This document shows, piece by piece, positions 1 through 64,000 of a stretch of DNA of 64,000 nucleotides. The position numbers were made by a program, and so were the translations under genes. Under the pieces are notes generated by a model. That model was not told the DNA's origin. It was given only the letters and a program-made list of their open reading frames with translations, and did not search any database. Positions within the stretch are counted from its first letter, which is position 1. Each line of letters opens with the position of its first letter. The stretch spans positions 310,001 to 374,000 of the forward strand of contig JAFOLH010000015.1 of assembly GCA_017419405.1 (NCBI GenBank). The letters are read 5' to 3'. The DNA comes from Renibacterium sp. Lineage in GTDB: Bacteria; Actinomycetota; Actinomycetes; Actinomycetales; Micrococcaceae.

Positions 1-734
1 GGGGATTCGGTTTCGACGCCTACTCCGCGGCTGCCGGCAACTCGGTGATCCGCGGCGCCGTGCTGACCTCGTTGACCGCTGCGGCCGGGTCCGCGCTGCT
101 CGCCACGGTGCTGGGCACCTTGGGCGGCATCGCCCTGGCCCGCTCTTCGCTGGCCCAGTCGAAATCCGTGAAATTCTGGGCCATCGGGTTGACCGTGCTG
201 CTCGGCTTGACCATGGTCACCCCGGAAATCGTCGATGCCGTCTCGCTTTTGCCGTGGTTCGTTTCCCTGGGCACGGATCTGGGCATCACTCCCCTGAACA
301 ACGGATTGGTCCGTCTGGTGATCGCGCACAGCGTGGTCTCGATCGCGATCGTGACTTTCATCGTCCGGGCCCGGATGCAGGGCGTGGACCAATCGCTCGA
401 AGAAGCCGCCGAGGATCTTTATGCCAGCCGGTGGCATGCCTTCTGGCAAGTGACCTTCCCGATCGCCGCACCGGGTATCCTCGCCGGCGCCCTGATGTCC
501 TTCACGATCAGTCTGGATAACACCATCGTCTCCAGCTTCGTGCAGGTTCCGGGCACTACCCCGTGGCCGGTCTACATCTTCTCTTCGCTCAAAGTCGGTT
601 TGAAACCCGAAGTCGCAGCGGTTTCCGCAGTGATGTTCCTGCTGACCCTGCTGGCCTTGGCCTTTGTGGCGATCGTCCTGCGGCGCACCGGCGGATCCAC
701 GAAAGAAATCGCCGTGACCATGACGGGAGGCTGA
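1..734 (+). CDS. ABC transporter permease, PotC type (5' partial)
   Basis: The reading frame is open from base 3, so the gene begins before the window; about 243 C-terminal residues are visible. Hydrophobic segments alternate with short loops. The cytoplasmic EAA loop that docks on the ATPase is clear (EEAAEDLYASRWHAFWQVTFP region, near base 400-460). The following stretch, with SLDNTIVSSFV and a P-W-P-V motif, is typical of the PotC/spermidine-putrescine permease family. It should form half of the membrane channel of a polyamine-type importer, with ATPase and binding protein upstream of the window. The next gene starts 1 bp after the stop codon. The cupin, aldehyde dehydrogenase and amine-oxidase-like genes that follow fit uptake and oxidation of a polyamine or similar amine; the substrate is inferred from context only. 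Confidence 0.85.
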   Translation, partial: GFGFDAYSAAAGNSVIRGAVLTSLTAAAGSALLATVLGTLGGIALARSSLAQSKSVKFWAIGLTVLLGLTMVTPEIVDAVSLLPWFVSLGTDLGITPLNNGLVRLVIAHSVVSIAIVTFIVRARMQGVDQSLEEAAEDLYASRWHAFWQVTFPIAAPGILAGALMSFTISLDNTIVSSFVQVPGTTPWPVYIFSSLKVGLKPEVAAVSAVMFLLTLLALAFVAIVLRRTGGSTKEIAVTMTGG

Positions 735-735
735 A

Positions 736-1119
736 ATGGAACCGAATACCGCGATCCGGGCCGCCGACGTCGAGGTCGTGCTCGAAGACATCGAACCGCA
801 GCGGCTGCACTCGGCGAGCGCGCAGGACGGCGCGACCGAATTGGGAATCCTCGGCGGCGTCGAATTCGGCATCTGGGAAATGACCGAGGGCACGGCGAGC
901 GACACCGAAAACGACGAGGTGTTCCTGGTGATCTCCGGTTCGGCGACCATCGATTTCCCCCAGGAACGGCGGTCTCTGCGCGTCGGCCCCGGCGATCTGG
1001 TCCGGCTCGGCGCCGGAACCCGAACCACCTGGACCGTGCACGAGCAGCTCCGCAAGCTCTACTTGACCCTCCCGGACGGCACTCCAGGCCCGATCGACGA
1101 AAGCGGACCCCATGACTGA
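736..1119 (+). CDS. Small cupin-domain protein
   Basis: This 127-aa single-domain protein matches the EutQ/DUF861-like cupins that accompany polyamine-degradation genes. The ATG follows GGGAGG with a spacing of about 5. The central part has the cupin pattern (ENDEVFLVISGSATIDF, then RVGPGDLVRLGAGTRTTW), but the classical HxH metal ligands are missing, so a binding or small-isomerase role is as likely as metal catalysis. It lies between the permease and an aldehyde dehydrogenase and overlaps the latter by 8 bp, implying translational coupling. The exact function is unknown. Confidence 0.75.
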   Translation: MEPNTAIRAADVEVVLEDIEPQRLHSASAQDGATELGILGGVEFGIWEMTEGTASDTENDEVFLVISGSATIDFPQERRSLRVGPGDLVRLGAGTRTTWTVHEQLRKLYLTLPDGTPGPIDESGPHD

Positions 1120-2620
1120 ACTCGAATCCTTGTACTTCGACGGCGGCTACCACCCGGCATCCGGGCCCCGGATGGAGCTGCGCAATCCGGCCACCGGGCA
1201 ACTACTCGGGAGCTTCGCCGAAGCAGCGCCGGAGGACGTCGCAGCGGCGGTGGCCGCAGCCAAGCGTGCACTGCCCGGGTGGTCCGGCGCGACGCCGGCG
1301 GAACGCTCGGCGGCGATGCTCCGGTTGGCCGCCGAGCTCGGCGAACGCGCCGAGGAACTGGCGCAGCTCGAATCCAGCCAGGGCGGCAAAGCGATCCGGT
1401 TGGCCCGTGAATTCGATGTGCCCGGCACCGTGGACAACGCCGAGTTCTTCGCCGGAGCAGCCCGGCACCTCAACGGCCTCGCGGCCGGCGAGTATTCGCC
1501 GGAGCACACCTCGATGGTCCGTCGGGAGGCGATCGGCGTGGTCGGTTCGATCTCGCCGTGGAACTACCCGTTGCAGATGGCCGGCTGGAAAATCCTGCCG
1601 GCGATCGCTGCCGGCAACACGATCGTGCTCAAGCCCTCAGAACTCACCCCGGGAAGCACCTTGCTGTTCGCCGAAGCAGCGAGCGCCGCCGGGATCCCGC
1701 CCGGTGTGGTCAACGTCGTGGTCGGCACCGGGCAACGCACCGGCGAAGCCCTGGTCCGGCATCCCGACGTGGCGATGACTTCGTTCACCGGCTCCACCGC
1801 CGTCGGCCGCAAAATCATGGCAATGGCCAGTGAACGCGGCAATCGGGTGCATCTGGAACTCGGCGGGAAGGCGCCTTTCGTGGTCTTCGAGGACGCCGAT
1901 CTGGAAGCCGCCGCGCAGGGTGCGGTCGCCGGTTCGTTGATCAACGGCGGGCAGGATTGCACCGCGGCCACCCGGGCGTATGTGCACCGCAGTTTGTTCC
2001 CCCGGTTCTTGGACCGGGTCAGCGAGCTGATGCGGGCCGTGCGGGTGGGCGACCCTTCGGACCCGGAAACCGATCTGGGCTCGCTGATTTCGACGGCGCA
2101 CCGCGACCGGGTGGCCGGATTCGTCCAGCGGGCCGCCGAGGCCGGAGCCACGGTGCATTGCGGCGGCGCGGTACCGGCAGCTGCGGATCCGGCCGGCGCG
2201 TTCTACTCGCCCACTTTGCTCAGCGGCATCGCCCAGGACGCCGAGGCAGTCCAGCAGGAGATCTTCGGACCGGTTCTGGTCGCGCTCCCCTTCGACAGCG
2301 AAACGGAAGCGATCCGGCTGGCCAATGACACTCCTTTCGGCCTCGCCGCTTCGGTGTGGACCAAGGACGTGGCCCGCGCGATGCGCGCCAGCGCCGCGAT
2401 CCAGGCTGGCTGCGTCTGGGTGAACGACCATATTCCGATCATCTCCGAAATGCCGCACGGCGGATACAAAGCCTCCGGCTTCGGCAAAGACATGTCGGTG
2501 TATTCGCTCGAGGAGTACACCAATATCAAACACGTGATGATCGAGCGCGACGGCACCGCGGCCAAAGCCTGGCACCGCACGGTTTTCGCCAGCTCGGAGC
2601 CCGCCGGGAAGTTGCCGTGA
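1112..2620 (+). CDS. NAD(P)-dependent aldehyde dehydrogenase (aminobutyraldehyde/betaine-aldehyde type)
   Basis: A full-length ALDH-superfamily protein of 502 aa. The coenzyme-binding and catalytic elements are visible: SPWNYPLQMAGWK, KPSELTPGS, FTGSTAVGRKI, LELGGKAPFVVFEDADL with the general-base Glu, and the catalytic Cys in GGQDCTAAT at about residue 285. The C-terminal part has EIFGPVL and the MPHGGYKASGFGKDMS motif. It oxidises an aldehyde to a carboxylic acid. By family and by coupling to the FAD amine oxidase next door, gamma-aminobutyraldehyde or a related amino-aldehyde is the likely substrate. Its stop codon overlaps the GTG start of the next gene (GTGA). Confidence 0.88.
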   Translation: MTELESLYFDGGYHPASGPRMELRNPATGQLLGSFAEAAPEDVAAAVAAAKRALPGWSGATPAERSAAMLRLAAELGERAEELAQLESSQGGKAIRLAREFDVPGTVDNAEFFAGAARHLNGLAAGEYSPEHTSMVRREAIGVVGSISPWNYPLQMAGWKILPAIAAGNTIVLKPSELTPGSTLLFAEAASAAGIPPGVVNVVVGTGQRTGEALVRHPDVAMTSFTGSTAVGRKIMAMASERGNRVHLELGGKAPFVVFEDADLEAAAQGAVAGSLINGGQDCTAATRAYVHRSLFPRFLDRVSELMRAVRVGDPSDPETDLGSLISTAHRDRVAGFVQRAAEAGATVHCGGAVPAAADPAGAFYSPTLLSGIAQDAEAVQQEIFGPVLVALPFDSETEAIRLANDTPFGLAASVWTKDVARAMRASAAIQAGCVWVNDHIPIISEMPHGGYKASGFGKDMSVYSLEEYTNIKHVMIERDGTAAKAWHRTVFASSEPAGKLP

Positions 2621-3990
2621 CGGTCAACGGCGAAGTCTCCTTCTGGTTCGATCCGCTGCCGGAACCCGGGCCGGGGCTGCCCGGCGACGCGGAAGCGGAC
2701 GTGGCCATCGTGGGCGGCGGTTTCACCGGTCTGTGGACCGCCTACTACCTGGCCAAGGCCCGGCCCGGGCTGCGGATCACGGTGCTCGAACAGCGGTTCT
2801 GCGGATACGGCGCCTCCGGGCGCAACGGCGGCTGGCTGACCAATAGCATCACCGGCGGCCGGGCATCGTACGCCGCAGCGGGCAAGTCCGCGGTGGAAGA
2901 GTTCCAAGCGGCGATGAACCACACCGTCGACGAAGTCATCCGGATCGCCGCCGAAGAAGGCATCGACGCCGATCTGCTGCGCGGCGGGGAACTGAACGTG
3001 GCCCGGAATCCTGCGCAATGGCAGCGCGCCCAAGCCTTCGCCGCAGCCGAAGCGCAATGGCGCGGCGCCGACGTGGTGCTGCTGTCCGCCGCCGAACTCG
3101 CCGAGCGGCTGCAGGTCGCCGGCGGACTGGGCGGCACCTGGCAGCCGCACTGCGCCCGGCTCAATCCGGTGAAACTGCTGCGCGGGCTGCTCCGGACGGT
3201 CCGCTCGCTCGGCGTGCAGGTCTTCGAGTCCAGCAAAGTGCTCTCGATCGAACCCGGGCTGGTGCGCACCGAACGCGGCGAGGTGCGCGCACCTCAGATC
3301 GTCCGCGCCACCGAAGGGTTCACCGCACAACTGCCCGGCCTGCGCCGCCGCTGGCTGCCGCTGAATTCTTCGATGATCGTCACCGAGCCGCTCGAGCCGG
3401 AAGCCTGGAACCGGATCGGTTGGCAAGGCGGCGAAACCGTGGGCGACTTCGCCCACGTCTACATGTACGCGCAGCGCACCGCGGACGGCAGGATCGCGCT
3501 GGGCGGCCGGGGCAAACCCTATCGTTTCGGTTCCGCGGTGGATGCGGACGGCGCGACCCCGGAAGCGACGTTGGCGTCGCTGACCAGGCTGCTGCGCGAA
3601 ATGTTCCCGGCGGCAGCACCGGCCCGGATCGAGCACGTCTGGAGCGGCACCCTGGGCGTACCACGGGATTGGCGCGCCTCGGTGACCTACGACGCCGGCA
3701 CCGGGCTGGCCGCCGCGGGCGGATATGTGGGCACCGGAGTGGCGACCACGAATCTGGCCGGGCGGACGTTGCGCGATCTGCTGCTCGGTACCGATTCAGA
3801 GTTGGCCCGGCTGCCCTGGGTGAATCGGAAAGTCCAGCAATGGGAACCCGAGCCCTTGCGCTGGCTCGCGGTCAATGGGCTCTACGCCGCCTACCGGGCC
3901 GCCGATGCGCAGGAATCCGCCGGCGCCCGAGCCGGTGCTGGCACATCATTCATCGCCAGCCTGGCCGATCGGATCTCCGGGCACCGCTGA
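2617..3990 (+). CDS. FAD-dependent amine oxidoreductase (PuuB/DAO family)
   Basis: The protein has 457 aa when started at the GTG that overlaps the previous stop. The frame is open further upstream but that part is out-of-phase ALDH sequence. The N-terminal Rossmann FAD motif is VAIVGGGFTGLWTAYYLAK at about residues 29-47, followed by an acidic LEQ and a GRNGGW motif characteristic of the gamma-glutamylputrescine oxidase/DAO family. The C-terminal GYVGTGVATTNLAGRTLRDL is the second FAD contact. It oxidises an amine to an aldehyde with release of ammonia and H2O2. Paired with the upstream aldehyde dehydrogenase this makes an amine-to-acid module. The true substrate is not evident. Confidence 0.85.
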   Translation: MTVNGEVSFWFDPLPEPGPGLPGDAEADVAIVGGGFTGLWTAYYLAKARPGLRITVLEQRFCGYGASGRNGGWLTNSITGGRASYAAAGKSAVEEFQAAMNHTVDEVIRIAAEEGIDADLLRGGELNVARNPAQWQRAQAFAAAEAQWRGADVVLLSAAELAERLQVAGGLGGTWQPHCARLNPVKLLRGLLRTVRSLGVQVFESSKVLSIEPGLVRTERGEVRAPQIVRATEGFTAQLPGLRRRWLPLNSSMIVTEPLEPEAWNRIGWQGGETVGDFAHVYMYAQRTADGRIALGGRGKPYRFGSAVDADGATPEATLASLTRLLREMFPAAAPARIEHVWSGTLGVPRDWRASVTYDAGTGLAAAGGYVGTGVATTNLAGRTLRDLLLGTDSELARLPWVNRKVQQWEPEPLRWLAVNGLYAAYRAADAQESAGARAGAGTSFIASLADRISGHR

Positions 3991-4010
3991 ACTCCGGAGA
4001 CCGCCGGCCA

Positions 4011-4113
4011 GCGGCAGAGTCCGCGGATGGCCCGGTTCAGCCGGGAAATCACCGATTCCGGCAGCCGAATCCGCATTTCGCGGACTCTGCTGCCGGAAAC
4101 TCTGCTGCCGGAA
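4011..4113. repeat. Inverted and tandem repeats between convergent genes
   Basis: Between the convergent FAD-oxidase and lrp genes an 11-bp perfect inverted repeat is present: CAGAGTCCGCG at 4015-4025 and CGCGGACTCTG at 4079-4089, with a 53-nt loop. The right arm runs into a perfect 15-bp tandem duplication, ACTCTGCTGCCGGAA at 4084-4098 and again at 4099-4113. A bidirectional terminator is the plainest reading. The tandem copies suggest a small expanding or REP-like element. Confidence 0.6.
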
Positions 4114-4127
4114 TCAGGCACCGGAGC

Positions 4128-4589
4128 CTACCGCGTCCCCCAGTTGTACAACTGTTTCTGCAACTTCAAATACATGAACGACTCGGTGGAAACCACCTGC
4201 GGAGCCGTCCGGATCCGGCCCAGGACATCGAGCAGATGCTCATCGTCTTCGCAGACCACCTCCACCAGGAGGTCGAAACTACCGGCCGTGATCACGATGT
4301 AGTCGACTTCGGGAAAGGCCTCGAAGTTCTCCGCGACGGCCTGCAGATCACCGGACACCCGGACGCCGATCATGGCCTGCCGGGTGAAACCGACTTTCAC
4401 CGGATCGGTGACCGCGACGATCTGCAGCAATTTCGAATCGATCAGCCGCTTCACCCGTTGCCGCACCGCGGCCTCGGACAGTCCTACGGATTCGGCAATC
4501 GCGGCGTACGGTTTCCGGCCATCGGCCTGCAGCTCCTCGATGATCCGCTTGGCGAGCTCATCGAGGAGCTGCGGCTCGGAGCCGTTCAC
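4128..4589 (-). CDS. Lrp/AsnC-family transcriptional regulator
   Basis: The protein has 153 aa when started at the GTG at 4589, which overlaps the stop of the aminotransferase gene (GTGA). The frame extends further upstream but only as shadow sequence. The N-terminal winged HTH (residues about 10-60: AIAESVGLSEAAVRQRVKRLIDSKLLQIVAV) is followed by a RAM effector-binding domain with AMIGVRVSG, GSFDLLVEVVCED and a VSTESFMYLKLQKQLYNWG tail. Lrp proteins sense amino acids or related metabolites. Co-translation with the aminotransferase suggests that it controls this amine/beta-alanine operon. Confidence 0.9.
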   Translation of the reverse strand: MNGSEPQLLDELAKRIIEELQADGRKPYAAIAESVGLSEAAVRQRVKRLIDSKLLQIVAVTDPVKVGFTRQAMIGVRVSGDLQAVAENFEAFPEVDYIVITAGSFDLLVEVVCEDDEHLLDVLGRIRTAPQVVSTESFMYLKLQKQLYNWGTR

Positions 4590-5974
4590 GGTTGCGGTCG
4601 CCCGGTGCTCGCCGCCACATAGGAGTCGGCGATCGTGAGCGCTTCGTCGATGATCGCCAAGCCGCGCCGCAGGTCTTGCTCCGAGATCACCAGCGGCGGG
4701 GCCACGTGCACCCGGTTGAAATGCGTGAACGGCCACAGCCCTGCGGCTTTGCAGGCCGCGGCCACCTCGTTCATCGGCGCCGCCGCCTCGCCGGAGGCGT
4801 TGAACGGGACCAGCGGTTCCCGGCTCTGCGGATCCCGCACCAGCTCGACCGCCCAGAACAGGCCCCGGCCCCGGATCTCGCCGACGCTCGGATGGTTTTG
4901 CGCCCAACGTTCCAGTTCCGGACGCACCACCCGTTCGCCCAGATCACGGACCCGCTCCAGAATCGCTTCGTCTTCGAACACGCGCACCGTTTCGACGCCC
5001 ACCGCGCAGGCCAAGGGATGCCCGGAGTAGGTCAGGCCGCCCGGGTAGGCGCGCTCGGCGAAGGTCGCCGCGATCGCATCGGAGATCAGCACGCCGCCCA
5101 GCGGCACGTACCCCGAGTTGATTCCTTTGGCGAAGGTGAGCAGATCCGGGACCACCTCGAAGGCGTCCACCGCGAACCACTCGCCGATCCGGCCGAAGCC
5201 GACCATCACCTCATCGGCGATGTACACCAGGCCGTAGCGGTCGCAGATCTCCCGAACGCCCTGCAGGTATCCCGGCGGCGGCACCAGGACCCCATTGGTG
5301 CCGACCACGGTTTCCAAGATGATCCCGGCGACGGTCCCTGGCCCCTCGAGTTGGATCACCGATTCCAGATGCTCCAGGGCCCGCTGGGTTTCCTCTTCCG
5401 CGGAGGCCGCATGGAAGGCCGAGCGGTAAGCATAAGGCCCGAAGAAGTGCACCACCGAAGCGTCACCGGGGTCGTTGGCCCAGCGGCGGGGTTCCCCGGT
5501 GAGGCTCATCGCCGTCGTGGTACCGCCGTGGTAGCTGCGGTATGCGGCGAGGATTTTCCGCCGTCCGGTGTGCTGCCGGGCCATTCGGACCGCATGTTCG
5601 TTGGCGTCGGCTCCGCCGTTGGTGAAGAACACCTGGTTCAGCTCGCCGGGCGCGCGCTCGGCGAGCAAACGCGCCAGTTCGCCGCGGACGTCGTTGGCGA
5701 AGGCCGGCTGGATGGTCGCCAGCTTGTCCGCTTGGCGTTTGATCGCAGCCACCAACCGCGGATGCTGGTGGCCCAAGTTCAGGTTGACCAGTTGCGAGGA
5801 GAAGTCGAGGTACTGGTTCCCGTCGTAATCCCAAAAGGTCGAACCCGATCCCCCGGCTACCGGCAACGGATCGATCTTGGCTTGCGCTGACCAGGAGTGG
5901 AAGACGTGCTGGCGGTCATCGGCTTTGACCTGGGCCTTGGCGGCTTGCTGCGCATTCTGGGTCTCGGTGCTCAT
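4586..5974 (-). CDS. Class III PLP-dependent aminotransferase (beta-alanine/omega-amine type)
   Basis: This 462-aa fold-type I aminotransferase has the class III signature. FFTNGGADANEHAVRMAR is at about residues 116-133, the PLP ring Asp is D254 in YIADEVMVGFGR, and the Schiff-base Lys is K283 in TFAKGINSGYVPLGG. It should move the amino group of an omega-amino acid or amine to pyruvate or another keto acid. The MmsA-type semialdehyde dehydrogenase directly upstream points to beta-alanine (giving malonate semialdehyde) or a close relative. Taurine-pyruvate transaminase is an alternative reading of the sequence. It is 12 bp from the dehydrogenase gene and overlaps lrp downstream. Confidence 0.87.
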   Translation of the reverse strand: MSTETQNAQQAAKAQVKADDRQHVFHSWSAQAKIDPLPVAGGSGSTFWDYDGNQYLDFSSQLVNLNLGHQHPRLVAAIKRQADKLATIQPAFANDVRGELARLLAERAPGELNQVFFTNGGADANEHAVRMARQHTGRRKILAAYRSYHGGTTTAMSLTGEPRRWANDPGDASVVHFFGPYAYRSAFHAASAEEETQRALEHLESVIQLEGPGTVAGIILETVVGTNGVLVPPPGYLQGVREICDRYGLVYIADEVMVGFGRIGEWFAVDAFEVVPDLLTFAKGINSGYVPLGGVLISDAIAATFAERAYPGGLTYSGHPLACAVGVETVRVFEDEAILERVRDLGERVVRPELERWAQNHPSVGEIRGRGLFWAVELVRDPQSREPLVPFNASGEAAAPMNEVAAACKAAGLWPFTHFNRVHVAPPLVISEQDLRRGLAIIDEALTIADSYVAASTGRPQP

Positions 5975-5986
5975 GCTTCGATCCTC

Positions 5987-7489
5987 TCAGTGATTGCTCG
6001 GAAAGCCCAGGTCCACGCTCGACGACGCCGGATCCGGCCAGCGCGTGGTGACCACCTTGGAGCGGGTGTAGAAGTGGATGCTTTCCGGTCCGTAGATATG
6101 CGAATCGCCGAACAGCGAGTCCTTCCAGCCGCCGAACGAGAAACTTCCAACCGGAACCGGGATCGGCACGTTCACGCCCACCATGCCGGCTTCGATCTCG
6201 AACTCGAACTGCCGTGCCGCACCGCCGTCGCGGGTGAAAATCGCAACCCCGTTGCCGTACTGGTTTTCATTGACCAGGCTCACGGCTTCCTCGAAACTCG
6301 GCACCCGGACCACGGAGAGCACCGGTCCGAAGATCTCATCCCGATATGCCTGCATCCCGGTCTCCACATGGTCCAACAAGCTCACGCCCAAGAAGAAACC
6401 GGGGCCCGCCGCCACCGGGTCGGCGGTTCCGTCGACCACCACGGTGGCCCCTTCCGCCGGCGCCCGATGCACATAACCGGCTACCTTGTCCCGATGCTCC
6501 GCGGTGATCAACGGTCCCATTTCGGAAGCGGCCTCGGTTCCGGAGCCGATCGTCAGTTTCGAGATCCGGTCTTGGATCGCAGCGACCAGGGCATCGCCCA
6601 CCCCGCCCACGGCGACCAGTACGCTCACTGCCATGCAACGTTCGCCGGCCGAGCCATAGGCCGCCGACACCGCCGCATCCGCAGCCGCCTCGATGTCGGC
6701 ATCCGGGAGCACCACCATGTGGTTCTTCGCACCGCCGAGCGCTTGCACCCGCTTGCCCTTCGCACTGGCCCGCTCGTAGATCGAGCGCGCGATCGGCGTC
6801 GAACCGACAAAGCTCACCGCCCGGACCTCCGGACTGTCCAAAATCGCGTCGACGGCTTCCTTGTCGCCATTGACCACGTTGAGCACCCCCGGCGGCAAGC
6901 CTGCTTCGGTGAACAGCTCGGCCAGCAGCAAGGCCGCGGACGGGTCTTTTTCACTGGGTTTGAGCACCACGGTGTTGCCGCAGGCGATGGCGTTGGAGAC
7001 CATCCAGAGCGGCACCATCACCGGGAAGTTGAACGGCGTGATGCAACCGACCACGCCCACTGGCTGCTTCACCGAATGCACGTCGACGCCATTGGCGACC
7101 TGTTCGCTGTAATCGCCCTTGAGGTGCTGGATCAGGCCCGCGGCGAATTCGACGTTTTCCAGCCCTCGGGCGACCTCGCCTGCGGCGTCGGAGAGGACTT
7201 TCCCGTGCTCCGAAGTCACCACGGCGGCCAACTCGTCCCGACGCTGGACCAGCAGGTGCCGGAGCTTGAAGAAGACATCGGCCCGCTTGGTCAACGACGT
7301 GGCGCGCCAACCAGGAAGTGCCGCTGCCGCAGCCGCAATCGCCTCGGCCACCCGGGCCGCCGAGGCGAACGCCAACTGATGTTGCGCTTCGCCGGTCGCC
7401 GGGTTGAAAACCACCCCGTAACGCTGCCCGGATTCCGGCTCCGGCGGCGCAGCGTGGACGCCGTTGATGTAATGACCGATCAGTGCCAT
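5987..7489 (-). CDS. mmsA: CoA-acylating (methyl)malonate-semialdehyde dehydrogenase
   Basis: The protein has 500 aa from the ATG at 7489, which is preceded by CGAGGAG; an in-frame extension to 7525 lacks a ribosome site. MmsA/IolA family features are the N-terminal HYINGVH, TPFNFPVMVPLWM, KPSEKDPSAALLLAELF, LGGAKNHMVVLPDAD and the catalytic Cys in AGERCMAVSV. MmsA enzymes convert malonate or methylmalonate semialdehyde to acetyl- or propionyl-CoA with CO2 and NADH. With the class III aminotransferase downstream it forms a beta-alanine degradation pair. The divergent PucR gene is its probable regulator. Confidence 0.9.
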   Translation of the reverse strand: MALIGHYINGVHAAPPEPESGQRYGVVFNPATGEAQHQLAFASAARVAEAIAAAAAALPGWRATSLTKRADVFFKLRHLLVQRRDELAAVVTSEHGKVLSDAAGEVARGLENVEFAAGLIQHLKGDYSEQVANGVDVHSVKQPVGVVGCITPFNFPVMVPLWMVSNAIACGNTVVLKPSEKDPSAALLLAELFTEAGLPPGVLNVVNGDKEAVDAILDSPEVRAVSFVGSTPIARSIYERASAKGKRVQALGGAKNHMVVLPDADIEAAADAAVSAAYGSAGERCMAVSVLVAVGGVGDALVAAIQDRISKLTIGSGTEAASEMGPLITAEHRDKVAGYVHRAPAEGATVVVDGTADPVAAGPGFFLGVSLLDHVETGMQAYRDEIFGPVLSVVRVPSFEEAVSLVNENQYGNGVAIFTRDGGAARQFEFEIEAGMVGVNVPIPVPVGSFSFGGWKDSLFGDSHIYGPESIHFYTRSKVVTTRWPDPASSSVDLGFPSNH

Positions 7490-7564
7490 GTTTCTCCTCG
7501 CTCGGAACCGTTTTCGACTGGGCATCGTTCACACAACACATTTCGTATGATTCGATGTCTACTA

Positions 7565-7636
7565 TTGTCACAAGGAACTGAGCCAGTTCAAGGACAACAA
7601 TTGTCGCCTGGCAAGCAGTTTCAGGACATTTTGTCC
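7565..7636. promoter_or_regulatory. Three phased palindromes in the mmsA-pucR divergent promoter
   Basis: Three short inverted repeats lie between the divergent genes: TTGT-C-ACAA at 7565-7573, GACAA-CAA-TTGTC at 7593-7605 and GGACA-TTT-TGTCC at 7624-7636. Their centres (7569, 7599, 7630) are 30-31 bp apart, close to three helical turns, so they lie on one face of the DNA. They share a TTGTC half-site and are good candidates for cooperative PucR binding. Binding is inferred, not shown. Confidence 0.55.
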
Positions 7637-7659
7637 GACATGTTGAGAGGATGCGTTTG

Positions 7660-9195
7660 ATGTTGCCCAGTGTGCGCCAAGTCCTGGCCTCCGAGGAGCT
7701 GCAACGCGGCGCTCCCGAGGTGCTGGCCGGGCGGGCGGAATTGGACCGGGAAGTCCGTTGGATCCATATCGTGGAGACCACTGATGTGGCACCCGTGCTG
7801 CGCGGCCAGGAACTGGTGCTCAGCACCGGTGCCGCCTGGCCCACCCAGCCGCAGGCGCTCGAGTCGTTGGCCGCAGCCCTGGCGAAAGTGAACGTCGCCG
7901 GTTTGGTCCTGGAACTCGGCGACCGGCTCCCGCACGCGCCCGGCGCCCTGGTGGAAGCCTTCCGGCGGCATCGCCTGCCGTTGATCGTGCTGCACTCACC
8001 GGTTCAGTTCATCGCGGTGACCGAAAGCGTGCACAGCACCATCGTGGCGCAGCAGATGGCCACTTTGCGCGCCCGCGAAGACCTCAACGCGCGCTACGCC
8101 CAGATGATCGCCCGGGGCTCCTCCAGCACCTTCATCCTGCAGCAGAGCAGCGAACTGCTCGGCCAACCGGTGCTGCTCGTCGATCCGGCAGGCCGGATCG
8201 TCACCATGGCCCTGGCCGGCCGGGACACCGCGGCCGTGGTCCGGTCATGGCGGGAAAACCGGGCCAAGTGGAGCAGCTCGCAAGTGATGGCGCACGGCCA
8301 ACACTGGGGCGCGCTCTGCGCCCAACCGGCCACTCCGCAGGCCGCCGTGCACCCGGCCGGTGTGGACTATTTGCTCAGCCAGGCCGCGCTCGCGCTCGCG
8401 GTCGGCCGATTGGCGGCCGGAAGCGAAAACCCCTGGCGGGCGGACCGCGACCAGCAGTTGCTGACCGCGGTGCGCACCGGCAATTACGCCACCGATGCCG
8501 AGGTCGAGGACTTCACTGCGGCGATCGGCTTCCGAACCGGCAAGACGCCCAGCTTCGGGGTAGCGGTGTCTTTGCCCGCCGACGCCGAGGAAATCTCGGC
8601 GAACCGGCTTGCCGAAGCCCTGGAAGCGGAGGCGTTGCAGGTCTGCGTCGCCAAAGACGCCGCGGTACAGCGCCGGCAGCAGTTTTCACTGCTGCTCTCC
8701 GGCGAAACAACCGAGGTCTTGGCTGCGGTGCTCCGTTCCGGTTGGCCCGATGCCCGGATCGCGGTGGGCCGCGCCGCCGGCAGCACCCCGGAGCTGAGCG
8801 CTTCGCTGCATCAGGCGACCAGCCTCTTGTCGATGCCGAGCACCGGAGCCGAATCGCTCGGCCGGGGCCCGGTGCTCCGCGCCGATGCGCACCAATTGCG
8901 TTTGCTGATTCGCGGCTTGCGTTCGCAGCCCAGCCTTCCAGCATTCGTCCAGATGACCCTGGGACCGATCCTGTCCTGGGATGCGAAGAACTCCGGGGAC
9001 TTGCTCCAGGTCCTCCGGGCCTATTTGCGCCACCCGGGCAATCGGACCGCCGCCGCCTCGGAAAGCCATCTTTCCCGTTCCGTCTTCTACCAACGGCTGG
9101 CTCTGATCGAGGAGGTCCTCGAAGCCGATCTGAGTTCCGGGGAGACGATTTCCGCGCTTTACTCGGCGGTACTGGCCCACGATTCCCTGTCCTGA
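7660..9195 (+). CDS. PucR-family transcriptional regulator
   Basis: The N-terminal PucR ligand-sensing domain (about residues 5-130: LPSVRQVLASEELQRGAPEVLAGR through LVLELGDRLP) leads through a GAF/GGDEF-like middle to a C-terminal PucR HTH (VLRAYLRHPGNRTAAASESHLSRSVFYQRL). The ATG at 7660 (511 aa) is preferred over 7651 because GAGAGG ends at 7650, directly against the first ATG but at a proper distance from the second. Such proteins regulate purine, GABA and beta-alanine catabolism. Divergence from mmsA and the aminotransferase supports local activation in response to an amino acid or amine. Confidence 0.9.
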   Translation: MLPSVRQVLASEELQRGAPEVLAGRAELDREVRWIHIVETTDVAPVLRGQELVLSTGAAWPTQPQALESLAAALAKVNVAGLVLELGDRLPHAPGALVEAFRRHRLPLIVLHSPVQFIAVTESVHSTIVAQQMATLRAREDLNARYAQMIARGSSSTFILQQSSELLGQPVLLVDPAGRIVTMALAGRDTAAVVRSWRENRAKWSSSQVMAHGQHWGALCAQPATPQAAVHPAGVDYLLSQAALALAVGRLAAGSENPWRADRDQQLLTAVRTGNYATDAEVEDFTAAIGFRTGKTPSFGVAVSLPADAEEISANRLAEALEAEALQVCVAKDAAVQRRQQFSLLLSGETTEVLAAVLRSGWPDARIAVGRAAGSTPELSASLHQATSLLSMPSTGAESLGRGPVLRADAHQLRLLIRGLRSQPSLPAFVQMTLGPILSWDAKNSGDLLQVLRAYLRHPGNRTAAASESHLSRSVFYQRLALIEEVLEADLSSGETISALYSAVLAHDSLS

Positions 9196-9245
9196 GCAAA
9201 GCAGTTTCACTAATCCAATCGTCGAAGGCACCGAAGGAGCTGTCC

Positions 9246-10877
9246 ATGACCCAAGGAAATCCCAGCACGTTGATCGAGAACGCCCGCCTGCTGTTGCCAG
9301 GCGGCATCAGCCGCGGTTCGATTCTGCTCGAGGCGGGCAAAATCGCAGCCATCGGCGATGCCGCGGCACGGGCCGGCGCAGATTCAGTGATCGACGCGGA
9401 GAACTGCCTGGTTTCCCCGGCTTTCCAGGACGCGCATCTGCATCCGCACGGCGCCGGTCTGGAAATGCTGCGCTGCGACCTGAGCGGAGGCGGCGGATTT
9501 TCCGACTATTCCCGCACCATCGGCGAATATTTGGCAAAACATCCCGACGTCGACTGGGTTTTGGGCGGCGGCTGGTCGATGGAGCACTTCGACGGCGGCA
9601 ACCCGACTGCCGAGGCCCTGGACCGCTTGGTCCCCGACCGCCCGGCTTTTTTGCTCAACCGGGACCACCATGGCGCCTGGGCCAACTCAGTGGCCCTGCG
9701 TCTGGCCGGCATCGACGCCGGCACCCCCGATCCACGGGACGGCAGAATCGAACGGCACCCGGATGGCTCGCCCAGCGGAACGCTGCACGAGGGCGCGATG
9801 GACCTGTTCCGGCACCTGGCCCCGGCACCCGGCCAGGCGGATTTGGACGCCGGCTTCGAACTCGCCCAGGCGCAGATGTTCGCCTGGGGAGTGACCCGTT
9901 GGCAGGACGCCATCGTCGGCGATTCGGCGGTCTGCCACGACGCCTACAATTCCTACCTGAGAATGGCCGACGACGGCAGGCTCAAAGCGACCGTGACCGG
10001 AGCCCTCTGGTGGGACCGGGAGCGCGGCCTGGACCAGATCGAGTTCCTGAGCCAGCGCCGGGAGCGGGCGCAACGGCCGAAGTTCCGGGCCGGTTCGGTC
10101 AAATTGATGCTCGACGGCGTGGCGGAGAACTTCACCGCCTCGATGTTGGAGCCCTATCTGGATGCCTGCGGCTGCGTGAGCGGCAATTCCGGCAAAGTTT
10201 TCATCCCCACCGAGGAGTTGCTGCCGGCGGCGCTGCAATTGGACGCGCTGGGCTTCCAAATGCATTTCCACGCGCTGGGCGACGCTGCGGTGCGCCAGGG
10301 CCTGGACGTGCTGGAGCAGGTCCGCGCCAGCAATGGACCCCGTGATTCCAGGCATCACCTGGCGCATCTGCAAGTGGTCCACCCCGATGACATCCCGCGC
10401 TTCGCCGAGCTGGGCGCAGTGGCCAATATGCAGCCGCTCTGGGCCAGCCATGAGGAGCAGATGGACGTGTTGACCATTCCCTTCCTCGGCGAACGCCGGG
10501 CATCCTGGCAGTACCCGTTCGGCGGATTGCTGCGTGCCGGCGCCCGCTTGGCCGGCGGCAGCGATTGGCCGGTTTCCACGGGCAACCCGCTGGAACTGAT
10601 CCACACCGCGGTCAACCGCAGCAGCCTGGACCGCGGGCCGGAGGCCCAGCCGCTACTCGCCGAACAAGGGCTCTCGTTGCAGGATGCCTGGCTGGCGCAC
10701 ACCTCCGGCACCGCTTTCGTCAACCACGACGACGATCGCAGCGGCAGCTTGGAAACCGGCAAGGACGCTGATTTGGTGGTCCTGGACCGGGATCCGTTCC
10801 TGGGCCCGCTGCACCGGATCGGCGAAGCCTCGGTCCGGTACACGATCGCCCGGGGCGAGGTGGTGTTTTCCGGCTAG
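9246..10877 (+). CDS. YtcJ-type metal-dependent amidohydrolase
   Basis: The 543-aa protein starts at the ATG with AAGGAG 6 bp upstream; the longer open frame is shadow of pucR. The metal site HxH is in DAHLHPHG (H64, H66), with later metal/substrate positions at HFHALGDAAV, HHLAHLQ and GSDWPVS. The C-terminal beta domain reads DADLVVLDRDPF. This is the Amidohydro_3/YtcJ group, whose characterised members hydrolyse N-substituted formamides or amides. It follows pucR by 50 bp on the same strand, so it may deliver an amine or amino acid to the neighbouring catabolic operon. The substrate is unknown. Confidence 0.85.
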   Translation: MTQGNPSTLIENARLLLPGGISRGSILLEAGKIAAIGDAAARAGADSVIDAENCLVSPAFQDAHLHPHGAGLEMLRCDLSGGGGFSDYSRTIGEYLAKHPDVDWVLGGGWSMEHFDGGNPTAEALDRLVPDRPAFLLNRDHHGAWANSVALRLAGIDAGTPDPRDGRIERHPDGSPSGTLHEGAMDLFRHLAPAPGQADLDAGFELAQAQMFAWGVTRWQDAIVGDSAVCHDAYNSYLRMADDGRLKATVTGALWWDRERGLDQIEFLSQRRERAQRPKFRAGSVKLMLDGVAENFTASMLEPYLDACGCVSGNSGKVFIPTEELLPAALQLDALGFQMHFHALGDAAVRQGLDVLEQVRASNGPRDSRHHLAHLQVVHPDDIPRFAELGAVANMQPLWASHEEQMDVLTIPFLGERRASWQYPFGGLLRAGARLAGGSDWPVSTGNPLELIHTAVNRSSLDRGPEAQPLLAEQGLSLQDAWLAHTSGTAFVNHDDDRSGSLETGKDADLVVLDRDPFLGPLHRIGEASVRYTIARGEVVFSG

Positions 10878-11026
10878 CCGCAGCTGGCGATCAACTCCGC
10901 GCACAGCTGCACGTCGTGCTGCCCGCAATCGCAACGGAAGTAGCGCACCGTACCCTGGCTGGTGCAGTGTTCCGAGGCCAGGGTCCAGAGGTGGGGACCG
11001 CCGTCGGCGGCGAAGCAATATCTCAT
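10874..11026 (-). CDS. Small Cys-rich protein of unknown function (50 aa)
   Basis: A short reverse ORF runs from ATG at 11026 to TAG at 10876-10874. The product begins MRYCFAADGGPHLW, continues LASEHCTSQGTVRYFRCDCG and ends LCAELIASCG. Six cysteines and three histidines (CFA, HCTS, CDCGQHD, LCAEL, SCG) suggest a small zinc-ribbon or metal-binding fold. It is divergent from the CGNR zinc-finger gene and overlaps the last 4 bp of the amidohydrolase gene. I do not recognise a family; coding status rests on the dense Cys pattern and its placement in an otherwise empty gap. Confidence 0.5.
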   Translation of the reverse strand: MRYCFAADGGPHLWTLASEHCTSQGTVRYFRCDCGQHDVQLCAELIASCG

Positions 11027-11087
11027 GGACCCAGTCTCAAGTAAGGCTGTTATACCGGTAAACCATTACATGTGCTTGACTTGGCTC

Positions 11088-11633
11088 ATGTTGGTCAACC
11101 CATATGGCGAAGACCCTTTGCGGCTCGCCGTCCATCTGGTCAATTCACCCCCGGCCGGGCCGGCCGCACTCCGTGAAATCTGTCTGGCCGCCGGGGTGGT
11201 GCTCGAGCGTCCGGTGGACCAGCGGGACCTGGTGCAGACCGCTTGGATGCTGGAGGCTTGGCAACGCATCGTCGATGCGCCCGAACCGGACCTCCGGGCG
11301 CAGATCCTCAATGCCCTGCTGGCCGAATCGGCCACCTACCCGAGCCTGACCAACCACAACGGCCAGGGCTGGCACCTGCACTACCGGGAAGCCGACTTGG
11401 CACTTTGGCAGATCTTGCGCACCATGGTCTACGTGGGCACGGCGCTGCATTTCGCCACTCGCGGCATCCATCGGCTGGGGCGCTGTTCCGCGGTGGGATG
11501 CCGGCGGATCTATGCCGACTTCTCCCGCCCCGGCACCCAGCGGTACTGCTCCCCCTCCTGCTCGAATCGGGACGCGGTGCGCCGACACCGGAACCGGCTG
11601 GATTCCGTTCGGACCGCAGGCTCCGGCGGCTAG
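11088..11633 (+). CDS. CGNR zinc-finger transcriptional regulator (ABATE domain)
   Basis: The protein has about 181 aa from the ATG at 11088 (MLVNPYGEDPLRLAVHLVN). An in-frame ATG at 11070 is possible, and neither has a clear ribosome site, so a leaderless transcript is possible. The N-terminal ABATE-like helical domain is followed by a C-terminal CGNR zinc finger: CSAVGCRRIYADFSRPGTQRYCSPSCSNRDAVRRHR, with four Cys and the CSNR variant of CGNR. This family acts as stress or metabolite-responsive DNA-binding regulators. The palindrome TACCGGTA at 11053-11060 upstream may be its operator. Confidence 0.85.
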   Translation: MLVNPYGEDPLRLAVHLVNSPPAGPAALREICLAAGVVLERPVDQRDLVQTAWMLEAWQRIVDAPEPDLRAQILNALLAESATYPSLTNHNGQGWHLHYREADLALWQILRTMVYVGTALHFATRGIHRLGRCSAVGCRRIYADFSRPGTQRYCSPSCSNRDAVRRHRNRLDSVRTAGSGG

Positions 11634-11668
11634 GCTGTCGATATCCCGATCCGACGAGGAGACCAATC

Positions 11669-12439
11669 ATGGACATGCCGCAACGGCTCACCGGAAAAAC
11701 CGCCTTGATCACTGGAGCAAGCCGTGGCATCGGCTTGGGCATCGCGCAGCGCCTGGTCGCCGAAGGGGCAACCGTGGCGATCACCGCCCGCAAGGCCGAA
11801 GGCCTGGCCGAGGCGGCCCAGACTATGCCGCCGGGCGCCGTGCTCAGTTTCGCCGGCAAATCCGATGATGCCGCGCACCGCGCAGCGGTTCTCGACGGAA
11901 TCGCCGAACAGCTCGGCGGCTTGGACATCCTGGTCAACAACGCCGGCATCAACCCGGTCTTCGGGCCGCTTTCCGAGGTCGATCTGGACGCCGTCCGCAA
12001 GATCCTCGAGGTCAATGTCATCGGCACGCTCGGCTGGGTGCAGGAGGTTTTGGCGCATCCCGGCTTGGCTTTCCGGGACCGGCGCGGCTGCATCGTCAAC
12101 ATCTCCTCGGTCGCCGGACGGATACCGAGCCCGGGCCTGGGCAGCTATGGGGTTTCCAAAGCGGCGAATTCGCACCTCGCGGCGACCTTGGCGGTGGAAC
12201 TGGGCCCGGAAATCCGGGTGAATGCCGTGGCGCCGGCAGTCGTGAAAACGGATTTCGCGAAGGCGCTCTACGCAGGACGTGAAGCGGAAGTCGCCGCGCA
12301 GTATCCGCTCAACCGGTTGGGCACCGTAACGGACGTTGCCGCGGCGGTGGCGTATCTGGTGTCCGAGGACGCGTCGTGGGTGACCGGGCAACTGCTCACG
12401 CTCGACGGCGGGCTGCTCACCGCGGGCGGCCGGGCTTAG
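11669..12439 (+). CDS. SDR-family oxidoreductase (FabG-like)
   Basis: A classical 256-aa short-chain dehydrogenase. The ATG follows GAGGAGACC; a second ATG at 11675 is possible. The cofactor motif is TGASRGIGLG at about residues 14-23, then NNAGIN, the catalytic Ser in NISSVAGR and Tyr-x-x-x-Lys in YGVSKAA. The C-terminal GQLLTLDGGLLTAGG is typical. It should reduce or oxidise a carbonyl/alcohol pair with NAD(P)H. The gene stands alone 35 bp after the CGNR regulator, which may control it. No substrate can be assigned. Confidence 0.88.
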   Translation: MDMPQRLTGKTALITGASRGIGLGIAQRLVAEGATVAITARKAEGLAEAAQTMPPGAVLSFAGKSDDAAHRAAVLDGIAEQLGGLDILVNNAGINPVFGPLSEVDLDAVRKILEVNVIGTLGWVQEVLAHPGLAFRDRRGCIVNISSVAGRIPSPGLGSYGVSKAANSHLAATLAVELGPEIRVNAVAPAVVKTDFAKALYAGREAEVAAQYPLNRLGTVTDVAAAVAYLVSEDASWVTGQLLTLDGGLLTAGGRA

Positions 12440-12651
12440 CCTCCGGCCGCAGAACCAAAAGGCTCCAGGCCGTCCGGCCGCGAACTAATATAGACAATTC
12501 GAATTTTTTTCAACGGATGATGTAATTGAAAGCATCTGCCGCATATTCTATTATCGGTCGAGTGGCATATTCAAACCATTTTGTCTTAGGATAATCTCGC
12601 ATCACAGCATCGTTTTGAGGGGCAACTAAAACCATGACGATGGAGAGAATC

Positions 12652-13299
12652 ATGTCGAAAATCAACCGCAGGACATTGCTCGGTGCAGGAGCCTCGCTGG
12701 CCGGTGCCGCAGCGATGACCGCCCCGGGATCCCCTTCCGCGACCGCCACGGCAACCGCGACCTCCTCCCCCTCCGACCCCGCCAATCCCTACCTGTTCGA
12801 CCTCGCCGGAACCACGCCCGCCACCTTCGACGGCGGCAATCTGCGCGGTGCGAATGAAGAGAACTTCAAAGTCTTGAAGGACCAGAAGTCAGCCACGTAT
12901 CTGATCGAAATCGAGGTCGGCGGAATCCGCGAACCGCATTGGCACCCTAGCGCCTGGGAATCGACTTTCATCATTTCCGGCCAATCCAAGTGGTCGATCC
13001 TGGGCACGCACCCCGATGGGAAATACCGCAATCTCCAATTCACCGCCGGGCCGGGCGAACTGGTTTTCATCCCCGAAGGCTTTTTCCACTATTTCGAGAA
13101 CGCGAGCGACTCCGAGCCCTTGAAGGTGCTGGTTAATTTCAACAACAGCACGCCGGAGCCCAATGACGATCTGGGGATTGTCGCCTCGATCGCCTCGCTG
13201 CCCGATGACGTCTTGGACACCGTATTCGGCGTTCCTGCCGGCTCGTTCAGCAAGATCCCCAAGAAGCTCGAGCCCGTGACCATCACGAAACGCAAATAG
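12652..13299 (+). CDS. Tat-exported cupin protein (oxalate-decarboxylase-like)
   Basis: The protein has 215 aa from the ATG at 12652 (GGAGAG just upstream); an ATG at 12634 in frame is possible. It opens with a twin-arginine signal, SKINRRTLLGAGASLAGAAA, followed by an Ala/Thr/Ser-rich linker, so it should be exported folded. The single cupin domain has HWHPSAWE (His-x-His-x4-Glu) and GELVFIPEGFFHYFENAS with the last His, so all metal ligands are present. Mono-cupins of this type include OxdD-like and dioxygenase-like enzymes. The region 12440-12630 before it is distinctly A+T-rich. It may belong to the adjacent biosynthetic region, but that is not shown. Confidence 0.8.
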   Translation: MSKINRRTLLGAGASLAGAAAMTAPGSPSATATATATSSPSDPANPYLFDLAGTTPATFDGGNLRGANEENFKVLKDQKSATYLIEIEVGGIREPHWHPSAWESTFIISGQSKWSILGTHPDGKYRNLQFTAGPGELVFIPEGFFHYFENASDSEPLKVLVNFNNSTPEPNDDLGIVASIASLPDDVLDTVFGVPAGSFSKIPKKLEPVTITKRK

Positions 13300-13306
13300 C
13301 CGTGCC

Positions 13307-13344
13307 CCGGAGGTCGAGGCCAGCCGACCGGCCTCGACCTCCGG
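13307..13344 (+). terminator. Strong hairpin terminator after the cupin gene
   Basis: A perfect 15-bp stem (CCGGAGGTCGAGGCC at 13307-13321 pairing with 13330-13344) with an 8-nt loop lies 7 bp after the cupin stop. There is no T-run, as is common for actinobacterial terminators. It isolates the cupin gene from the panD promoter 45 bp further on. Confidence 0.75.
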
Positions 13345-13389
13345 CGCACGCAGCGCCATGCGACGCCTCCTCCGCCGGCGGAGAATCCG

Positions 13390-13418
13390 TTGTACAAACC
13401 GACTGATCGGTTTATAAT
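13390..13418 (+). promoter_or_regulatory. panD promoter with embedded ARE-like operator; leaderless start
   Basis: TTGTAC (13390-13395) and a perfect TATAAT (13413-13418) are separated by 17 bp, an ideal sigma-70 type promoter. Transcription would start about 7 bp after the -10, at the A of the panD ATG (13425), so the mRNA is probably leaderless; there is no ribosome site. The whole spacer is a perfect inverted repeat, AAACCGA-CTGA-TCGGTTT (13396-13413). This matches the ACCG-N6-CGGT form of autoregulatory elements bound by gamma-butyrolactone receptors. A repressor bound here would block RNA polymerase directly. Confidence 0.75.
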
Positions 13419-13424
13419 TGCACC

Positions 13425-13841
13425 ATGACCCGAACGATGTTTAAGTCAAAAATCCATCGAGCCACCGTTACCGAAGCAAACCTGCACTACGTCGGATCCG
13501 TCACGGTCGACCTGGACCTCCTGGATGCCGCGGACATCCTGCCCGGAGAACTCGTTTCAATCGTCGACATCGACAATGGCGCCCGACTCGAGACCTACAC
13601 CATCGCCGGAGAACGCGGCTCCGGAGTGCTGGGGATCAATGGTGCGGCAGCGCACCTGGTACACCCCGGCGACCTCGTCATCCTGATCACCTACGCCCAA
13701 ATGTCCCGGGCGGAAGCCCTCGACTTCGTTCCCAAGATCGTGCACGTCAATGAGCGGAACCAGATGGTCAAACTCGGCACCGACCCGGCCGAATCAGTGA
13801 CCGAAGGGCTTTCCCGACCGCCCTTCGCGGTGAGCCGCTGA
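13425..13841 (+). CDS. panD: Aspartate 1-decarboxylase (pyruvoyl enzyme)
   Basis: The 138-aa protein matches PanD over its length. [21 protein letters not shown] carries the self-processing site Gly24-Ser25, where cleavage creates the pyruvoyl cofactor, and ITYAQM and IVHVNERN are conserved. It converts L-aspartate to beta-alanine and CO2, normally for pantothenate/CoA. Here it is not with other pan genes. It lies next to a biosynthetic operon with two amide-bond-forming enzyme types, and its promoter has an ARE-like operator. It may therefore make beta-alanine as a building block; primary metabolism remains the alternative. Confidence 0.93.
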
Positions 13842-13853
13842 TTCCGCTCTCTC

Positions 13854-13936
13854 CTCGCGAAGATGCATCTTCGATTCTGAGATGCAGTATTGGCCGCTAA
13901 ACGTGCATCACGATGCTGAAGATGCATCTTCGCGAG
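13854..13936. repeat. 19-bp inverted repeat with palindromic arms between panD and the FAH gene
   Basis: CTCGCGAAGATGCATCTTC (13854-13872) is repeated in perfect inverse at 13918-13936, with 45 nt between. Each arm contains the self-complementary 14-mer GAAGATGCATCTTC, so the structure can fold as one long hairpin or as two small ones. It begins 12 bp after the panD stop and ends 27 bp before the end of the convergent operon. Bidirectional terminator is the first reading; a pair of protein-binding palindromes is the alternative. Confidence 0.7.
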
Positions 13937-13963
13937 TTGGGCTAACAGGGGGTGTCCGCGGGC

Positions 13964-14812
13964 TTACGCTCCGCCGACGGGCGTGCAACGTGTCGTCATC
14001 CTGCCGATCTCGGGGGCGAAACTCTCCACCAGGTCGCCTGCCTCGAGGTATTGCGGCGGAGTCATCTGCATGCCCATTCCAGACGGGGTTCCGGAGAAGA
14101 TCAGGTCACCCGGGTAGAGCTCGCAAATCGCCGAAATCCTCGATACCAGCTCGGCGATCGGGAAAATCAGCCGAGCGGTGCTGTCGCGCTGCACGGTCTT
14201 GCCGTTGACCGAACAGCCCAACTCGATGTCTTCGCGATCCGCAAACTCATCGGGAGTGACCAGAACCGGCCCGGTCGGCCCGAAGGACGGGAACGATTTG
14301 CCCAGCGAAAACTGCTTCGCCGGTCCGCCCAATTGCAGCTCCCGCTCGGAGAAGTCCTGGCCCAGGGTCAACCCGGCGACCAAATCCCAAGCCTCGGCCG
14401 CCGCAACCCGATAGCCGGGTTTGCCGATCACGACGACGATTTCGACTTCCCAGTCCACCGAGGCCGTAGGCAACGGAAGGTCTGCGTGCGGTCCCACGAT
14501 GCTGCTGGGGAACTTGGTGAAAATCACCGGCAGCTCATCGGAGCCGGCCACTACGGATGCCCGGCCGTGATAGTTGCTGGCGATGGCGAAGACTTGGCGC
14601 GGCCGAGGCGACGGCGCACCGAGTTGCTCCGGGTCCACCGCGATCCGGCCTTCCGGGGCCTGGGCCGAACCGTACCAGTCCCGGAACTCGCTCCACTGCT
14701 GGAACAACGCCCCGGGTTCGGCCGGAAACCGGCCACCGGAGGCGAGTTCGACGTCGATGGCGCTATCGCCGTCGAACACCACCGCCCGGCCGGCCAGGTT
14801 CCCCAGCCTCAC
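13964..14812 (-). CDS. Fumarylacetoacetate hydrolase (FAH) family protein
   Basis: The FAH-superfamily catalytic fold is clear: FAIASNYHGRA, FTKFPSSIVGPHADL with the Glu-type metal site VDWEVEIVVVIGKPG, then LTLGQDFSERELQ and GDLIFSGTPSGMGM. I prefer the GTG at 14812 (282 aa) because GGGGGAG lies 6 bp upstream; a TTG at 14830 would add 6 residues. Members hydrolyse or decarboxylate beta-diketo and 2-oxo acids or act as hydratases. It is the last gene of the nine-gene leftward operon, 36 bp after the ATP-grasp gene. Its role there is unknown. Confidence 0.85.
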   Translation of the reverse strand: MRLGNLAGRAVVFDGDSAIDVELASGGRFPAEPGALFQQWSEFRDWYGSAQAPEGRIAVDPEQLGAPSPRPRQVFAIASNYHGRASVVAGSDELPVIFTKFPSSIVGPHADLPLPTASVDWEVEIVVVIGKPGYRVAAAEAWDLVAGLTLGQDFSERELQLGGPAKQFSLGKSFPSFGPTGPVLVTPDEFADREDIELGCSVNGKTVQRDSTARLIFPIAELVSRISAICELYPGDLIFSGTPSGMGMQMTPPQYLEAGDLVESFAPEIGRMTTRCTPVGGA

Positions 14813-14848
14813 CGGCCGCTCCCCCGGCAAAATTCCGGAGCACCGGGT

Positions 14849-16180
14849 TCACGCATGGTCGAATTCCTTCTCCGCGGCGAAATCCCCGGCCAGCAGATCC
14901 GCGTCCCCGGCATCGTCGACCTGGTAGAGGATCTCCGCCAGCCGCTTGGCCTCGCGGTAGTCCTGTTCCAGCACTGCTTCGTCCGGATGGGTCAAAAAGG
15001 CCCGCAGCGGCGCGTTCATCAGATCCGTGGTCGGTTCGATCCGGTCGCCGGCCTGGTACTTGACCGTCATGGCGCAGACGCTCGGCAGTTCCCGGATCTG
15101 TTCCGCGATGTCCTGGTTCACCGCGGTCACGACGCCGTTCAGCGCGGTCGCCGCGTTGTAGACGAGGGCGCTTTGCCGTTTCTGGTAATTGCGGCCTTCG
15201 GTCTTGTCCAAGAATTGTTTGGCCTGCACATAGGCTTCCGCGCTCAGGCCGGCCTGGCTGTGGCCCAGGCAGATCTCCTGCAGACCGGGGTGGTTATTGC
15301 CGTTGATCCTGGCTCCGATCTCCACCAGCACCGGGCCGCGCCCGGTGATGATGACCTCGGCGTGCGCCGGACCCCATTGGATTTCCAGGGCGTCCAGTAC
15401 CTTGGCGATGTAGGGGATCATGACCTCCGCGGCCGGATCCTGCGGATCCACCAGGACGTCGCGGTCATAGATGTTCTTGCCCGAAGGCAAGAGGTTCTTC
15501 TGGTACTTCCAGACTCCGCACGCGTAGTGGTATCCGGCGCTGCTGACCGTGTCCACGATGTATTCCGGACCGGCCAGGAATTCCTGGATCAGCACTTCGT
15601 CGTTGGGCTCGCCGAAGAGGTTCGGCGAACCGAGGAGCTCCCGGATCGAGCGGTCGAGTTCTTCCCGGTTCGCGCAGATGACCACGCCGTCGGTGCCCGC
15701 CGATTTCAACGGTTTCACCACCGCGGGGTAGCCCACGGTCTCATCGACCCAGCGCAGCAGGTCCTCGGGGTCATTGCCCTTCCGATGCTGCACGCAGGGC
15801 ACGCCGGCGCTCCGGAGCGCTTCGACCATTTCGAATTTGTCCCGGCGGGCCAAGGAGAGCTTGGTGCCGTTGCTGACCACGCCGAGCCGCTCGCTGAGTT
15901 CGTCGGCCAATTCCACGCCGGTCTCCTGCCCCGGAACCACGCAGACCGGCGAGTACGCGCGCAGCCTTTCGAGCAGCTCATCGGTGACCTGCGAGTCCCG
16001 CAGCACGATGTTTTCGCGGTAGACCGTCAGATCCGGCGCCTTCATCGTGGCATAGAGTTCCGGCGTGCTTTGCACGTGGACCAGATCGACGCCCAGCGTG
16101 CGGTAGGCCGCAGGCAGGAAATTCCCCGCCGAATAGCCGTCCACCACGATGGCGACCAGGGGCTCAGTCGAATTGCTCAT
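14849..16180 (-). CDS. ATP-grasp ligase (amino-acid ligase-like)
   Basis: The protein has 443 aa from the ATG at 16180, preceded by GGAGGG. Family features are an N-terminal Rossmann-like part (LVAIVVDGYSAGNFLPAAY), the ATP-binding core GYPAVVKPLKSAGTDGVVI and VLIQEFLAGPEYIVDTVSS, and the metal-binding loop VLVEIGARINGNNHPGLQE. This is the layout of BacD-type L-amino-acid ligases and related carboxylate-amine ligases, which form an acyl phosphate and then an amide bond. Its start overlaps the aminotransferase stop (ATGA). It is one of two candidate amide-forming enzymes in the operon; substrates unknown. Confidence 0.85.
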   Translation of the reverse strand: MSNSTEPLVAIVVDGYSAGNFLPAAYRTLGVDLVHVQSTPELYATMKAPDLTVYRENIVLRDSQVTDELLERLRAYSPVCVVPGQETGVELADELSERLGVVSNGTKLSLARRDKFEMVEALRSAGVPCVQHRKGNDPEDLLRWVDETVGYPAVVKPLKSAGTDGVVICANREELDRSIRELLGSPNLFGEPNDEVLIQEFLAGPEYIVDTVSSAGYHYACGVWKYQKNLLPSGKNIYDRDVLVDPQDPAAEVMIPYIAKVLDALEIQWGPAHAEVIITGRGPVLVEIGARINGNNHPGLQEICLGHSQAGLSAEAYVQAKQFLDKTEGRNYQKRQSALVYNAATALNGVVTAVNQDIAEQIRELPSVCAMTVKYQAGDRIEPTTDLMNAPLRAFLTHPDEAVLEQDYREAKRLAEILYQVDDAGDADLLAGDFAAEKEFDHA

Positions 16181-17547
16181 GATTTTCCTCCCTGCCCGGT
16201 CCGGGCAGCATGATCGGTGATGAAACGGGCGAGCCGGGCGATGCCTTCGGCGATCTTCGCGGGTTCGAGGTTGCTGACGCCCAGACGCAGCTGGCGCTCT
16301 CCCCCGCCCTCCGGATAGAACATGTTCATCGGGGCCCAGCTGACGCCGTATTCCCGCGCGGAATGTTCCATCAACGCGAGGTCGACGGCGAACGGCAGGT
16401 TGAGCACGATGAAAAAGCCGCCGCGCGGCTCGTTCCAGCCCACCCCGTGCTGGTCCCACTTCGAGGGCGGGAAATGCAACGCCAGGTTCTCCAACGCCGC
16501 CTTCAACCGTTCCAGATAGACGTCACGGGACGATTCCGAGGCCTTGCGGAGGTCGTAACCGCGTTCATGGAGCAGCCCTGCGATCAGCGCCTGGGACAGC
16601 GACGAGGTGCCGACGCTGAACATGCTCTTCGCCAGCGAGAGCCGCTGCGAGAGGTACCGGGGGCTCTGCCCGCGGTACTCCAGGATCTGGTCCGCGATCA
16701 AATAGCCCATCCGGGCACCGGGGAACGCCGATTTGGCGAACGAGCCCAAGAAGACCACGCGTTGCCGGGTGTCCAGGGCTTTGAAGGTCGGCAGTTGCTC
16801 CCCGTCCGGTGCGAAGATGCCATACGGATTGTCTTCCAGGATCAGCAGATCTTCCGCTTCGGCGATCTCAAGCAACCGCCGCCGGGTGGCGAGCGGGATC
16901 ACGGTTCCGGAAGGGTTCGAAAAGTCCGGGATCAGGTAGAGCGCCCGCGGCCGCTTGCCTTCCGCCCGGGTAGCCCGGATGGCTTCCAGCACGTTTTCGG
17001 CACAGATGCCTTCCGGCCCTTCGAGCACTCCCCGGTAAGGGATGTCCAGCATCCGGGCGGCGCCCAGAATGCCGACATAGGCCGGAGCCACGGTCAGCAG
17101 GACGTCGTCCGGGGAGCTGAACAGGCCGCGCAGCGCAATCAGCAGGGCTTCCTGGAAACCGTTGGTCACCATGATCGAGGCTTCGGGCACCTCGATGCCT
17201 TCCTGGACCCGCAGCATCTGCGCGATTTCAGCCAGGATGAAGCCGTTGACCGGCCCGTAGTGGAACATCCGGCGGGCCAACAGGGCTTCCGGCACCCCGG
17301 CCTCCCGCGAACAGGCGAAATACTGTTCGATCTGGCGGGAGATCTGGTTCAGGTCGTAATCGCCGTCGTACGGCGCTCCCGAGGAGAAGGACAGCGCGTC
17401 CGGGAAGGCCATCGCGGTCTCGCTCAGCACCCGCATGGAGTCCATTTTCGCGTCCAGCAACGCCGGGTGCAGGCCTTCCAGCGCGACCGGTCCCAAGTTC
17501 GGGAACTCCTGCGGCAGGATCGCCTCGGCGGTCAGTTGATCGGTCAT
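16177..17547 (-). CDS. PLP-dependent aminotransferase, class I/II (2-aminoadipate/MocR-like catalytic domain)
   Basis: This 456-aa fold-type I aminotransferase lacks the N-terminal GntR HTH of MocR regulators, so it is an enzyme. Visible sites are N211 in PDFSNPSGT, D239 and Y242 in LEDNPYG, and the Schiff-base lysine K272 in GSFAKSAFPGARMGY. The family includes 2-aminoadipate and aromatic/branched-chain transaminases. It is translationally coupled at both ends (ATGA with the YciI gene and with the ATP-grasp gene). It probably supplies or modifies an amino acid for the ligase. The substrate is not predictable from sequence. Confidence 0.87.
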   Translation of the reverse strand: MTDQLTAEAILPQEFPNLGPVALEGLHPALLDAKMDSMRVLSETAMAFPDALSFSSGAPYDGDYDLNQISRQIEQYFACSREAGVPEALLARRMFHYGPVNGFILAEIAQMLRVQEGIEVPEASIMVTNGFQEALLIALRGLFSSPDDVLLTVAPAYVGILGAARMLDIPYRGVLEGPEGICAENVLEAIRATRAEGKRPRALYLIPDFSNPSGTVIPLATRRRLLEIAEAEDLLILEDNPYGIFAPDGEQLPTFKALDTRQRVVFLGSFAKSAFPGARMGYLIADQILEYRGQSPRYLSQRLSLAKSMFSVGTSSLSQALIAGLLHERGYDLRKASESSRDVYLERLKAALENLALHFPPSKWDQHGVGWNEPRGGFFIVLNLPFAVDLALMEHSAREYGVSWAPMNMFYPEGGGERQLRLGVSNLEPAKIAEGIARLARFITDHAARTGQGGKS

Positions 17548-17852
17548 CGGACAGCCCCGGCTGCGGCGCTTTCGGGTGCCCATTGGCCTTTGCCCGGCTG
17601 CCACTCGCGGATCGTGGTGCCGGAGACCAAGCCGGCGAGCACATACGGCTCCGCAGCCAGAATGCCATCGAGCTCGCTCCGATCGGCGGCTTCGTACAAC
17701 AACAGCCCGCGGTTTTCACCGACCAGCGGACCGCCCAGTTTGAGCACGCCGTCCGCGGTGAGTTCACGGAGATATTCGACGTGGGCGGGATTGCTCGGTT
17801 CGCGTCCGGTTCGGTCGACGTTGTAGCTCAATTCGACAAGGTAGATCGCCAT
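17544..17852 (-). CDS. YciI-family protein
   Basis: This 102-aa alpha+beta ferredoxin-like protein starts MAIYLVELSYNVDRT and ends in an Ala-rich tail. The YciI pattern (N-terminal strand, conserved H in PAHVEYLRELTADGVLKLGGPL, then DRSELDGILAAEPYVLAGLV) is complete. Relatives include muconolactone isomerase-like and dehydrochlorinase-like small enzymes. In this operon, between an SDR and an aminotransferase, it could act on an unsaturated or lactone intermediate. It overlaps the aminotransferase start by 4 bp. Confidence 0.82.
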   Translation of the reverse strand: MAIYLVELSYNVDRTGREPSNPAHVEYLRELTADGVLKLGGPLVGENRGLLLYEAADRSELDGILAAEPYVLAGLVSGTTIREWQPGKGQWAPESAAAGAVR

Positions 17853-17912
17853 CTCAGGTCCTTTCGGGAAATTTCGGTTCGCTTCGGGTTCGGATTCCGG
17901 GTGCCGGAGTGC

Positions 17913-18665
17913 TCACATGTAGAGGCCGCCGTTGATGTCGATCACCGAGCCGGTGGTGAAGCCCGCACTCTCCGACGCCAGGTACAAGACGCTTCCCACG
18001 GCTTCGTGCACGGTGCCCATGCGGCGCATCGGCAGTTTGGACAGCACGGCCTCCTTTTGCGCCGGGTCCCGGCGCTCCCAGGCGCCGGCCACCCGCGCGG
18101 TCGCGATCGGACCGTGCGCCACGACATTCACGCTCACGCCGGTCGGCGCCAGTTCGTAGGCGATCTGCTTGGTCATGCCGATCACCGCGGCTTTCGCCGC
18201 GACGTACGCGGCATTGTTGAAGTGGCTGTACGTGCGGCCGCCGGCCGAGGCGAAATTGACGATCCGGCCGTAGCCCGCCTCGACCATCGAGGGCGCCAAC
18301 ACCTTGATCGCGGTGAAAGTCCCGATGACGTTTTCCAAATACGAGGTTTCGAAAACCTGCTGGTCCAGTTCGGCATACGGGATCACCCGGGTGTCTCCGC
18401 CGACGCCGTTGATCAGGATCGACGGTTTGCGCTGCAGGCCGGAGAGGAGCTGTTCCGCTTCCGCGGTCTTCGTGATGTCTCCGACGACGGTCTCCACATC
18501 GACGCGGCCACGCAGTCGGGCCGCCATCTCTTCGAGTCGTGCTTCATCCCGATCGAACAGGATGAGCTGGCAGCCTTGCGCGGCAAGTCCGTCGGCTACG
18601 TCTTGCAAGATCCCGCCGGCTGCGCCGACCAACAGGGCGGTCTGCGGTGAGGGTGCTGAAGTCAT
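17913..18665 (-). CDS. SDR-family oxidoreductase
   Basis: A 250-aa classical SDR. The cofactor loop is slightly atypical (LLVGAAGGILQDVADGL instead of TGxxxGxG), followed by VGDITK, the catalytic Ser in FASAGGR and Tyr-x-x-x-Lys in YVAAKAA, and the C-terminal GSVIDINGGLYM. It overlaps the enolase-superfamily gene by 4 bp upstream and leaves a 60-bp gap before the YciI gene, the longest gap in the operon apart from that at the MFS gene. It probably performs an NAD(P)-dependent redox step on the operon's small-molecule product. Confidence 0.87.
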   Translation of the reverse strand: MTSAPSPQTALLVGAAGGILQDVADGLAAQGCQLILFDRDEARLEEMAARLRGRVDVETVVGDITKTAEAEQLLSGLQRKPSILINGVGGDTRVIPYAELDQQVFETSYLENVIGTFTAIKVLAPSMVEAGYGRIVNFASAGGRTYSHFNNAAYVAAKAAVIGMTKQIAYELAPTGVSVNVVAHGPIATARVAGAWERRDPAQKEAVLSKLPMRRMGTVHEAVGSVLYLASESAGFTTGSVIDINGGLYM

Positions 18666-19876
18666 CTGGAAATGCCTACCTTTTCTCGTTCTTCACGGTG
18701 TGTTTCTTGATTTGATTCGAGCGTGCGCCGCAAATTCGCGCTGGGCCGCAGGCCCAATCCGATGGACCGGCCGGCGGGCGCCGGAAGCAGGTACCGGTCC
18801 CGGTCGACGGCGATTGCCGGTTCGGTCAACGGCTCCGGGAACCACTGGTCGTGTTTCCCCGCTTCCACGGTGGCCAAGCCCGCATAGCTCCCGGCCAACA
18901 GGCGCATTGCACCCCAGAGCGGACCGATTTCGCCGACGTGCACCCCGAGCTGGGCCCGCAAGCCGAGCCCGTGGGCCACCCGCAGCAGACTCAGACTGCG
19001 CAGCAGGCCACCGCATTTGCTGATCCGGATATTGACCAGATCCGCAGCTCCGTGCGCTGCCGCAGCCTCGAGATCGCTGCGCGAGGCGAAGGATTCGTCC
19101 AGCATGATCGGAATCCCCGAGGCTTCCCGCAGCGACCGCATCGTCGGCCAATCGCGCGGCCCCACGGGTTCCTCGATCCAACCGATCGACAGCCCGGCGA
19201 GCCGCCGGACGGCGGCATGCGCGAGCTCCGGCGTCCAAGCCCCGTTCGCATCGAGCACTACGGTGGCATCCGGGCCGAAGACCTCCCGCACCTGCAGCAC
19301 CCGCTGCACGCAGTCGTCGAGGTCTGCGGAGACCTTGACCTTGACATGCCGGATCGAGGCAATCGCCTCGGGGCTCAGCGCCGAGGTCGTCGCCGCGACG
19401 CCCGAGGACAAATCCACCACGAAGCTGACCGGCGAGGCCACGGCTTCGCTGCGCAATATCGACGCAAAACTCTCCTGACTTTGCAACGCTTCGAAACCGG
19501 TCTTCCGATGGATGCTGCAGATCAGGTCGAAAAGCGCCAGTTCGACGGCGGCCGCAGCCGCCGGCATCGGCACCGGCCCGCCGAGCGCTGCTTCGAGGTC
19601 CACTTCGCGCAGCGCGGTGATCGCACCCGCGAAGTCCGGAACCGCCAGGACCCGGTCGAGCAGGTCCAGGTCCAAGGCTTCGATCGCCGCTTGCGCGGAC
19701 TCGACGGTCTCCGCGGTCACATACGAACGCGGCGCGCCCTCTCCCCAGCCGGTATGTCCGGAGGCTTCGGCGAACACCAGCACCGATGCCGTCGTCTGGC
19801 GCTTCGCACCGGCGTGCGAAAACGGCCGCGCCATCGGCAATTCGGCGGCGGCCACCCGGAACGAATCCAGTTTCAT
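18662..19876 (-). CDS. Enolase-superfamily enzyme (muconate lactonizing/dipeptide epimerase type)
   Basis: The 404-aa protein has the full MLE-subgroup active site: the KxK pair K179/K181 (HVKVKVS), metal ligands D209 (VVLDANG), E235 (WIEEPVG) and D260 (IMLDES), and the opposite-face lysine K287 (RISKCGG). A lysine on each face is the pattern of racemases, epimerases and o-succinylbenzoate synthases. Next to amide ligases a dipeptide or N-acyl amino acid epimerase is the best guess. It overlaps the genes on both sides by 4 bp. Confidence 0.85.
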   Translation of the reverse strand: MKLDSFRVAAAELPMARPFSHAGAKRQTTASVLVFAEASGHTGWGEGAPRSYVTAETVESAQAAIEALDLDLLDRVLAVPDFAGAITALREVDLEAALGGPVPMPAAAAAVELALFDLICSIHRKTGFEALQSQESFASILRSEAVASPVSFVVDLSSGVAATTSALSPEAIASIRHVKVKVSADLDDCVQRVLQVREVFGPDATVVLDANGAWTPELAHAAVRRLAGLSIGWIEEPVGPRDWPTMRSLREASGIPIMLDESFASRSDLEAAAAHGAADLVNIRISKCGGLLRSLSLLRVAHGLGLRAQLGVHVGEIGPLWGAMRLLAGSYAGLATVEAGKHDQWFPEPLTEPAIAVDRDRYLLPAPAGRSIGLGLRPSANLRRTLESNQETHREEREKVGISR

Positions 19877-20775
19877 CGCCGTTGCCCCTCCGGATGCCCT
19901 GCCGTTCCGCCGGGGGTCAGCAGCTCCACCAGCCAGTGCCAGTAGTCGACGCGGCGCTCGGAGAACTCCAGATAATGTCCGGTGCAGGCGAAATTGCTGG
20001 TCTTGGCGTTCGGATGCAATTCCCGGATCACCGCGGCTGCCGCGGCGAGGTCGATGATCGGATCGCGGTCCACGGTCACGAAATGCACTTCGGCGTCGAT
20101 TTCCGCGCTGCGGCCCCAGTACTGGTCTTCGATCGCCACCATGGTCGCCCGCGTGCGCTGGGTGATCTGACGCAGCATCAAATGGTCGTTCGCCATGAAC
20201 TCCAAATACCGGGCCTTGGACGTGTAATCCTCGTCGGAAAGCCCCAGGCTGAACCGGTCGGCACCGGTCAGGGCGCGCAGCTCCGGCAATTTCGCCACGC
20301 CATGCCGGGCGTGTTGTTGGCCCAGGGCCGGGGTGCAGTAGATCAGCCGCGCTACGCCGGGCATCCCGACGACCGCCATCGAGGCCAGGATGCTCCCGCC
20401 GAAACTCTGGCCGAGCACCGAGGTGGCGATTCCGCGGTGCCGCCGTTGCACTTCGGCGAGCCCCTGGAAGTAGTCGGCTGCGACGGCCTCCGCGCTGGGC
20501 AGATCACCGGGTGTGCCGCTGCTGCGTCCCGAGCCCCGACGGTCCAGGGCGTAAACCGCGATGCCGAACCGGCTCAGCGTCCGGGCCGTTTCGATCAACC
20601 ATGCGGCGTGGCTTTGGATTCCGTGGATGTAGTAGAGGACTCCGACGACTTCCGCCGGGTCGGCCGGCAGCCATGCGTGCAATGCCAGTTCGACGCCGTC
20701 TGCTGCGGTCAACGAACTCACGGCATAGTGCTCGGGCGTGGTTTCGGCAGCGATCGGACTGCTCACCAAGGACAT
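19873..20775 (-). CDS. Alpha/beta hydrolase (serine hydrolase, monoglyceride-lipase-like)
   Basis: A 300-aa hydrolase with an oxyanion region YYIHGIQSHAAW, the nucleophile elbow GQSFGG at about residue 125, an acid region HFVTVDRDPII and a C-terminal His in CTGHYLEF. The S33/hydrolase_4 group includes esterases, thioesterases and peptidases. It follows the GH3 gene with no gap, the ATG lying directly against that gene's stop. It may release or trim the amide or ester made by the GH3 enzyme. No substrate evidence. Confidence 0.85.
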   Translation of the reverse strand: MSLVSSPIAAETTPEHYAVSSLTAADGVELALHAWLPADPAEVVGVLYYIHGIQSHAAWLIETARTLSRFGIAVYALDRRGSGRSSGTPGDLPSAEAVAADYFQGLAEVQRRHRGIATSVLGQSFGGSILASMAVVGMPGVARLIYCTPALGQQHARHGVAKLPELRALTGADRFSLGLSDEDYTSKARYLEFMANDHLMLRQITQRTRATMVAIEDQYWGRSAEIDAEVHFVTVDRDPIIDLAAAAAVIRELHPNAKTSNFACTGHYLEFSERRVDYWHWLVELLTPGGTAGHPEGQRR

Positions 20776-22512
20776 TCAGGACACCACCCATGAGCTCATG
20801 CCGGCGCTTTGCAAGCGCTGCAGCAGGTCGTCGTTGCGCTGGATCCAGTAATGCTTCAACTGGCTGGCAGACGCCCCGGCGAGCCGCCGCTTTTCTTCCA
20901 GCACCGCGAAGGTGCCGGGGCGGACGGTCAGCAGTTCCAAAGCGGTGAGCCGGTGGGTACGCCGCTTTTCGGCGTATTCGATATTGAGTTTCTGCAATTG
21001 CTCCTCGATCTGTTCCGCCATGGTCTGCTGGGAGAGCCCGATTTCGCCGGTCCATTCCAGGACCACGGTGTATCCGGGCGGGGTGCCCCAGACCGGCACG
21101 CAGGTGAAGAGCTGCCGGGCGGAAAAACTTTCTCCGCACGCGCGTCGGACGGCTTCGTGGATATCGCTTTCGGTGAGCTTCTCGCCGGTGAAGGAGCTAC
21201 CGAATCCGGCGCGCTCAGCGAACTCCAGTCGGGGCAGCTTGCCCACCATGTCGACCACCCGGTATCGGTCGCCGAGGTCGTAGCGGTAGAGCCCGCTGGC
21301 TTGGCTGATCACCACGTTGTAGGTGGCACCGACGTCGAGCTCGTCGAAATTGAGGGTTTCGGCGTCCGGCGCCACGTCTGAACCGTCGTCGGATTCCGGC
21401 ACCGGGACGAATTCGTACAGGCCCATGTCGACCGCCAGCGGCCCTGCCGAGGGATGCTCGTCGACCGGGATCGTGATGATCCCCTCAGTGCCCGTGGAAC
21501 TGAACGGCAGTTTGGCGATCCCCGGTGTGACGTCCTCGAGCCAATGCCGGTAGAGCCCGGCAGATGCGGAATTCCAGGAAACCGTCAGGCCCAGCCCGGG
21601 CCAGAAATCCACGAGTTTGAGCCCCTTCGCGGAGCCGGCAGCTGCCGCAGCGAGCCGCTTGGCGAGCTCCGGGTTCGGTTCCGCCACCAGGCTTCGGCCG
21701 CGCAGGGTGCCCTGGGCGATGTCCTCGATGAGTTCTGCGGCGTTTTCCGCCAGCAGCTCGGCGAGACCGATGATTTTCGACGGGTTCAGCGCCACGATCG
21801 CAGCCACATCGGATCCGGCAAGCAGCCGGAGTTTGCGGTAGAGCGAGTCCCGGTAGTCCTCGGTCTCCACCCCCTTGAACCAGCTTTCGTGGTACCACGG
21901 CGGCAACCAGTCGCCGCTGCTCACCGCAGCCGGACGCTGCGAGATCGGATACTGGTGCCGGGAATCCAGGTTCGCGGACAACGAAGCCCGTTCCCAGGAC
22001 AAGTCCAGGACCGAAGCGCCCAACGCACGTTCCCGGCCCAGCTTTTCGAAATACAGCCCCCATTGCGAATAGAGCGCCCGGCCCCGGTAGGCGTCCCGCC
22101 AATGCCGGGTGGTCGGGATCAGCTTCGGGACTCCGGTGGAACCGGAGGTGCGCAACAGCGCATAGGGCTCGCTGCGGGTCAGCACGTTGGTGTCGCCGTC
22201 GACGAGTTTGTCGATGTAGGGCTTGTACTCCGGATAGCACCGGATCGGCGTCGCCTTTTTCCAGTCGGCCATGGTGCGCACCTGGGCCAATCCGTGCTTG
22301 CGTCCGAAATAGGTCTCCCGGGCCTCGCCCAGGATGTCCAAGAAGGTCCGGTGGAACACATCCTGCGGAGCCCAGCAAGTCTGCCGGCGCAGCTCGAGTT
22401 CGCTCAGCGACCGGTCCAAAAACCGACCCGTGATGGATGAGGTATTCATCCTCTGCCGGTCGACGGCGTATTCAAGATCTTCGGATTCCAGTTCCAGCAT
22501 TTGACTGTTCAT
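20776..22512 (-). CDS. GH3-family acyl-acid amido synthetase homologue
   Basis: The protein has 578 aa from the ATG at 22512 (GGAG about 10 bp upstream); the frame is open further but that is shadow of the MFS gene. The ANL-type ATP motif TSGSTGVPKLIP appears at about residues 115-130, then SSTGTEGIITIPVDEHPS and YRYDLGDRYRVVDMVG, and the C-terminal domain TGEKLTESDIHEAVRR. The family is named for plant enzymes that adenylate auxin or jasmonate and join it to an amino acid. Bacterial members are far less studied and occur in natural-product clusters. Here it likely makes an amide bond; the auxin catabolic genes a few kb away make its acyl substrate an interesting question. Confidence 0.85.
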   Translation of the reverse strand: MNSQMLELESEDLEYAVDRQRMNTSSITGRFLDRSLSELELRRQTCWAPQDVFHRTFLDILGEARETYFGRKHGLAQVRTMADWKKATPIRCYPEYKPYIDKLVDGDTNVLTRSEPYALLRTSGSTGVPKLIPTTRHWRDAYRGRALYSQWGLYFEKLGRERALGASVLDLSWERASLSANLDSRHQYPISQRPAAVSSGDWLPPWYHESWFKGVETEDYRDSLYRKLRLLAGSDVAAIVALNPSKIIGLAELLAENAAELIEDIAQGTLRGRSLVAEPNPELAKRLAAAAAGSAKGLKLVDFWPGLGLTVSWNSASAGLYRHWLEDVTPGIAKLPFSSTGTEGIITIPVDEHPSAGPLAVDMGLYEFVPVPESDDGSDVAPDAETLNFDELDVGATYNVVISQASGLYRYDLGDRYRVVDMVGKLPRLEFAERAGFGSSFTGEKLTESDIHEAVRRACGESFSARQLFTCVPVWGTPPGYTVVLEWTGEIGLSQQTMAEQIEEQLQKLNIEYAEKRRTHRLTALELLTVRPGTFAVLEEKRRLAGASASQLKHYWIQRNDDLLQRLQSAGMSSWVVS

Positions 22513-22595
22513 CGTGGCGCGTCTCCAATCTCGACGAATTCTCGTTGGGTTCACATGATCGACAGGTGGTATGGGAGGGTGCTGCCAGGGCCCGG

Positions 22596-23786
22596 CTAGG
22601 CGTCGGTTTTCGCGTCCGTCTTGGCGTGGCTTTCCTTGGGCACGGCGAGCAACTTGAAGCCCAGCCCGCCGAGCAGGCCCAGGACCAGGACGCCCAGCCA
22701 CAAGGCGGGGTAGCCGAAGGCATTCGCGATCACGATGCCCAGTGGCCCGCCGATCATGAAAGCCGTGTTCCAAACGAAGAAATACGAGCTCATGTAACTG
22801 CTCGTCCGGCCCTCCGGAGCCCGGGCCGCGAGGTATCCGGCAGACATCGGCGCCCAGAGCACTTCTCCGATGGTCCAGAAAATCAACGCCACCAAGAAGA
22901 ACGGCACATCGTGCGCGAAAGCATTCAAGCCGAAGCCGACGCCGACGAAAACCGAGGCGAGGACCAACGGAGTGCTGTCCGGCCACTTGGCGACCAGCTT
23001 GGGTACCAGGGGCAGCAAGACGATGGACAGCACCGCATTCACCGCGAGCACAATGCCGATCTGCGCGGAGTTGATGCCCTCGGACAGCATGTGCAAAGGC
23101 AGCGTCGAGTTCACCTGGAGGTAGATCAGGGCCACGATGAAGCACAGGACCAGGAAGACCACCAAGGAGCGCTGCCGATAAGGCTCGGCCAGGTCGCGGG
23201 CCATGTTCTTGAGCGAAAAGGGTTCCGTTTTGGCCACCGTTTCGTCCGGCGGCAGGGACTTCGCGAATCCCCAGTACAGTGCGCTGCAGGCCGCCCAGAC
23301 CATGAAAATCCCGGGTGGGAAGATTTCAAGGAACAGACCGGAGAGCACCAGGCTCAGCGTGGTCCCGACGTTGAACCCCATCAGATGGAGTCCATAGGCC
23401 CGGGGGAAGTGGTCCGGCGACACCATGGTGGAAATCAGGGCGGCCCCGGCCGGACGTTCGATCGTGGAAAGTGCTCCGGAGAGCAGAGCGAGAATCCCGA
23501 TCAGGATCGGATCGCGGACCACCAGGTAGAGCAGTGCGATCAGGACCGCGATCGGCTCCGCGATCAGGATGAGTTTCCGGGGTCCGATGGATTCGGCGAG
23601 GACGCCGCCCAAGAGCCCGGCCAAAACGATTCCGACGCCGAACAATCCGACAATCAGCGAAGCCGCTGACTCGTTGATGATTCCGCTTCGTTGGAGGTAA
23701 ATGACCAGGAAAGCCGGTGCGATGAGCCCGATGCGGTTGAGGATCTGACCTGTCCAGAGCAGCCAATAGGCCTTAGTGAGTTTCAT
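22596..23786 (-). CDS. MFS transporter (efflux)
   Basis: The protein has 396 aa from the ATG at 23786 (MKLTKAYWLLWTGQILNRIG), the first start giving a normal MFS N-terminus; an upstream ATG at 23813 is possible. About 12 hydrophobic helices are visible, with the loop 2-3 motif LLGGVLAESIGPRKLILI and a long central loop after helix 6. The charged C-terminus is AKTDAKTDA. The family type (MdtH/tetracycline-resistance-like) suggests export of the operon product and self-protection. It heads the nine-gene operon, and an ARE-like site lies about 90 bp upstream. Confidence 0.88.
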   Translation of the reverse strand: MKLTKAYWLLWTGQILNRIGLIAPAFLVIYLQRSGIINESAASLIVGLFGVGIVLAGLLGGVLAESIGPRKLILIAEPIAVLIALLYLVVRDPILIGILALLSGALSTIERPAGAALISTMVSPDHFPRAYGLHLMGFNVGTTLSLVLSGLFLEIFPPGIFMVWAACSALYWGFAKSLPPDETVAKTEPFSLKNMARDLAEPYRQRSLVVFLVLCFIVALIYLQVNSTLPLHMLSEGINSAQIGIVLAVNAVLSIVLLPLVPKLVAKWPDSTPLVLASVFVGVGFGLNAFAHDVPFFLVALIFWTIGEVLWAPMSAGYLAARAPEGRTSSYMSSYFFVWNTAFMIGGPLGIVIANAFGYPALWLGVLVLGLLGGLGFKLLAVPKESHAKTDAKTDA

Positions 23787-23872
23787 CAATTTCCGTTTGT
23801 AAGGACAAAACATGTGCGATGTAACAGGTGGCCCGCCCCACAACCATGGCCACAATCCACATCGTAACAGAT

Positions 23873-23897
23873 AAACATGACGATCGATCGGTTTTTT
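23873..23897. promoter_or_regulatory. ARE-like operator upstream of the MFS/GH3 operon
   Basis: AAACATGACG-ATCGAT-CGGTTTTTT has a degenerate left arm, a 6-bp centre and a right arm CGGTTT identical to that in the panD site; both sites share GATCGGTTT. The centre is 99 bp upstream of the MFS start in the gap between the MFS and epimerase genes. The weaker symmetry lowers confidence. The shared half-site and the neighbouring butyrolactone receptor gene make it a plausible receptor target. Confidence 0.45.
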
Positions 23898-24038
23898 AAT
23901 TGCCCGAAACACTGCGTAGTGAATCGGCCCGGAGACCTCCCGCCACGACGTTCCGAGCCGGTTCTCCGGGGGCTTCGTGCGGCCTTTTCGGACCGCCCGA
24001 AGCCCCCGGGACCTAGCACTGATACGGCACTGGCTGGG

Positions 24039-25001
24039 CTATCCGGCAAGCAGCCCGCGGTACCAGTCCGCAGTCGCCGGATCGAAGAACTCCCGCGGCG
24101 CCGGGTTCAGCCCGGTCGCCTCGAAAGTTCCGGACGCATCGAACCAGGAATCGTGGCACAGCATCTCGAGCGCACTGGAGCCTAGGCGCCTGCCGGCGGC
24201 GATTTCCCGGGCTGCGGCCAAGGCCAACGGAGCCGCCGGCAGCTCGAGGCCCACCCGTTCCCCGAATGACCTGGCCAGCTCCGCAATGCTGACCGGTTCG
24301 AGTTCGGCCGCGGCATAGGCTCCTGGCGAACCGTGCTGGGCGAGCGCAGCAACCAATCCGCCCAAACGATCCACGTGGATCGCCGAAACCTTCGCCGCCC
24401 CGGCCAAAGGCATGCCGCCCAAGGCGCGCAACAATGCGGACATTCCGGGCATCACCCAACGGTCTCCGGCGCCGAGGATCAGCTGCGGCCGCACCACGGT
24501 GCCGCCGGCGTCCAAAACCATCCGGTCCGCCGCCGCGCGGTCCCGGCTCCGGAAACTGGTCGGTGCGTAGCCGAGTCGCCGCAGGTCGCTGCCGCGGAAG
24601 GGCCCGCGGCCGTGCACCGCAGCAGTGCTGACGTAGACCAAGCGCTGGATCTCCGACTCGCGGCTGATCTCGATGACCGTTCGCACCAGATCCAGATTGA
24701 CCGCCCGGCTGAGTTCCTGGTCCGCCCCCAGATAACTGGTCGCCACGATGACGGCCTCTGCTCCGCGGATGGCTTCCGCGAGCAAATCGGTGCGCCTGAA
24801 ATCGAACGGGGCCAAGCCGACTTCAGCGACCGAGGACTCCGCCGTCGGCTGGATCTTTTGTCTCGCGGCCAGCCGAAGTGGGATACTTGGGCGAGTCTGC
24901 CCAAACGCGCGCCGGATACCCGATCCGATGAAACCGTTCGCACCGAGCAGAAGCGTCGGCGCGGCTGGGTGGACAGGAAAATCATTGGCTAGATTTTTCA
25001 T
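24039..25001 (-). CDS. NAD(P)-dependent epimerase/reductase, candidate butyrolactone-pathway reductase
   Basis: An extended-SDR type protein of 320 aa from the ATG at 25001 (MKNLANDFPVHPAAP). The dinucleotide motif is LLLGANGFIGSGI, then VIVATSYLGAD, VYVSTAAVHGRG, and VVRPQLILGAGDRWV. The active-site Tyr-x-x-x-Lys is not obvious, as in some atypical members. It is divergent from the receptor gene with 34 bp between the starts. Reductase genes of this type sit beside afsA/receptor pairs in Streptomyces (ScbB-like), where they reduce the butenolide/keto intermediate. That role is inferred from context. Confidence 0.75.
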   Translation of the reverse strand: MKNLANDFPVHPAAPTLLLGANGFIGSGIRRAFGQTRPSIPLRLAARQKIQPTAESSVAEVGLAPFDFRRTDLLAEAIRGAEAVIVATSYLGADQELSRAVNLDLVRTVIEISRESEIQRLVYVSTAAVHGRGPFRGSDLRRLGYAPTSFRSRDRAAADRMVLDAGGTVVRPQLILGAGDRWVMPGMSALLRALGGMPLAGAAKVSAIHVDRLGGLVAALAQHGSPGAYAAAELEPVSIAELARSFGERVGLELPAAPLALAAAREIAAGRRLGSSALEMLCHDSWFDASGTFEATGLNPAPREFFDPATADWYRGLLAG

Positions 25002-25035
25002 CTGATCAGCAGCTTTCGAGGAGTCTAATTTTTTT

Positions 25036-25656
25036 ATGGCAATGCAGCAGCGAGCTATCGAGACTCGCGAAAGGATCGTGGCCGCCGCAGCGGAGATATT
25101 TTCCAAAATGAGTTTCGCGGAAGCGTCGATGTCGGACATCATCAAGCTCGCGGCAGTGACTCAAGGGTCGGTGTACTTCCACTTCGATTCGAAAATGGAC
25201 CTGGCCAAAGAGATCGTGCACCGGCAGCACCTCATCTCGATGGAGCTGGGCAAAAATCGACTGGAGTCGCAGCGCCCGGCGATCGATTCCATGGTCGACC
25301 TGTCCTTCGACCTGGCCCGGTCGCTGCTGAGCCAACCGATCATGCGCGCCGGTCTGCGCCTGAGCACCGAATCCCTGGCGGTCTTCGACCAACCGATTGA
25401 AAGACCTTATCTGGATTGGATGGAGTTCTGCACCACGCTCCTCGAGCGCGCTGCCGACGAAGGCGAACTCATCGCTGATCAGGACATCGAATCGATCTCC
25501 TTCGTGATCATCAGCTCCTTTACCGGAGCCCACGTCTTTGCCGCGGCGCTCGGCGAATTGGACACCCTCGAATCCCGGTTGAGCAGCATGTGGCGGCTGC
25601 TGCTGCCCTCGATCGTCACGGACAAGGCGAAGACGCCGATTTTGTCCGCGCATTAG
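25036..25656 (+). CDS. TetR-family gamma-butyrolactone receptor (ArpA/ScbR type)
   Basis: A 206-aa TetR protein starting MAMQQRAIETRERIVAAAAEIFSK. The HTH (residues about 30-55, SDIIKLAAVTQGSVYFHFDSKMDLAKEIV) matches the AKVTKGALYFHFxSKexlA consensus of ArpA/ScbR receptors better than that of general TetR regulators. The remaining helical part is the ligand domain. Its 3' end overlaps the convergent afsA-like gene by 4 bp, the physical linkage seen for scbA/scbR-type loci. It should repress ARE-containing promoters and release DNA on binding a butyrolactone. GAGGAG lies 12 bp upstream of the ATG. Confidence 0.82.
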   Translation: MAMQQRAIETRERIVAAAAEIFSKMSFAEASMSDIIKLAAVTQGSVYFHFDSKMDLAKEIVHRQHLISMELGKNRLESQRPAIDSMVDLSFDLARSLLSQPIMRAGLRLSTESLAVFDQPIERPYLDWMEFCTTLLERAADEGELIADQDIESISFVIISSFTGAHVFAAALGELDTLESRLSSMWRLLLPSIVTDKAKTPILSAH

Positions 25657-26552
25657 AAGGCCAGCTCCAGAATCCGGTGAATCGAGGACACCGGCACCTC
25701 GACCACTGCGGTGGCCAGCACGCTGCCGGACTGCCGGACGGAGAACCACTCCCGCACGGCCCCCGAAACGTCATAGTGGTCCGGGACTTCGCGGTGGATC
25801 TCGATTTCCGGCTCGAACTCGGCGAACTTGGCGAAGCTGCAGTCGAATGACGACAGTTCGGACCCCGGACCGTGCACCTCGTGCACCGCCTGCCTGATCG
25901 CTTCGAGGAAGAGCATCCCCGGCACATGGTCCAAGGGGTGGTCGAAGAACACCGAATGCCGAAACGGCACCTCGAGCTTCCAGACCGCCTCGCTGTCGAT
26001 CGCTTCAATGAGCTTGCCGCAGGCGCTCGGCTTGCGGTCCGAGGGCGCGGCCAGGCTCCGACTGCCACGAATCTTGTCGTAGACCTTCCGCGGAACCACC
26101 CGGAGCTCCCCCCGGCCGGAGCCGAAATCGATTCCATCGGCCTCGAACCGCGCCTCGATGTCCAAGGCCCGCAGATTGCCGGCGGCATAGGCTGCGGAAT
26201 CGACGGAAAGCTGAATCGTGACATTCGTCGGACCAGTGCCTTCGCAGGGCGCGGGCTCCGACATCGAAACCATCAAACGGTCCATCAGGAAACTGCTTTC
26301 CAAAGGAACTCCGAGATATTCGTGGCAAACCACGAAAGCGGCCTGCCGCATGGCTTCGGCCAATAACGTCAAATTGCCCGGTGCTTGGCCAGGGCGGTAA
26401 AAATGATGCTCCCGAGGCCATTGGCTGCCCAGCACGAAAGCCCGCTGGTCGCACTGCAGGGAGTCGGTGATCAGGACTTCGGCAATGGCCCGTTTATGGA
26501 CCAGGGATTTGGCCACGGTCGATTCGAAAACGAGTTGGGATTTGCTTGACAT
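25653..26552 (-). CDS. AfsA-family gamma-butyrolactone signal synthase (double hotdog)
   Basis: The 299-aa protein contains two AfsA repeats. The first has LVHKRAIAEVLITDS, then the downstream FVLGSQWPREHHFY and LLAEAMRQAAFVVCHEYLGVP. The second runs FRHSVFFDHPLDHVPGMLFLEAIRQAVHEV and FAKFAEFEPEIEIHREV. The H-x4-E-VLITD and DHxxDHVPG-MLxxEAxRQA patterns are the family signature. AfsA/ScbA condense a beta-ketoacyl group with dihydroxyacetone phosphate in the first step of butyrolactone hormone synthesis. GAGG lies 6 bp upstream of the ATG. AfsA-type hotdog proteins without signalling roles exist, but the adjacent receptor and ARE-like site support signalling. Confidence 0.87.
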   Translation of the reverse strand: MSSKSQLVFESTVAKSLVHKRAIAEVLITDSLQCDQRAFVLGSQWPREHHFYRPGQAPGNLTLLAEAMRQAAFVVCHEYLGVPLESSFLMDRLMVSMSEPAPCEGTGPTNVTIQLSVDSAAYAAGNLRALDIEARFEADGIDFGSGRGELRVVPRKVYDKIRGSRSLAAPSDRKPSACGKLIEAIDSEAVWKLEVPFRHSVFFDHPLDHVPGMLFLEAIRQAVHEVHGPGSELSSFDCSFAKFAEFEPEIEIHREVPDHYDVSGAVREWFSVRQSGSVLATAVVEVPVSSIHRILELAF

Positions 26553-26595
26553 GTTGTTTCCTCACTGTGTTGACAAAGGTGAAAAGACAGACCAA

Positions 26596-26616
26596 ACAAA
26601 CCGATCGAACGGATTA
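26596..26616. promoter_or_regulatory. ARE-like operator upstream of the afsA homologue
   Basis: AAACCG (26598-26603), centre ATCGAA, CGGATT (26610-26615): the same ACCG-N6-CGG architecture as the panD site, flanked by T- and A-rich arms (CCAAACAA on the left, ATTTTT on the right). Twelve-base arms agree at 8 positions. It lies 46-63 bp upstream of the ATG, in the expected promoter region. In Streptomyces the receptor controls afsA/scbA through such a site, giving autoregulation of signal synthesis. Confidence 0.6.
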
Positions 26617-27220
26617 TTTTTTCGAAACAACTCGCCTGCTCAGTTTTCAACACTCCCCCCAAAACTCGCTGGTACTCAGCCGACCAGCCCCCGATGCGGC
26701 CTATCTCAACGCACCCATCATGGGGCCTGCCGCTCCGGATGCGAAACGTTCTCAGCACAGTCGATTGCGGCGCGCAGCACCAAGGCCGCCGGCCGGCCTC
26801 AGGCCGTCCTGCGCACACCCCTGAACGTCGGCTGGCCGCGCCCGCGCTCCCGGTCAAAAGACGCCGGATTCATACCAATCCCGGCGGTGGCGCACGCTCG
26901 GCGCTTGGCCAGCGGCGCACCGTCGGCGGAGCACACATCGAAGGCGCTTTTCGTCTCGGAGGTCAAAATCGGAAATATTCACGGATCGCAATCTTTGCCG
27001 ACGATATGAAAATTCCGGTGATCGATGCATATTCACAGCTTGCGCCAAACGGATGCTGAGTCGAAGATCGCATCGATCAGGTGGCCGGGTTAGGAATTCA
27101 CCAATGCCGGCGAACCTTACCGGTATACCGCCCGAGGCACAGCCGGGCCTACGGTGATCGAAAGGCCCGCGAAGCAGCAACCCGGAAACCGGGGCACCGC
27201 GGTTCCACCGAGGGAGGGGT
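26617..27220. other. Long intergenic region, no gene recognised
   Basis: About 600 bp between the afsA promoter and the SnoaL-like gene. Several open frames cross it on both strands, but none has a recognisable domain, a ribosome site or a consistent codon bias, so I call none. GGGAGGGG at 27211-27218 is the ribosome site of the next gene. The length is unusual for this window and may hold a small RNA or gene remnants. Confidence 0.5.
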
Positions 27221-27772
27221 ATGCAGCACCAGATCAGTTCGCTCGTCCGGCGGATCGAGGCCTTGGAGGCCGAAGCGGAGATCCGCCGGCTTCAGGCCCG
27301 CTACCAGTTCCTCTGCGATACCCCGTGCCCCGAACCGGGCGTCGTCGATGACCGGGACCGGATCGATCGGATCATGGAGTTGTATGCGGACGGCTGCCTC
27401 TGGCAAGGCGTCGGCGAATATTATGCCGGGCAATTCGGCAAGGCGGAGGGGAAAGCCCAGGTACGGGCACACTTCGAACGGTTCTGGGCGCAACGCAGCG
27501 AACCGGCCTTGGTCCTCAACGCCCACTACTTGAGTTCGGAGCAAATCCACGTCGACGGCGACCGCGCCGAGGGCCAATGGATACACCTGCAGCCGTGGTT
27601 CTTCGCGGACGGCTCCGGTCAATTGAGATCCAGCAGGCTCAACAACGGCTTCCGCCGGATCGATGGATCTTGGCGGATCACCAGGACCCGGACGGAGAAC
27701 GTCTTCGTGGCGCCGTTGCCCGCCGGTTTCGCCTCCGCATTCCCGGCCTCCTCGGTGCTCATGGAGCCCTGA
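27221..27772 (+). CDS. SnoaL/NTF2-like protein
   Basis: A 183-aa protein with a short N-terminal coiled segment (SSLVRRIEALEAEAEIRRLQARY) typical of SnoaL_4 proteins. The cone-shaped NTF2-like fold follows: RIMELYADGCLWQGVGEYY, VRAHFERFWAQ, SEQIHVDGDRAEGQW, NGFRRIDGSWRITRTR. This family includes dehydratases, cyclases and small subunits of dioxygenase-like systems acting on aromatic or polyketide compounds. It converges on the response-regulator gene at the edge of the auxin island, so it could serve the island or the biosynthetic cluster. Function unassigned. Confidence 0.8.
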   Translation: MQHQISSLVRRIEALEAEAEIRRLQARYQFLCDTPCPEPGVVDDRDRIDRIMELYADGCLWQGVGEYYAGQFGKAEGKAQVRAHFERFWAQRSEPALVLNAHYLSSEQIHVDGDRAEGQWIHLQPWFFADGSGQLRSSRLNNGFRRIDGSWRITRTRTENVFVAPLPAGFASAFPASSVLMEP

Positions 27773-27791
27773 GGCCGGCCGGCGGACCCGG

Positions 27792-28436
27792 CTAGACGAC
27801 GATCCGGAAACTCAGGATGTCGCGGACCAGAGACCCAACGGATTCCGCCTCGGTCTTGGCTTTGATCCGGGCCCGGTGAACGTCCACAGTCTTGATGCTG
27901 GTGCTGAGCTCGCGCGCGATCTGCTTGCTGGCCATGCCATCGATGACCAGTCTGAGGACTTCCCGTTCACGGGGCGTCAGGGCGGCCAAGCGCTCCAACA
28001 CTCCCCTGCGCTGCCGATCCGCTTCGAACCGCTCCGCCGCGTTGACCAGTTGCGCCTGCACGACTTCGAGCATCTTCTGCGGTTCGTAGGGCTTTTCCAA
28101 GAAATCCACTGCGCCGCCCTGCAACGCCCGGACCGACATCGGAATGTCACCGTGTGCGGAGCAGAAGATGATCGGCGCCGGGTATTCCAAGGCGACGAGT
28201 TGCTCCTGCAGTTGGAATCCGCTCAGGCCGGGCATCCGCACATCGACGATCACTACGCCCGGTTCGCTGGGCACGAACTCGGCGAGGAACGTGTGTGCGT
28301 CCGGATACACCAGCGCCTCGATGCCGACGCTCTCGAAGAGGAACACCAGGGATGTTCGGAGATCTTCGTCGTCGTCGACGATGTGCACTACCGGTTCGGC
28401 GAACTCTTTGGCGGCTCCCTTGTCAGCGTCGATCAT
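27792..28436 (-). CDS. FixJ/NarL-type response regulator
   Basis: The 214-aa protein has a receiver domain with acidic pair D21/D22 (IVDDDEDL), phospho-acceptor D65 (VIVDVRMPG), the Ser in IIFCSAHGD and the Lys in FLEKPYEP. The C-terminal LuxR HTH reads LTPREREVLRLVIDGMASKQIARELSTSIKTVDVHRARI. It overlaps the amidase gene by 4 bp. Its partner is the PAS histidine kinase at the upstream end of this operon. A two-component pair of this kind (IacS/IacR2) activates iac genes in Paraburkholderia, so control of the auxin genes is the natural inference. Confidence 0.9.
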   Translation of the reverse strand: MIDADKGAAKEFAEPVVHIVDDDEDLRTSLVFLFESVGIEALVYPDAHTFLAEFVPSEPGVVIVDVRMPGLSGFQLQEQLVALEYPAPIIFCSAHGDIPMSVRALQGGAVDFLEKPYEPQKMLEVVQAQLVNAAERFEADRQRRGVLERLAALTPREREVLRLVIDGMASKQIARELSTSIKTVDVHRARIKAKTEAESVGSLVRDILSFRIVV

Positions 28437-29740
28437 GGCACGGCTTTCTTGAGGTCGGTGGGCCGGAGTCCGTCGAGGACCTGCTCGACCCAGCGGGCAT
28501 GGCGGAGAAGTTCAGTTTCGTCGCGGCGCAGGCCGACGACTTGGACGCCCAGCGGCAGCCCCTGGTCGTCGGTGCAGCCAGGGACCGCGACGACCGGCAG
28601 CCCGAGCGCTTGCCACGGCCGGCTGAGAATCGGATCTCCGGTGGCGGCCAGGCCGCGGGGTGCCGCGCCCAGCGCAGCGGGACCCAGGACAACGTCGAAA
28701 CGCGCCGACTCCTCGGCGATCCAGCGTTGCCCAGCGGCCAACGTCTCCTGGGCGGCCCGATAATGCGGCAAGGGCAGCTGCGCCCCGGAGCGCAGAAGTT
28801 TGGCCAGCGGCTCGCTGAGCCGGTCGAGCTGCGCCAGTTCAGCACTCCGCTCGCGCGCTGCTTCATACGCCATGATCACCGGATGGGCGATGGCCAGCTG
28901 GGCGAGCGGAGCCGCTGCCAGCTCGTCTTCGACCTGAGCGCCGGCGGCACGCAGTTGCTGGCCCAGCTCGCGCAGCGCGGCGGTCATCGCCGGTTCGAGG
29001 GTACCGATCGTCTCCGCCGCCCAGAGCAGCACCCGCGGCGGCGATCGGACCGTTTCGGATCCGATGTCCGGCTGCCCGCTGAAGGCCGCCCAGGCCAATG
29101 CCAGGTCCGAGACCGAGGCGGCGAAGAAGCCGTGGCTGTCCAGACTTGGACTGAGTCCGGTGACGCCGGTGAGCGGTACCAGGCCCTGGCTCAGCACCAT
29201 CGCGGCAACGCCGCAATACGCGGCCGGGCGGATCACCGAACCCGCGGTCTGCGAACCGAGCGCGAGCGGGACTTGCCCGGCCGCGACGGCCGCTGCGGAA
29301 CCGCTCGAAGAACCCCCCGGAGTATGCCCGGGCGCAGCGGGATTGGTGGTGGGCCCCGGAGCGAAATAGGCGAACTCCGTACTGACCGTCTTTCCGGTCG
29401 GCAGGGCGCCGGCGGCGCGCCAGGCCGCGACGATCGCCGCGTCTTCGGTTGCCGGCGGCGCGTGCGCCCGCAACTCCGAACCGCAACGGGTGGGGAATCC
29501 CGCGACGTCGATGATGTCTTTGACGCCGAGCGGGACCCCGCCGAGCAATCCGGCGGGTTCGGCACCGGGTGGACGGGCCGGGATTTCGGCCTCCCCCACC
29601 CAGGCACGGATCCGGGGCTCGGTCGCGGCGCGGCAGGCCCTGCTGCACTCCAGCGCCGCTGCCGTCGTCGTCTGACCGGAATCGAGTTCGGCAACCAGGG
29701 CGCGCAACGACCAAGGGCGATGAAGCTCCGAGCTGCTCAT
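28433..29740 (-). CDS. iacH: Amidase-signature enzyme (IacH-like)
   Basis: The protein has 435 aa from the ATG at 29740, overlapping the previous stop (ATGA). The Ser-cisSer-Lys triad region is clear: Lys in GVPLGVKDIIDV, the Gly/Ser-rich GGSSSGSAAAVAAG, and the nucleophile region GSQTAGSVIRP. Amidases hydrolyse amides such as indole-3-acetamide. In the iac clusters of Pseudomonas and Acinetobacter the amidase gene is iacH, and the set of neighbours here supports the same name. Its exact role in auxin breakdown is unsettled. Confidence 0.82.
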   Translation of the reverse strand: MSSSELHRPWSLRALVAELDSGQTTTAAALECSRACRAATEPRIRAWVGEAEIPARPPGAEPAGLLGGVPLGVKDIIDVAGFPTRCGSELRAHAPPATEDAAIVAAWRAAGALPTGKTVSTEFAYFAPGPTTNPAAPGHTPGGSSSGSAAAVAAGQVPLALGSQTAGSVIRPAAYCGVAAMVLSQGLVPLTGVTGLSPSLDSHGFFAASVSDLALAWAAFSGQPDIGSETVRSPPRVLLWAAETIGTLEPAMTAALRELGQQLRAAGAQVEDELAAAPLAQLAIAHPVIMAYEAARERSAELAQLDRLSEPLAKLLRSGAQLPLPHYRAAQETLAAGQRWIAEESARFDVVLGPAALGAAPRGLAATGDPILSRPWQALGLPVVAVPGCTDDQGLPLGVQVVGLRRDETELLRHARWVEQVLDGLRPTDLKKAVP

Positions 29741-30018
29741 GCGTCCCCCACCCAGGAGGCGTCGGCCTCCCAGTAATCCATGCCGCTCGCGCTGACCGAG
29801 TGCCGCCATTCCGAGATCCTCCGCAACTGCGGCTCAATCAGTGAGGTGACGTCGTCGGCAGCGTCCGGGCCGTCCTCGGGCACCTGCCAGTGCACCCAGT
29901 TGAGCTCGCGTCCAGCTGGATCCCGGACGAACAAATCGACGTGCCGCCAACCGTAATTGTGCGTGTCATTGTAGCAGGTCAAGGTGGTGGTGACTGGGGG
30001 TTCCGGCTCGGAATTCAT
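29737..30018 (-). CDS. Conserved small protein, unknown function (93 aa)
   Basis: The protein begins MNSEPEPPVTTTLTCYNDTHNYGW, followed by HVDLFVRDPAGRELNWVHWQVPEDG and an acidic C-terminal helix. It is translationally coupled on both sides, to the flavin reductase upstream and the amidase downstream. No domain is recognised. Its place in the iac operon makes it a candidate for the small accessory protein iacI or a subunit of the monooxygenase system, but similarity cannot be judged without a search. Confidence 0.7.
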   Translation of the reverse strand: MNSEPEPPVTTTLTCYNDTHNYGWRHVDLFVRDPAGRELNWVHWQVPEDGPDAADDVTSLIEPQLRRISEWRHSVSASGMDYWEADASWVGDA

Positions 30019-30548
30019 GCGTTCCGCCCGACTGGCTTGACGAGTGCGGCCGGGTCGATTTGGTGGAAATTCCGCTGGAAGTAGACCAGGGCCCCGACGT
30101 CGTCGTGCACCACCACGTGCTCGACTTCGATGAACAGCACGGTGTGCGTCCCCTGCACGAATTCCGCGCCGATGCTCCCCACGATCACCGCTGCGGCGTC
30201 ATGGAGCACCGGGACCCCGTAGCGATCATGATCCCATACCGGCCATTCGAATCGCTCGGTCATCGAAATCCCGGTGGCTCCGGCGAAATGCATCGCGAGT
30301 TCCTTGTGCTGCTGCCCGAGCACGTTGATTGCCACTTTTCGGTTGGTTCGGAAAATGTCGTGCGTGTAGCTCGATTGGTTGACGCAGACCAGTAGCTTCG
30401 GCGGGGTGTCGGTCACCGAGCAAATGGCGCTGACCGTTATGCCCGCCCGGCCGCTGACCCCATTGGTCGTGACCACGTTCACCGCGGAGGAGAGATTCGC
30501 CATCGCGGCCCGGAAGTCACGTTGTGTCGTGGTGAGTTTGTCGACCAT
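30015..30548 (-). CDS. iacG: Flavin reductase (IacG-like)
   Basis: This 177-aa HpaC/RutF-type flavin reductase has FRAAMANLSSAVNVVTTNG at the N-terminus, GRAGITVSAICSVTDTPPKLLVCVNQ as the flavin site, and NVLGQQHKELAMHFAG. It reduces FMN or FAD with NAD(P)H and passes it to a partner monooxygenase. The partner is most likely the acyl-CoA-dehydrogenase-like IacA encoded divergently at 32307. It overlaps the 93-aa gene by 4 bp, and a candidate response-regulator site lies 55-75 bp upstream. Confidence 0.85.
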   Translation of the reverse strand: MVDKLTTTQRDFRAAMANLSSAVNVVTTNGVSGRAGITVSAICSVTDTPPKLLVCVNQSSYTHDIFRTNRKVAINVLGQQHKELAMHFAGATGISMTERFEWPVWDHDRYGVPVLHDAAAVIVGSIGAEFVQGTHTVLFIEVEHVVVHDDVGALVYFQRNFHQIDPAALVKPVGRNA

Positions 30549-30602
30549 GTCTCGACGTTAGGCTTGGACCCGCTCAACCGATATCAAGAGTTCCACCGCC
30601 CC

Positions 30603-30623
30603 TGCTGAGGGTTTCCCCTACGT
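30603..30623. promoter_or_regulatory. Candidate response-regulator site upstream of iacG
   Basis: TGCTGAGGGTTTCCCCTACGT overlaps the end of the kinase gene and shares GAGGGTTTCC-like core and flank positions (14 of 21) with the reverse complement of the site at 32183-32203 in the iacA-kinase promoter. Matching sites before the two iac transcription units are what a dedicated regulator would need. Confidence 0.4.
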
Positions 30624-32108
30624 CGCGGTGCCCGGGGCCAGTGGCAAAGCGAAGCCGAACTGCGAACCACCCGATTCGCGGAGCTCCGCCCAGATGCGGC
30701 CGTGCTGCCGGGTGACGATGCGATGGCTCAGCGCCAGGCCGATGCCGCTGCCGGCTTCCTTGTTGGTGAACGACTCGGCGAACGGATCCTGCGCGAAACC
30801 ACGCCCCTGGTCGTCCACGGTGCACACGCCGACCGATTCCTCGGTTCGGGTGGCAATCACGATCCGCCGGTCGGCCGGATCGCATTCGGCCATCTCGTCG
30901 ATCGCGTTGAAACTCAGGTTGAGCACCACCTGGCCGGTCAGCACCCGCTCGCAACGAACCAGGATCGGCGCTTTGGCCAGTTGCAGATCAAGCGCCACAC
31001 CTGCGGCCGCGGCACGGAGCCGGATGAAATGCAAACACTCGTTGACCACATCGTTGAGATCCACCGTCTGCTCGACATGTTCCAGATGGCCGACGAAGGA
31101 ACGCAGCGCATTCACGATCTCCGCGGCACGGTCGATCTGCCGTGCCGCACTGTCCAGACCGAAGACCAGCTTCCGATCCACCGTCGTCGAGTCGGACGGC
31201 CGCAGGTCCGGGCCGATGGCCGTCGCCCGGGCCCGGACGCCGGCGATGAAATTGCCGGCCGCGGCCAGCGGCTGGCCCAGCTCGTGCGCAATGGCCATCG
31301 CCATGTCTCCCATGGCGTTGTAACGGGCCAGGTGATTCTCGTGCCGCAATTCGCGTTCCCGCCGGACTTCGCCCTGCACGCGCGCCGAAACATCATGCAG
31401 AATCATCAAATAGACCTCTTCCGCGGAGTCCCGGAGCCGTTCCAGACTCCCTTCCAGCCACGTCGAACGGCGTTCACTGCCAAGCAGATTCAGCTGCACT
31501 GGCCCCACCGGATCCGCACCGGCCGCGGTTTCGTGCCAGGTCGCCGGGCGGCCGCCTTGGCGTAACCGGGCGTACGCGGTCAAGGGCGAGCCGAGGGGCG
31601 GGTTGTCATCACCGCTCAGACCGAGGTAGCTCAGGGCCGAGTCCGTGGCGAACCGGATGGCGCCGCCGGCATCGAGCAAAAAGGCCACCGTCGAGGTGTG
31701 CCGGGCCAAAGCATCCACCGTCGCGCTGGTGAGCCTGAGTTCCCGTTCCACCTGCTGTTCGCGCTCGATGTCGCGGAATTGCACCATCACTGCCGGCCCT
31801 TGCGCCAATTCGACTCCCACCGCGACCGCGTCCGTGGGGATCACCCGGCCGGATTTGGAGCGGTAGTGCCATTCGATGCTCCGCGCTCCTTTTTCCGCGG
31901 CCTCCTGCAACCAGGCCCGCCCGATCACCCGGTCGTATTGCTGCGCCGAACTGCTCATGTCATTCGCTTTCAATGGCCGCAGTTCGGCAAGGCTGAACTC
32001 GAGCATCTCGCACGCTGCCGGGTTGGCCCACAAAATGTTCTTGGTGCGCGCGTCATGGATGAGGATGCACATCCGGGAAGCGTTCATCATCGAACCGAAA
32101 TCGGACAT
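30618..32108 (-). CDS. PAS-domain sensor histidine kinase (FixL-like)
   Basis: The protein has about 496 aa from the ATG at 32108, which has GGAG 6 bp upstream; an ATG at 32141 would add 11 residues. Two PAS domains (about residues 10-125 and 135-250) are followed by the phosphorylation site AIAHELGQPLAAAGNF (H275), the N box LNLSFNAIDEM, G1 DQGRGF and G2 GSGIGLALSHRIV. There are no membrane segments, so it senses a cytoplasmic signal, plausibly an aromatic compound. It is first in the operon that ends with the FixJ-like regulator and is divergent from iacA. Confidence 0.9.
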   Translation of the reverse strand: MSDFGSMMNASRMCILIHDARTKNILWANPAACEMLEFSLAELRPLKANDMSSSAQQYDRVIGRAWLQEAAEKGARSIEWHYRSKSGRVIPTDAVAVGVELAQGPAVMVQFRDIEREQQVERELRLTSATVDALARHTSTVAFLLDAGGAIRFATDSALSYLGLSGDDNPPLGSPLTAYARLRQGGRPATWHETAAGADPVGPVQLNLLGSERRSTWLEGSLERLRDSAEEVYLMILHDVSARVQGEVRRERELRHENHLARYNAMGDMAMAIAHELGQPLAAAGNFIAGVRARATAIGPDLRPSDSTTVDRKLVFGLDSAARQIDRAAEIVNALRSFVGHLEHVEQTVDLNDVVNECLHFIRLRAAAAGVALDLQLAKAPILVRCERVLTGQVVLNLSFNAIDEMAECDPADRRIVIATRTEESVGVCTVDDQGRGFAQDPFAESFTNKEAGSGIGLALSHRIVTRQHGRIWAELRESGGSQFGFALPLAPGTAT

Positions 32109-32182
32109 CGCGATCTCCGGGGCGGCCGGGTCAATCTGCATCTGCCCAGACTAGCGCCGCCGGCCGGAGCCGGGGCCCAGAC

Positions 32183-32203
32183 GGCTAAAGGAAACCCTTA
32201 GCC
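32183..32203. promoter_or_regulatory. Interrupted palindrome in the iacA/kinase divergent promoter
   Basis: GGCTAAAGGAAACCCTTAGC with a final C: arms GGCTAA/TTAGCC plus inner GG/CC around a short AAA centre (one mismatch). It lies between the divergent kinase and iacA starts, about 105 bp before iacA, where an activator site is expected. Its core recurs upstream of iacG. Probable operator of the FixJ-like regulator. Confidence 0.5.
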
Positions 32204-32306
32204 CCACCCGGGGTAGTTCCGCACCACCGGCAGGCAATGCCCCCTTGGCACCCTTCGGGACGCTGATTAGTGTCGAAGACCAGACCTAGTCGAACAGGAG
32301 CTTCGG

Positions 32307-33446
32307 ATGAGCCAGACCACCGACCGCCAGGGCGCGACGCTTGACGGCGTAATCTCCGAACTTGCCAGCCGGCGCCAGGAATTTCGCGATCAAGGCTTCG
32401 TCTCCCCCGATTTCATCGCCCGGCTGAAGACTGCCGGCATCTACCGCGCGGCGACGCCCCGGCAGTTCGGCGGGGAACCATTGCCGCCGGCCGACTTCCT
32501 GGACCGGATCGAACGCATTTCCCGGATCGACGGATCGACCGGATGGGTGGCGAGTTTCGGTTCGGCGCTCGTCTACCTCGCCGCGTTGCCGCTGGAGACC
32601 CAGCGCGAACTCTATGCGGACGGCCCCGACGTCTGTTTCGCCGGCGGGCTCTTTCCGGTCCAGGCGGCCGAGCCGACGCAACACGGCTTCCTGGTCAATG
32701 GCCGTTGGAAATTCGCCAGCGGCTGCATGGGTGCGGACATCCTCGGCGTCGGGATCCCCGGCGACGATTCGACCGCGGGGAAGCCGCGAACCGCTTTGTT
32801 GCGGCCCGGCCAGGTCACCATCGTGCCGGAATGGGACGTCGTCGGGATGAAGGGCACCGGGTCGTTCGATCTGATCGTGGACCGGGTGGAGGTGCCACGC
32901 GAATGGACGTTCATCCGCGGCGGCCAGTCGACCGTCGACGAACCGCTCTACCGTTACCCGGCGATTGCCTACGCGGCACAAGTGCTGGCCGTGGTCGGTG
33001 CCGGCGTCGCCCGGGCGGCTCTCGACTTCGCCACCGAGGTGGGCAGCGGGCGCAGCGGCGTGACCGGAGCCCCGAAGCTCGCGGACCGGGCCTACTACCG
33101 GACCGGTCTTGCCGGTGCCGAAGCCGCCTTGCGCTCGGCGCGGGCATATTTCTACGAGGCCACCCAGGAGACCTGGCACACCGTGCTGGCCGGCGACCCG
33201 GTGAGCAGCCGACAAAACGCCCACCTGCGGCTCGCTTCGGCCCATCTGGCCAAGACCTCCGCCGAAGTCGTGCACCAGATCATCCAGATCTCCGGAACCG
33301 GGGCGATCAATAGCGGTCACCCCCTGCAATGGCTGCTGGGCGATGCGCTGGTTCCGCAGCAGCACGCGTTCCTCGGGCCGGCCCTGTACGAGGCTTCCGG
33401 AGCCGTTCTTCTGGACCAGCCGCCCACCATCCCGGGTTTCCAGTGA
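32307..33446 (+). CDS. iacA: Flavin-dependent monooxygenase of the acyl-CoA dehydrogenase fold (IacA-like)
   Basis: A 379-aa protein with CAGGAG 6 bp upstream. The HpaB/DszC-like group of the acyl-CoA dehydrogenase superfamily is shown by AGIYRAATPRQFGGEPLPP, DGSTGWVASFGSALVYL, WKFASGCMGADI, VVGMKGTGSFDLIVDRVEVP and the C-terminal helix bundle. The dehydrogenase catalytic Glu is lacking, as in oxygenating members. IacA is the first enzyme of indole-3-acetic acid breakdown and hydroxylates the indole ring using reduced flavin from IacG. The gene order that follows matches the iac pathway. Confidence 0.85.
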   Translation: MSQTTDRQGATLDGVISELASRRQEFRDQGFVSPDFIARLKTAGIYRAATPRQFGGEPLPPADFLDRIERISRIDGSTGWVASFGSALVYLAALPLETQRELYADGPDVCFAGGLFPVQAAEPTQHGFLVNGRWKFASGCMGADILGVGIPGDDSTAGKPRTALLRPGQVTIVPEWDVVGMKGTGSFDLIVDRVEVPREWTFIRGGQSTVDEPLYRYPAIAYAAQVLAVVGAGVARAALDFATEVGSGRSGVTGAPKLADRAYYRTGLAGAEAALRSARAYFYEATQETWHTVLAGDPVSSRQNAHLRLASAHLAKTSAEVVHQIIQISGTGAINSGHPLQWLLGDALVPQQHAFLGPALYEASGAVLLDQPPTIPGFQ

Positions 33447-33483
33447 GCCCCCGACCGATCTTCCCACCGAGCAGGAGAATCCA

Positions 33484-33855
33484 ATGAATCCACAACCATT
33501 GCGGGTGCTGTTTTGCCTCGGCATCAATCAGAACTTCTTCGACCTGCCGGAGGAAGGGGTCGAAGCAGCTGACGTCTGGACGGCTTTCGTCGAGCTCATG
33601 GACCGGATCAAAGGCCTGCCCGGCGTCGACTTCATCGGCGATCTCGATGACGATTCGCACCAGGTCGGTCCTGCGCAGGGCTGGCCATGGACCGCTTACC
33701 TGCTGTGCGACGTCGACGCACAGCCCACTGTGCAGCAGGCCTGCGGCCTCCTGCGCAGCATCACCGTGGGCGAGAGCCCATGGAAACTCTGGAAATACGC
33801 CGCCATTGAGGCGCGCATCGGCCGCGCGCTCACCCCTCGCCAGTACGAAAGCTGA
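33484..33855 (+). CDS. iacB: Small conserved protein (IacB-like)
   Basis: A 123-aa protein with GCAGGAG before the ATG. It starts MNPQPLRVLFCLGINQNFF and contains VWTAFVELMDRIKGLPG, VGPAQGWPWTAYLLCDV and ESPWKLWKYAAIEARIGRAL. No enzymatic motif is visible. Its identification as IacB rests on size and on its position directly after iacA and before the Rieske oxygenase genes, the iacABCDEF order. In known iac clusters IacB is required but biochemically unexplained. Confidence 0.7.
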   Translation: MNPQPLRVLFCLGINQNFFDLPEEGVEAADVWTAFVELMDRIKGLPGVDFIGDLDDDSHQVGPAQGWPWTAYLLCDVDAQPTVQQACGLLRSITVGESPWKLWKYAAIEARIGRALTPRQYES

Positions 33856-33860
33856 AGACC

Positions 33861-35171
33861 ATGACCTTGGAATCCACTGCCGGTTTCGCTGCCGAGACGG
33901 TTTACCAGCTCAGCCCCGAGGAGTTGGTCCTGCCGGACCGGGTCGCCGGGAGAATCTACACCGATCCGGAAATCTTCGAGACGGAGATGGCCAAGATCTT
34001 CGAACGGACCTGGGTTTGGGTAGCGCATGAGTCCGAACTGCCCAAAGCCGGCAGCTTCAAATCGACCTACGTCGGCCGGCAACCGGTCGTCGTCAGCCGG
34101 GACCGCAAGGGCGTGCTGCACACCATGGTCAACCGGTGCCGGCACCGCGGGGCTTCATTGTGCGAAAAGCGGACCGGACAGGCCAACGGCTTCACCTGCC
34201 CCTATCACGCCTGGTCTTACGGGCTGGACGGACAGCTGCGCGGCATCCCCTACCCCGACGGCTACGAAGGCGTGATGGACAAATCCGGCCTGGGCCTGAA
34301 GAAGCTGCGTACCGAGACCTACCGCGGCATGATCTTTGCCAGCTTCAACGACGGGATCGAACCGCTGGAAGACTTCCTCGGCGATGCGAAACTCTGGATC
34401 GACCGGTTCATGGCGCAGGGCGGCGGATTCCCTGTGAAGGTCCTCGGCACCCATCAGTTCAAGTTCAAGGGCAATTGGAAGATCCAGCTCGAAAACACCA
34501 CCGATGGCTACCATTTCCCGATCGTGCACCGGTCCTGGATGGCTTCGGTCGACGCCGAAACCGCCGAAATGATGTCGTTCATGACCGATCCGACGGCGGT
34601 CACCCACGATTTGGGCAACGGCCATTCGGTAATGCAGATGGTCCCGGAAAACTCCGACCTCGAAGCGGACGACGGCACAACGCCGTTGCAGCCGCGGTTC
34701 GACGGCCTGGTGGCCGAGTTGCAGGCGCAAGGCCTCGACGATGCGGCGATCCGCAAACTGGTCCGGGCGGTGCACGGTACCGGGTTCAACCTCAATTTGT
34801 TCCCGAATGTCTCGATGTCGATTTCGTTCTTCCGGGTGCTCCGCCCGGTCAGCGTCGACGAAACCCACATTGAGCATGTGGCACTGGGGCCGGACGGACC
34901 GGCGGAGATCGTCGGCCCGGTCAACCGGGAGCGGCTGCGTGCGCACGAACACTTCCAGGGGCCGTTCGGCTTCGGCACCCCGGATGATTCGGAAGGCTGG
35001 GACCGGGTGCAACGCGGTGCCCGAGGCGCCCCCGAGATGCCGATCTTGGTCAACCGCGGCTTGGCCCGTGAACAACCGTCCGCGGAAGGCTGGCCGACTA
35101 CCCATGTCACCGATGAGACCGGCATGCGCGCCGGCTACCAACAGTGGAAGCAGATGATGGGCGATGACTGA
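33861..35171 (+). CDS. iacC: Rieske non-heme iron oxygenase, alpha subunit (IacC-like)
   Basis: The 436-aa oxygenase has a perfect Rieske motif, CRHRGASLCEKRTG...FTCPYHAW (CxH-x17-CxxH, about residues 93-118), and the mononuclear iron site ENTTDGYHFPIVHRSW (D-x2-H-x4-H). It dihydroxylates aromatic rings. In auxin breakdown IacC/IacD convert the hydroxylated oxindole intermediate towards catechol. It overlaps the beta-subunit gene by 8 bp. The electron donor is encoded by the IacF-like gene downstream. Confidence 0.88.
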   Translation: MTLESTAGFAAETVYQLSPEELVLPDRVAGRIYTDPEIFETEMAKIFERTWVWVAHESELPKAGSFKSTYVGRQPVVVSRDRKGVLHTMVNRCRHRGASLCEKRTGQANGFTCPYHAWSYGLDGQLRGIPYPDGYEGVMDKSGLGLKKLRTETYRGMIFASFNDGIEPLEDFLGDAKLWIDRFMAQGGGFPVKVLGTHQFKFKGNWKIQLENTTDGYHFPIVHRSWMASVDAETAEMMSFMTDPTAVTHDLGNGHSVMQMVPENSDLEADDGTTPLQPRFDGLVAELQAQGLDDAAIRKLVRAVHGTGFNLNLFPNVSMSISFFRVLRPVSVDETHIEHVALGPDGPAEIVGPVNRERLRAHEHFQGPFGFGTPDDSEGWDRVQRGARGAPEMPILVNRGLAREQPSAEGWPTTHVTDETGMRAGYQQWKQMMGDD

Positions 35172-35697
35172 ACAGTGTGCAGCCGGAAGCGGTGCGGACG
35201 CCGGCCGGATCAGCCTGGCCGATCCTCGTCTCCAACGCGCCGTCGAATTGATCTGGCGCGAAGCGGCCATCCTGGATGCCAAGGACTACAGCGCCTGGCA
35301 GGCGCTCTACACGGATGATGCACAGTACATCGTGCCCATCGAACGGGATGCCGAAGACTTCGACGACGTGCTCAACATGGTCTACGACGACGCCCGGATG
35401 CGCCAGCTCCGGGTGGCGCGGATGACCGAAGGCTATGCGCTCGCCGCCGTCGATGCCGCCACGACCGTCCGGACCGTATCGCGCTTCGTCGCCACCTCGG
35501 TGGCCGATGAGCAGGTCGCACTCCGGGCCGCCCAGATCCTGGTCGCCTACAAACGGGGCCGGCACGATCTGTGGGCCGGCGAGGTCGATTATCTGGTGCG
35601 GTTCGGCGCGGCCCCGGAGCAGGACCGGCTCGCCCGGAAAGTGATCCGGCTGATCGATGCCGACGCGGCAGTGCCTGCCGCAGGGTTCCTGCTGTGA
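35164..35697 (+). CDS. iacD: Aromatic-ring dioxygenase beta subunit (IacD-like)
   Basis: The 177-aa NTF2-like beta subunit has family features: AVELIWREAAILDAKDYSAWQALYTDDAQYIVPIERDAED, RVARMTEGYAL and VRTVSRFVATSV. It forms the structural part of the alpha3-beta3 dioxygenase with the product of the overlapping gene. The coupling (overlap of 8 bp upstream, GTGA overlap downstream) indicates coordinated synthesis. Confidence 0.87.
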   Translation: MTEQCAAGSGADAGRISLADPRLQRAVELIWREAAILDAKDYSAWQALYTDDAQYIVPIERDAEDFDDVLNMVYDDARMRQLRVARMTEGYALAAVDAATTVRTVSRFVATSVADEQVALRAAQILVAYKRGRHDLWAGEVDYLVRFGAAPEQDRLARKVIRLIDADAAVPAAGFLL

Positions 35698-36458
35698 GCC
35701 GGGTGGTCCCGATCAAGCCTCCGGATCCGCCGACCGCCGTGGTCACCGGAGGAGCTTCCGGCCTCGGGGAACAGATCGTCCGGCGATTGCATTCCGGCGG
35801 CCATCGGGTGGCGATTGCGGACCTCGACGGAGCGGCCGCCGGCCGGCTCGCGCGCGAGTTGGCGGCCAATCACCGCGACGCCCGCGGGTACCCCGTGGAC
35901 GTCGCGGATCCAGCCGCCCTGCAAAACCTCTTCGATGCGGTGCACGCCGATTTCGGCGAGGTCCAGGTGCTCGTGAACAACGCCGCCCGGACCCAGGCCC
36001 GGCCGTTGCTGGAAATCACCCCGGGCGAGCTGGACGACGTCATCCGGACCAACCTCAACGGCACCTTCGCAGCGTGCCAGATCTTCGGCGCCCGGATGGC
36101 CGCGGCCGGCTACGGCCGAATCGTCAACCTGGCTTCGCTCGCCGGCCAGAACGGCGGCACCGCGACGGGTGGCCACTATGCGGCTTCGAAGGGGGCGATT
36201 TTGTCGCTGACGAAAGTCTTCGCCCGTGAACTGGCGGCCCGCGGGGTTACCGTCAACGCGGTTTCCCCGGGCCCCCTGGACAGCCCGATGGTCCGGCAGA
36301 TCGTCCACGACGTCGACGCCATGGCGGCAGCGATCCCGGTCGGCCGGCTGGGCAGCATGGCATTCATCGCCGAGATGGTCGCCCTGCTGGTTTCACCCGA
36401 AGCCGCTTCCGTCACGGGCGCCTGTTGGGATGCCAATGGCGGGCTCTACCTGCGCTGA
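35694..36458 (+). CDS. iacE: SDR-family dehydrogenase (IacE-like)
   Basis: The protein has 254 aa from the GTG overlapping the iacD stop; an internal GTG at 35703 is also possible. Classical SDR sites are VVTGGASGLGEQI, NNAART, NLASLAG and the Tyr-Lys pair in YAASKGA. It probably re-aromatises or oxidises a diol or alcohol intermediate after the dioxygenase step, as proposed for IacE. The assignment combines family and position. Confidence 0.85.
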   Translation: MSRVVPIKPPDPPTAVVTGGASGLGEQIVRRLHSGGHRVAIADLDGAAAGRLARELAANHRDARGYPVDVADPAALQNLFDAVHADFGEVQVLVNNAARTQARPLLEITPGELDDVIRTNLNGTFAACQIFGARMAAAGYGRIVNLASLAGQNGGTATGGHYAASKGAILSLTKVFARELAARGVTVNAVSPGPLDSPMVRQIVHDVDAMAAAIPVGRLGSMAFIAEMVALLVSPEAASVTGACWDANGGLYLR

Positions 36459-36496
36459 CCCGCCCGGGTCGGCAACCGACAATCTGGAGGTCCAAG

Positions 36497-37447
36497 ATGT
36501 CGCACATCGTGTTCCGCGTCGTCGAAATCACCGAGGAGGCCGCCGACGTCCGCAGCCTCCGGATGGTGCGCGCGGACGGACAGGCACTCAAACCGTATCC
36601 GGCCGGCTCGCACATCGACGTGTTCGGCCCTACCGGCGTGCTGCGGCAATATTCGCTGTGCATGCCACCGGATGATCCGGAATCGATCCTCATCGCGGTG
36701 AAACGGGAACAGCCCTCGCGGGGCGGTTCCTCGGCCCTGCACGAAGTCCAGGTGGGCGATCTGCTGAAAGTCAGCAAACCGCGCAATCTGCTGGCCCTCG
36801 CCCCGGAGGCGGAACAACACCTCTTGATCGCCGGCGGCATCGGAGTCACCCCGCTGCTTTCCATGGCCTATGAGCTCTACCGCCGGGGAGCGGAGTTCCA
36901 ACTGCATTACTTCGCACGATCCCGGGATCAGGCCGCTTTCGCCGATCTTTTGGAACACCGCGTCGAGTTTCCGGACCGGGTGCACCTGCACTTCGGGGTC
37001 GGCCGAGCCGGGCAACCGCCGGTCTTCGCCGGGCTGGCCGCCGCCCAAACCGCTGCGACGCACGTCTATGTTTGCGGTCCGGAGGGATTCATGACCAACG
37101 TCCAGTCCGCTTTCGCCCCCGTGCTCGGTGCGGGGCAGGTGCACAGCGAGCACTTCGTGGCAACTGAAGCGGACACCTCCGAGGACCGGCCGTTCACCGT
37201 GCAGTTGGATACCGGCGAAGAGTTCGAGATCCCCGCCGACCGGTCGATCCTCGCGGTACTGGAGCAGAACGGCATCGAGGTCTTCAAGTCCTGCGAAGAA
37301 GGCATTTGCGGTTCGTGTGTCTCCGGCGTCCTCGAAGGCACTCCGGAACACCGCGACAACTGCCTGACCGAAGCCGACCGCAAGAGCCAGATGGCGTTGT
37401 GCGTCTCCCGGGCCCGCAGCGACAAACTCGTCATCGAACTCTACTGA
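36497..37447 (+). CDS. iacF: Oxidoreductase with FMN, NAD and plant-type [2Fe-2S] domains (IacF-like)
   Basis: A 316-aa protein with TGGAGG 6 bp upstream. The order is that of the phthalate dioxygenase reductase/VanB family: flavin domain (LRQYSLCMPPDD), NAD domain (LIAGGIGVTPLLSMAYEL, YVCGPEGFM), and C-terminal ferredoxin (CEEGICGSCVSGVLEG, with the fourth Cys in QMALCVSRA). It transfers electrons from NAD(P)H to the Rieske oxygenase. It closes the iac part of the cluster; pcaF follows after 26 bp. Confidence 0.88.
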   Translation: MSHIVFRVVEITEEAADVRSLRMVRADGQALKPYPAGSHIDVFGPTGVLRQYSLCMPPDDPESILIAVKREQPSRGGSSALHEVQVGDLLKVSKPRNLLALAPEAEQHLLIAGGIGVTPLLSMAYELYRRGAEFQLHYFARSRDQAAFADLLEHRVEFPDRVHLHFGVGRAGQPPVFAGLAAAQTAATHVYVCGPEGFMTNVQSAFAPVLGAGQVHSEHFVATEADTSEDRPFTVQLDTGEEFEIPADRSILAVLEQNGIEVFKSCEEGICGSCVSGVLEGTPEHRDNCLTEADRKSQMALCVSRARSDKLVIELY

Positions 37448-37473
37448 AGCCCGGAGAGCTGGAAAGGAACCTG

Positions 37474-38658
37474 GTGGACGCTTATGTCTACGCGGCGGTC
37501 CGCACGCCGTTCGGCAAGTTCAACGGCGGACTGTCCGGGGTCCGCCCGGACGATCTTGCCGCCAGCGTGATCCGGGCGGTCTTCGCCCAGGCTCCCGGTC
37601 TGGACCCGGCCTGGACCGGCGACGTTGTCTGGGGAAACGCCAATGGCGCCGGCGAGGACAACCGGAATGTCGGGCGGATGGCAGTGCTGCTCGCCGGGCT
37701 GCCGGTAGGCGTGCCGGCGACCACGGTCAACCGGCTCTGCGGCTCGGGTCTGGACGCCGTCATGATCGGCTCCCGTGCCATCGAGTGCGGGGATGCGGAG
37801 CTTGTTCTGACCGGCGGAGTCGAGTCGATGACCCGAGCTCCTTGGGTGTTGCCGAAACCCGCGGCCCCGTTTCCGGCCGAAGACGTCACGGCGGTCTCCT
37901 CGACCCTGGGTTGGCGATTGGTCAATCCGAAATTGCCGCCGGAGTGGACCGTGGGCCTGGGCGAAGCGAATGAGCTGTTGCAGGAGCGTTTCGGCATCTC
38001 GCGCGAGCGGCAGGACGCTTTCGCCGCCAGATCGCATCGGCTCGCCCAGCAGGCCTGGGAATCCGGATTCTACGATGACCTGGTCTCCCCGGTAGCTGGC
38101 ACCGGACTGGATCGCGACGAAGGAATCCGGCCGGACAGCACGCCTCAGGTCTTGGCCGGACTCAAGCCGGCCTTCCGCACCGACGGCACGATCACCGCCG
38201 GCAACGCCTCGGGTCTGAGCGACGGTGCCGCCGCAGTGCTGCTCGGCTCCGCGGCTGTCGGCGAGCGGACCGGCCTCGCCCCCTTGGCCCGGCTGGCCGG
38301 TCGCGGTGCCTCGGCCCTGGATCCGCAGGACTTCGGTTACGCTCCGGTCGAGGCGGCCAATGCCGCACTGGCCCGGGCCGGCATCAGCTGGGCCGAGGTC
38401 GGCGCGGTCGAAATCAATGAAGCGTTCGCAGTTCAATCCCTGGCCTGCATCGATGCTTGGGGGGTCGACCCGGAGCTGGTCAACACCCGTGGCGGGGCGA
38501 TCGCGATCGGTCATCCGCTCGGTGCATCAGGCGCGCGGATCATCGGAACTCTGGCCAAGGTGCTCCGCGAACGCGGCGAGCGCTGGGGGGTCGCCGCGAT
38601 CTGCATCGGCGTCGGCCAGGGACTCGCCGTGGTGCTGGAGAATCCGGAGGCCGGCTGA
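37474..38658 (+). CDS. pcaF: Beta-ketoadipyl-CoA thiolase
   Basis: The protein has 394 aa from the GTG with AAAGGA 5 bp upstream. Thiolase sites are the acyl-accepting C89 in NRLCGSGLDAV, NEAFAVQ, the His in AIGHPLGASGARI, and the second Cys in AICIGVGQG, the form found in PcaF/PaaJ. It splits 3-oxoadipyl-CoA into succinyl-CoA and acetyl-CoA, the last step of catechol breakdown. The next gene starts in its stop codon (TGATG). Identity as PcaF rather than another thiolase rests on the adjacent CoA transferase and cat genes. Confidence 0.87.
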   Translation: MDAYVYAAVRTPFGKFNGGLSGVRPDDLAASVIRAVFAQAPGLDPAWTGDVVWGNANGAGEDNRNVGRMAVLLAGLPVGVPATTVNRLCGSGLDAVMIGSRAIECGDAELVLTGGVESMTRAPWVLPKPAAPFPAEDVTAVSSTLGWRLVNPKLPPEWTVGLGEANELLQERFGISRERQDAFAARSHRLAQQAWESGFYDDLVSPVAGTGLDRDEGIRPDSTPQVLAGLKPAFRTDGTITAGNASGLSDGAAAVLLGSAAVGERTGLAPLARLAGRGASALDPQDFGYAPVEAANAALARAGISWAEVGAVEINEAFAVQSLACIDAWGVDPELVNTRGGAIAIGHPLGASGARIIGTLAKVLRERGERWGVAAICIGVGQGLAVVLENPEAG

Positions 38659-39353
38659 TGGCCCGGACCCAGGTCTGCGACTCGGCAGATCTGGCGGTTG
38701 CCGGCATCGCCGACGGCGCCACGATCCTGGTCGGCGGATTCGGCCTGGCCGGGATGCCGTTCGCCCTGCTCGAAGCTCTGATCCGCCAAGGCGCACAGGA
38801 ATTGACCATCGTGTCCAACAACGCCGGCAACGGCGACGTCGGTCTGGCTGCGCTCTTAGCCGCCGGCCGGGTCCGAAAGGTGATTTGTTCGTTCCCGCGC
38901 CAATCGGACTCCTACGTTTTCGACGGACTCTACCGCGCCGGCAAAGTCGAGCTGGAGGTGGTTCCGCAGGGAAACCTGGCAGAGCGGATCCGGGCTGCCG
39001 GCGCTGGCATCGGCGCCTTCTACAGCCCTACCGCGGTCGGCACCCTGCTCGCCGAGGGCAAGGAACTGCGCGAATTCGAGGGCCGCAGCTATCTCTTGGA
39101 GCACCCGATCAAAGCCGACTATGCGCTGATCAGCGCGCACCGGGCGGATCGGATGGGCAATCTGGTCTATCGGAAGACGGCACGCAATTTCGGGCCGGTC
39201 ATGGCGACCGCCGCCGGCACCACGGTCGTCCAGGTCGAATCCTTAGTGCCCACGGGAGCCCTGGACCCGGAGGCGATCGTCACGCCGGCGATCTACGTCG
39301 ACCGCTTGGTCGTCGCCGAAGCCCGGCAGCACACCAGCCAAGGAGCGCCATGA
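38658..39353 (+). CDS. pcaI: 3-oxoadipate CoA-transferase subunit A
   Basis: The protein has 231 aa from the ATG overlapping the pcaF stop by one base. The family I CoA-transferase alpha pattern is present: GATILVGGFGLAGMP, LTIVSNNAGNGDVGL, SFPRQSDS, VELEVVPQGNLAERIRAAGAGIGAFYSPTAVGT. With PcaJ it moves CoA from succinyl-CoA to 3-oxoadipate. It is coupled to pcaJ by an ATGA overlap. Confidence 0.88.
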   Translation: MARTQVCDSADLAVAGIADGATILVGGFGLAGMPFALLEALIRQGAQELTIVSNNAGNGDVGLAALLAAGRVRKVICSFPRQSDSYVFDGLYRAGKVELEVVPQGNLAERIRAAGAGIGAFYSPTAVGTLLAEGKELREFEGRSYLLEHPIKADYALISAHRADRMGNLVYRKTARNFGPVMATAAGTTVVQVESLVPTGALDPEAIVTPAIYVDRLVVAEARQHTSQGAP

Positions 39354-40033
39354 GCACCGTGGCCACTGGACCGGGCACCGGGCCGGGCCGCTGTGGCCCG
39401 TTGAGCATGGACGAGCTCGCCGCGGTCATTGCCGCCGACATCCCGGAAGGGTCATTCGTGAACCTGGGCATCGGCCAGCCGACCAGGATCGCCGACCACC
39501 TGCCGCCGGAACGCGGAGTGGTCCTGCACACCGAAAACGGCATGCTCGGCATGGGTCCGGCAGCGTACGGCGAAGCGATCGATGCCGACCTCACCAATGC
39601 CGGAAAGCTCCCGGTGACCGAATTGCCCGGCGCATCCTACTTCCACCATGCGGACTCCTTCGCGATGATGCGCGGCGGCCATCTGGACGTCTGCGTCCTC
39701 GGCGCATACCAAGTCGCCGGCAACGGCGATCTGGCGAACTGGCACACCGGCAAGCCGCAAGCGATCCCGGCGGTGGGCGGCGCGATGGACTTGGCGATCG
39801 GCGCGAAACAGGTCTTCGTGATGATGCGGCTCTTCGACCGCGACGGTTCGGCGAAACTGGTGCCTTCCTGCAGCTACCCGCTGACCGGAGTCGGCTGTGT
39901 GAGCCGGCTCTATACCGACTACGGCGCTTTCGAGATCACGCCCCGGGGCGTGAGCGTGCGCGAGCTCTGGGGCATCGGCCTCGACGAGCTGCGGGATCGG
40001 CTCGGCATCCCGCTCGGTGGGCCGGGGCGCTGA
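39350..40033 (+). CDS. pcaJ: 3-oxoadipate CoA-transferase subunit B
   Basis: The 227-aa beta subunit has VNLGIGQPTRIAD, the catalytic Glu in LHTENGMLGMGP, DLANWHTGKP-type sequence and VGGAMDLAIGAKQVFVMM. A short Gly/Pro-rich N-terminus (STVATGPGTGPGRCGP) precedes the conserved part. It completes the transferase heterodimer with PcaI. A 156-bp gap follows before the aldehyde dehydrogenase, probably with a separate promoter. Confidence 0.88.
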   Translation: MSTVATGPGTGPGRCGPLSMDELAAVIAADIPEGSFVNLGIGQPTRIADHLPPERGVVLHTENGMLGMGPAAYGEAIDADLTNAGKLPVTELPGASYFHHADSFAMMRGGHLDVCVLGAYQVAGNGDLANWHTGKPQAIPAVGGAMDLAIGAKQVFVMMRLFDRDGSAKLVPSCSYPLTGVGCVSRLYTDYGAFEITPRGVSVRELWGIGLDELRDRLGIPLGGPGR

Positions 40034-40189
40034 GCCGGCGGTCCATCCGTCCTGCCTGAGGGATTTCTTCAGTCGGCTACGGTCGGCCACCAATAGCGAT
40101 GCCAGCTCGAATTCCCATAGCGTGAAGTAGCTCACAACGAAGTGATATCGCGATCTGCGAATCCAACGCAGCTCCACGAGGAGGACACC

Positions 40190-41641
40190 ATGCTCGACGC
40201 CAACGACTTCCGGACCCAGCTCTTCCGCGCCGACGGCTGGCGAGACGGTGGCGCCGGCAGCTTCATCACCATGAACCCCAGCACTGGCGAGGCACTCGCC
40301 CGGATCGCCTCGGCCGACGAGGCCGACGTCGACTTCGCGGTCGCCGCGGCTACCAAGGCGCTGCACGGGGACTGGGCGGCAGTCCCGCCATCGCAAAAGT
40401 CCCGGTTGCTGCACCGGCTCGGCGATCTGGTGGAACGGGACGCGGAAAAGCTGGCTTCCCTGGAAGCGCTCGACATGGGGCGTCCGGTCGGTTTCGGAAC
40501 CATGATGTTCGTGCCGAACTTCGTCGCTTCGTTGCGCTACTACGCCGGCTGGGCGGACAAGATCAATGGCGAGAACATCGCCTCGGACGGCTATTTCGGC
40601 GCTCCGGTCCATGCCTATACCCGCCGCGAACCGGTCGGCGTGATCGCCGCGATCGTGCCGTGGAACGCGCCCCTGATGATCCTCGGTTGGAAGCTCGCGC
40701 CCGCACTCGCATGCGGCAATACGGTCATCGTGAAACCGGCCGAAGACGCCTCGCTGTCCATCCTGCACCTGGCCTCGCTGATCGAAGAGGCAGGTTTCCC
40801 CGCCGGCACGGTCCAAGTCCTGCCGGGAGCCGGTTCGGTGGTCGGCGAAGCGCTTTCGCTGCATCCCGGAGTGCACAAAGTCTCCTTCACCGGCTCCACC
40901 GAGGTGGGCCGGAAGATCCTGCGCAACTCGGCCGGGAACTTCAAACGGACCACCTTGGAACTCGGCGGCAAAGCGCCGCAGATCATCTTCGACGACGCCG
41001 ATTTGGACGCCGCGATCGCCGGCGCGGCACAGGGCCTGTTCTTCAACCAGGGCGAAGTCTGCGCCGCGGGAACCCGGGTTTTCGTCCAACGCGGCGTCTA
41101 CGATGCCGTACTCGCCGGACTCAAACAAGCAGCCGAAGCCCAAGTCGTGGGTGACCCCTTCGATCAGCAGACCACCATGGGCCCGCTGGTCAGCGCCCGG
41201 CAACGCGACCGGGTGCTCGGCTACATCCGGCAGGGCCGGGAAGACGGAGCAGAACTGGTCACCGGCGGGGGCACCCCGGACGGCTCAGGATACTTCGTCC
41301 AGCCGACGGTATTCGCCGGCACCAACGATATGGCGATCGCGCGCGAGGAGATCTTCGGCCCGGTGGGCACCGTGATCCCGTTCGACGACCAGGCTGAGGC
41401 GATCAGCTTGGCGAACGACAACCAATACGGCTTGTCCGCGACGGTATGGACCCGGGATGTGGGACGCGCCCATGCGGTCCCCGCAGGCCTGGAAGCCGGC
41501 GCGGTCGCGGTCAACGGCTGGTCCCCGCTGGCACCGCAATTGCCGTGGGGCGGAGTCAAGTCCAGTGGCATCGGTCGGGAGCTGGGTTACGAAGGAATCC
41601 TCGCCAACACCGAACCGAAGACCGTGACGATCGTGCTCTGA
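40190..41641 (+). CDS. Aldehyde dehydrogenase in the auxin island
   Basis: The protein has 483 aa from the ATG preceded by CGAGGAGG; an upstream in-frame extension to 40142 has no ribosome site. ALDH sites are VPWNAPLMILGWKLAPA, KPAEDASLS, FTGSTEVGRKI, LELGGKAPQIIFDDADL and the catalytic Cys in NQGEVCAAGTR. It oxidises an aldehyde with NAD(P). Between pcaJ and catB, a role with indole-3-acetaldehyde (feeding auxin into the pathway) or another aromatic aldehyde is plausible, but not proven by sequence. Confidence 0.85.
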   Translation: MLDANDFRTQLFRADGWRDGGAGSFITMNPSTGEALARIASADEADVDFAVAAATKALHGDWAAVPPSQKSRLLHRLGDLVERDAEKLASLEALDMGRPVGFGTMMFVPNFVASLRYYAGWADKINGENIASDGYFGAPVHAYTRREPVGVIAAIVPWNAPLMILGWKLAPALACGNTVIVKPAEDASLSILHLASLIEEAGFPAGTVQVLPGAGSVVGEALSLHPGVHKVSFTGSTEVGRKILRNSAGNFKRTTLELGGKAPQIIFDDADLDAAIAGAAQGLFFNQGEVCAAGTRVFVQRGVYDAVLAGLKQAAEAQVVGDPFDQQTTMGPLVSARQRDRVLGYIRQGREDGAELVTGGGTPDGSGYFVQPTVFAGTNDMAIAREEIFGPVGTVIPFDDQAEAISLANDNQYGLSATVWTRDVGRAHAVPAGLEAGAVAVNGWSPLAPQLPWGGVKSSGIGRELGYEGILANTEPKTVTIVL

Positions 41642-41645
41642 GCCG

Positions 41646-42749
41646 ATGCAGATCACCGCCCTGGAAGCGATTCCGTTCCGGATCCCCTACCGCAAGCCGC
41701 TGAAGTTCGCCAGCGGTGAAGTGCATGCGGCAGAGCATGTACTGGTCCGGGTGCACACCGACGACGGCGTGGTCGGCGTCGCCGAAGCACCACCGAGGCC
41801 GTTCACGTATGGCGAGACGCAAGCCGGAATCATCGCCGTGATCGAGTCCGTCTTCGCGCCCCAAGTCATCGGAACGGCACTGACCGAACGGGAACGGATC
41901 GCCGCATCCCTGGCCCGCACGGTGGGCAATCCGACTGCCAAGGCCGCCATTGACATGGCCGTCTGGGACGCCCTCGGCCGCACTCTCGGGCTGCCGGTCT
42001 CCGCTTTGCTCGGCGGGTTCAGCGATCGGATGCGGGTTTGCCACATGCTCGGTTTCGATGCGCCGGCCGCGATGCTCGCCGAAGCGCAACGGATGCGCGA
42101 GGTCTACGGCATCGGCACGTTCAAGGTCAAGGTCGGCCGGCGTCCGGTGGAACTCGACGTCTCCGTCGTGCGTGCGCTGCGCGCCGGGCTCGGACCGGAT
42201 GCGGTGCTCTACGTCGACGGCAACCGCGGCTGGACGGCCGCCGAATCGGCCCGGGCGATGCGCCAGATGGCGGATTTGGACTTGGCCTTCGCCGAGGAGC
42301 TCTGCCCCGCGGACGACGTTCTGGGCCGACGCTGGCTGATCGGCCAGTTGGCTGTCCCGTTCATCGCCGACGAATCCGCGACGACGCCGGCCGAAGCCAC
42401 CCGCGAAATCCTCGGCGGCTCGGCGACCGCGCTGTCCCTGAAAACCGCACGGACCGGATTCACCGGTTCGCAGCGGATGCTCCATCTCGCCGAAGGCCTG
42501 GGCCTGGAAGTCGTGATGGGCAACCAGATCGACAGCCAGCTCGGTTCGATCTGCACCGCGGTGTTCGGCGCCGCGCACCCGAGCAGCAGCCGCCAGGCCG
42601 GCGAATTGTCCAACTTCCTCGATTTGCACGACGACCTGCTCACCGAGCCGCTCCGGATCGCGGAGGGCGAGCTCGTCCTCCGCCCCGGCCCGGGACTCGG
42701 CGTCGAGATCGACGAACAAAAACTCCGGCACTACCGCCTTGACACCTGA
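41646..42749 (+). CDS. catB: Muconate cycloisomerase
   Basis: A 367-aa enolase-superfamily MLE. The catalytic lysines lie in TFKVKVG, metal ligands in LYVDGNRGW, FAEELCPADD and FIADESAT, and the opposite-face Lys in LSLKTARTG. It converts cis,cis-muconate to muconolactone. It starts 5 bp after the aldehyde dehydrogenase and precedes catA and catC, so the assignment is firm. It is clearly distinct from the epimerase-type homologue at 18662. Confidence 0.9.
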   Translation: MQITALEAIPFRIPYRKPLKFASGEVHAAEHVLVRVHTDDGVVGVAEAPPRPFTYGETQAGIIAVIESVFAPQVIGTALTERERIAASLARTVGNPTAKAAIDMAVWDALGRTLGLPVSALLGGFSDRMRVCHMLGFDAPAAMLAEAQRMREVYGIGTFKVKVGRRPVELDVSVVRALRAGLGPDAVLYVDGNRGWTAAESARAMRQMADLDLAFAEELCPADDVLGRRWLIGQLAVPFIADESATTPAEATREILGGSATALSLKTARTGFTGSQRMLHLAEGLGLEVVMGNQIDSQLGSICTAVFGAAHPSSSRQAGELSNFLDLHDDLLTEPLRIAEGELVLRPGPGLGVEIDEQKLRHYRLDT

Positions 42750-42779
42750 GATCAGAACCAGCCATCCGAGAGGAACACC

Positions 42780-43631
42780 ATGACCACTGAAACTTCTGCC
42801 GCTGCTTCCGGCGCCAGCGCCACCGAACGCTTCCAAGCCGACAAATCACCCTATTTGGCGGTCCGAGACACCGAACCGGAGCGGGTTGACCGGCTGGCCC
42901 GCCGGATCCTCGAAGCAATTCACCAAACGGTCCGCGAAGAGCGAGTCAGCTACGCCGAGTACAACGCGCTCAAGGCCTGGCTGATCAGCGTCGGCGAAGC
43001 CGGCGAGTGGCCGCTTTTCCTCGATGTCTGGGTCGAGCACGTGATCGAGGAAGTCGCCAACGACCACCGGGAAGGCAGCAAAGGCACCATCGAGGGCCCG
43101 TATTACGTCCCCGGCGCCCCGGACCATGGCAGCAAGGGCAGCATCGACATGCGCCCGGACGAGCCGGGCACCCCGCTGCATTGGCACGGCACCGTCCGCT
43201 CGACCAGCGGTGCGCTGCTCGACGACGCGACGATCGAACTCTGGCATGCCGATGCGGAAGGCTTCTACTCGCAGTTCGCCCCCGGGATCCCGGAATGGAA
43301 CCTCCGAGGCGTCTTCCACACCGACCAGAACGGCGGATTCGAGATCCGCACGGTCCAACCGGCGCCGTACCAGATTCCCACCGACGGACCCTGCGGCAAG
43401 CTCATTGCGGCCGCCGGCTGGCATGCCTGGCGCCCGGCGCACCTGCACCTGAAGGTCTCCGCACCCGGTCACGAGCTGCTCACCGCGCAACTCTATTTCC
43501 CCGGCGACGAACACAACGACGACGACATCGCTTCGGCGGTGAAACCGGAGTTGCTCTTGGATCCGGTGATCCGACCGGACGGTTCGGCGACTATCGACTA
43601 CGGCTTCGTGCTCGATCCGGTGCGGGGCTGA
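42780..43631 (+). CDS. catA: Catechol 1,2-dioxygenase
   Basis: A 283-aa intradiol dioxygenase. The N-terminal helical dimer domain (LARRILEAIHQTVREERVSYAEYNALKAWL) is followed by the catalytic beta domain: TIEGPYYVPGAP with the first Tyr ligand, PAPYQIPTDGP with the second Tyr, and HLHLKVSAPGH with the two His ligands of Fe(III). It opens the catechol ring to cis,cis-muconate (ortho cleavage). Catechol is the expected end product of the iac enzymes encoded upstream. Confidence 0.93.
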   Translation: MTTETSAAASGASATERFQADKSPYLAVRDTEPERVDRLARRILEAIHQTVREERVSYAEYNALKAWLISVGEAGEWPLFLDVWVEHVIEEVANDHREGSKGTIEGPYYVPGAPDHGSKGSIDMRPDEPGTPLHWHGTVRSTSGALLDDATIELWHADAEGFYSQFAPGIPEWNLRGVFHTDQNGGFEIRTVQPAPYQIPTDGPCGKLIAAAGWHAWRPAHLHLKVSAPGHELLTAQLYFPGDEHNDDDIASAVKPELLLDPVIRPDGSATIDYGFVLDPVRG

Positions 43632-43637
43632 TCCGGC

Positions 43638-43913
43638 GTGCGCTTCGCGGTCCGGATGGACGTGGCGATTCCGCATGATTTGGACCCGCTGGCCCGGACG
43701 AATCTGCTGGCCGAAGAAAAGGCCTACGCGCAGGAGCTGCAGCGCAACGGAGAATGGGCGCAGATCTGGCGAATTGTGGGGCAGTACAGCAATCTGAGCA
43801 TCTTCGAGGTGGCCTCCGCTGAGCGACTGCATGAAATCCTTTGGGGCTTGCCGCTCTTCCCGTACTTGACCATCCAGGTGACGCCGCTGGCTCCGCACCC
43901 CTCAGCGATTTGA
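43638..43913 (+). CDS. catC: Muconolactone delta-isomerase
   Basis: The protein has 91 aa from the GTG, beginning MRFAVRMDVAIPHDLDP. The CatC signature is present (EKAYAQELQRNGEWAQIWRIVGQYSNLSIFEVAS, LHEILWGLPLFPYLTIQVTPL). It isomerises muconolactone to the 3-oxoadipate enol-lactone. The stop overlaps the TTG start of the next gene. Confidence 0.92.
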   Translation: MRFAVRMDVAIPHDLDPLARTNLLAEEKAYAQELQRNGEWAQIWRIVGQYSNLSIFEVASAERLHEILWGLPLFPYLTIQVTPLAPHPSAI

Positions 43914-44758
43914 GCCCGGAATCTGCCCAGCCGGGCATTGTGCTCAGCCTCCTCGCCGGCGAGCCGGGCCGGCCGCTACTGCTCTTGGGACCCTCGCTGG
44001 GCACCCGGGTGGCAAGGCTCTGGGGCCCCGTTGCGGCACGGCTGCCCGGTTTCCAGATCGTCGGTTGGGACTTGCCCGGGCACGGTCGCAGCCCTGCGGT
44101 CGCCCCGCTGGCCGGAAGCTTCAGCTTGGCCGGCCTGGCTGCCGCGGTGCTGCACGCCGTCGACCTCGAACACGGACCCGGGAAGCCGTTCGGCTACGCC
44201 GGAGACTCGATCGGCGGTGCGGTGGGCCTGCAGCTTGCGCTGGACCGGCCCGACCGGATCGCGGCGTTGGCGGTGCTCTGCAGCGCCGCCCGGTTCGGCG
44301 AGCCGGACAACTGGCGCGGCCGCGCCGGACACGTTCGGAGGCACGGCACCGCGGAACTGCTCGAAACCAGCGACGCCCGCTGGTTCGGCTCGGCCATCCG
44401 GTCCGCCGGCGATCAACGACGCGGATTGGCTTTGGCCGACCTCGCCGCGGTCGACGACGAGAGCTACGCCCGGCTCTGCGAAGCACTCGCCGGCTTCGAT
44501 CTGCGCAACCGGCTCGGCGCGATCCGGGCACCGGTGCTCGCGGTGGCCGGCGCCGAGGACGCAGCGACGCCTCCGGCGGAACTGGCCGCGATCGCCGACG
44601 GTGTGCCGGCCGGGCGGCTTTCGGTCCTTGACGGCGTCGGGCATCTTGCACCTTACGAAGATCCCGTCCGGGTCAGCAGCCTCTTGGCTGGCTTCTTCGG
44701 CCGGAACGGCTCCGGAGCCGAACCCGACCCGGTGCGACGCGGTCGGCTACGTGGATGA
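43910..44758 (+). CDS. pcaD: 3-oxoadipate enol-lactonase
   Basis: An alpha/beta hydrolase with LLLLGPSLGTRVARLWGP at the oxyanion hole, WDLPGHGRS, the nucleophile elbow GDSIGGAVG (Ser within YAGDSIGG), and the His in VLDGVGHLAPYEDP. I start it at the TTG overlapping catC (282 aa); a GTG at 43940 is an alternative. It hydrolyses the enol-lactone to 3-oxoadipate, the substrate of PcaIJ. Its 3' end overlaps the convergent XRE gene by 12 bp. Confidence 0.85.
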   Translation: MSPESAQPGIVLSLLAGEPGRPLLLLGPSLGTRVARLWGPVAARLPGFQIVGWDLPGHGRSPAVAPLAGSFSLAGLAAAVLHAVDLEHGPGKPFGYAGDSIGGAVGLQLALDRPDRIAALAVLCSAARFGEPDNWRGRAGHVRRHGTAELLETSDARWFGSAIRSAGDQRRGLALADLAAVDDESYARLCEALAGFDLRNRLGAIRAPVLAVAGAEDAATPPAELAAIADGVPAGRLSVLDGVGHLAPYEDPVRVSSLLAGFFGRNGSGAEPDPVRRGRLRG

Positions 44759-45568
44759 CGCAGCGAGCGTGCCGAGCAGAGCCAGCCCGTCGGCACTGGG
44801 CGATCCGGGTTCCGCGTGGTAGACCACGAGTTCCTGACCAGGCGCCGCTTTCACTTCGAAGGCGTTCATCTGCAAATCCAGCGCACCGACCTCGCGATGC
44901 TGGAACCGCTTGCGCTCCAGCCGCTTGCCGTGCGTTTCATGACCACGCCAAAGCCGGCCGAACTCTGCGCTCCGGGCCGTCAACTCGGCCAAGACCTCGA
45001 GCACCCGCGGATCCTCCGGGGCGATTCCGTACAACACCCGGAAACCGGCCACCGAGTTGGCCGCGACCTCTGGCCAGTCGGGATAGAAGGTCCGGGCGTC
45101 CGGGTCGAGGAAGACCTTGAGCAGTAGATTCGGACCGTACTGGAACCCTTCGAAGAGCGCATAGGCCAACCGGTTTCCAGCCAGCACGTCGTAGGCCTTG
45201 CCCAGCACTATCGCCGGGTTGTCCGGCCACATCTCCAGCAACCGGAGCAGTTCCGGCGATACCGATTCCGAAGCGCCGCCGCGCTCGATGCCCGGAATCA
45301 AACCGGCGAGGCGGAACAGGTGCAGCCGGGCATCTCCGGTCAAGCCCAGTACCGCACCGATCGCCTCCAGCACTTGGACCGAAGGATTCCGCTCCCGGCC
45401 TTGCTCCAGCCGGGTGTAGTAGTCGATGCTCACCCCGGCCATCGCCGCGACTTCCTCACGCCGCAGCCCCGGTACCCGTCGGCGTCCGTGCGAGGGCAGG
45501 CCCAGAGTCTCGGCGGCGACCTGGCCGCGCCGGGCACGCAGATACTCACCCAAGGGATGTTCGGACAT
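44747..45568 (-). CDS. XRE-family regulator with MmyB-like ligand domain
   Basis: The protein has 273 aa from the ATG at 45568 (MSEHPLGEYLRARRGQV). The N-terminal HTH contains RRVPGLRREEVAAMAGVSIDYYTRLEQGR, the signature of the MmyB group, and the C-terminal PAS-like domain reads LLRLLEMWPDNPAIVLGKAYDVLAGNRLAYALFEGF. These regulators usually control a divergently encoded SDR, and such a gene is present at 45670. It is unrelated in function to the cat genes with which it converges. Confidence 0.9.
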   Translation of the reverse strand: MSEHPLGEYLRARRGQVAAETLGLPSHGRRRVPGLRREEVAAMAGVSIDYYTRLEQGRERNPSVQVLEAIGAVLGLTGDARLHLFRLAGLIPGIERGGASESVSPELLRLLEMWPDNPAIVLGKAYDVLAGNRLAYALFEGFQYGPNLLLKVFLDPDARTFYPDWPEVAANSVAGFRVLYGIAPEDPRVLEVLAELTARSAEFGRLWRGHETHGKRLERKRFQHREVGALDLQMNAFEVKAAPGQELVVYHAEPGSPSADGLALLGTLAASST

Positions 45569-45669
45569 GCCAGCAAGTCTAGGTCTCCGGGCTGCGCCGA
45601 ACCAGGGTGCGGCACACCTAGCCACAGCCCGGCCTGCACAACCGCGGAATCTCCCGCGAAGCTGGTGCC

Positions 45670-46407
45670 ATGACCAACCACAATGTTTCCAAGATCATCT
45701 TCGTCACCGGCGCCAGCAGCGGAATCGGCGAGGCAATCGCCCGCCGGCTCGCCGCCGAAGGCCACCATGTAGTGCTCACCGGCAGGCGCATCGAGCGGCT
45801 GAACGAGGTTGTCGCCGAACTCGCCCGGGCCGGGCATTCGGCAGAAGCCCACGCGCTCGACGTCGCCGATGCCGCCGCCTTCGCCGAGCTGGTCGGCACC
45901 GTGATCGCCGAACACGGTCGGCTCGACGTCCTGGTCGGCAATGCCGGGCAGATGCTGCTTTCCCGACTCGACTCGCTGCTCGTCGATGAATGGGACCGGA
46001 TGTTCGACGTCAATGTCCGGGGTCTGTATTACGGCATCGCCGCGGTGTTGCCGCATTTCCGGGCGCAGGAATCCGGGCACGTCGTGACCATCGCTTCGGT
46101 GGGAGCGCGCGAAGTCTCGCCCACCTCGGCGATCTATTCGGCGACCAAACACGCTGCCTGGGCGCTGACCGAGGGACTCCGCCAGGAATCCGATCCGTCG
46201 ATCCGGGTGACCACCATCTCCCCCGGCGTCACCGAATCCGAACTCGCCGGGCACATCACCGACCAGCATGCGGCCGAGCTGATGGTCGGCTACCGGGCGG
46301 CGCAGATCCCCGCGGACGCGATCGCGCGCTCAGTGAGTTTTGCGATTTCCCAGCCAGCCGAGGTCGACGTCAACGAAATCATCATCCGGCCCACGGGCCA
46401 GCGCTAG
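45670..46407 (+). CDS. SDR-family oxidoreductase (YdfG-like)
   Basis: A 245-aa classical SDR: TGASSGIGEAIARRL, VGNAGQM, the catalytic Ser in IASVGAR, and YSATKHAA with Tyr and Lys. It is a common partner of MmyB-like XRE regulators; the 101-bp shared promoter contains spaced arms CTAGGT (45579 region) and ACCTAG (45618 region) as a possible operator. Physiological substrate unknown; serine/3-hydroxy-acid dehydrogenases are the closest type. Confidence 0.88.
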   Translation: MTNHNVSKIIFVTGASSGIGEAIARRLAAEGHHVVLTGRRIERLNEVVAELARAGHSAEAHALDVADAAAFAELVGTVIAEHGRLDVLVGNAGQMLLSRLDSLLVDEWDRMFDVNVRGLYYGIAAVLPHFRAQESGHVVTIASVGAREVSPTSAIYSATKHAAWALTEGLRQESDPSIRVTTISPGVTESELAGHITDQHAAELMVGYRAAQIPADAIARSVSFAISQPAEVDVNEIIIRPTGQR

Positions 46408-46449
46408 GTCCGGAGCCGGGGTGCCGACGGCGCAGATCGCACTGCCGGT

Positions 46450-48162
46450 TCAGCGCCGCCGGCTCCCCCGCCACAACCCGTGCAACAGGGGGATCACCGA
46501 GCCGATCATCAGCAGATTGCCCAGCACCAGGTCATTGGACCGGACGATCGCACCGGCAATGAGCAGCGCGGCGAAGACCAGTGCGGCTCCGGCTCGCTTC
46601 GCGCTGTTGTTGAGCAAAGCGAGCTGCCGCTCAAGACGCGGTGTGCTGACCGCGAGGGTTCCCGCCTCGGCCCGGTCGAGCACGCCCGCCAGACGCCTCG
46701 GCAAGCTCACCGCGAGGCCGACCGCGTCGAGCGCCTGCTTCGCCAGGTCCTGCACGATATTGCCGCGTTCGTCGCGCAGCAGCTGCGCGGCATAGGGCTC
46801 CACCGAATCCCAGAGATTGAACTTGGCATCCAGGGAACTGCAGACCCCCGAGGTCAGCGACATCGCCCGGACGATCAGCAGGAAGTTTTCCGGCAGTTGG
46901 AACGGCAAAGCCCGGACCACGTCGCCGAACTCCGTGGCGAAATCGAAGAATTCGCGTTGATCCACCTCGCGGAGCTCCGCGAAGCCCATTCCGCCGAACC
47001 GGTCGAAGAGCTGCGTCATCGCCCGTTCAAGCTCCGCGGTATCGGCTGAAGGCACCAGCACGCCCAGTTCCGAAATCGCCGTCACCAGCCCCTTGCCGTC
47101 CCGCGATGCGGCCGCGATCAGCAATTTCCGCAAGCCATTGCGCATCTGCGTCGGGACTTCGCCCATCATGCCGAAATCGATGAAGGTCAGCTTCCAGGAG
47201 CGCCCGGATCCCGGCTCCGGGATCGGGGTGACGAAGATATTGCCCGGGTGCGGATCGGCGTGGAAAAACCCGTTCGTGAACAACTGGTCGAACATGACCG
47301 AGGCGAAGACCGGGGCCACGTCGGCCGGTTCGATGCCAGCGGCGCGAAGCGCCGACGAGTCGGTGATCTTGATCGCCGTGACGTCTTCCAGTGTGAGCAC
47401 CCGCCGGGTGGTCCGTTCCCAGACCACCCGCGGCACGGCTACCCGCTCGTCGTCGGCGAAGTCGGCGGCAAAACGTTCCGAATTCGCGGCTTCTTGCAGG
47501 TAGTCGATTTCTTCGAGGCTGGTCCTGGCGAATTCCTCCACCAAGGCAGGCACATCGGCCCGCTTGGCGACGAATCGCACGCGGTTGAGCCAGCCGCCGA
47601 CTTTGCGCAGCGCGGCCAAGTCCACGTCGACGATCTCCTGGATTCCGGGGCGCTGCACTTTCAACACCACGCTGCTGAGCCCGGCATCGACGGCGGTCGC
47701 GGGGAGCAGCTCGGCCCGGTGCGCTTGGCCCAGAGAGGCGGCGGCTATCGGCAATTCCTCGACCGAGGCGAACACCTGGTCCAACGCCGCACCCAGCTCC
47801 GCTTCGGCGAGCGCCCGGAGCGCCGGGAACGGCACCGGCGGCACTTCGTCCTGGAGTCCTTCGAGTTCCGCGGTGATCTCCGGCGGCAGGACGTCGAGCC
47901 GGGACGACAGGAATTGGCCCACCTTGATCATCAAGCCGCCCAAGTCCACTGCGAGCAGGTGGAAACGCTGCGCGAAGCGGCGCATCCGCCGGGTGCGGGT
48001 GCGTTCGGCGACCACTCGGAAGCCGAGCCGGGGCAGGGCCAGTTCGAACCACCAGGTCACAGTGAGATGCCAGGCAGCGAACCGCAGGATGCGACGGTAC
48101 CGGGCCCGGGTGCTGCCTGCGCCGACCGCCGGAGCCGTCGCGGGCTGCGCGTCCGGTGCCAC
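46450..48162 (-). CDS. ABC1/UbiB-family atypical kinase, membrane-anchored
   Basis: The protein has 570 aa from the GTG at 48162, 4 nt after the padR stop; the longer open frame is shadow of padR. The ABC1 core is visible: GGLMIKVGQFLSSRLDVLPPEITAEL (the KxGQ motif), LPIAAASLGQAHRAEL (Ala-rich nucleotide loop), VVLKVQRPG, FFHADPHPGNIF with the catalytic Asp/Asn, and FIDFGMMG. Two C-terminal hydrophobic helices (AGAALVFAALLIAGAIV and LLMIGSVIPLLHG) anchor it in the membrane. Family members affect quinone/lipid homeostasis. PadR probably represses both genes. Confidence 0.9.
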   Translation of the reverse strand: MAPDAQPATAPAVGAGSTRARYRRILRFAAWHLTVTWWFELALPRLGFRVVAERTRTRRMRRFAQRFHLLAVDLGGLMIKVGQFLSSRLDVLPPEITAELEGLQDEVPPVPFPALRALAEAELGAALDQVFASVEELPIAAASLGQAHRAELLPATAVDAGLSSVVLKVQRPGIQEIVDVDLAALRKVGGWLNRVRFVAKRADVPALVEEFARTSLEEIDYLQEAANSERFAADFADDERVAVPRVVWERTTRRVLTLEDVTAIKITDSSALRAAGIEPADVAPVFASVMFDQLFTNGFFHADPHPGNIFVTPIPEPGSGRSWKLTFIDFGMMGEVPTQMRNGLRKLLIAAASRDGKGLVTAISELGVLVPSADTAELERAMTQLFDRFGGMGFAELREVDQREFFDFATEFGDVVRALPFQLPENFLLIVRAMSLTSGVCSSLDAKFNLWDSVEPYAAQLLRDERGNIVQDLAKQALDAVGLAVSLPRRLAGVLDRAEAGTLAVSTPRLERQLALLNNSAKRAGAALVFAALLIAGAIVRSNDLVLGNLLMIGSVIPLLHGLWRGSRRR

Positions 48163-48166
48163 CCGG

Positions 48167-48700
48167 TCAGTCCTGGGCGAGGATCGAGTACAGCCGGCGG
48201 CGGGACTCCTCGAGCACCGCAACGGCCTCTTGCACCTGCTTCGCCGAGCCGGTGCGCCCCACTTGGGCGGCGGCCTGGGCGAGCTCGAATCCGGCCTTGG
48301 GCAAGGCCGCGAACCCGGCGCTCCCGGCCTCCCAGGAAGCTGCTGGCCCGGCGTCGGCGATTTCTTCCCGGCCGGCATCGGTCAACGAGTACACCTTGCG
48401 CCCGTTGGATTCTTCGGCACTGATCAACCCCTCATCGGCAAGCAGTTGCAAGGTCGGGTAAACGGAGCCCGCGCTGGGCTTCCAGCTGCCGGAGCTGCGT
48501 TCTTCGATTTCACGGATGATCTGATAGCCGTGCATCGGGCTTTCCGCCAGCAACTCCAGGACGGCCGAGCGCACTTCGCCTCGGCCGGCCCGGGTTCCTG
48601 TGCGCTTTTCGAACTTCGAGCGCAGTTCCTCGACGGCTTGCCACACACCGTCGATGCCCGCGCCGCCGAATCCGCCTACCGGATATGAATTTCGCATCAT
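48167..48700 (-). CDS. PadR-family transcriptional regulator
   Basis: A 177-aa protein with AAGGAG upstream of tandem ATGs (48700, 48697). The winged HTH reads VRSAVLELLAESPMHGYQIIREIEERSSGSWKPSAGSVYPTLQLLADEGLI, the family hallmark, followed by VYSLTDAGREEI and a C-terminal dimerisation helix. It is first in a two-gene operon with the ABC1 kinase. The AACGATA copies upstream are its likely binding sites. Confidence 0.92.
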   Translation of the reverse strand: MMRNSYPVGGFGGAGIDGVWQAVEELRSKFEKRTGTRAGRGEVRSAVLELLAESPMHGYQIIREIEERSSGSWKPSAGSVYPTLQLLADEGLISAEESNGRKVYSLTDAGREEIADAGPAASWEAGSAGFAALPKAGFELAQAAAQVGRTGSAKQVQEAVAVLEESRRRLYSILAQD

Positions 48701-48720
48701 GTTCTCCTTGGTGACTCGCT

Positions 48721-48749
48721 AACGATATACAACGATACGCTTAACGATA
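48721..48749. promoter_or_regulatory. Three AACGATA repeats upstream of padR
   Basis: AACGATA occurs at 48721-48727, 48731-48737 and 48743-48749, spaced 10 and 12 bp, in the promoter region of padR (read as TATCGTT on its own strand). The spacing places the copies roughly on one DNA face. Autoregulation by the PadR protein is the likely purpose. Confidence 0.5.
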
Positions 48750-48847
48750 GACTCAAAATTCCTGTAAACCAAGGGTTGTTGGCTAGATTGAACCGAGATC
48801 AAGGCAGAACTCGATAGTCCTAGCGATAGCCAAGGCGGCTGCGCCGG

Positions 48848-49984
48848 CTAACGGTCCGCCGCAATGCGGCCGATGATCAGCCGCATGATTTCATTGCTGC
48901 CCTCGAGGATCTGATGGACTCGCAGATCCCGGACGATCTTTTCCAATCCGTATTCGGCGAGGTAACCGTATCCCCCGTGCAGTTGGATGGCTTCGTTCGC
49001 GACATTGAATCCGGCATCGGTGGCGACCCGTTTGGCCATAGCGCACAGCCGCACGGCGTCTTTCGAACCACGGTCCAGCGCGTCAGCGGCCCGCCAGAGC
49101 AGCGTCCGAGCTGTTTCCAACTCGGTCTCCATGTCGGCAATCCGGAACAGCAGCGCTTGTTTGTCGATCAGCGGAGCACCGAAGGCGGACCGTTCCTTGA
49201 GGTAGGCGATCGATTTTTCCAGGGCGATCTGGCCACCGCCCAATGAACAAGCACCCATATTGATCCGGCCGCCATTGAGCCCCTTCATGGCGATGCCGAA
49301 GCCGTCGCCCTCGGCGCCCAAGCGGTTGCCGACCGGAACCCGCACCTCGTCCATGATGACCTGCCGCGTCGGCTGGGCATTCCAGCCCATTTTCTTTTCG
49401 TTGACGCCGAAAGAAAGCCCGGGGGTTTCTGCTGGAACGACGATGGCGGAGATGCCGCGGTTCCCGGCGTCAGCGGTGCGGGCCATCACGAGATAAACGC
49501 TCGATGCGCCGGCACCGGAGATGAATTGCTTGACGCCGTTGAGCACGTAGTCATCTCCGTCGCGGACTGCGCGGGTGGTCAACGCAGCTGCGTCAGAACC
49601 GGCCCCCGGCTCGGTGAGGCAGTAGCTGCCCAGTTCCTCCATGGCTGCCAGTTTCGGCACCCAGCGGGCACGTTGTTCGTCGTCGCCGAAGGCGTCGATC
49701 ATCCACACCACCATGTTGTGGATGGAGATATAGGCGGCAATCGTGGGGTCCGCTTTGGCCAGCTCTTCGAAGATCAGCACGGCGTCGCTTCGGCTCAGAT
49801 CGGAACCGCCGAACTGTTCGCCGGCATAGATGCCGCCCATCCCCAGCTCGCCCGCTTCGCGCAGCACATCGACCGGAAAATGCTTGGTCTCGTCCCAGGT
49901 GGCCGCATTGGGTGCCAGCCGCTGGGCGGCGAAATCTCGCACCATGTGGACCAAGCCGAGCTGCTCATCGTTGAGTTCGAACAT
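48848..49984 (-). CDS. Acyl-CoA dehydrogenase (isobutyryl/short-branched-chain type)
   Basis: The protein has about 378 aa. I prefer the ATG at 49984 (MFELNDEQLGLVHMV) because AAAGG has correct spacing; an ATG at 49987 and a TTG at 49999 are in frame. Sites: YCLTEPGAGSDAAAL and the flavin/substrate loops, GWNAQPTRQVIMDEVRVP, and the C-terminal LHGGYGYLAEYGLEKIVRDLRVHQILEGSNEIMRLIIG. The catalytic Glu lies in the usual position near the C-terminal segment. It oxidises a short or branched acyl-CoA, as in valine breakdown. It stands alone. Confidence 0.88.
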   Translation of the reverse strand: MFELNDEQLGLVHMVRDFAAQRLAPNAATWDETKHFPVDVLREAGELGMGGIYAGEQFGGSDLSRSDAVLIFEELAKADPTIAAYISIHNMVVWMIDAFGDDEQRARWVPKLAAMEELGSYCLTEPGAGSDAAALTTRAVRDGDDYVLNGVKQFISGAGASSVYLVMARTADAGNRGISAIVVPAETPGLSFGVNEKKMGWNAQPTRQVIMDEVRVPVGNRLGAEGDGFGIAMKGLNGGRINMGACSLGGGQIALEKSIAYLKERSAFGAPLIDKQALLFRIADMETELETARTLLWRAADALDRGSKDAVRLCAMAKRVATDAGFNVANEAIQLHGGYGYLAEYGLEKIVRDLRVHQILEGSNEIMRLIIGRIAADR

Positions 49985-50214
49985 CATTGCCTTTCGCAAG
50001 CCTCAACCACGGCCCCGGGGTGTCGGGCCGCAGTGCGTCCGGGACCAAACACCGGCGGGTATCGCCGGAGCTGGCCGCCGCCAGTCTTTGCTGACGGAGC
50101 TGCCTGCCAATGCGCTCGCCGATTTCCGGGTGAGCTGGCGCAGCAAGATCGAGCTTACGCGTCTGGGCAGGGGCGGCAAAGAGCAATCCGGAACGGCTGC
50201 GAGCGCGGAATCAA
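49985..50214. other. Gap without recognisable gene
   Basis: About 230 bp between two leftward genes. Short frames are open on both strands, but none has a start with a ribosome site or a known domain. The right part has a coding-like composition and may be a gene remnant. Confidence 0.4.
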
Positions 50215-51144
50215 TCAGACACTCGTCCAATTCGTGTGCCGCATCCAGCCCGCAAAACCCATCAACCCCGGGTGCAGGTGGCGAAGCAGCGTCACGTCGC
50301 GGTCTAGGCGGTAGACGTCGCGATCGGCAAAGAACTGGAACATTGCGGCATAGTCGTGGGCGAATTCCGGGACGGTTGCGGCCAATTGCGCATGCGGCAT
50401 CGGGACGTAGTTGGTCCGTGTGCCGGTCATCTGCTCAAAGGTGGCAGCGAGCTCGACTCCGGTGAGGCTTTCTCCGATGACCGCGAGGTCGCGGGCACCC
50501 CAGGACTGCCAGTTGTTGAACATGTAGCCGGCGAACCAGGCAATATCGTCCAGCGCAACCAGCGGATAGCTGGCTGTTCCAAGCGGCAAGTTGAAAATCA
50601 AGCCATGCTGATCGTCCGATTGGGGCGTGAGCCGGTAGCGCAAATTCTCGAAGTACGGCGCTGTGGTCAGCACTGAAACATGATTTGTGTACCAACCGTC
50701 GGCTGTTTTGTTGAGCATTTCTTCCGACCGCATCAGGTTGATGTGGGCGGTGACGGCGGCCTTGCTGTCGAAGTGCGGAACCGGCTTTCCGGTCAAAGTC
50801 ACTGCACTGTCCAACGAGGACCAAATGAACCGTTGTACGCCGGCCCGGGCCGCAGTAGCGAGCAGGTCAAGGCCTTGCTGGTACTCACCCACCGCGCTGC
50901 CAATGGCGAAGAAATCAGTGTTGGCAAAGACGCCGTCGGCATTGCTGAAAAGCGCGTCGAATATAGCCGGATCACTGCGAACCAGCTGCACTCGATCGGG
51001 TGCAGTGCCAGCGAGTTCACGCGCATGAGCGGAATTCGGATCGCGGGTGGGGACAGTAATCATGACCTCGGTCGTGGCGAGCAAACGACGAATCAGATGC
51101 CGCCCCATCGACCCGGTGCCACCGATGACAACGATGTTTTTCAT
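50215..51144 (-). CDS. NmrA-like NAD(P)-binding protein
   Basis: The 309-aa protein has the atypical SDR pattern: IVVIGGTGSMGRHLIRRLL at the N-terminus, VFANTDFF, RFIWSSLDS, then NLPLGTASYPLVALDDIAWFAGYMFNN as in NmrA/HSCARG proteins. No catalytic YxxxK is evident, so it may be a redox sensor or an isoflavone-reductase-like enzyme. It overlaps the deacetylase gene by 4 bp. Codon use and G+C are noticeably lower than in the genes before 49 kb. Confidence 0.85.
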   Translation of the reverse strand: MKNIVVIGGTGSMGRHLIRRLLATTEVMITVPTRDPNSAHARELAGTAPDRVQLVRSDPAIFDALFSNADGVFANTDFFAIGSAVGEYQQGLDLLATAARAGVQRFIWSSLDSAVTLTGKPVPHFDSKAAVTAHINLMRSEEMLNKTADGWYTNHVSVLTTAPYFENLRYRLTPQSDDQHGLIFNLPLGTASYPLVALDDIAWFAGYMFNNWQSWGARDLAVIGESLTGVELAATFEQMTGTRTNYVPMPHAQLAATVPEFAHDYAAMFQFFADRDVYRLDRDVTLLRHLHPGLMGFAGWMRHTNWTSV

Positions 51145-51971
51145 GGCTTCTTTCCTTTATAAGCGAGCAAGTATTCGGCTACCTCGGCGTGCGTAGCAAT
51201 CCAGACCTCGTTCGAGCTGCCGAGGTAGTCGAAAATCTGGGCGGCCATGCCCGCGATAGGCGGCCGACCGCCAACATGGGCATGCAAAGTCATCCGGAAG
51301 ACGCCAGGACCAGGGGCCGAAAGTATTTGATCCAGTAACTCGCGATGCAAATCTCGGTAGGTGTGCGGGCCTGCCGCGGAATCGCGGACGTCGGAGTGGT
51401 CGCTGTGCATGAGCGAGACCAACGGGCCGCTGGCGGTAGGCAGAATCTGCGGAAAATCGTGGTTGCTGTGATCGGCGGTCCAGCGGTATCCGGCTTCGGT
51501 CAGCAGTTCGCAGGTATGCAATGATTCGGTGGCACGCGGGCTCATCCATCCCGTCGGGTGAACGCCGGTGATGTTGTTAAGCGCTTCGGTGCAGCGGCGG
51601 ATGTTTTCGCGTTCCGCGTCGACGTCGAGCAGTGCCGGTAGCACGTCTTGTGCCCAGGAATGCGCGGCAACTTCGTGCCCGGCGTCGTGTGCGGCCGACA
51701 CAATCTCAGGGTACATCTCGGCGACAAGCCCATTGATCCCGATGGTTGCGGGTCGATCCCCCAGCGCATCGAGCAGTCGCCAGATTCCGGAAGTGACGCC
51801 GTAGTCCACCCAGGATGAGCTGTGCGTGTCCTCTACTCCAGGCAATGGCCAGGCCGCAGCCATGGGTGCGTAACTGGGCCAATGGCCCGGCTGCCAGAGT
51901 TCGACGGCGACCGTGATCAGCGCGGCAACTTTCCGCCCACCGGGCCAAGTAACGTCGGTCCCAGCTGACAT
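51141..51971 (-). CDS. Polysaccharide deacetylase-like hydrolase (PuuE/allantoinase type)
   Basis: The 276-aa NodB-homology protein has ALITVAVELW near the N-terminus, GHEVAAHSWAQD with the His pair, TGWMSPRATES as the Arg motif, and MTLHAHVGGRPP near the C-terminus. The group includes cyclic imide and allantoin hydrolases besides sugar deacetylases. It is translationally coupled to the NmrA-like gene and divergent from an HxlR regulator, which may control it. Exact substrate unknown. Confidence 0.82.
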   Translation of the reverse strand: MSAGTDVTWPGGRKVAALITVAVELWQPGHWPSYAPMAAAWPLPGVEDTHSSSWVDYGVTSGIWRLLDALGDRPATIGINGLVAEMYPEIVSAAHDAGHEVAAHSWAQDVLPALLDVDAERENIRRCTEALNNITGVHPTGWMSPRATESLHTCELLTEAGYRWTADHSNHDFPQILPTASGPLVSLMHSDHSDVRDSAAGPHTYRDLHRELLDQILSAPGPGVFRMTLHAHVGGRPPIAGMAAQIFDYLGSSNEVWIATHAEVAEYLLAYKGKKP

Positions 51972-52019
51972 GTGAATTCCTCCCTCGACGGCTTCTCCTC
52001 AACACGCTATGGCCGACTT

Positions 52020-52039
52020 AGGTACCTCGAGGTTCCTCG
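52020..52039. promoter_or_regulatory. Tandem 10-bp repeat at the HxlR divergent promoter
   Basis: AGGTACCTCG is followed directly by AGGTTCCTCG. The first copy contains the palindrome AGGTACCT. If translation starts at the GTG at 52060, both copies lie in the promoter shared with the divergent deacetylase gene and could be the HxlR operator. If the ATG at 52009 is used they are inside the coding region. Confidence 0.4.
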
Positions 52040-52059
52040 CTGCGGACTACCATCGAAGC

Positions 52060-52410
52060 GTGCGTAGCTATTCAGGAAGTGTTTTCCTTGCTGACTGCCC
52101 GGCCAGGCTGGCGGTTGAGGTCATCGCGGATAAATGGGCCGTGGTTGTGTTGTTTGCCTTGAGCCGGGGGCCTTGCCGTCATGGTCAGTTGGTCGAGCTG
52201 GTAGGCGGGATTTCCAGGAAGATGTTGACCCAGACGCTGCGGCGGTTACAGGGCTACGGCCTAGTGGATCGGTGCAGCCAGAACGGCAAGATCGAATATT
52301 TGCTGACCGAGCTCGGTAACACCTTGATCGAGCCGATCGGCGTGCTGACCGAATGGGCGCATGTGTACGGCAAAGACGTGGTGGAGTTCCAGGAAACCCC
52401 GGCCGGCTAG
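52060..52410 (+). CDS. HxlR-family transcriptional regulator
   Basis: The protein has 116 aa from the GTG at 52060 (VRSYSGSVFLADCPARLAVEVIADKWAV); an ATG at 52009 would give 133 aa but has no ribosome site and adds a non-conserved tail. The winged HTH has CPARLAVEVIADKWAVVVLFALSRGPCRHGQLVELVGGISRKMLTQTLRRLQGYGLV, with the conserved Cys that in relatives senses quinones or reactive electrophiles. It precedes an aldo/keto reductase, a common target. Confidence 0.88.
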   Translation: MRSYSGSVFLADCPARLAVEVIADKWAVVVLFALSRGPCRHGQLVELVGGISRKMLTQTLRRLQGYGLVDRCSQNGKIEYLLTELGNTLIEPIGVLTEWAHVYGKDVVEFQETPAG

Positions 52411-52457
52411 ACCAAAGTCGAGATGGATGACGATCTTACGATGAATAGGATGACGAT

Positions 52458-53417
52458 ATGAGCGAGTTCCGCACTCTTGGTACCTCCGACCTCCAGGTTT
52501 CTCCGCTTTGCCTGGGCGGCAATGTGTTCGGCTGGACGGCAGATGCTGCGCAGTCAGTCGCCGTGCTCGATGCCTACGTTGCTGGTGGTGGGAACTTCAT
52601 CGACACCTCAGATTCCTACATGAATTATTTTCCGGAACAGGGCAATAAACCTGGTCAGTCCGAAACCATCATTGGCGACTGGATTGCCAGCCGGAACAAT
52701 CGTGACCAGGTGGTGATCGCAACCAAGGTTGGCGACCACCCGCAGTATCTGGGTCTCGAGCCTGCCAACATCAAAGCCGCCGTGGAAGAGTCGCTACGTC
52801 GATTGCGCACTGACTACATTGACCTCTATTACACACACTTCGATCGAGATGAATCGATCCCGGTCGAAGAAATCATCTCCGCTCTCGATGATCTGGTGAA
52901 AGCCGGCAAAGTACGTGCCATTGCCACCTCCAATATCAGCACCGAACGGCTTAGCGCATCGCTGGCCTTTTCTGACCGCGAAAATCTGAGCCGCTATGTG
53001 GCGCTGCAACCTCCATACAACCTTGTCTCCCGTGATACCTACGAGGGCCCGAAACAAGAGATCGTGGAGCGCGAGGGGCTTGCTTGCGTTCCGTACTTCG
53101 CACTCGCTTCAGGTTTTCTCACCGGAAAATACCGTCCGGGCGAACCCGTCGAAGGGGTACGGAACGTGCCTGGACTAGCGGCTGGTTACGTTGATACGGA
53201 ACGAGGCGTGAAAGTACTGGCTGCCTTGGATCAGATCTCCAAAGACCGCGGTGCGGAGATGGCTACCGTGGCGTTGGCGTGGGTAGCGCAGCAGCCAACC
53301 GTGGTAGCACCAATTGCCTCCGCACGCAGTGTCGAGCAGCTGCCCGCGCTGCTAGCCATGCAAGATCTACAACTGTCGCAAAGCGAGCTGGCGACCTTGA
53401 CCGCGGCCTCCGACTAA
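52458..53417 (+). CDS. Aldo/keto reductase
   Basis: A 319-aa (alpha/beta)8 reductase. The catalytic tetrad is visible as D49 (NFIDTSD), Y54 (SYMNYFPEQG), K90 (VIATKVGD) and His in DLYYTHFDRD; the NADPH site includes IASARSVEQLP. It reduces aldehydes or ketones, often in detoxification. It lies 47 bp after the HxlR gene, and GGATGACGAT occurs twice in that gap (52425-52434 and 52448-52457), the second copy providing the AGGA ribosome site. Confidence 0.9.
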   Translation: MSEFRTLGTSDLQVSPLCLGGNVFGWTADAAQSVAVLDAYVAGGGNFIDTSDSYMNYFPEQGNKPGQSETIIGDWIASRNNRDQVVIATKVGDHPQYLGLEPANIKAAVEESLRRLRTDYIDLYYTHFDRDESIPVEEIISALDDLVKAGKVRAIATSNISTERLSASLAFSDRENLSRYVALQPPYNLVSRDTYEGPKQEIVEREGLACVPYFALASGFLTGKYRPGEPVEGVRNVPGLAAGYVDTERGVKVLAALDQISKDRGAEMATVALAWVAQQPTVVAPIASARSVEQLPALLAMQDLQLSQSELATLTAASD

Positions 53418-53424
53418 CCTAATC

Positions 53425-54000
53425 TCAACCCGCAATCGGCCGGAGTCCATCCAACAGCAGGTCGAGCAGACGACTAGCCAACGCCTCGTGTCCAGGCCGG
53501 GGCGCCACCGTGAAGATGCCAATGAGCGCGGCGGCAATATCATCGGCACCCACGTCGCTGCGCAAGTCGCCCGCGGCGCGCCCGGCGTCGAGAATCGTGG
53601 TGATTGCCGCCAGCAGTTCCGTCCGGGTCTGCGCATGCGCGATCTCGCCCGACTCGACCATGGCAAGCAAGGTGTCCAGCATGCCGTTTTTGGTCGCAAT
53701 CCAGTCACCGAACAAATCCATCCAGCGCCGCATCGCTGCCGCCGGCGGCAGCTGACCGAGCAATTCGCGGGCCCCGGCGGTGAGCCGGACGACCTGGTCT
53801 CGATAAACGGCGTCGACGAGCGACTCCCGGGTCGGGAAATGCCGGTACAGCGTGGCAATACCGACGCCGGCCTCGCGGGCAATGGCGCGCATCGAGGGCT
53901 CAGCATCCGCGGATGCGAACACTCGAGTCGCCACCTCGAGCACCTGGTCTCGGTTGCGGGTTGCATCGGCGCGCGAGGTTCGCCCAGCCAGTTCAGTCAA
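53425..54000 (-). CDS. TetR/AcrR-family transcriptional regulator
   Basis: A 191-aa protein beginning at a TTG (an in-frame stop lies just upstream). The HTH reads ASADAEPSMRAIAREAGVGIATLYRHFPTRESLVDAVY (about residues 30-66), and the C-terminal SBP-like helical domain follows. It is divergent from the quinone-oxidoreductase gene, with a perfect 22-bp palindrome between, and converges on the aldo/keto reductase. It is probably a ligand-responsive repressor of the oxidoreductase and itself. Confidence 0.9.
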   Translation of the reverse strand: MTELAGRTSRADATRNRDQVLEVATRVFASADAEPSMRAIAREAGVGIATLYRHFPTRESLVDAVYRDQVVRLTAGARELLGQLPPAAAMRRWMDLFGDWIATKNGMLDTLLAMVESGEIAHAQTRTELLAAITTILDAGRAAGDLRSDVGADDIAAALIGIFTVAPRPGHEALASRLLDLLLDGLRPIAG

Positions 54001-54036
54001 AACGGATCACGCTCCGGTTATGCTACGATTATTGAG

Positions 54037-54058
54037 AAAGCGGAACATGTTCCGCTTT
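54037..54058. promoter_or_regulatory. Perfect 22-bp palindromic operator (TetR site)
   Basis: AAAGCGGAACA and its exact complement TGTTCCGCTTT abut to make an uninterrupted 22-bp palindrome. It lies between the divergent tetR and oxidoreductase genes and overlaps the space between a TTGAGA (54033) and a TAGTAT (54058) that could serve as a promoter. This is a textbook place for the TetR operator. Confidence 0.75.
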
Positions 54059-54091
54059 AGTATCTTCTCACAGTCCAAGGAGCCAACGCAC

Positions 54092-55048
54092 ATGTCGACA
54101 GTTCACGACTCACCAGCAGTAGGCAGCAGTACCGCGGTCCAGCTCGATACCTTCGGCGGGCCAGAGGTTCTGAAGGTCCGCGAGGTTCCCGCGCCACAGG
54201 CCGGCCCAGGACAGCTTCGGGTGCGGGTCACCGCGGCCGGGCTGAATCCGATGGACTGGATCATGACCGCCGATGCCGAAACTGCGGCCAGGTTCGGGCT
54301 CAATCTCCCTGTCGGCTTCGGCACCGACTTCGCGGGCGTTGTCGATCAGATTGGCGACGGCGTGACCAACTTTGCGCTGGGCGACCGCGTGTTTGGCGGC
54401 GCATTGTCCCGCTCGGTGGCCGATTACGTTGTGGTGGACGCGGATGGAGCGACGCCAGCAAACGAAGCCCACCACACACCTGATGATGTAGACGACCGCA
54501 CCGCCGCCACGATCACGATCGCAGGTCGCACCGCATCCGCGGCACTTGCGGCGATCAACATCGGTCCGGACGACACCGTGTTGATCGGTGGCGCGGGCGG
54601 TGGGGTTGGCGTGTTCGCCGTCCAGCTGGCCCGGCTCACCGGGGCGCGCGTGATCGGCACCGGATCGGCGACGTCGGCCGATTTCCTCCGCAGCCTCGGC
54701 GCCGAGCCGGTCGCTTACGGCGACGGGCTGGTCGATCGAGTCCGCGCGCTGGCTCCCGGTGGCATCACTGCTGCCATGGATCTGCACGGCACCGAGACCG
54801 TGGACGCGGCAAAGGAACTCGGCATCCCCCATGACCGAATCTGCACCATCACCACGAAACTCGAAGGCATTCCGGCCGGCAATGGTTCGGACGCAGCTCC
54901 CGGCACATTGGAAGAGATTGCCCAGTTGATCGCAGCAGGCAAACTCCAAGTGCCGATTGCGGAGAGCTTCCCGGTTGAGCAGATCCGCCAGGCGGCAGAA
55001 CTTCAGGCGAGCCGACGCGTGCATGGCAAGGTCGTCATCGAGCTCTAG
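54092..55048 (+). CDS. Zinc-independent quinone oxidoreductase (MDR superfamily)
   Basis: The protein has 318 aa from the ATG with AAGGAG 9 bp upstream. MDR features are the GroES-like N-terminal domain (VTAAGLNPMDWIM, GFGTDFAGVVDQIGDGV, LGDRVFGG), the Rossmann motif IGGAGGGVGVFAVQLAR and the C-terminal ASRRVHGKVVIEL. Structural and catalytic zinc-binding cysteines are absent. It reduces quinones or enones with NADPH. Control by the divergent TetR through the 22-bp palindrome is likely. It is the last gene before the lower-G+C island. Confidence 0.9.
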   Translation: MSTVHDSPAVGSSTAVQLDTFGGPEVLKVREVPAPQAGPGQLRVRVTAAGLNPMDWIMTADAETAARFGLNLPVGFGTDFAGVVDQIGDGVTNFALGDRVFGGALSRSVADYVVVDADGATPANEAHHTPDDVDDRTAATITIAGRTASAALAAINIGPDDTVLIGGAGGGVGVFAVQLARLTGARVIGTGSATSADFLRSLGAEPVAYGDGLVDRVRALAPGGITAAMDLHGTETVDAAKELGIPHDRICTITTKLEGIPAGNGSDAAPGTLEEIAQLIAAGKLQVPIAESFPVEQIRQAAELQASRRVHGKVVIEL

Positions 55049-55434
55049 AGGCGTCGACCGGGCGAAGAACCGAAAACCTTCTCGCATCTAGCCGAACTTG
55101 GAGATGTTACACCTCGAGGATGGTGAGTGCCGCGGCCCCGCGGCGAATTCGCGCAACCGAATCCAGAGACGGAAACCCGAGTTGAATCACGCGAATCGGG
55201 GCACCGGATGCCTCGCCCTCTAAACCTCTCGGAGATGGAAGTCGAACCAAGAAGCCAGATTTAACACACTTGGCACCGCAGTGAGCAGCTTCCATTCAAA
55301 ATGAATCGAAATAGCGACGTAAGTACTCATTGATTACACGACTGTCTGAGGTACATCGAGCGAAAAATGGATACTTTCAGGGCTGTAGATGTAGCTAATT
55401 CCTGGGAACTCGACCATACCTGTGTCAGAACAAA
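55049..55434. other. Intergenic region at the island boundary
   Basis: About 390 bp without a supported gene. A 62-codon reverse frame exists, but it lacks a ribosome site and a known domain. G+C falls along this stretch. No tRNA, integrase or clear direct repeat is seen, so the left end of the island is not defined by sequence. Confidence 0.5.
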
Positions 55435-56046
55435 CTATCTTAGATCTAGAACGGAATTCACGACGTCACCTACGTCAATGCCGTTTCTCCCAAGCCTCTG
55501 CATCTCTTTGACGATCTGCCTTCTGTTTACGTCTTGATGGGACTTCACCAGACGCCGCATAAGGTCTACGAATGACTGATGAGTGACATACCACATGCCT
55601 GCTACATGTCTCGCACCACCATCATTCGTAATGAAGCAGATTGAACGTAAGCCTGCCTCATAAATCGAATAAGTTTCTCCACCATGCTCACCAGCACGTG
55701 CCATACGGCCAGGACGTTTTCGCTCGGCGTGCCTCTCAAGCTCACGACGAATTGCCGCGACGGCCGCGGGTTCCGGTTCCGGCGTGGGAAGGGCCGTCGC
55801 AAGCAGCGTACGAGTATATCTCCCTACAGCCGCGGCGCCAGCACGTTTCACCTCCTTTTTCCTATGGGGATCACCGGGCGCCACATAAACAGAGGCCCAA
55901 CCGCGAACCTCGTCCGCAACCGTTGCCACAACTAAGCCATCGGCAATCAGGTGGGCGTCGTAAAGATCAGCCATCACCGTAGACGCGCCAAGGCAAAGCA
56001 CGGGACCGGCGTCAAGAAGGTGTTGGCAGGCTGAACGATTATTCAT
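55435..56046 (-). CDS. PIN-like protein, last gene of the putative defence operon
   Basis: The protein has 203 aa from the ATG at 56046, overlapping the previous gene by 8 bp; longer frames are shadows. The N-terminal GPVLCLGASTVMADLYDAHLIAD and the later SIYEAGLRSICFITNDGGARHVAG resemble the first and fourth strands of PIN-fold nucleases. The usual first Asp is replaced (CLGAST), so activity is doubtful. A basic helix (ERHAERKRPGR) lies between. It may be the effector or a nucleic-acid sensor of the operon. Family assignment is tentative. Confidence 0.55.
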   Translation of the reverse strand: MNNRSACQHLLDAGPVLCLGASTVMADLYDAHLIADGLVVATVADEVRGWASVYVAPGDPHRKKEVKRAGAAAVGRYTRTLLATALPTPEPEPAAVAAIRRELERHAERKRPGRMARAGEHGGETYSIYEAGLRSICFITNDGGARHVAGMWYVTHQSFVDLMRRLVKSHQDVNRRQIVKEMQRLGRNGIDVGDVVNSVLDLR

Positions 56047-57184
56047 CGTTTTTGTCCGCTCCGCTATTTCGGTCGTCAATAACGACCAGCTTAGCGAGGG
56101 ACTGTTCAATATCAATAGACGCTGTAGCAAGCCACGGGTCATCAGCGTAAGACGGCCAGTCATCGGGCTGTAATCGGACAGCGTCGGTAATTTCCAATGG
56201 TTCATCCACCAAGTTGTAATTATCGTCGATTTGAAATACTGGGCGTTGAAGACCAAGTGTTTCAAGCTCTTTGCCGTGGAGCAAGGCAATCGAGCGCGCA
56301 ACATCCTCACTCATTCTGCCGTCAGAGGATTCAAGCGCTAGCCCTCTAACTGCTGATATCCCCGCGCGCCACCAGCGGCGACCCGAGAAATCTGCAAGCT
56401 GTCCTCTGTATTCCGCTCCACTCAACATTTCAGCAACTTGATTTTCACCTCCGACTATATCGTCGAGCGCGCTTGGCTTCAGTCCCAGATAGCTCGCAGC
56501 TCGACGATCATCGACAAGGAACGTCGGAAAGGGCAAGATTCGTTGCAAGAACCAGGATAGCCATCGCCTTCCGGCAGACGTCGCGGCAAGAACGGACCAA
56601 GGGGGTCGACAGAGTTCGATCTGTGCGATTGCGTCATCTCTCCAATGTGCTTGTGGCAGGTCAAGCCAGGCGAGCTGGGCAACCGGATCCACCGGATTAG
56701 ACCAATCTGTCGGAAGCTTCGACGTTGCGATCGCAAGCGAGGCCAAGGCTTTGGCGGTCATCCTTGTCTTCTCAGCGGCCCACTCAAGATCGTGCCTACT
56801 CGCAATTGCCATCGGTCGAATAAAGGCAGGGGTACCGGCCCCGAGAACATCAAGGTGTCCGGTGCGAAGAACGAACGCAGTATTTTTAGGCTTTGGTTCC
56901 GTGTCAGGACTCGGACCGCGCCCATCAAGAGCAGATCGAAGCACGCTTGCGAGGGCAATGCCATCCCGAACGAAAAGGCCCAGCTCGTCTTTCGCCAAAT
57001 CGCGTGCCGGCCAGTCTTCGATGAATTCATCGATAAGTACGAGGCTCGCACGATCTAGGTCATCGACCAGCAAATCACCGGGGAGCACATGTTTCGCCTC
57101 GACGCCTTGCTGACTCAATAAGAGCGCGAAAGCTTCCTGCGCTGGATCATCATCCACTAGCAGAACAAATGGCTGCGTTGTCAT
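56039..57184 (-). CDS. Receiver-like protein of unknown function in the defence operon
   Basis: A 381-aa protein. Residues about 5-120 look like a degenerate response-regulator receiver: FVLLVDDDPAQEAFALLLSQQG with an acidic pair and LVLIDEFIEDW with an Asp at the phospho-acceptor position, but without the usual Thr/Lys motifs. The remaining 260 residues have no recognised domain; Trp-rich helical segments (RRWLSWFLQRILPFPTFLVDD, GRRWWRAGISAVRG) stand out. It overlaps the tandem-GHKL gene by 4 bp, so the pair recalls a two-component system, perhaps without classical phosphotransfer. Confidence 0.65.
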   Translation of the reverse strand: MTTQPFVLLVDDDPAQEAFALLLSQQGVEAKHVLPGDLLVDDLDRASLVLIDEFIEDWPARDLAKDELGLFVRDGIALASVLRSALDGRGPSPDTEPKPKNTAFVLRTGHLDVLGAGTPAFIRPMAIASRHDLEWAAEKTRMTAKALASLAIATSKLPTDWSNPVDPVAQLAWLDLPQAHWRDDAIAQIELCRPPWSVLAATSAGRRWLSWFLQRILPFPTFLVDDRRAASYLGLKPSALDDIVGGENQVAEMLSGAEYRGQLADFSGRRWWRAGISAVRGLALESSDGRMSEDVARSIALLHGKELETLGLQRPVFQIDDNYNLVDEPLEITDAVRLQPDDWPSYADDPWLATASIDIEQSLAKLVVIDDRNSGADKNDE

Positions 57185-59532
57185 TGCATCTTGCCCTTCT
57201 TCGGGAGAAGCACCCTGATTGATGTCCCCAATCCATGAACAGGTTCAATGAAGCGAACATCGCCTCGGTAGTCGTCGGTCAAGGCTCTTACGATCGGCAG
57301 TCCCAGGCCCAATCCCTGGCCGAGCGCGTCATCAACAGCCGTCGTTGTACTTTCAAATGGTAAGAACCATCGTTCGGCTTCATTGAGATTGACTGCAGTC
57401 CCATCATTACTCACGATGATTTCGACCGCAGCGCCGAGATCTTGTCCTTCAATCCACAAATTTCCACCCTCAGCGGCATTCTTTACCGCGTTGGTAACGA
57501 GGTTAGAAAGCAGGATTGTTACCTCGGCCGGAAACATGGGTGCTGTACGTAGCTCGGGCGGTACCTCAACGTTCACGGTGACGCCCTTCGACGCAAGCGG
57601 CCTTGCAAGGAACCTGAGAACCGAGTCCACACGCTCACGCACCTTGACTTGCGACCTCCTCCTCCGCGGGTCTGCACTGAGCACATCAGTCAGGTAGGAA
57701 CTTTGGCGCGCAAGAGTATGGGCCAATTCATCCGCGGTACGCAACGTCACCTGAAGCGTGTTTCGTTGGGTCGGGTCGACTACTTTGTTGAGAAGCCCTC
57801 TAAGTAGTTCACGGATCGTCGTTGCAGAAGCCAGCATCCCGTTGATGTCGTGGACAAATGCCCCAAGTTGCAGGCCAACGCCGGCGAGAACCCGAAGCTC
57901 GGGTTGAAGGCTCTGGACTGCTTGAAGCTGAATGCGTGCCGCATTGAATCCCTCCATCAAAGTCCGGGTTGGACTGTCAATTGAGGGGCCAACGACGCTG
58001 TCCGACCCAGCTCCGATCTCTGCCGCAGCCGCCTCTGCCTCCGCCATTTTTCGGTCGTCGTCGTTGGTAGGACCGTGAGGTGCGAGTATCTCGAATGGCG
58101 TTCGGCCTGAAGGATCGAAGACAGGCCTGCGAGCACCTTCCGATGTAGGTGGATCAGGCGTCTTTTCAGTCAGTATCACCCGCGTGATCGCGTTGAGTCG
58201 ATCCCGCTGATTGAAAATGGAACGGCGAACGCGCACTGTCAACCGCACACCGTCCCGGACGATTCGTTGGATGCCTTTGAAGGTCGGTCCAGGGACGAAC
58301 CCCTCGCGGTTTATGAGGCTTTCGAGGTCAGGAGCACCCGAAGCCGTAAGAAAAACTGCCCCAAAGTAGCCACTACTTGGGATGGCATTTAATGCCTCGC
58401 GCTTGTCTACGTCTAAGTCGTCGCTCGCTGACTCGTCCAAATCAATCGAGTAGTAGCGCGCGCCGGACCGATATTCTCGGTCGATCTCAAGCCAATCGTC
58501 GCCATACTCCGCGTAGGGTAGGACCCGGAAGCCTTCCAGATACACTCGAATGCCACTTGTCGACCGGACAAATCCTTTGAGTGGGCCACGCCTGCTACTT
58601 GCACCAGGCATAATGTAGAACCGCGCCTGAAATCGCAGGGCGGGGTCAGCTTCTGCTTCAAATGAATACGGTCGGGCGAGAGGCTCGTTGCGAGCATACG
58701 TCGTTGTTGGTGAGATTCGATAACGGGTTCGTCCTCCAGCAACATCGATCTCAGCACACCATTGGAAGTCCTCCACAGCCTTCGCCCAGAGATCATCTCC
58801 AGAGGCCAAATCACCGGCAAGCTCGAGTTCGAACCCGGGATCGTCGCTTGCCGAGACCCGAACAATCGGTTGTCCAAGAAGTGTTTCACCAGCGATCGAA
58901 AGCGCTTCGGAGTCAGAGCCAAGAAGGAGGGATTGCGGCTGCGCAGAATGCAACTCGTCGATAAACTTGCCAATCTCTCCAGGAGTCCAGGTCCTCTTGA
59001 GCGAGCGCATGGTCAGTACAGTCCCCGGAGCCGTTCCTGGGGTCAAGGAAACATCTGTTACGGCAAGTCCGTGTTTCAGGTCATGCAACGTCTGCTGCTG
59101 GTCGATAGCCTCCCAGTCAATCTGAGCTTCTACCCCCGGGCCGCTGCCTCCAACAACGTTAGAGCCGGGTATGCTCCGAACCTCAAGAATCTTAGCCAGC
59201 TTCTGGCTGGCAAGCCGACCGATGCCCTTCTGCCCCGTGTAGGCACGAAGAAATCTAGGGGACCGACGGTCGCCTTCCTCCTTATCCCGTCCGGCGATCC
59301 TCAGAAATGCAGATCGGAAACGATCCGCCGTCATTCCGTTTCCGTTGTCCTCAACTGTAAGCACTGCCTCCTTAGGATTGGCCAGGTTTTGCGCCTCAAT
59401 GCGGACCACGGTGGCGTCCGCGTCGTAGCCGTTCTTGACGAGTTCAAGAATCGCAGTGCTGTCTCGTCCTACCAGGAGGTCACCGAGCTCACGCAAGAGA
59501 TGGGTGTCGACGGTGAAGCCTTCTGGACTCAT
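57181..59532 (-). CDS. Large protein with two GHKL ATPase domains
   Basis: The 783-aa protein has an Hsp90/MORC-like GHKL ATPase at the N-terminus: N box ILELVKNGYDADA (E30, N34), G1 VEDNGNGM (D62) and G2 GQKGIGRLASQK near residue 100. A second, histidine-kinase-type GHKL ATPase is at the C-terminus: N box LLSNLVTNAVKNAAEGG (674-690), G1 VSNDG, G2 GQGLGLGLPI (738-747). Before it, FVHDINGML around H561 sits where a kinase H-box would be. The layout suggests an ATP-driven clamp linked to a kinase-like signalling half. It overlaps both neighbours by 4 bp. Confidence 0.8.
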   Translation of the reverse strand: MSPEGFTVDTHLLRELGDLLVGRDSTAILELVKNGYDADATVVRIEAQNLANPKEAVLTVEDNGNGMTADRFRSAFLRIAGRDKEEGDRRSPRFLRAYTGQKGIGRLASQKLAKILEVRSIPGSNVVGGSGPGVEAQIDWEAIDQQQTLHDLKHGLAVTDVSLTPGTAPGTVLTMRSLKRTWTPGEIGKFIDELHSAQPQSLLLGSDSEALSIAGETLLGQPIVRVSASDDPGFELELAGDLASGDDLWAKAVEDFQWCAEIDVAGGRTRYRISPTTTYARNEPLARPYSFEAEADPALRFQARFYIMPGASSRRGPLKGFVRSTSGIRVYLEGFRVLPYAEYGDDWLEIDREYRSGARYYSIDLDESASDDLDVDKREALNAIPSSGYFGAVFLTASGAPDLESLINREGFVPGPTFKGIQRIVRDGVRLTVRVRRSIFNQRDRLNAITRVILTEKTPDPPTSEGARRPVFDPSGRTPFEILAPHGPTNDDDRKMAEAEAAAAEIGAGSDSVVGPSIDSPTRTLMEGFNAARIQLQAVQSLQPELRVLAGVGLQLGAFVHDINGMLASATTIRELLRGLLNKVVDPTQRNTLQVTLRTADELAHTLARQSSYLTDVLSADPRRRRSQVKVRERVDSVLRFLARPLASKGVTVNVEVPPELRTAPMFPAEVTILLSNLVTNAVKNAAEGGNLWIEGQDLGAAVEIIVSNDGTAVNLNEAERWFLPFESTTTAVDDALGQGLGLGLPIVRALTDDYRGDVRFIEPVHGLGTSIRVLLPKKGKMQ

Positions 59533-61244
59533 ATCGCTTTCCCTCCGCTAACCAACAGACTGGAAATCTCTCGATTGGCGCCCATCTTCGGTATGCTCGA
59601 AATACCCATTGAAATCATCCCCATGGTCTTAGGGCTCAACCGATACAGGCCATTAGCCTCCACAGATGAACTCGAACGCAACATCGCCTGGCCCTCGGCG
59701 CTACGAAGCCAGCCGAGCAGCTGATCCTTCGTTTCTTGGACGACGTCCGCCGACCAATACAAACCGAATAGGTTATTTGTAATAGCTAACCTGCCCGGGT
59801 TATCCAGCACATGAAACGTCTCACGAGCGAGAGCTGAGATTATGACGTCCGGAGTTTTCAGCTCGGCAGAAAGGTCGAACCAGGTCTTGCGCTGCGAACA
59901 AAGGTAGAGTTCGTGCAACCCGCCACGTTCACCAGCAGCTATCCAGGCCTCGACACTCTCGACCGTTCCACGACAATAGTCACCGAGCACCAATATTTCA
60001 CTTGTTTCGAGCGATGACGCTGTGCCGTTCACGCCTGGACGAAGTCGACGGGCGAGTGGTATACGAAATTCCTGCGGAATACCAAGAGCATCCCATTTCT
60101 CTGGAGTGTTCAAAAAGAAACGATTCGCTCCAGACGCCGTGCCTCGCGTCACACGAGCATATCGAGCGAGAGTGTCACCATCTTCACAGCCGGGTGGAAG
60201 AAGGTGCGTTCGTCCCGGTGCTGGAAAAACTGCTTCTCCCTCTGTGCGACTCACAATCAATCGTTCAGATCCCGACCAATCTGACACCTCGATTCGCTGC
60301 AACGTTGCGGATTCTGGACCGACCTCAACCAAGACAGCATCCACGATTGCCTGATCAAAACGCCAAGAGTCAGCCAACCGCAGAGAAATTCGCCGCCATC
60401 CTGCATCCCGTAGACGTGCCCTCAATCTCTTTCCGTATTCTGCTCGCATCCAACCCGCTGGAATGATCATCGCCAGCGAGTCTTGTGGACGCAGCTTAGC
60501 TAATGTCATGGCGAGGAACAGTGTCGAGAGATTTGCGCGAGCACCAACTAAACCGTCCGCTGAGTCAAGTAGGTCAGCACGGTCAGCACGGTCGAGTAAC
60601 TGCCAACGGGTATAGGGTGGGTTCCCGAGATAGAGCGTTGGCACGGACGGAACGTTCGAATCAAGCCACTGTCGGTAGTCCATCAAGACAAGCTTTACAC
60701 TCCGCTCCAGGAGCTTCGCTATCGCAACTGCCTGAAGCCCAAGCGTAAGCGGGTTGATATCAATCGCTTGAATTGATGCGTTTGGCCACTTGATGCGTGC
60801 GATCTCAGAAAAGATCCCGACGCCCGCCCCCACGTCAACCACTTCTCCGGGAGGATCGTGACGACTAGCAAATCCATCAACGATGGCTTGCGCGTACTCG
60901 CGCGGTGTGAAGAAGGTACCGAGAGGCCTGCGTTTAGCGGGAGTCACAATCGATGCATAGAGGTCGGCCAGGTGAACCACAGCGTCTTCGCCGATCAGAT
61001 GATCGAACGCTGCCCGGACTTCGTCCAGCACCACGATCTCGCCGTCTGGAGTCAAAGCAGCAACTAAGCTTTCGAGTGAATGATCGCTGAGTCGCTCACG
61101 GAGCAGGGCACCAAGGCGCGCCAGCTGCTTCATTTCGGAATCGCTCAGGCCAACAACCGAATTCAACGCTGGCGAGTCGGAGTTCACATCACGAATCCAG
61201 GTGACAACCCGTGAAACTGCCGCGTCAACACCAGCCTTATTCAA
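59529..61244 (-). CDS. N6-adenine DNA methyltransferase
   Basis: The protein has 571 aa from a TTG at 61244 supported by AGGAGGAG just upstream. LGTFFTPREYAQAIVDG precedes SAM motif I, VVDVGAGVGIFSEI (about residues 135-147), and the catalytic motif IV is NPPYTRW at 208-214. The C-terminal half, with SDWSGSERLIVSRTEGE and later segments, resembles the target-recognition part of Eco57I/type IIG-like enzymes. No nuclease motif is visible in it. It should methylate host DNA as the self-marker of a defence system. Nuclease activity must come from another subunit, if at all. Confidence 0.85.
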   Translation of the reverse strand: MNKAGVDAAVSRVVTWIRDVNSDSPALNSVVGLSDSEMKQLARLGALLRERLSDHSLESLVAALTPDGEIVVLDEVRAAFDHLIGEDAVVHLADLYASIVTPAKRRPLGTFFTPREYAQAIVDGFASRHDPPGEVVDVGAGVGIFSEIARIKWPNASIQAIDINPLTLGLQAVAIAKLLERSVKLVLMDYRQWLDSNVPSVPTLYLGNPPYTRWQLLDRADRADLLDSADGLVGARANLSTLFLAMTLAKLRPQDSLAMIIPAGWMRAEYGKRLRARLRDAGWRRISLRLADSWRFDQAIVDAVLVEVGPESATLQRIEVSDWSGSERLIVSRTEGEAVFPAPGRTHLLPPGCEDGDTLARYARVTRGTASGANRFFLNTPEKWDALGIPQEFRIPLARRLRPGVNGTASSLETSEILVLGDYCRGTVESVEAWIAAGERGGLHELYLCSQRKTWFDLSAELKTPDVIISALARETFHVLDNPGRLAITNNLFGLYWSADVVQETKDQLLGWLRSAEGQAMLRSSSSVEANGLYRLSPKTMGMISMGISSIPKMGANREISSLLVSGGKAI

Positions 61245-61297
61245 CTCTCCTCCTCGACCTGTAACCTAACGAATTAGCCCCGATCAAGCACCACATC

Positions 61298-61495
61298 TCA
61301 TGCACCTCTGGCACCGTCTTGTGTGGCTGCTCCACCGCCACGCACCCACTCGTCGACTTCAGACACCTGGAACTTCCACAAGCGGCCGATCTTGTGCGCT
61401 GGCATTCCTTTGTCGGCGATCCAAGCGTAAACGGTGTCTTTTGTAATACCGAGGTGAGCTGCGATGTTATCCGCCGACAGCCACGGTTCGCTCAT
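61298..61495 (-). CDS. Excisionase/AlpA-like HTH protein
   Basis: A 65-aa winged-HTH protein: LSADNIAAHLGITKDTVYAWIADKGMPAHKIGRLWKFQVSEVDEWVRGG. The ATG has GGAGGG about 9 bp upstream. Such proteins act as excisionases or as transcription factors at the head of restriction-modification and other defence operons. It lies 53 bp before the methyltransferase gene. A three-copy 10-bp repeat upstream is its probable operator, so autoregulation of the operon is likely. Confidence 0.88.
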   Translation of the reverse strand: MSEPWLSADNIAAHLGITKDTVYAWIADKGMPAHKIGRLWKFQVSEVDEWVRGGGAATQDGARGA

Positions 61496-61565
61496 GAGCC
61501 AGATCCCTCCGGGCGAGTTTGCGGGACCTACACCCGTTATGGTTTACAAGCATAGCGCAGCGAAA

Positions 61566-61595
61566 CCGGTTTTTGCCGGTTTTTACCGGTTTGCT
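61566..61595. repeat. Three 10-bp iterons upstream of the defence operon
   Basis: CCGGTTTTTG, CCGGTTTTTA and CCGGTTTGCT follow each other directly with a 10-bp period, 71-100 bp upstream of the HTH gene. One copy per helical turn fits side-by-side binding of a small winged-HTH protein. A possible -10 (TATGCT on the reverse strand, about 61548-61553) would place the -35 in the first repeat. Confidence 0.6.
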
Positions 61596-62340
61596 CGTTG
61601 TCTATTCACCAAAACGTGTGCGATCAGAACCTGTCAGCTTCCACACTGCCCCGCGCTTGGCGGAGGTAGCTCAGGAGTGAAGCCTTACATTCGAGGCACA
61701 TCTGCAACATGACCACCAGTACAAGACCTGATGCTTCACCCCGAGGTTCCGACAACTTTACGACATGGATCATAGACTCCATTCCGCCAAGACCATCGCC
61801 CTAAAACCAGAGTCCAGAAAACCCGGGTTAGGCTCTCTTAGCTTAGAAAAGTGGATGGTCTGACGTAGCAAACAAGCAATGCACAAGTATCGCAATATTT
61901 GTGACGAAGTACCGCCACCGGGATGCCCTTAGGTTCAAATAGATTAATCACGTTGGAGATTGGCCGACCCCGAGCTCCGCCGATATTGCACTAGTTCAGC
62001 CGGTTGTCTCGGGAAGAGCCTATCCATCGGTGGAGCACCGCAGGCGGGCAATTGAACTTAGTCCCACCGATCGCATAAAGCTCGACGGCGAGCCTTGCAC
62101 TGGCTAATAGGGCATCACATTTTGCCGATCCGATTTTGCCCGGCATTCGAAGACTAACCGCTTGCCAAGGAAAGGAATCCTTCTATAGCCACCGAATCAT
62201 TTAGGATCAGCATCATCGAGACTCAGATCGACGATCTACGCGACGGACTGCACCGAACGTAGTGGCTCGATGCTGACCCGGTAGACAACTGGTCGAAGCG
62301 ATTGACACTGGTCAATACGTAAGAGCTTTACCGCAGCTGA
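61596..62340. other. Gene-poor stretch with no supported feature
   Basis: About 745 bp of mixed composition with many stop codons in all frames. I see no domain, RNA gene or insertion-sequence end. It separates the defence operon from gene remnants and probably consists of decayed sequence. Confidence 0.5.
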
Positions 62341-62784
62341 GCTGATGATTCCGACTTCGGATTCTCGAAGCGTCGAAACGCTTTCCCGCAATTTCGCGAT
62401 ACCTTCGATAGGCTCGGCATCCACTTCCTACAGGCTTCTGCACGCCTGCTCGCCTGCTCGCCTGCGCCAACCCTATTCCGCATCGTCATCGCCGAGCTGC
62501 CGCGCTTCCCCGAGTTGGGCGAAGCTCACTTCGAGCATAGCAAAATGCCTTATTTCGACTCGGTCCGCCGCTATCTCGACACCGAGAACGCGCCGGGAAC
62601 CACCAAGCTCGACGACACAGAGATGGCTGCGGCCCAATTCCTCGGGATGATCTCCAACTACGTTTCCTGGCCCAGGATGCTGTTCATGAACTGGTCCCCC
62701 GACGACGCATCAATGGCACACGCGGTCGGCGAAGCGGTACTGATGATGGAAGCCAGATATGGCGTGGCGAACAGCGCAGGCTGA
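62341..62784 (+). pseudogene. TetR-family regulator remnant, N-terminus missing
   Basis: The frame opens just after a stop codon at 62338-62340, without a start codon, and reads through FRDTFDRLGIHFLQASARLL, TLFRIVIAELPRFPELGEAHFE, MPYFDSVRRYLDTENAPG and MISNYVSWPRMLFMNW to a stop at 62784. This is the C-terminal ligand domain of AefR/AcrR-type TetR proteins. No HTH is found upstream in any frame. A TTG at 62515 could start only an 89-aa fragment. It is best seen as a truncated gene left by a rearrangement. Confidence 0.65.
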
Positions 62785-62844
62785 AACAGCGGGCGTTCCG
62801 CACGCAAGCACATGGCGAGGCGCTTACGTTAGTAAGACCTCTAA

Positions 62845-63216
62845 ATGACGGACACGGGTGGATTCAAACCGAACGTATGGAGGCGGGTCGAAGGGCTAGA
62901 ATCCGTATGGGAGCGTGCGAAACGAAGCATCGTGACAGAGTCGTCAGCGGCTTCCGAGCCCGGTCCCGGGGTGGTGTTGAATCTAACGAGACGCACCCGA
63001 ACACCACTGACGGACGAGAAAGTAGACGCTGTCCGAATCGCCCGTGCCACCCGTGAAAGTATTATGCCCATCGCCAAACGGTTCGGGATACTCCGGATGA
63101 CAGTGTGGAAAAGGCCACTTGACACACACAAGGCCTGTCCGGTCAGCTTGCCGCCCGCACGGGCGTGCCGATCAGCTATACACGATCACTTACCGAAGGT
63201 TACTTCCAGTCGGTAG
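62845..63216 (+). CDS. Hypothetical ORF with recombinase-like HTH segment
   Basis: A 123-codon frame from an ATG without a clear ribosome site. Only the middle part is meaningful: LTDEKVDAVRIARATRESIMPIAKRFGILRMTVWK resembles the C-terminal HTH of serine resolvases (pattern LTxEqvxxarxxxxxGxsixxIAkxfGvSrxTvyr). The flanks look non-coding. It may be a fragment of a resolvase or of an HTH regulator carried by the island. Low confidence as a functional gene. Confidence 0.35.
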   Translation: MTDTGGFKPNVWRRVEGLESVWERAKRSIVTESSAASEPGPGVVLNLTRRTRTPLTDEKVDAVRIARATRESIMPIAKRFGILRMTVWKRPLDTHKACPVSLPPARACRSAIHDHLPKVTSSR

Positions 63217-63225
63217 TGTACATAC

Positions 63226-64000
63226 ATGGCAAACACCAAGAGTCCCGCAGTTGCCTCCAAGGAACCGGCGAGCGAAATCAACGACACGAGTGGTTCATCC
63301 TCGCGAAAGAAGCGGACTGTCAGGCCGTTCCCTGCCACCTCGTTCAAGGAAGCGTTGTTCCTTGCTCAGGCGATACAGAAGCATGGGGCGGGCCAGCGCA
63401 CTCGGAGGTTGACCCTGTTTGAGGCCCTGGATCGCTCGCCCGATAGCGGCCCAACGCGAAAGCTGATCACCAGCAGTGTTCAGTATGGCATCACAACCGG
63501 CGGGTACTCAGCGGAGTGGCTGGACCTGACTCCCACAGGAAAGATTGCCTCGAATCCAACCGCGCCGGATCGAGCGCGCCTGGAGGCAAGCCTCGATCTT
63601 GCAATCATCAAGGTCTCCTCTTTCAACTCAATTTACGAGAAGTATTCCGGCAGCCGTCTGCCGACCGCTGAGGTCCTTCGCGATGCGGCCCGAGAATCTG
63701 AGGTCGATGAGAGCATTGTTGCGGAATGTGTAGAGACCTTCCTTGCCAATGCTCGTGAACTTGGACTGATCAGAACCATTGGAGGCTCGGAGCATCTTGT
63801 TACCGTCGAGGCCGCCATTGAAGCACTCAAAGATACGGAACCTGAAGAGCTAGTCGCGTCCGGAGCGGACGACACCCAGATCGCACCGACCAGTGAAGCA
63901 CCTCCGGCGTCGAGAACTGCCCGAAAAGGCTCACCTGCCGATGGGCTAGAAGATGTATGTTTCGTCATCTCCCCAATCGGTAATGCAGATTCTGAGGAAA
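63226..64000 (+). CDS. Island protein of unknown function, cut by the window end
   Basis: An open frame from the ATG at 63226 runs to the window end without a stop (258 codons seen). It begins MANTKSPAVASKEPASEIND, then PATSFKEALFLAQAIQKHGAGQRTRRLTLFEALDRSPDSGPTR, a helical segment that looks like a DNA- or partner-binding domain, and SSVQYGITTGGYSAEWLDLTPTG, a winged-helix-like pattern. After a Pro/Ala-rich linker the last residues, DVCFVISPIGNADSEE, match the first strand of TIR/nucleoside-deoxyribosyltransferase-like effector domains. It is probably a further defence gene. Confidence 0.7.
   Translation, partial: MANTKSPAVASKEPASEINDTSGSSSRKKRTVRPFPATSFKEALFLAQAIQKHGAGQRTRRLTLFEALDRSPDSGPTRKLITSSVQYGITTGGYSAEWLDLTPTGKIASNPTAPDRARLEASLDLAIIKVSSFNSIYEKYSGSRLPTAEVLRDAARESEVDESIVAECVETFLANARELGLIRTIGGSEHLVTVEAAIEALKDTEPEELVASGADDTQIAPTSEAPPASRTARKGSPADGLEDVCFVISPIGNADSEE

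Follow-up and report, generated by a model that had tools for sequence, protein, structure and literature searches.

A predicted butyrolactone-controlled gene cluster of Renibacterium sp., free of PKS and NRPS genes, and its relation to borrelidin-type loci

Introduction

A nine-gene operon lies beside panD and a triad of butyrolactone-type signalling genes in a 64,000-base stretch of DNA from Renibacterium sp. (referred to as the window), and this arrangement raises two questions: does the triad control the operon, and what does the operon make? The gene content and order, the operators common to three promoters, the second copy of panD and the homology to borrelidin-type genes can all be read from the sequence. 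The explanation that we favour, with a probability of about 0.6, is a butyrolactone-controlled cluster without PKS or NRPS, in which a borrelidin-type module, an aminotransferase and an ATP-grasp ligase would lead to a pseudo-dipeptide.

Results

Organization of the locus

Every gene named in a preliminary description of this DNA was found, its place and strand agreeing with that description, and all 13 (nine operon genes, panD and the triad) matched Pfam above the gathering score. The operon genes are co-directional on the minus strand. The MFS transporter gene (22596–23786, PF07690) comes first, and its product is probably an exporter. It is followed by the genes for a GH3-type acyl-adenylate/amide synthetase (20776–22512; PF03321, PF23571, PF23572), an alpha/beta hydrolase of the S33 type (19873–20775, PF12146), an enolase-superfamily (MR_MLE) enzyme (18662–19876, PF13378), a short-chain dehydrogenase/reductase (SDR; 17913–18665, PF13561), a YciI-like small protein (17544–17852, PF03795), a PLP aminotransferase (16177–17547, PF00155) and an ATP-grasp amide ligase of the L-amino-acid-ligase type (14849–16180). 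The last gene encodes a FAH-superfamily protein (13964–14830, PF01557), with the start TTG at 14830 and an alternative GTG at 14812. The junctions had been described as mostly 4-bp overlaps or short gaps; half of the eight are indeed 4-bp overlaps and one is of 0 bp, while the other three are gaps of 18, 60 and 83 bp.

On the plus strand, panD (13425–13841) encodes an aspartate 1-decarboxylase, an enzyme of beta-alanine supply (TIGR00223, 161.6 bits; cut-off 106). The triad consists of an NAD(P)-dependent reductase (24039–25001, minus strand; PF01073, PF01370), a TetR receptor of the ScbR/ArpA type (25036–25656, plus strand; NF041196, 180.2 bits, cut-off 150) and a butyrolactone synthase of the AfsA/ScbA type (25653–26552, minus strand; NF041195, 212.8 bits, cut-off 200), the last with two PF03756 stretches (hotdog repeats). 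CprB, AvaR1 and other receptors are among the solved structural relatives of the receptor. The genes called across the window contain no KS or condensation-domain motif.

Operators and predicted butyrolactone control

When the three intergenic regions were searched for the palindrome that they best share, 7 mismatches in total were needed, a value equalled by none of 400 dinucleotide shuffles (best 11, mean 14.5). Allowing up to 3 mismatches, the palindrome AAACCGATCGATCGGTTT has three matches in the 3,756,697-base draft assembly, one each at the panD, operon and afsA promoters; the reversed palindrome, used as a control in the same genome search, has none. Since the consensus was derived from these three sites, the informative part is its absence elsewhere in the assembly. 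A looser pattern gave 7 places with at most one mismatch, 3 of them at the cluster, and 70 matches with at most two, compared to 26 in the control.

Predicted operator 1 (AAACCGACTGATCGGTTT, 13396–13413) occupies the spacer of the panD promoter and overlaps the first base of its −10 element. This promoter (13390–13418, plus strand) has a −35-like TTGTAC at 13390–13395, a 17-bp spacer and TATAAT at 13413–13418, with the ATG 7 bases past the −10. The promoter scan gave a single promoter-like site there, 13391–13418 (TGTACA, spacer 16, TATAAT, 10/12), shuffles giving a mean of 0.2. Predicted operator 2 (ATGACGATCGATCGGTTT, 23877–23894) stands at the operon promoter and predicted operator 3 (AAACCGATCGAACGGATT, 26598–26615) at the afsA promoter; the scan found no promoter-like pair at either of these, and the short interval upstream of the receptor gene showed no operator-like palindrome. 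A second genome of this species carries all three operators unchanged, and the palindrome is absent from 51 related GH3 loci (878,249 bases).

The ArpA/CprB operator, as printed in PMC4150764, was used for a 22-base comparison. The three operators matched it at 14, 13 and 14 of 22 bases, but 72 of the 127,958 22-mers of the window score at least 13 and others among them reach 14 or 15, so that the resemblance is by itself weak evidence. In the AfsA/ArpA and ScbA/ScbR systems, as here, palindromes stand at the synthase and biosynthetic promoters, and both proteins of the window exceeded the curated cut-offs. The predicted regulon differs from those systems in including panD and, unlike them, no SARP-type activator was found among the cluster proteins searched with Pfam. 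With the palindrome at three promoters and nowhere else in the assembly, and with the synthase and receptor scores, control of the cluster by the butyrolactone system, as claimed earlier, is well supported; the binding of the receptor to the palindromes and the hormone itself we infer.

The second panD and the ATP-grasp ligase

Two copies of panD were present in this genome, against one in each of the 21 other panD-positive genomes (29 genomes searched). The protein of the cluster copy contains YVGSVTVD, whose G-S pair we take to be the PanD cleavage site. A small amide, perhaps a modified beta-alanyl or aromatic-acid dipeptide, had been suggested as the product. As the panD of the cluster is a second copy, with an operator in its promoter, a beta-alanine-derived amide is plausible and the suggestion strengthened. 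Beta-alanine would most likely be the partner used by the ligase.

The ATP-grasp protein exceeded the cut-off of the PRK07206 subfamily (367 bits against 302), a subfamily common to it, the dapdiamide synthase DdaF and the L-amino acid ligases, and matched the solved L-amino acid ligase 30vh (E 6.2e-65). The curated models of particular ligases were not reached, DdaF giving 228.3 of the 840 bits needed (NF041595) and the bacilysin ligase BacD 26.7 against a cut-off of 850 (NF053745); dapdiamide and bacilysin were rejected as identities for this reason. A search of 394 genomes of the class gave homologues (E ≤1e-40) in 15, its own included. The neighbours of those in two genomes (51% and 49% identity in G626, 44% in G777) gave no clue to the substrate.

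Genes in common with borrelidin-type loci

The preliminary description could not name the cluster type. Counterparts of five of the nine operon proteins were found at a borrelidin-type locus in Streptomyces rochei NRRL B-2410, and near-orthologous clusters exist as well (see below), so that this part of the description is not supported. GH3 (50% identity) and FAH (34%) match one contig of S. rochei (L040), and the hydrolase (47%), the enolase-type protein (43%) and the SDR (46.5%) match another (L089). We infer that these are the two ends of one borrelidin cluster, lying on two contigs of a draft; we take the PKS locus to be that of borrelidin from its gene order. The functions and order of the bor genes were reportedly set out by Olano and colleagues in 2004, with the counterparts named here reportedly making the cyclopentane starter acid of borrelidin. 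PMC6697708 gives the starter as a cyclopentane dicarboxylate and, through a reference, dates the description of the cluster to 2004. Among the matches listed, judged by open-access titles and the beginnings of abstracts, none assigned a reaction to the GH3, enolase-type or hydrolase genes of borrelidin.

The GH3 proteins of the window and S. rochei fall into one 9-row clade of the GH3 tree (support 100/100), where L040 was placed by hand among the enolase-linked rows, its enolase gene being on the separate contig; the two loci also have an enolase motif in common. The window GH3 contains all three GH3 domains of the plant GH3 amido synthetases and the bacterial OlsH. It is distant from both (best E 7e-23 to the plant enzymes; 81.4 of the 620 bits needed for the OlsH model, with OlsH left out of the tree).

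The borrelidin-type locus differs in that the core genes adjoin a modular PKS, accompanied by a TPP enzyme, a CoA-transferase, a zinc dehydrogenase, an F420 enzyme and ThrRS. Searches with the cluster proteins gave no operon counterpart for the PKS or for the TPP, CoA-transferase, zinc dehydrogenase and F420 enzymes, and ThrRS is likewise not in the operon. Since the four enzymes are missing here, the acid may differ from that of borrelidin. The window cluster, on the other hand, has an additional ATP-grasp ligase, a different aminotransferase, YciI and panD.

Related clusters

The second genome of this species contains the whole gene set in unchanged order, the called protein pieces being 98–100% identical, which argues that the gene set is no product of chance; the GH3 gene of that genome carries an in-frame stop. 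Eight of the nine operon genes lie together in Kutzneria viridogrisea DSM 43850 and seven in Streptomyces sp. UNOC14_S4. MFS, GH3, hydrolase, enolase-type, SDR, YciI and aminotransferase genes keep the same relative order in both, with 45–72% identity (SDR 72%, FAH 58% and MFS 49% to Kutzneria). The differences are an ATP-grasp ligase of another kind before GH3 (28–30%; with a LAL_C2 domain in Kutzneria) and a TauD-type oxygenase, and panD, AfsA and the receptor are absent from the stretches examined (21.7 and 16.3 kb). These two clusters, both uncharacterised, are near-orthologous to that of the window.

The 51 related GH3 loci, whose genes were predicted with a codon-usage caller, include 22 in which both the enolase-type and the hydrolase gene lie no more than 8 kb from GH3; none has panD, AfsA, the receptor or the reductase inside that distance. 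Scattering of the genes in relatives had been named as a sign against the cluster. On this point the outcome is mixed: the operon core travels together, and the panD and signalling genes do not accompany it in these loci. The hormone wiring and the beta-alanine supply would thus be special to this lineage. The trio of GH3, hydrolase and enolase-type genes seems to act without PKS or NRPS here and in several other bacterial clusters (e.g., L043, L045, L046). It stands near an NRPS-like gene in L041 and a KS-bearing gene in L047; L078 has a KS-bearing gene and the enolase, and no hydrolase was found there.

Discussion

Proposed switch and pathway

We propose that the ScbR-type repressor sits on the common palindrome at the panD, operon and afsA promoters, and that AfsA and the NAD(P) reductase make a hormone whose accumulation would release it, so that beta-alanine supply, the pathway, the exporter and hormone synthesis would begin together. 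The reaction steps, the chemistry and the product are predictions. GH3, the hydrolase and the enolase-type enzyme would form one module, assisted by the SDR and the FAH protein: GH3 may activate a carboxylate and form an amide, the enolase-type enzyme may take the alpha proton beside a metal-bound carboxylate, resulting in epimerisation or ring closure, and the hydrolase may free the product of the module. The aminotransferase would then add an amine to the unusual acid, the ATP-grasp ligase would link the amino acid so formed with a second one, most likely beta-alanine, and the MFS protein would export the small pseudo-dipeptide. A small amide of beta-alanine and an unusual acid is the probable product of this unstudied gene set.

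The kinship with borrelidin genes suggests a cyclopentane-type acid as part of the product. More speculatively, and with odds that we would place against it, the trio may be a route to carbocyclic acids free of carrier proteins, one that would supply the PKS starter in borrelidin and that here, joined to panD and the ligase under one butyrolactone switch, would give a beta-alanyl carbocyclic pseudo-dipeptide. Ring building of the cispentacin (amc) type was considered and rejected: the cispentacin pathway employs a type II KS-type pair together with an ACP (PMC10698177), and no KS or ACP was found among the cluster proteins searched.

Alternative explanations

The enolase-type enzyme admits another reading, which we consider rather unlikely: GH3 would couple an acid with an amino acid. 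The resulting N-acyl-amino acid would be racemised by the enolase-type enzyme and cut at its amide by the hydrolase, which would provide a D-amino acid for the ATP-grasp ligase, without ring formation. Of the 43 matches to solved structures the closest is a dipeptide epimerase, 3jva (E 6.2e-24), others include N-acylamino acid racemases, and the top NCBIfam model is the N-acetyl-D-Glu racemase DgcA, at 102.4 of 400 bits. In an alignment of 21 rows, the KxK lysines, the D/E/D metal ligands and the second lysine (K179, K181, D209, E235, D260, K287) are conserved in at least 85%. Dipeptide epimerases, however, carry DxD where the eighth strand ends, and there the window protein, as placed by alignment, seems to have EAGKHDQWF. 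The motif E-[AGC]-G-[KR]-x-D-[DEQ]-W-F occurs in 8 of the 21 proteins, those of the window and S. rochei included. The borrelidin starter, given as a cyclopentane dicarboxylate in PMC6697708, is also a compound without nitrogen. The earlier term epimerase-like holds only in the sense of the nearest family, the role as an epimerase being putative.

A catabolic or detoxifying operon would explain the MLE-, YciI/muconolactone-isomerase- and FAH-like proteins as enzymes degrading an aromatic compound or plant hormone that is imported by the MFS protein and conjugated by GH3. The same families do occur in aromatic degradation, and genes of catabolic appearance follow from about 27 kb onward (by eye; SnoaL and amidase by Pfam). 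The second genome of the species, however, retains the cluster but lacks the region 26,977–44,743 at this position, and for one gene of the region it contains no ortholog. Degradation is at odds with an amino-acid ligase, a second panD and AfsA/ScbR-type operators, and the trio adjoins an antibiotic PKS elsewhere; we regard this explanation as improbable. Least probable of all is a triad that merely neighbours the operon and controls something else. Such a view could draw on the related clusters, which have no triad, and on a second triad elsewhere in the genome (its reductase 37% identical to that of the window), around which no biosynthetic cluster was seen within 18 kb. The promoters of that second triad, however, do not carry the cluster palindrome (best 8–9 mismatches), and two of the three common operators stand at panD and the operon, with none elsewhere in the assembly.

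An operon that has the borrelidin core and no PKS, together with two near-orthologous clusters, would bring the chemistry of that core within reach of assays on a handful of purified proteins. The predicted regulon is compact (three operators, a precursor-supply gene included), and removal of the repressor could serve as a handle for switching on a silent pathway.

Minor observations

Nine plasmid records had a GH3 match, and the best, of Streptomyces sp. SGAir0924, showed the borrelidin-type layout; its annotated record has PKS, P450, aminotransferase, dehydrogenase, GH3, F420 enzyme, FAH and thrS in this order. With the enolase-type protein, the plasmid search yielded 390 records; of the 15 listed, those that carried an annotation were ordinary epimerases. 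A GH3 protein is also listed at a rubiginone cluster in a table of PMC8487521. The tested member of a proteobacterial family (F5) had no Pfam match, and the family is left unassigned. The solved relatives of the aminotransferase include 1x0m and 2egy, with 2-aminoadipate and kynurenine/aminoadipate aminotransferases among them. The nearest solved chain for the FAH protein was 6v77, and the YciI protein weakly matched the dehydrochlorinase TftG (E 6e-4).

Gene content of the cluster and its panD copy

The preliminary description had given the gene content, order, strands and coordinates of the cluster, and all of these were found to be correct, with Pfam matches over the gathering score for 13/13 proteins. 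The operon of nine genes occupies the minus strand, extending from 23786 (MFS) to 13964 (FAH), and its eight junctions consist of four 4-bp overlaps, one abutment of 0 bp and gaps of 18, 60 and 83 bp. The called genes of the window, and those of its two near-orthologous clusters (L035 of Kutzneria viridogrisea, L036 of Streptomyces sp. UNOC14_S4), yielded neither a KS nor a condensation motif. The cluster is very probably biosynthetic, without PKS or NRPS (probability about 0.85).

The panD gene was present in 22 of the 29 genomes searched, own genome included. Two copies occurred in the own genome only, the other 21 panD-positive genomes having one each. The other own copy lies on a different contig and is 75% identical to the cluster panD; it is the extra (cluster) copy that carries an operator. 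The cluster panD would be a dedicated beta-alanine supply.

Distribution and relatives of the GH3 loci

GH3 of the window kind was rare, being found in 1/99 relatives, namely the own genome, and in 3 of the 396 genomes searched phylum-wide (own included). Scanning genome contigs, from which own-genome records may be left out, yielded 51 related GH3 loci. Within 8 kb of GH3, these had an enolase-type gene in 23 cases, an alpha/beta hydrolase gene in 24 and both in 22, followed by SDR (10), FAH (5), YciI (4), and aminotransferase, ATP-grasp and MFS (2 each), while panD, AfsA, receptor and reductase were found in 0/51; since some contigs stop close to GH3, the neighbour counts are lower bounds.

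On the GH3 tree (53 rows), the window GH3 grouped with Kutzneria and UNOC14_S4 (support 100/99), and lay inside a 9-row clade (100/100) with those of S. rochei, S. natalensis, S. diastatochromogenes, Streptomyces sp. RPT161, Bradyrhizobium and Actinokineospora. On this tree, enolase-gene linkage required 6 changes against 17.9 in shuffles, and is therefore clustered, yet confined to no single clade.

Other settings of the GH3–hydrolase–enolase trio were also observed. Proteobacterial clusters (L043, L045, L046; Pfam or NCBIfam assignments only for L046 members) combine it with MFS, a CHMI-like tautomerase, SDR, an aldo/keto reductase and a TPP enzyme. In L041 and L047 it is accompanied by 2-hydroxyacid-dehydrogenase-like genes and a pair of aconitase type, a combination reminiscent of 2-oxoacid chain lengthening; an NRPS-like gene lies near the trio in L041, and PKS-like genes in L047. 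At L078, an enolase-type gene has KS-bearing genes nearby, and the hydrolase was not found there.

Both near-orthologous clusters contain MFS, another ATP-grasp ligase, GH3, hydrolase, enolase-type enzyme, SDR, YciI, aminotransferase and a TauD-type oxygenase, with FAH in addition in L035; the L035 genes were assigned by Pfam. In contrast, the ligase of the window belongs to a different subfamily and occupies the place of their oxygenase, and panD appears in the cluster. It is chiefly from this joint swap that we infer beta-alanine to be the ligase substrate. Incorporation of beta-alanine is somewhat favoured.

Likeness to a borrelidin-type locus

The S. rochei GH3 contig (L040) showed, by eye, the end of a PKS, P450, aminotransferase, zinc dehydrogenase, GH3, F420-type oxidoreductase and FAH, followed by a threonyl-tRNA-synthetase-like protein (Pfam). 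The same first flank, with a named thrS, is seen in the annotated record of Streptomyces sp. SGAir0924. An enolase search of the S. rochei genome led to another contig (L089), on which PKS-like genes (by eye) come before a TPP enzyme and a protein resembling CoA-transferases; next come hydrolase (47%), enolase (43%), two SDRs (46% for the first) and a thioesterase-like protein. The two contigs appear to belong to one cluster, whose layout we take to be that of borrelidin, as reportedly described by Olano et al. 2004. In that work the borrelidin trio reportedly makes the trans-cyclopentane-1,2-dicarboxylate starter. The borrelidin PKS does start with this acid (PMC6697708). The operon probably holds a borrelidin-type acid module; that the product contains a carbocycle is a more doubtful proposition.

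When 21 enolase-type proteins were aligned, the two catalytic lysines and the three residues that bind metal were kept in at least 85% of the rows. The motif E-[AGC]-G-[KR]-x-D-[DEQ]-W-F was common to eight (window, Kutzneria, UNOC14, S. natalensis, RPT161, Actinokineospora, L048 and S. rochei). The solved chain 6v77 has an NYxxHAxE stretch whose His and Glu are missing from the six FAH proteins of this family (window, L035, L037, L039, L040, L048); given FAH mechanisms, these may act as isomerases or lyases and not as hydrolases.

Butyrolactone signalling genes and predicted operators

The receptor scored 180.2 bits against the model of ScbR-type autoregulator-binding factors (cut-off 150), and AfsA scored 212.8 bits against the ScbA/BarX model (cut-off 200); judged by these cut-offs, both are family members. 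The best solved chains for the receptor were CprB and AvaR1. AfsA matches occurred in 6/99 genomes searched (own included), above the cut-off in 5. The own genome has a second AfsA–receptor–reductase triad (G000:C1 about 178456-181050; L111 8457-11051), with both AfsA and receptor over the cut-offs; no biosynthetic cluster was seen by eye in the surrounding 18 kb.

On reading the intergenic DNA of the window, one palindrome was found in three promoters, at 13396 (panD), 23877 (the operon) and 26598 (afsA). Its symmetric consensus, AAACCGATCGATCGGTTT, matched these three places with at most three mismatches in the draft assembly (3,756,697 bases, 17 contigs); as the consensus was built from the three sites, the informative part is the absence elsewhere. 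The reversed-consensus control gave 0 places in the same assembly. When the best common palindrome was searched for afresh, the three regions totalled 7 mismatches, against at least 11 in 400 shuffles. The palindrome was absent from the 51 related GH3 loci (878,249 bases). A looser asymmetric pattern gave 7 places with at most one mismatch, 3 of them in the window cluster, and 70 matches with at most two, against 26 in the control.

Compared on one strand with the 22-base operator co-crystallised with CprB, as printed in PMC4150764, the three sites were identical at 14, 13 and 14 bases; 72/127,958 window 22-mers scored at least 13, some 15, so this likeness is weak on its own. The operator fills the promoter spacer of panD; at the operon and afsA operators a promoter-like pair was not found. 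No such palindrome was found 5' of the receptor gene or in the promoters of the second triad. Control by the receptor via the three predicted operators is considered highly likely. In another genome of the family, a palindrome resembling an ArpA-type operator, ATACCGTCCAGTCGGTAT, lies 5' of afsA (L090 position 1998).

The cluster in a second genome of the species

The whole cluster was present in a second genome of the species (G489), with all three operators unchanged and called protein pieces 98-100% identical. Changes were few; of the 11 genes that gave both dN and dS (cupin, FAH and GH3 being left out), 10 had the lower value for dN, the exception being panD, with dS 0. The FAH genes aligned over 860/867 bases with one gap. 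GH3 of G489 (L141 1274-3010, minus strand) holds an in-frame stop, either a sequencing error or a real loss.

G489 lacks, at that place, the 17.8 kb that follow afsA on its right side (window 26,977-44,743), and this marks the right edge of the cluster. The PAS-kinase gene of this segment has no ortholog in G489. By eye, the genes of the segment look catabolic, with an amidase and a response regulator beside the PAS kinase. Further on, a long stretch (55049-62544) is without any gene by the codon-usage caller, and its G+C is lower, at about 0.55-0.59.
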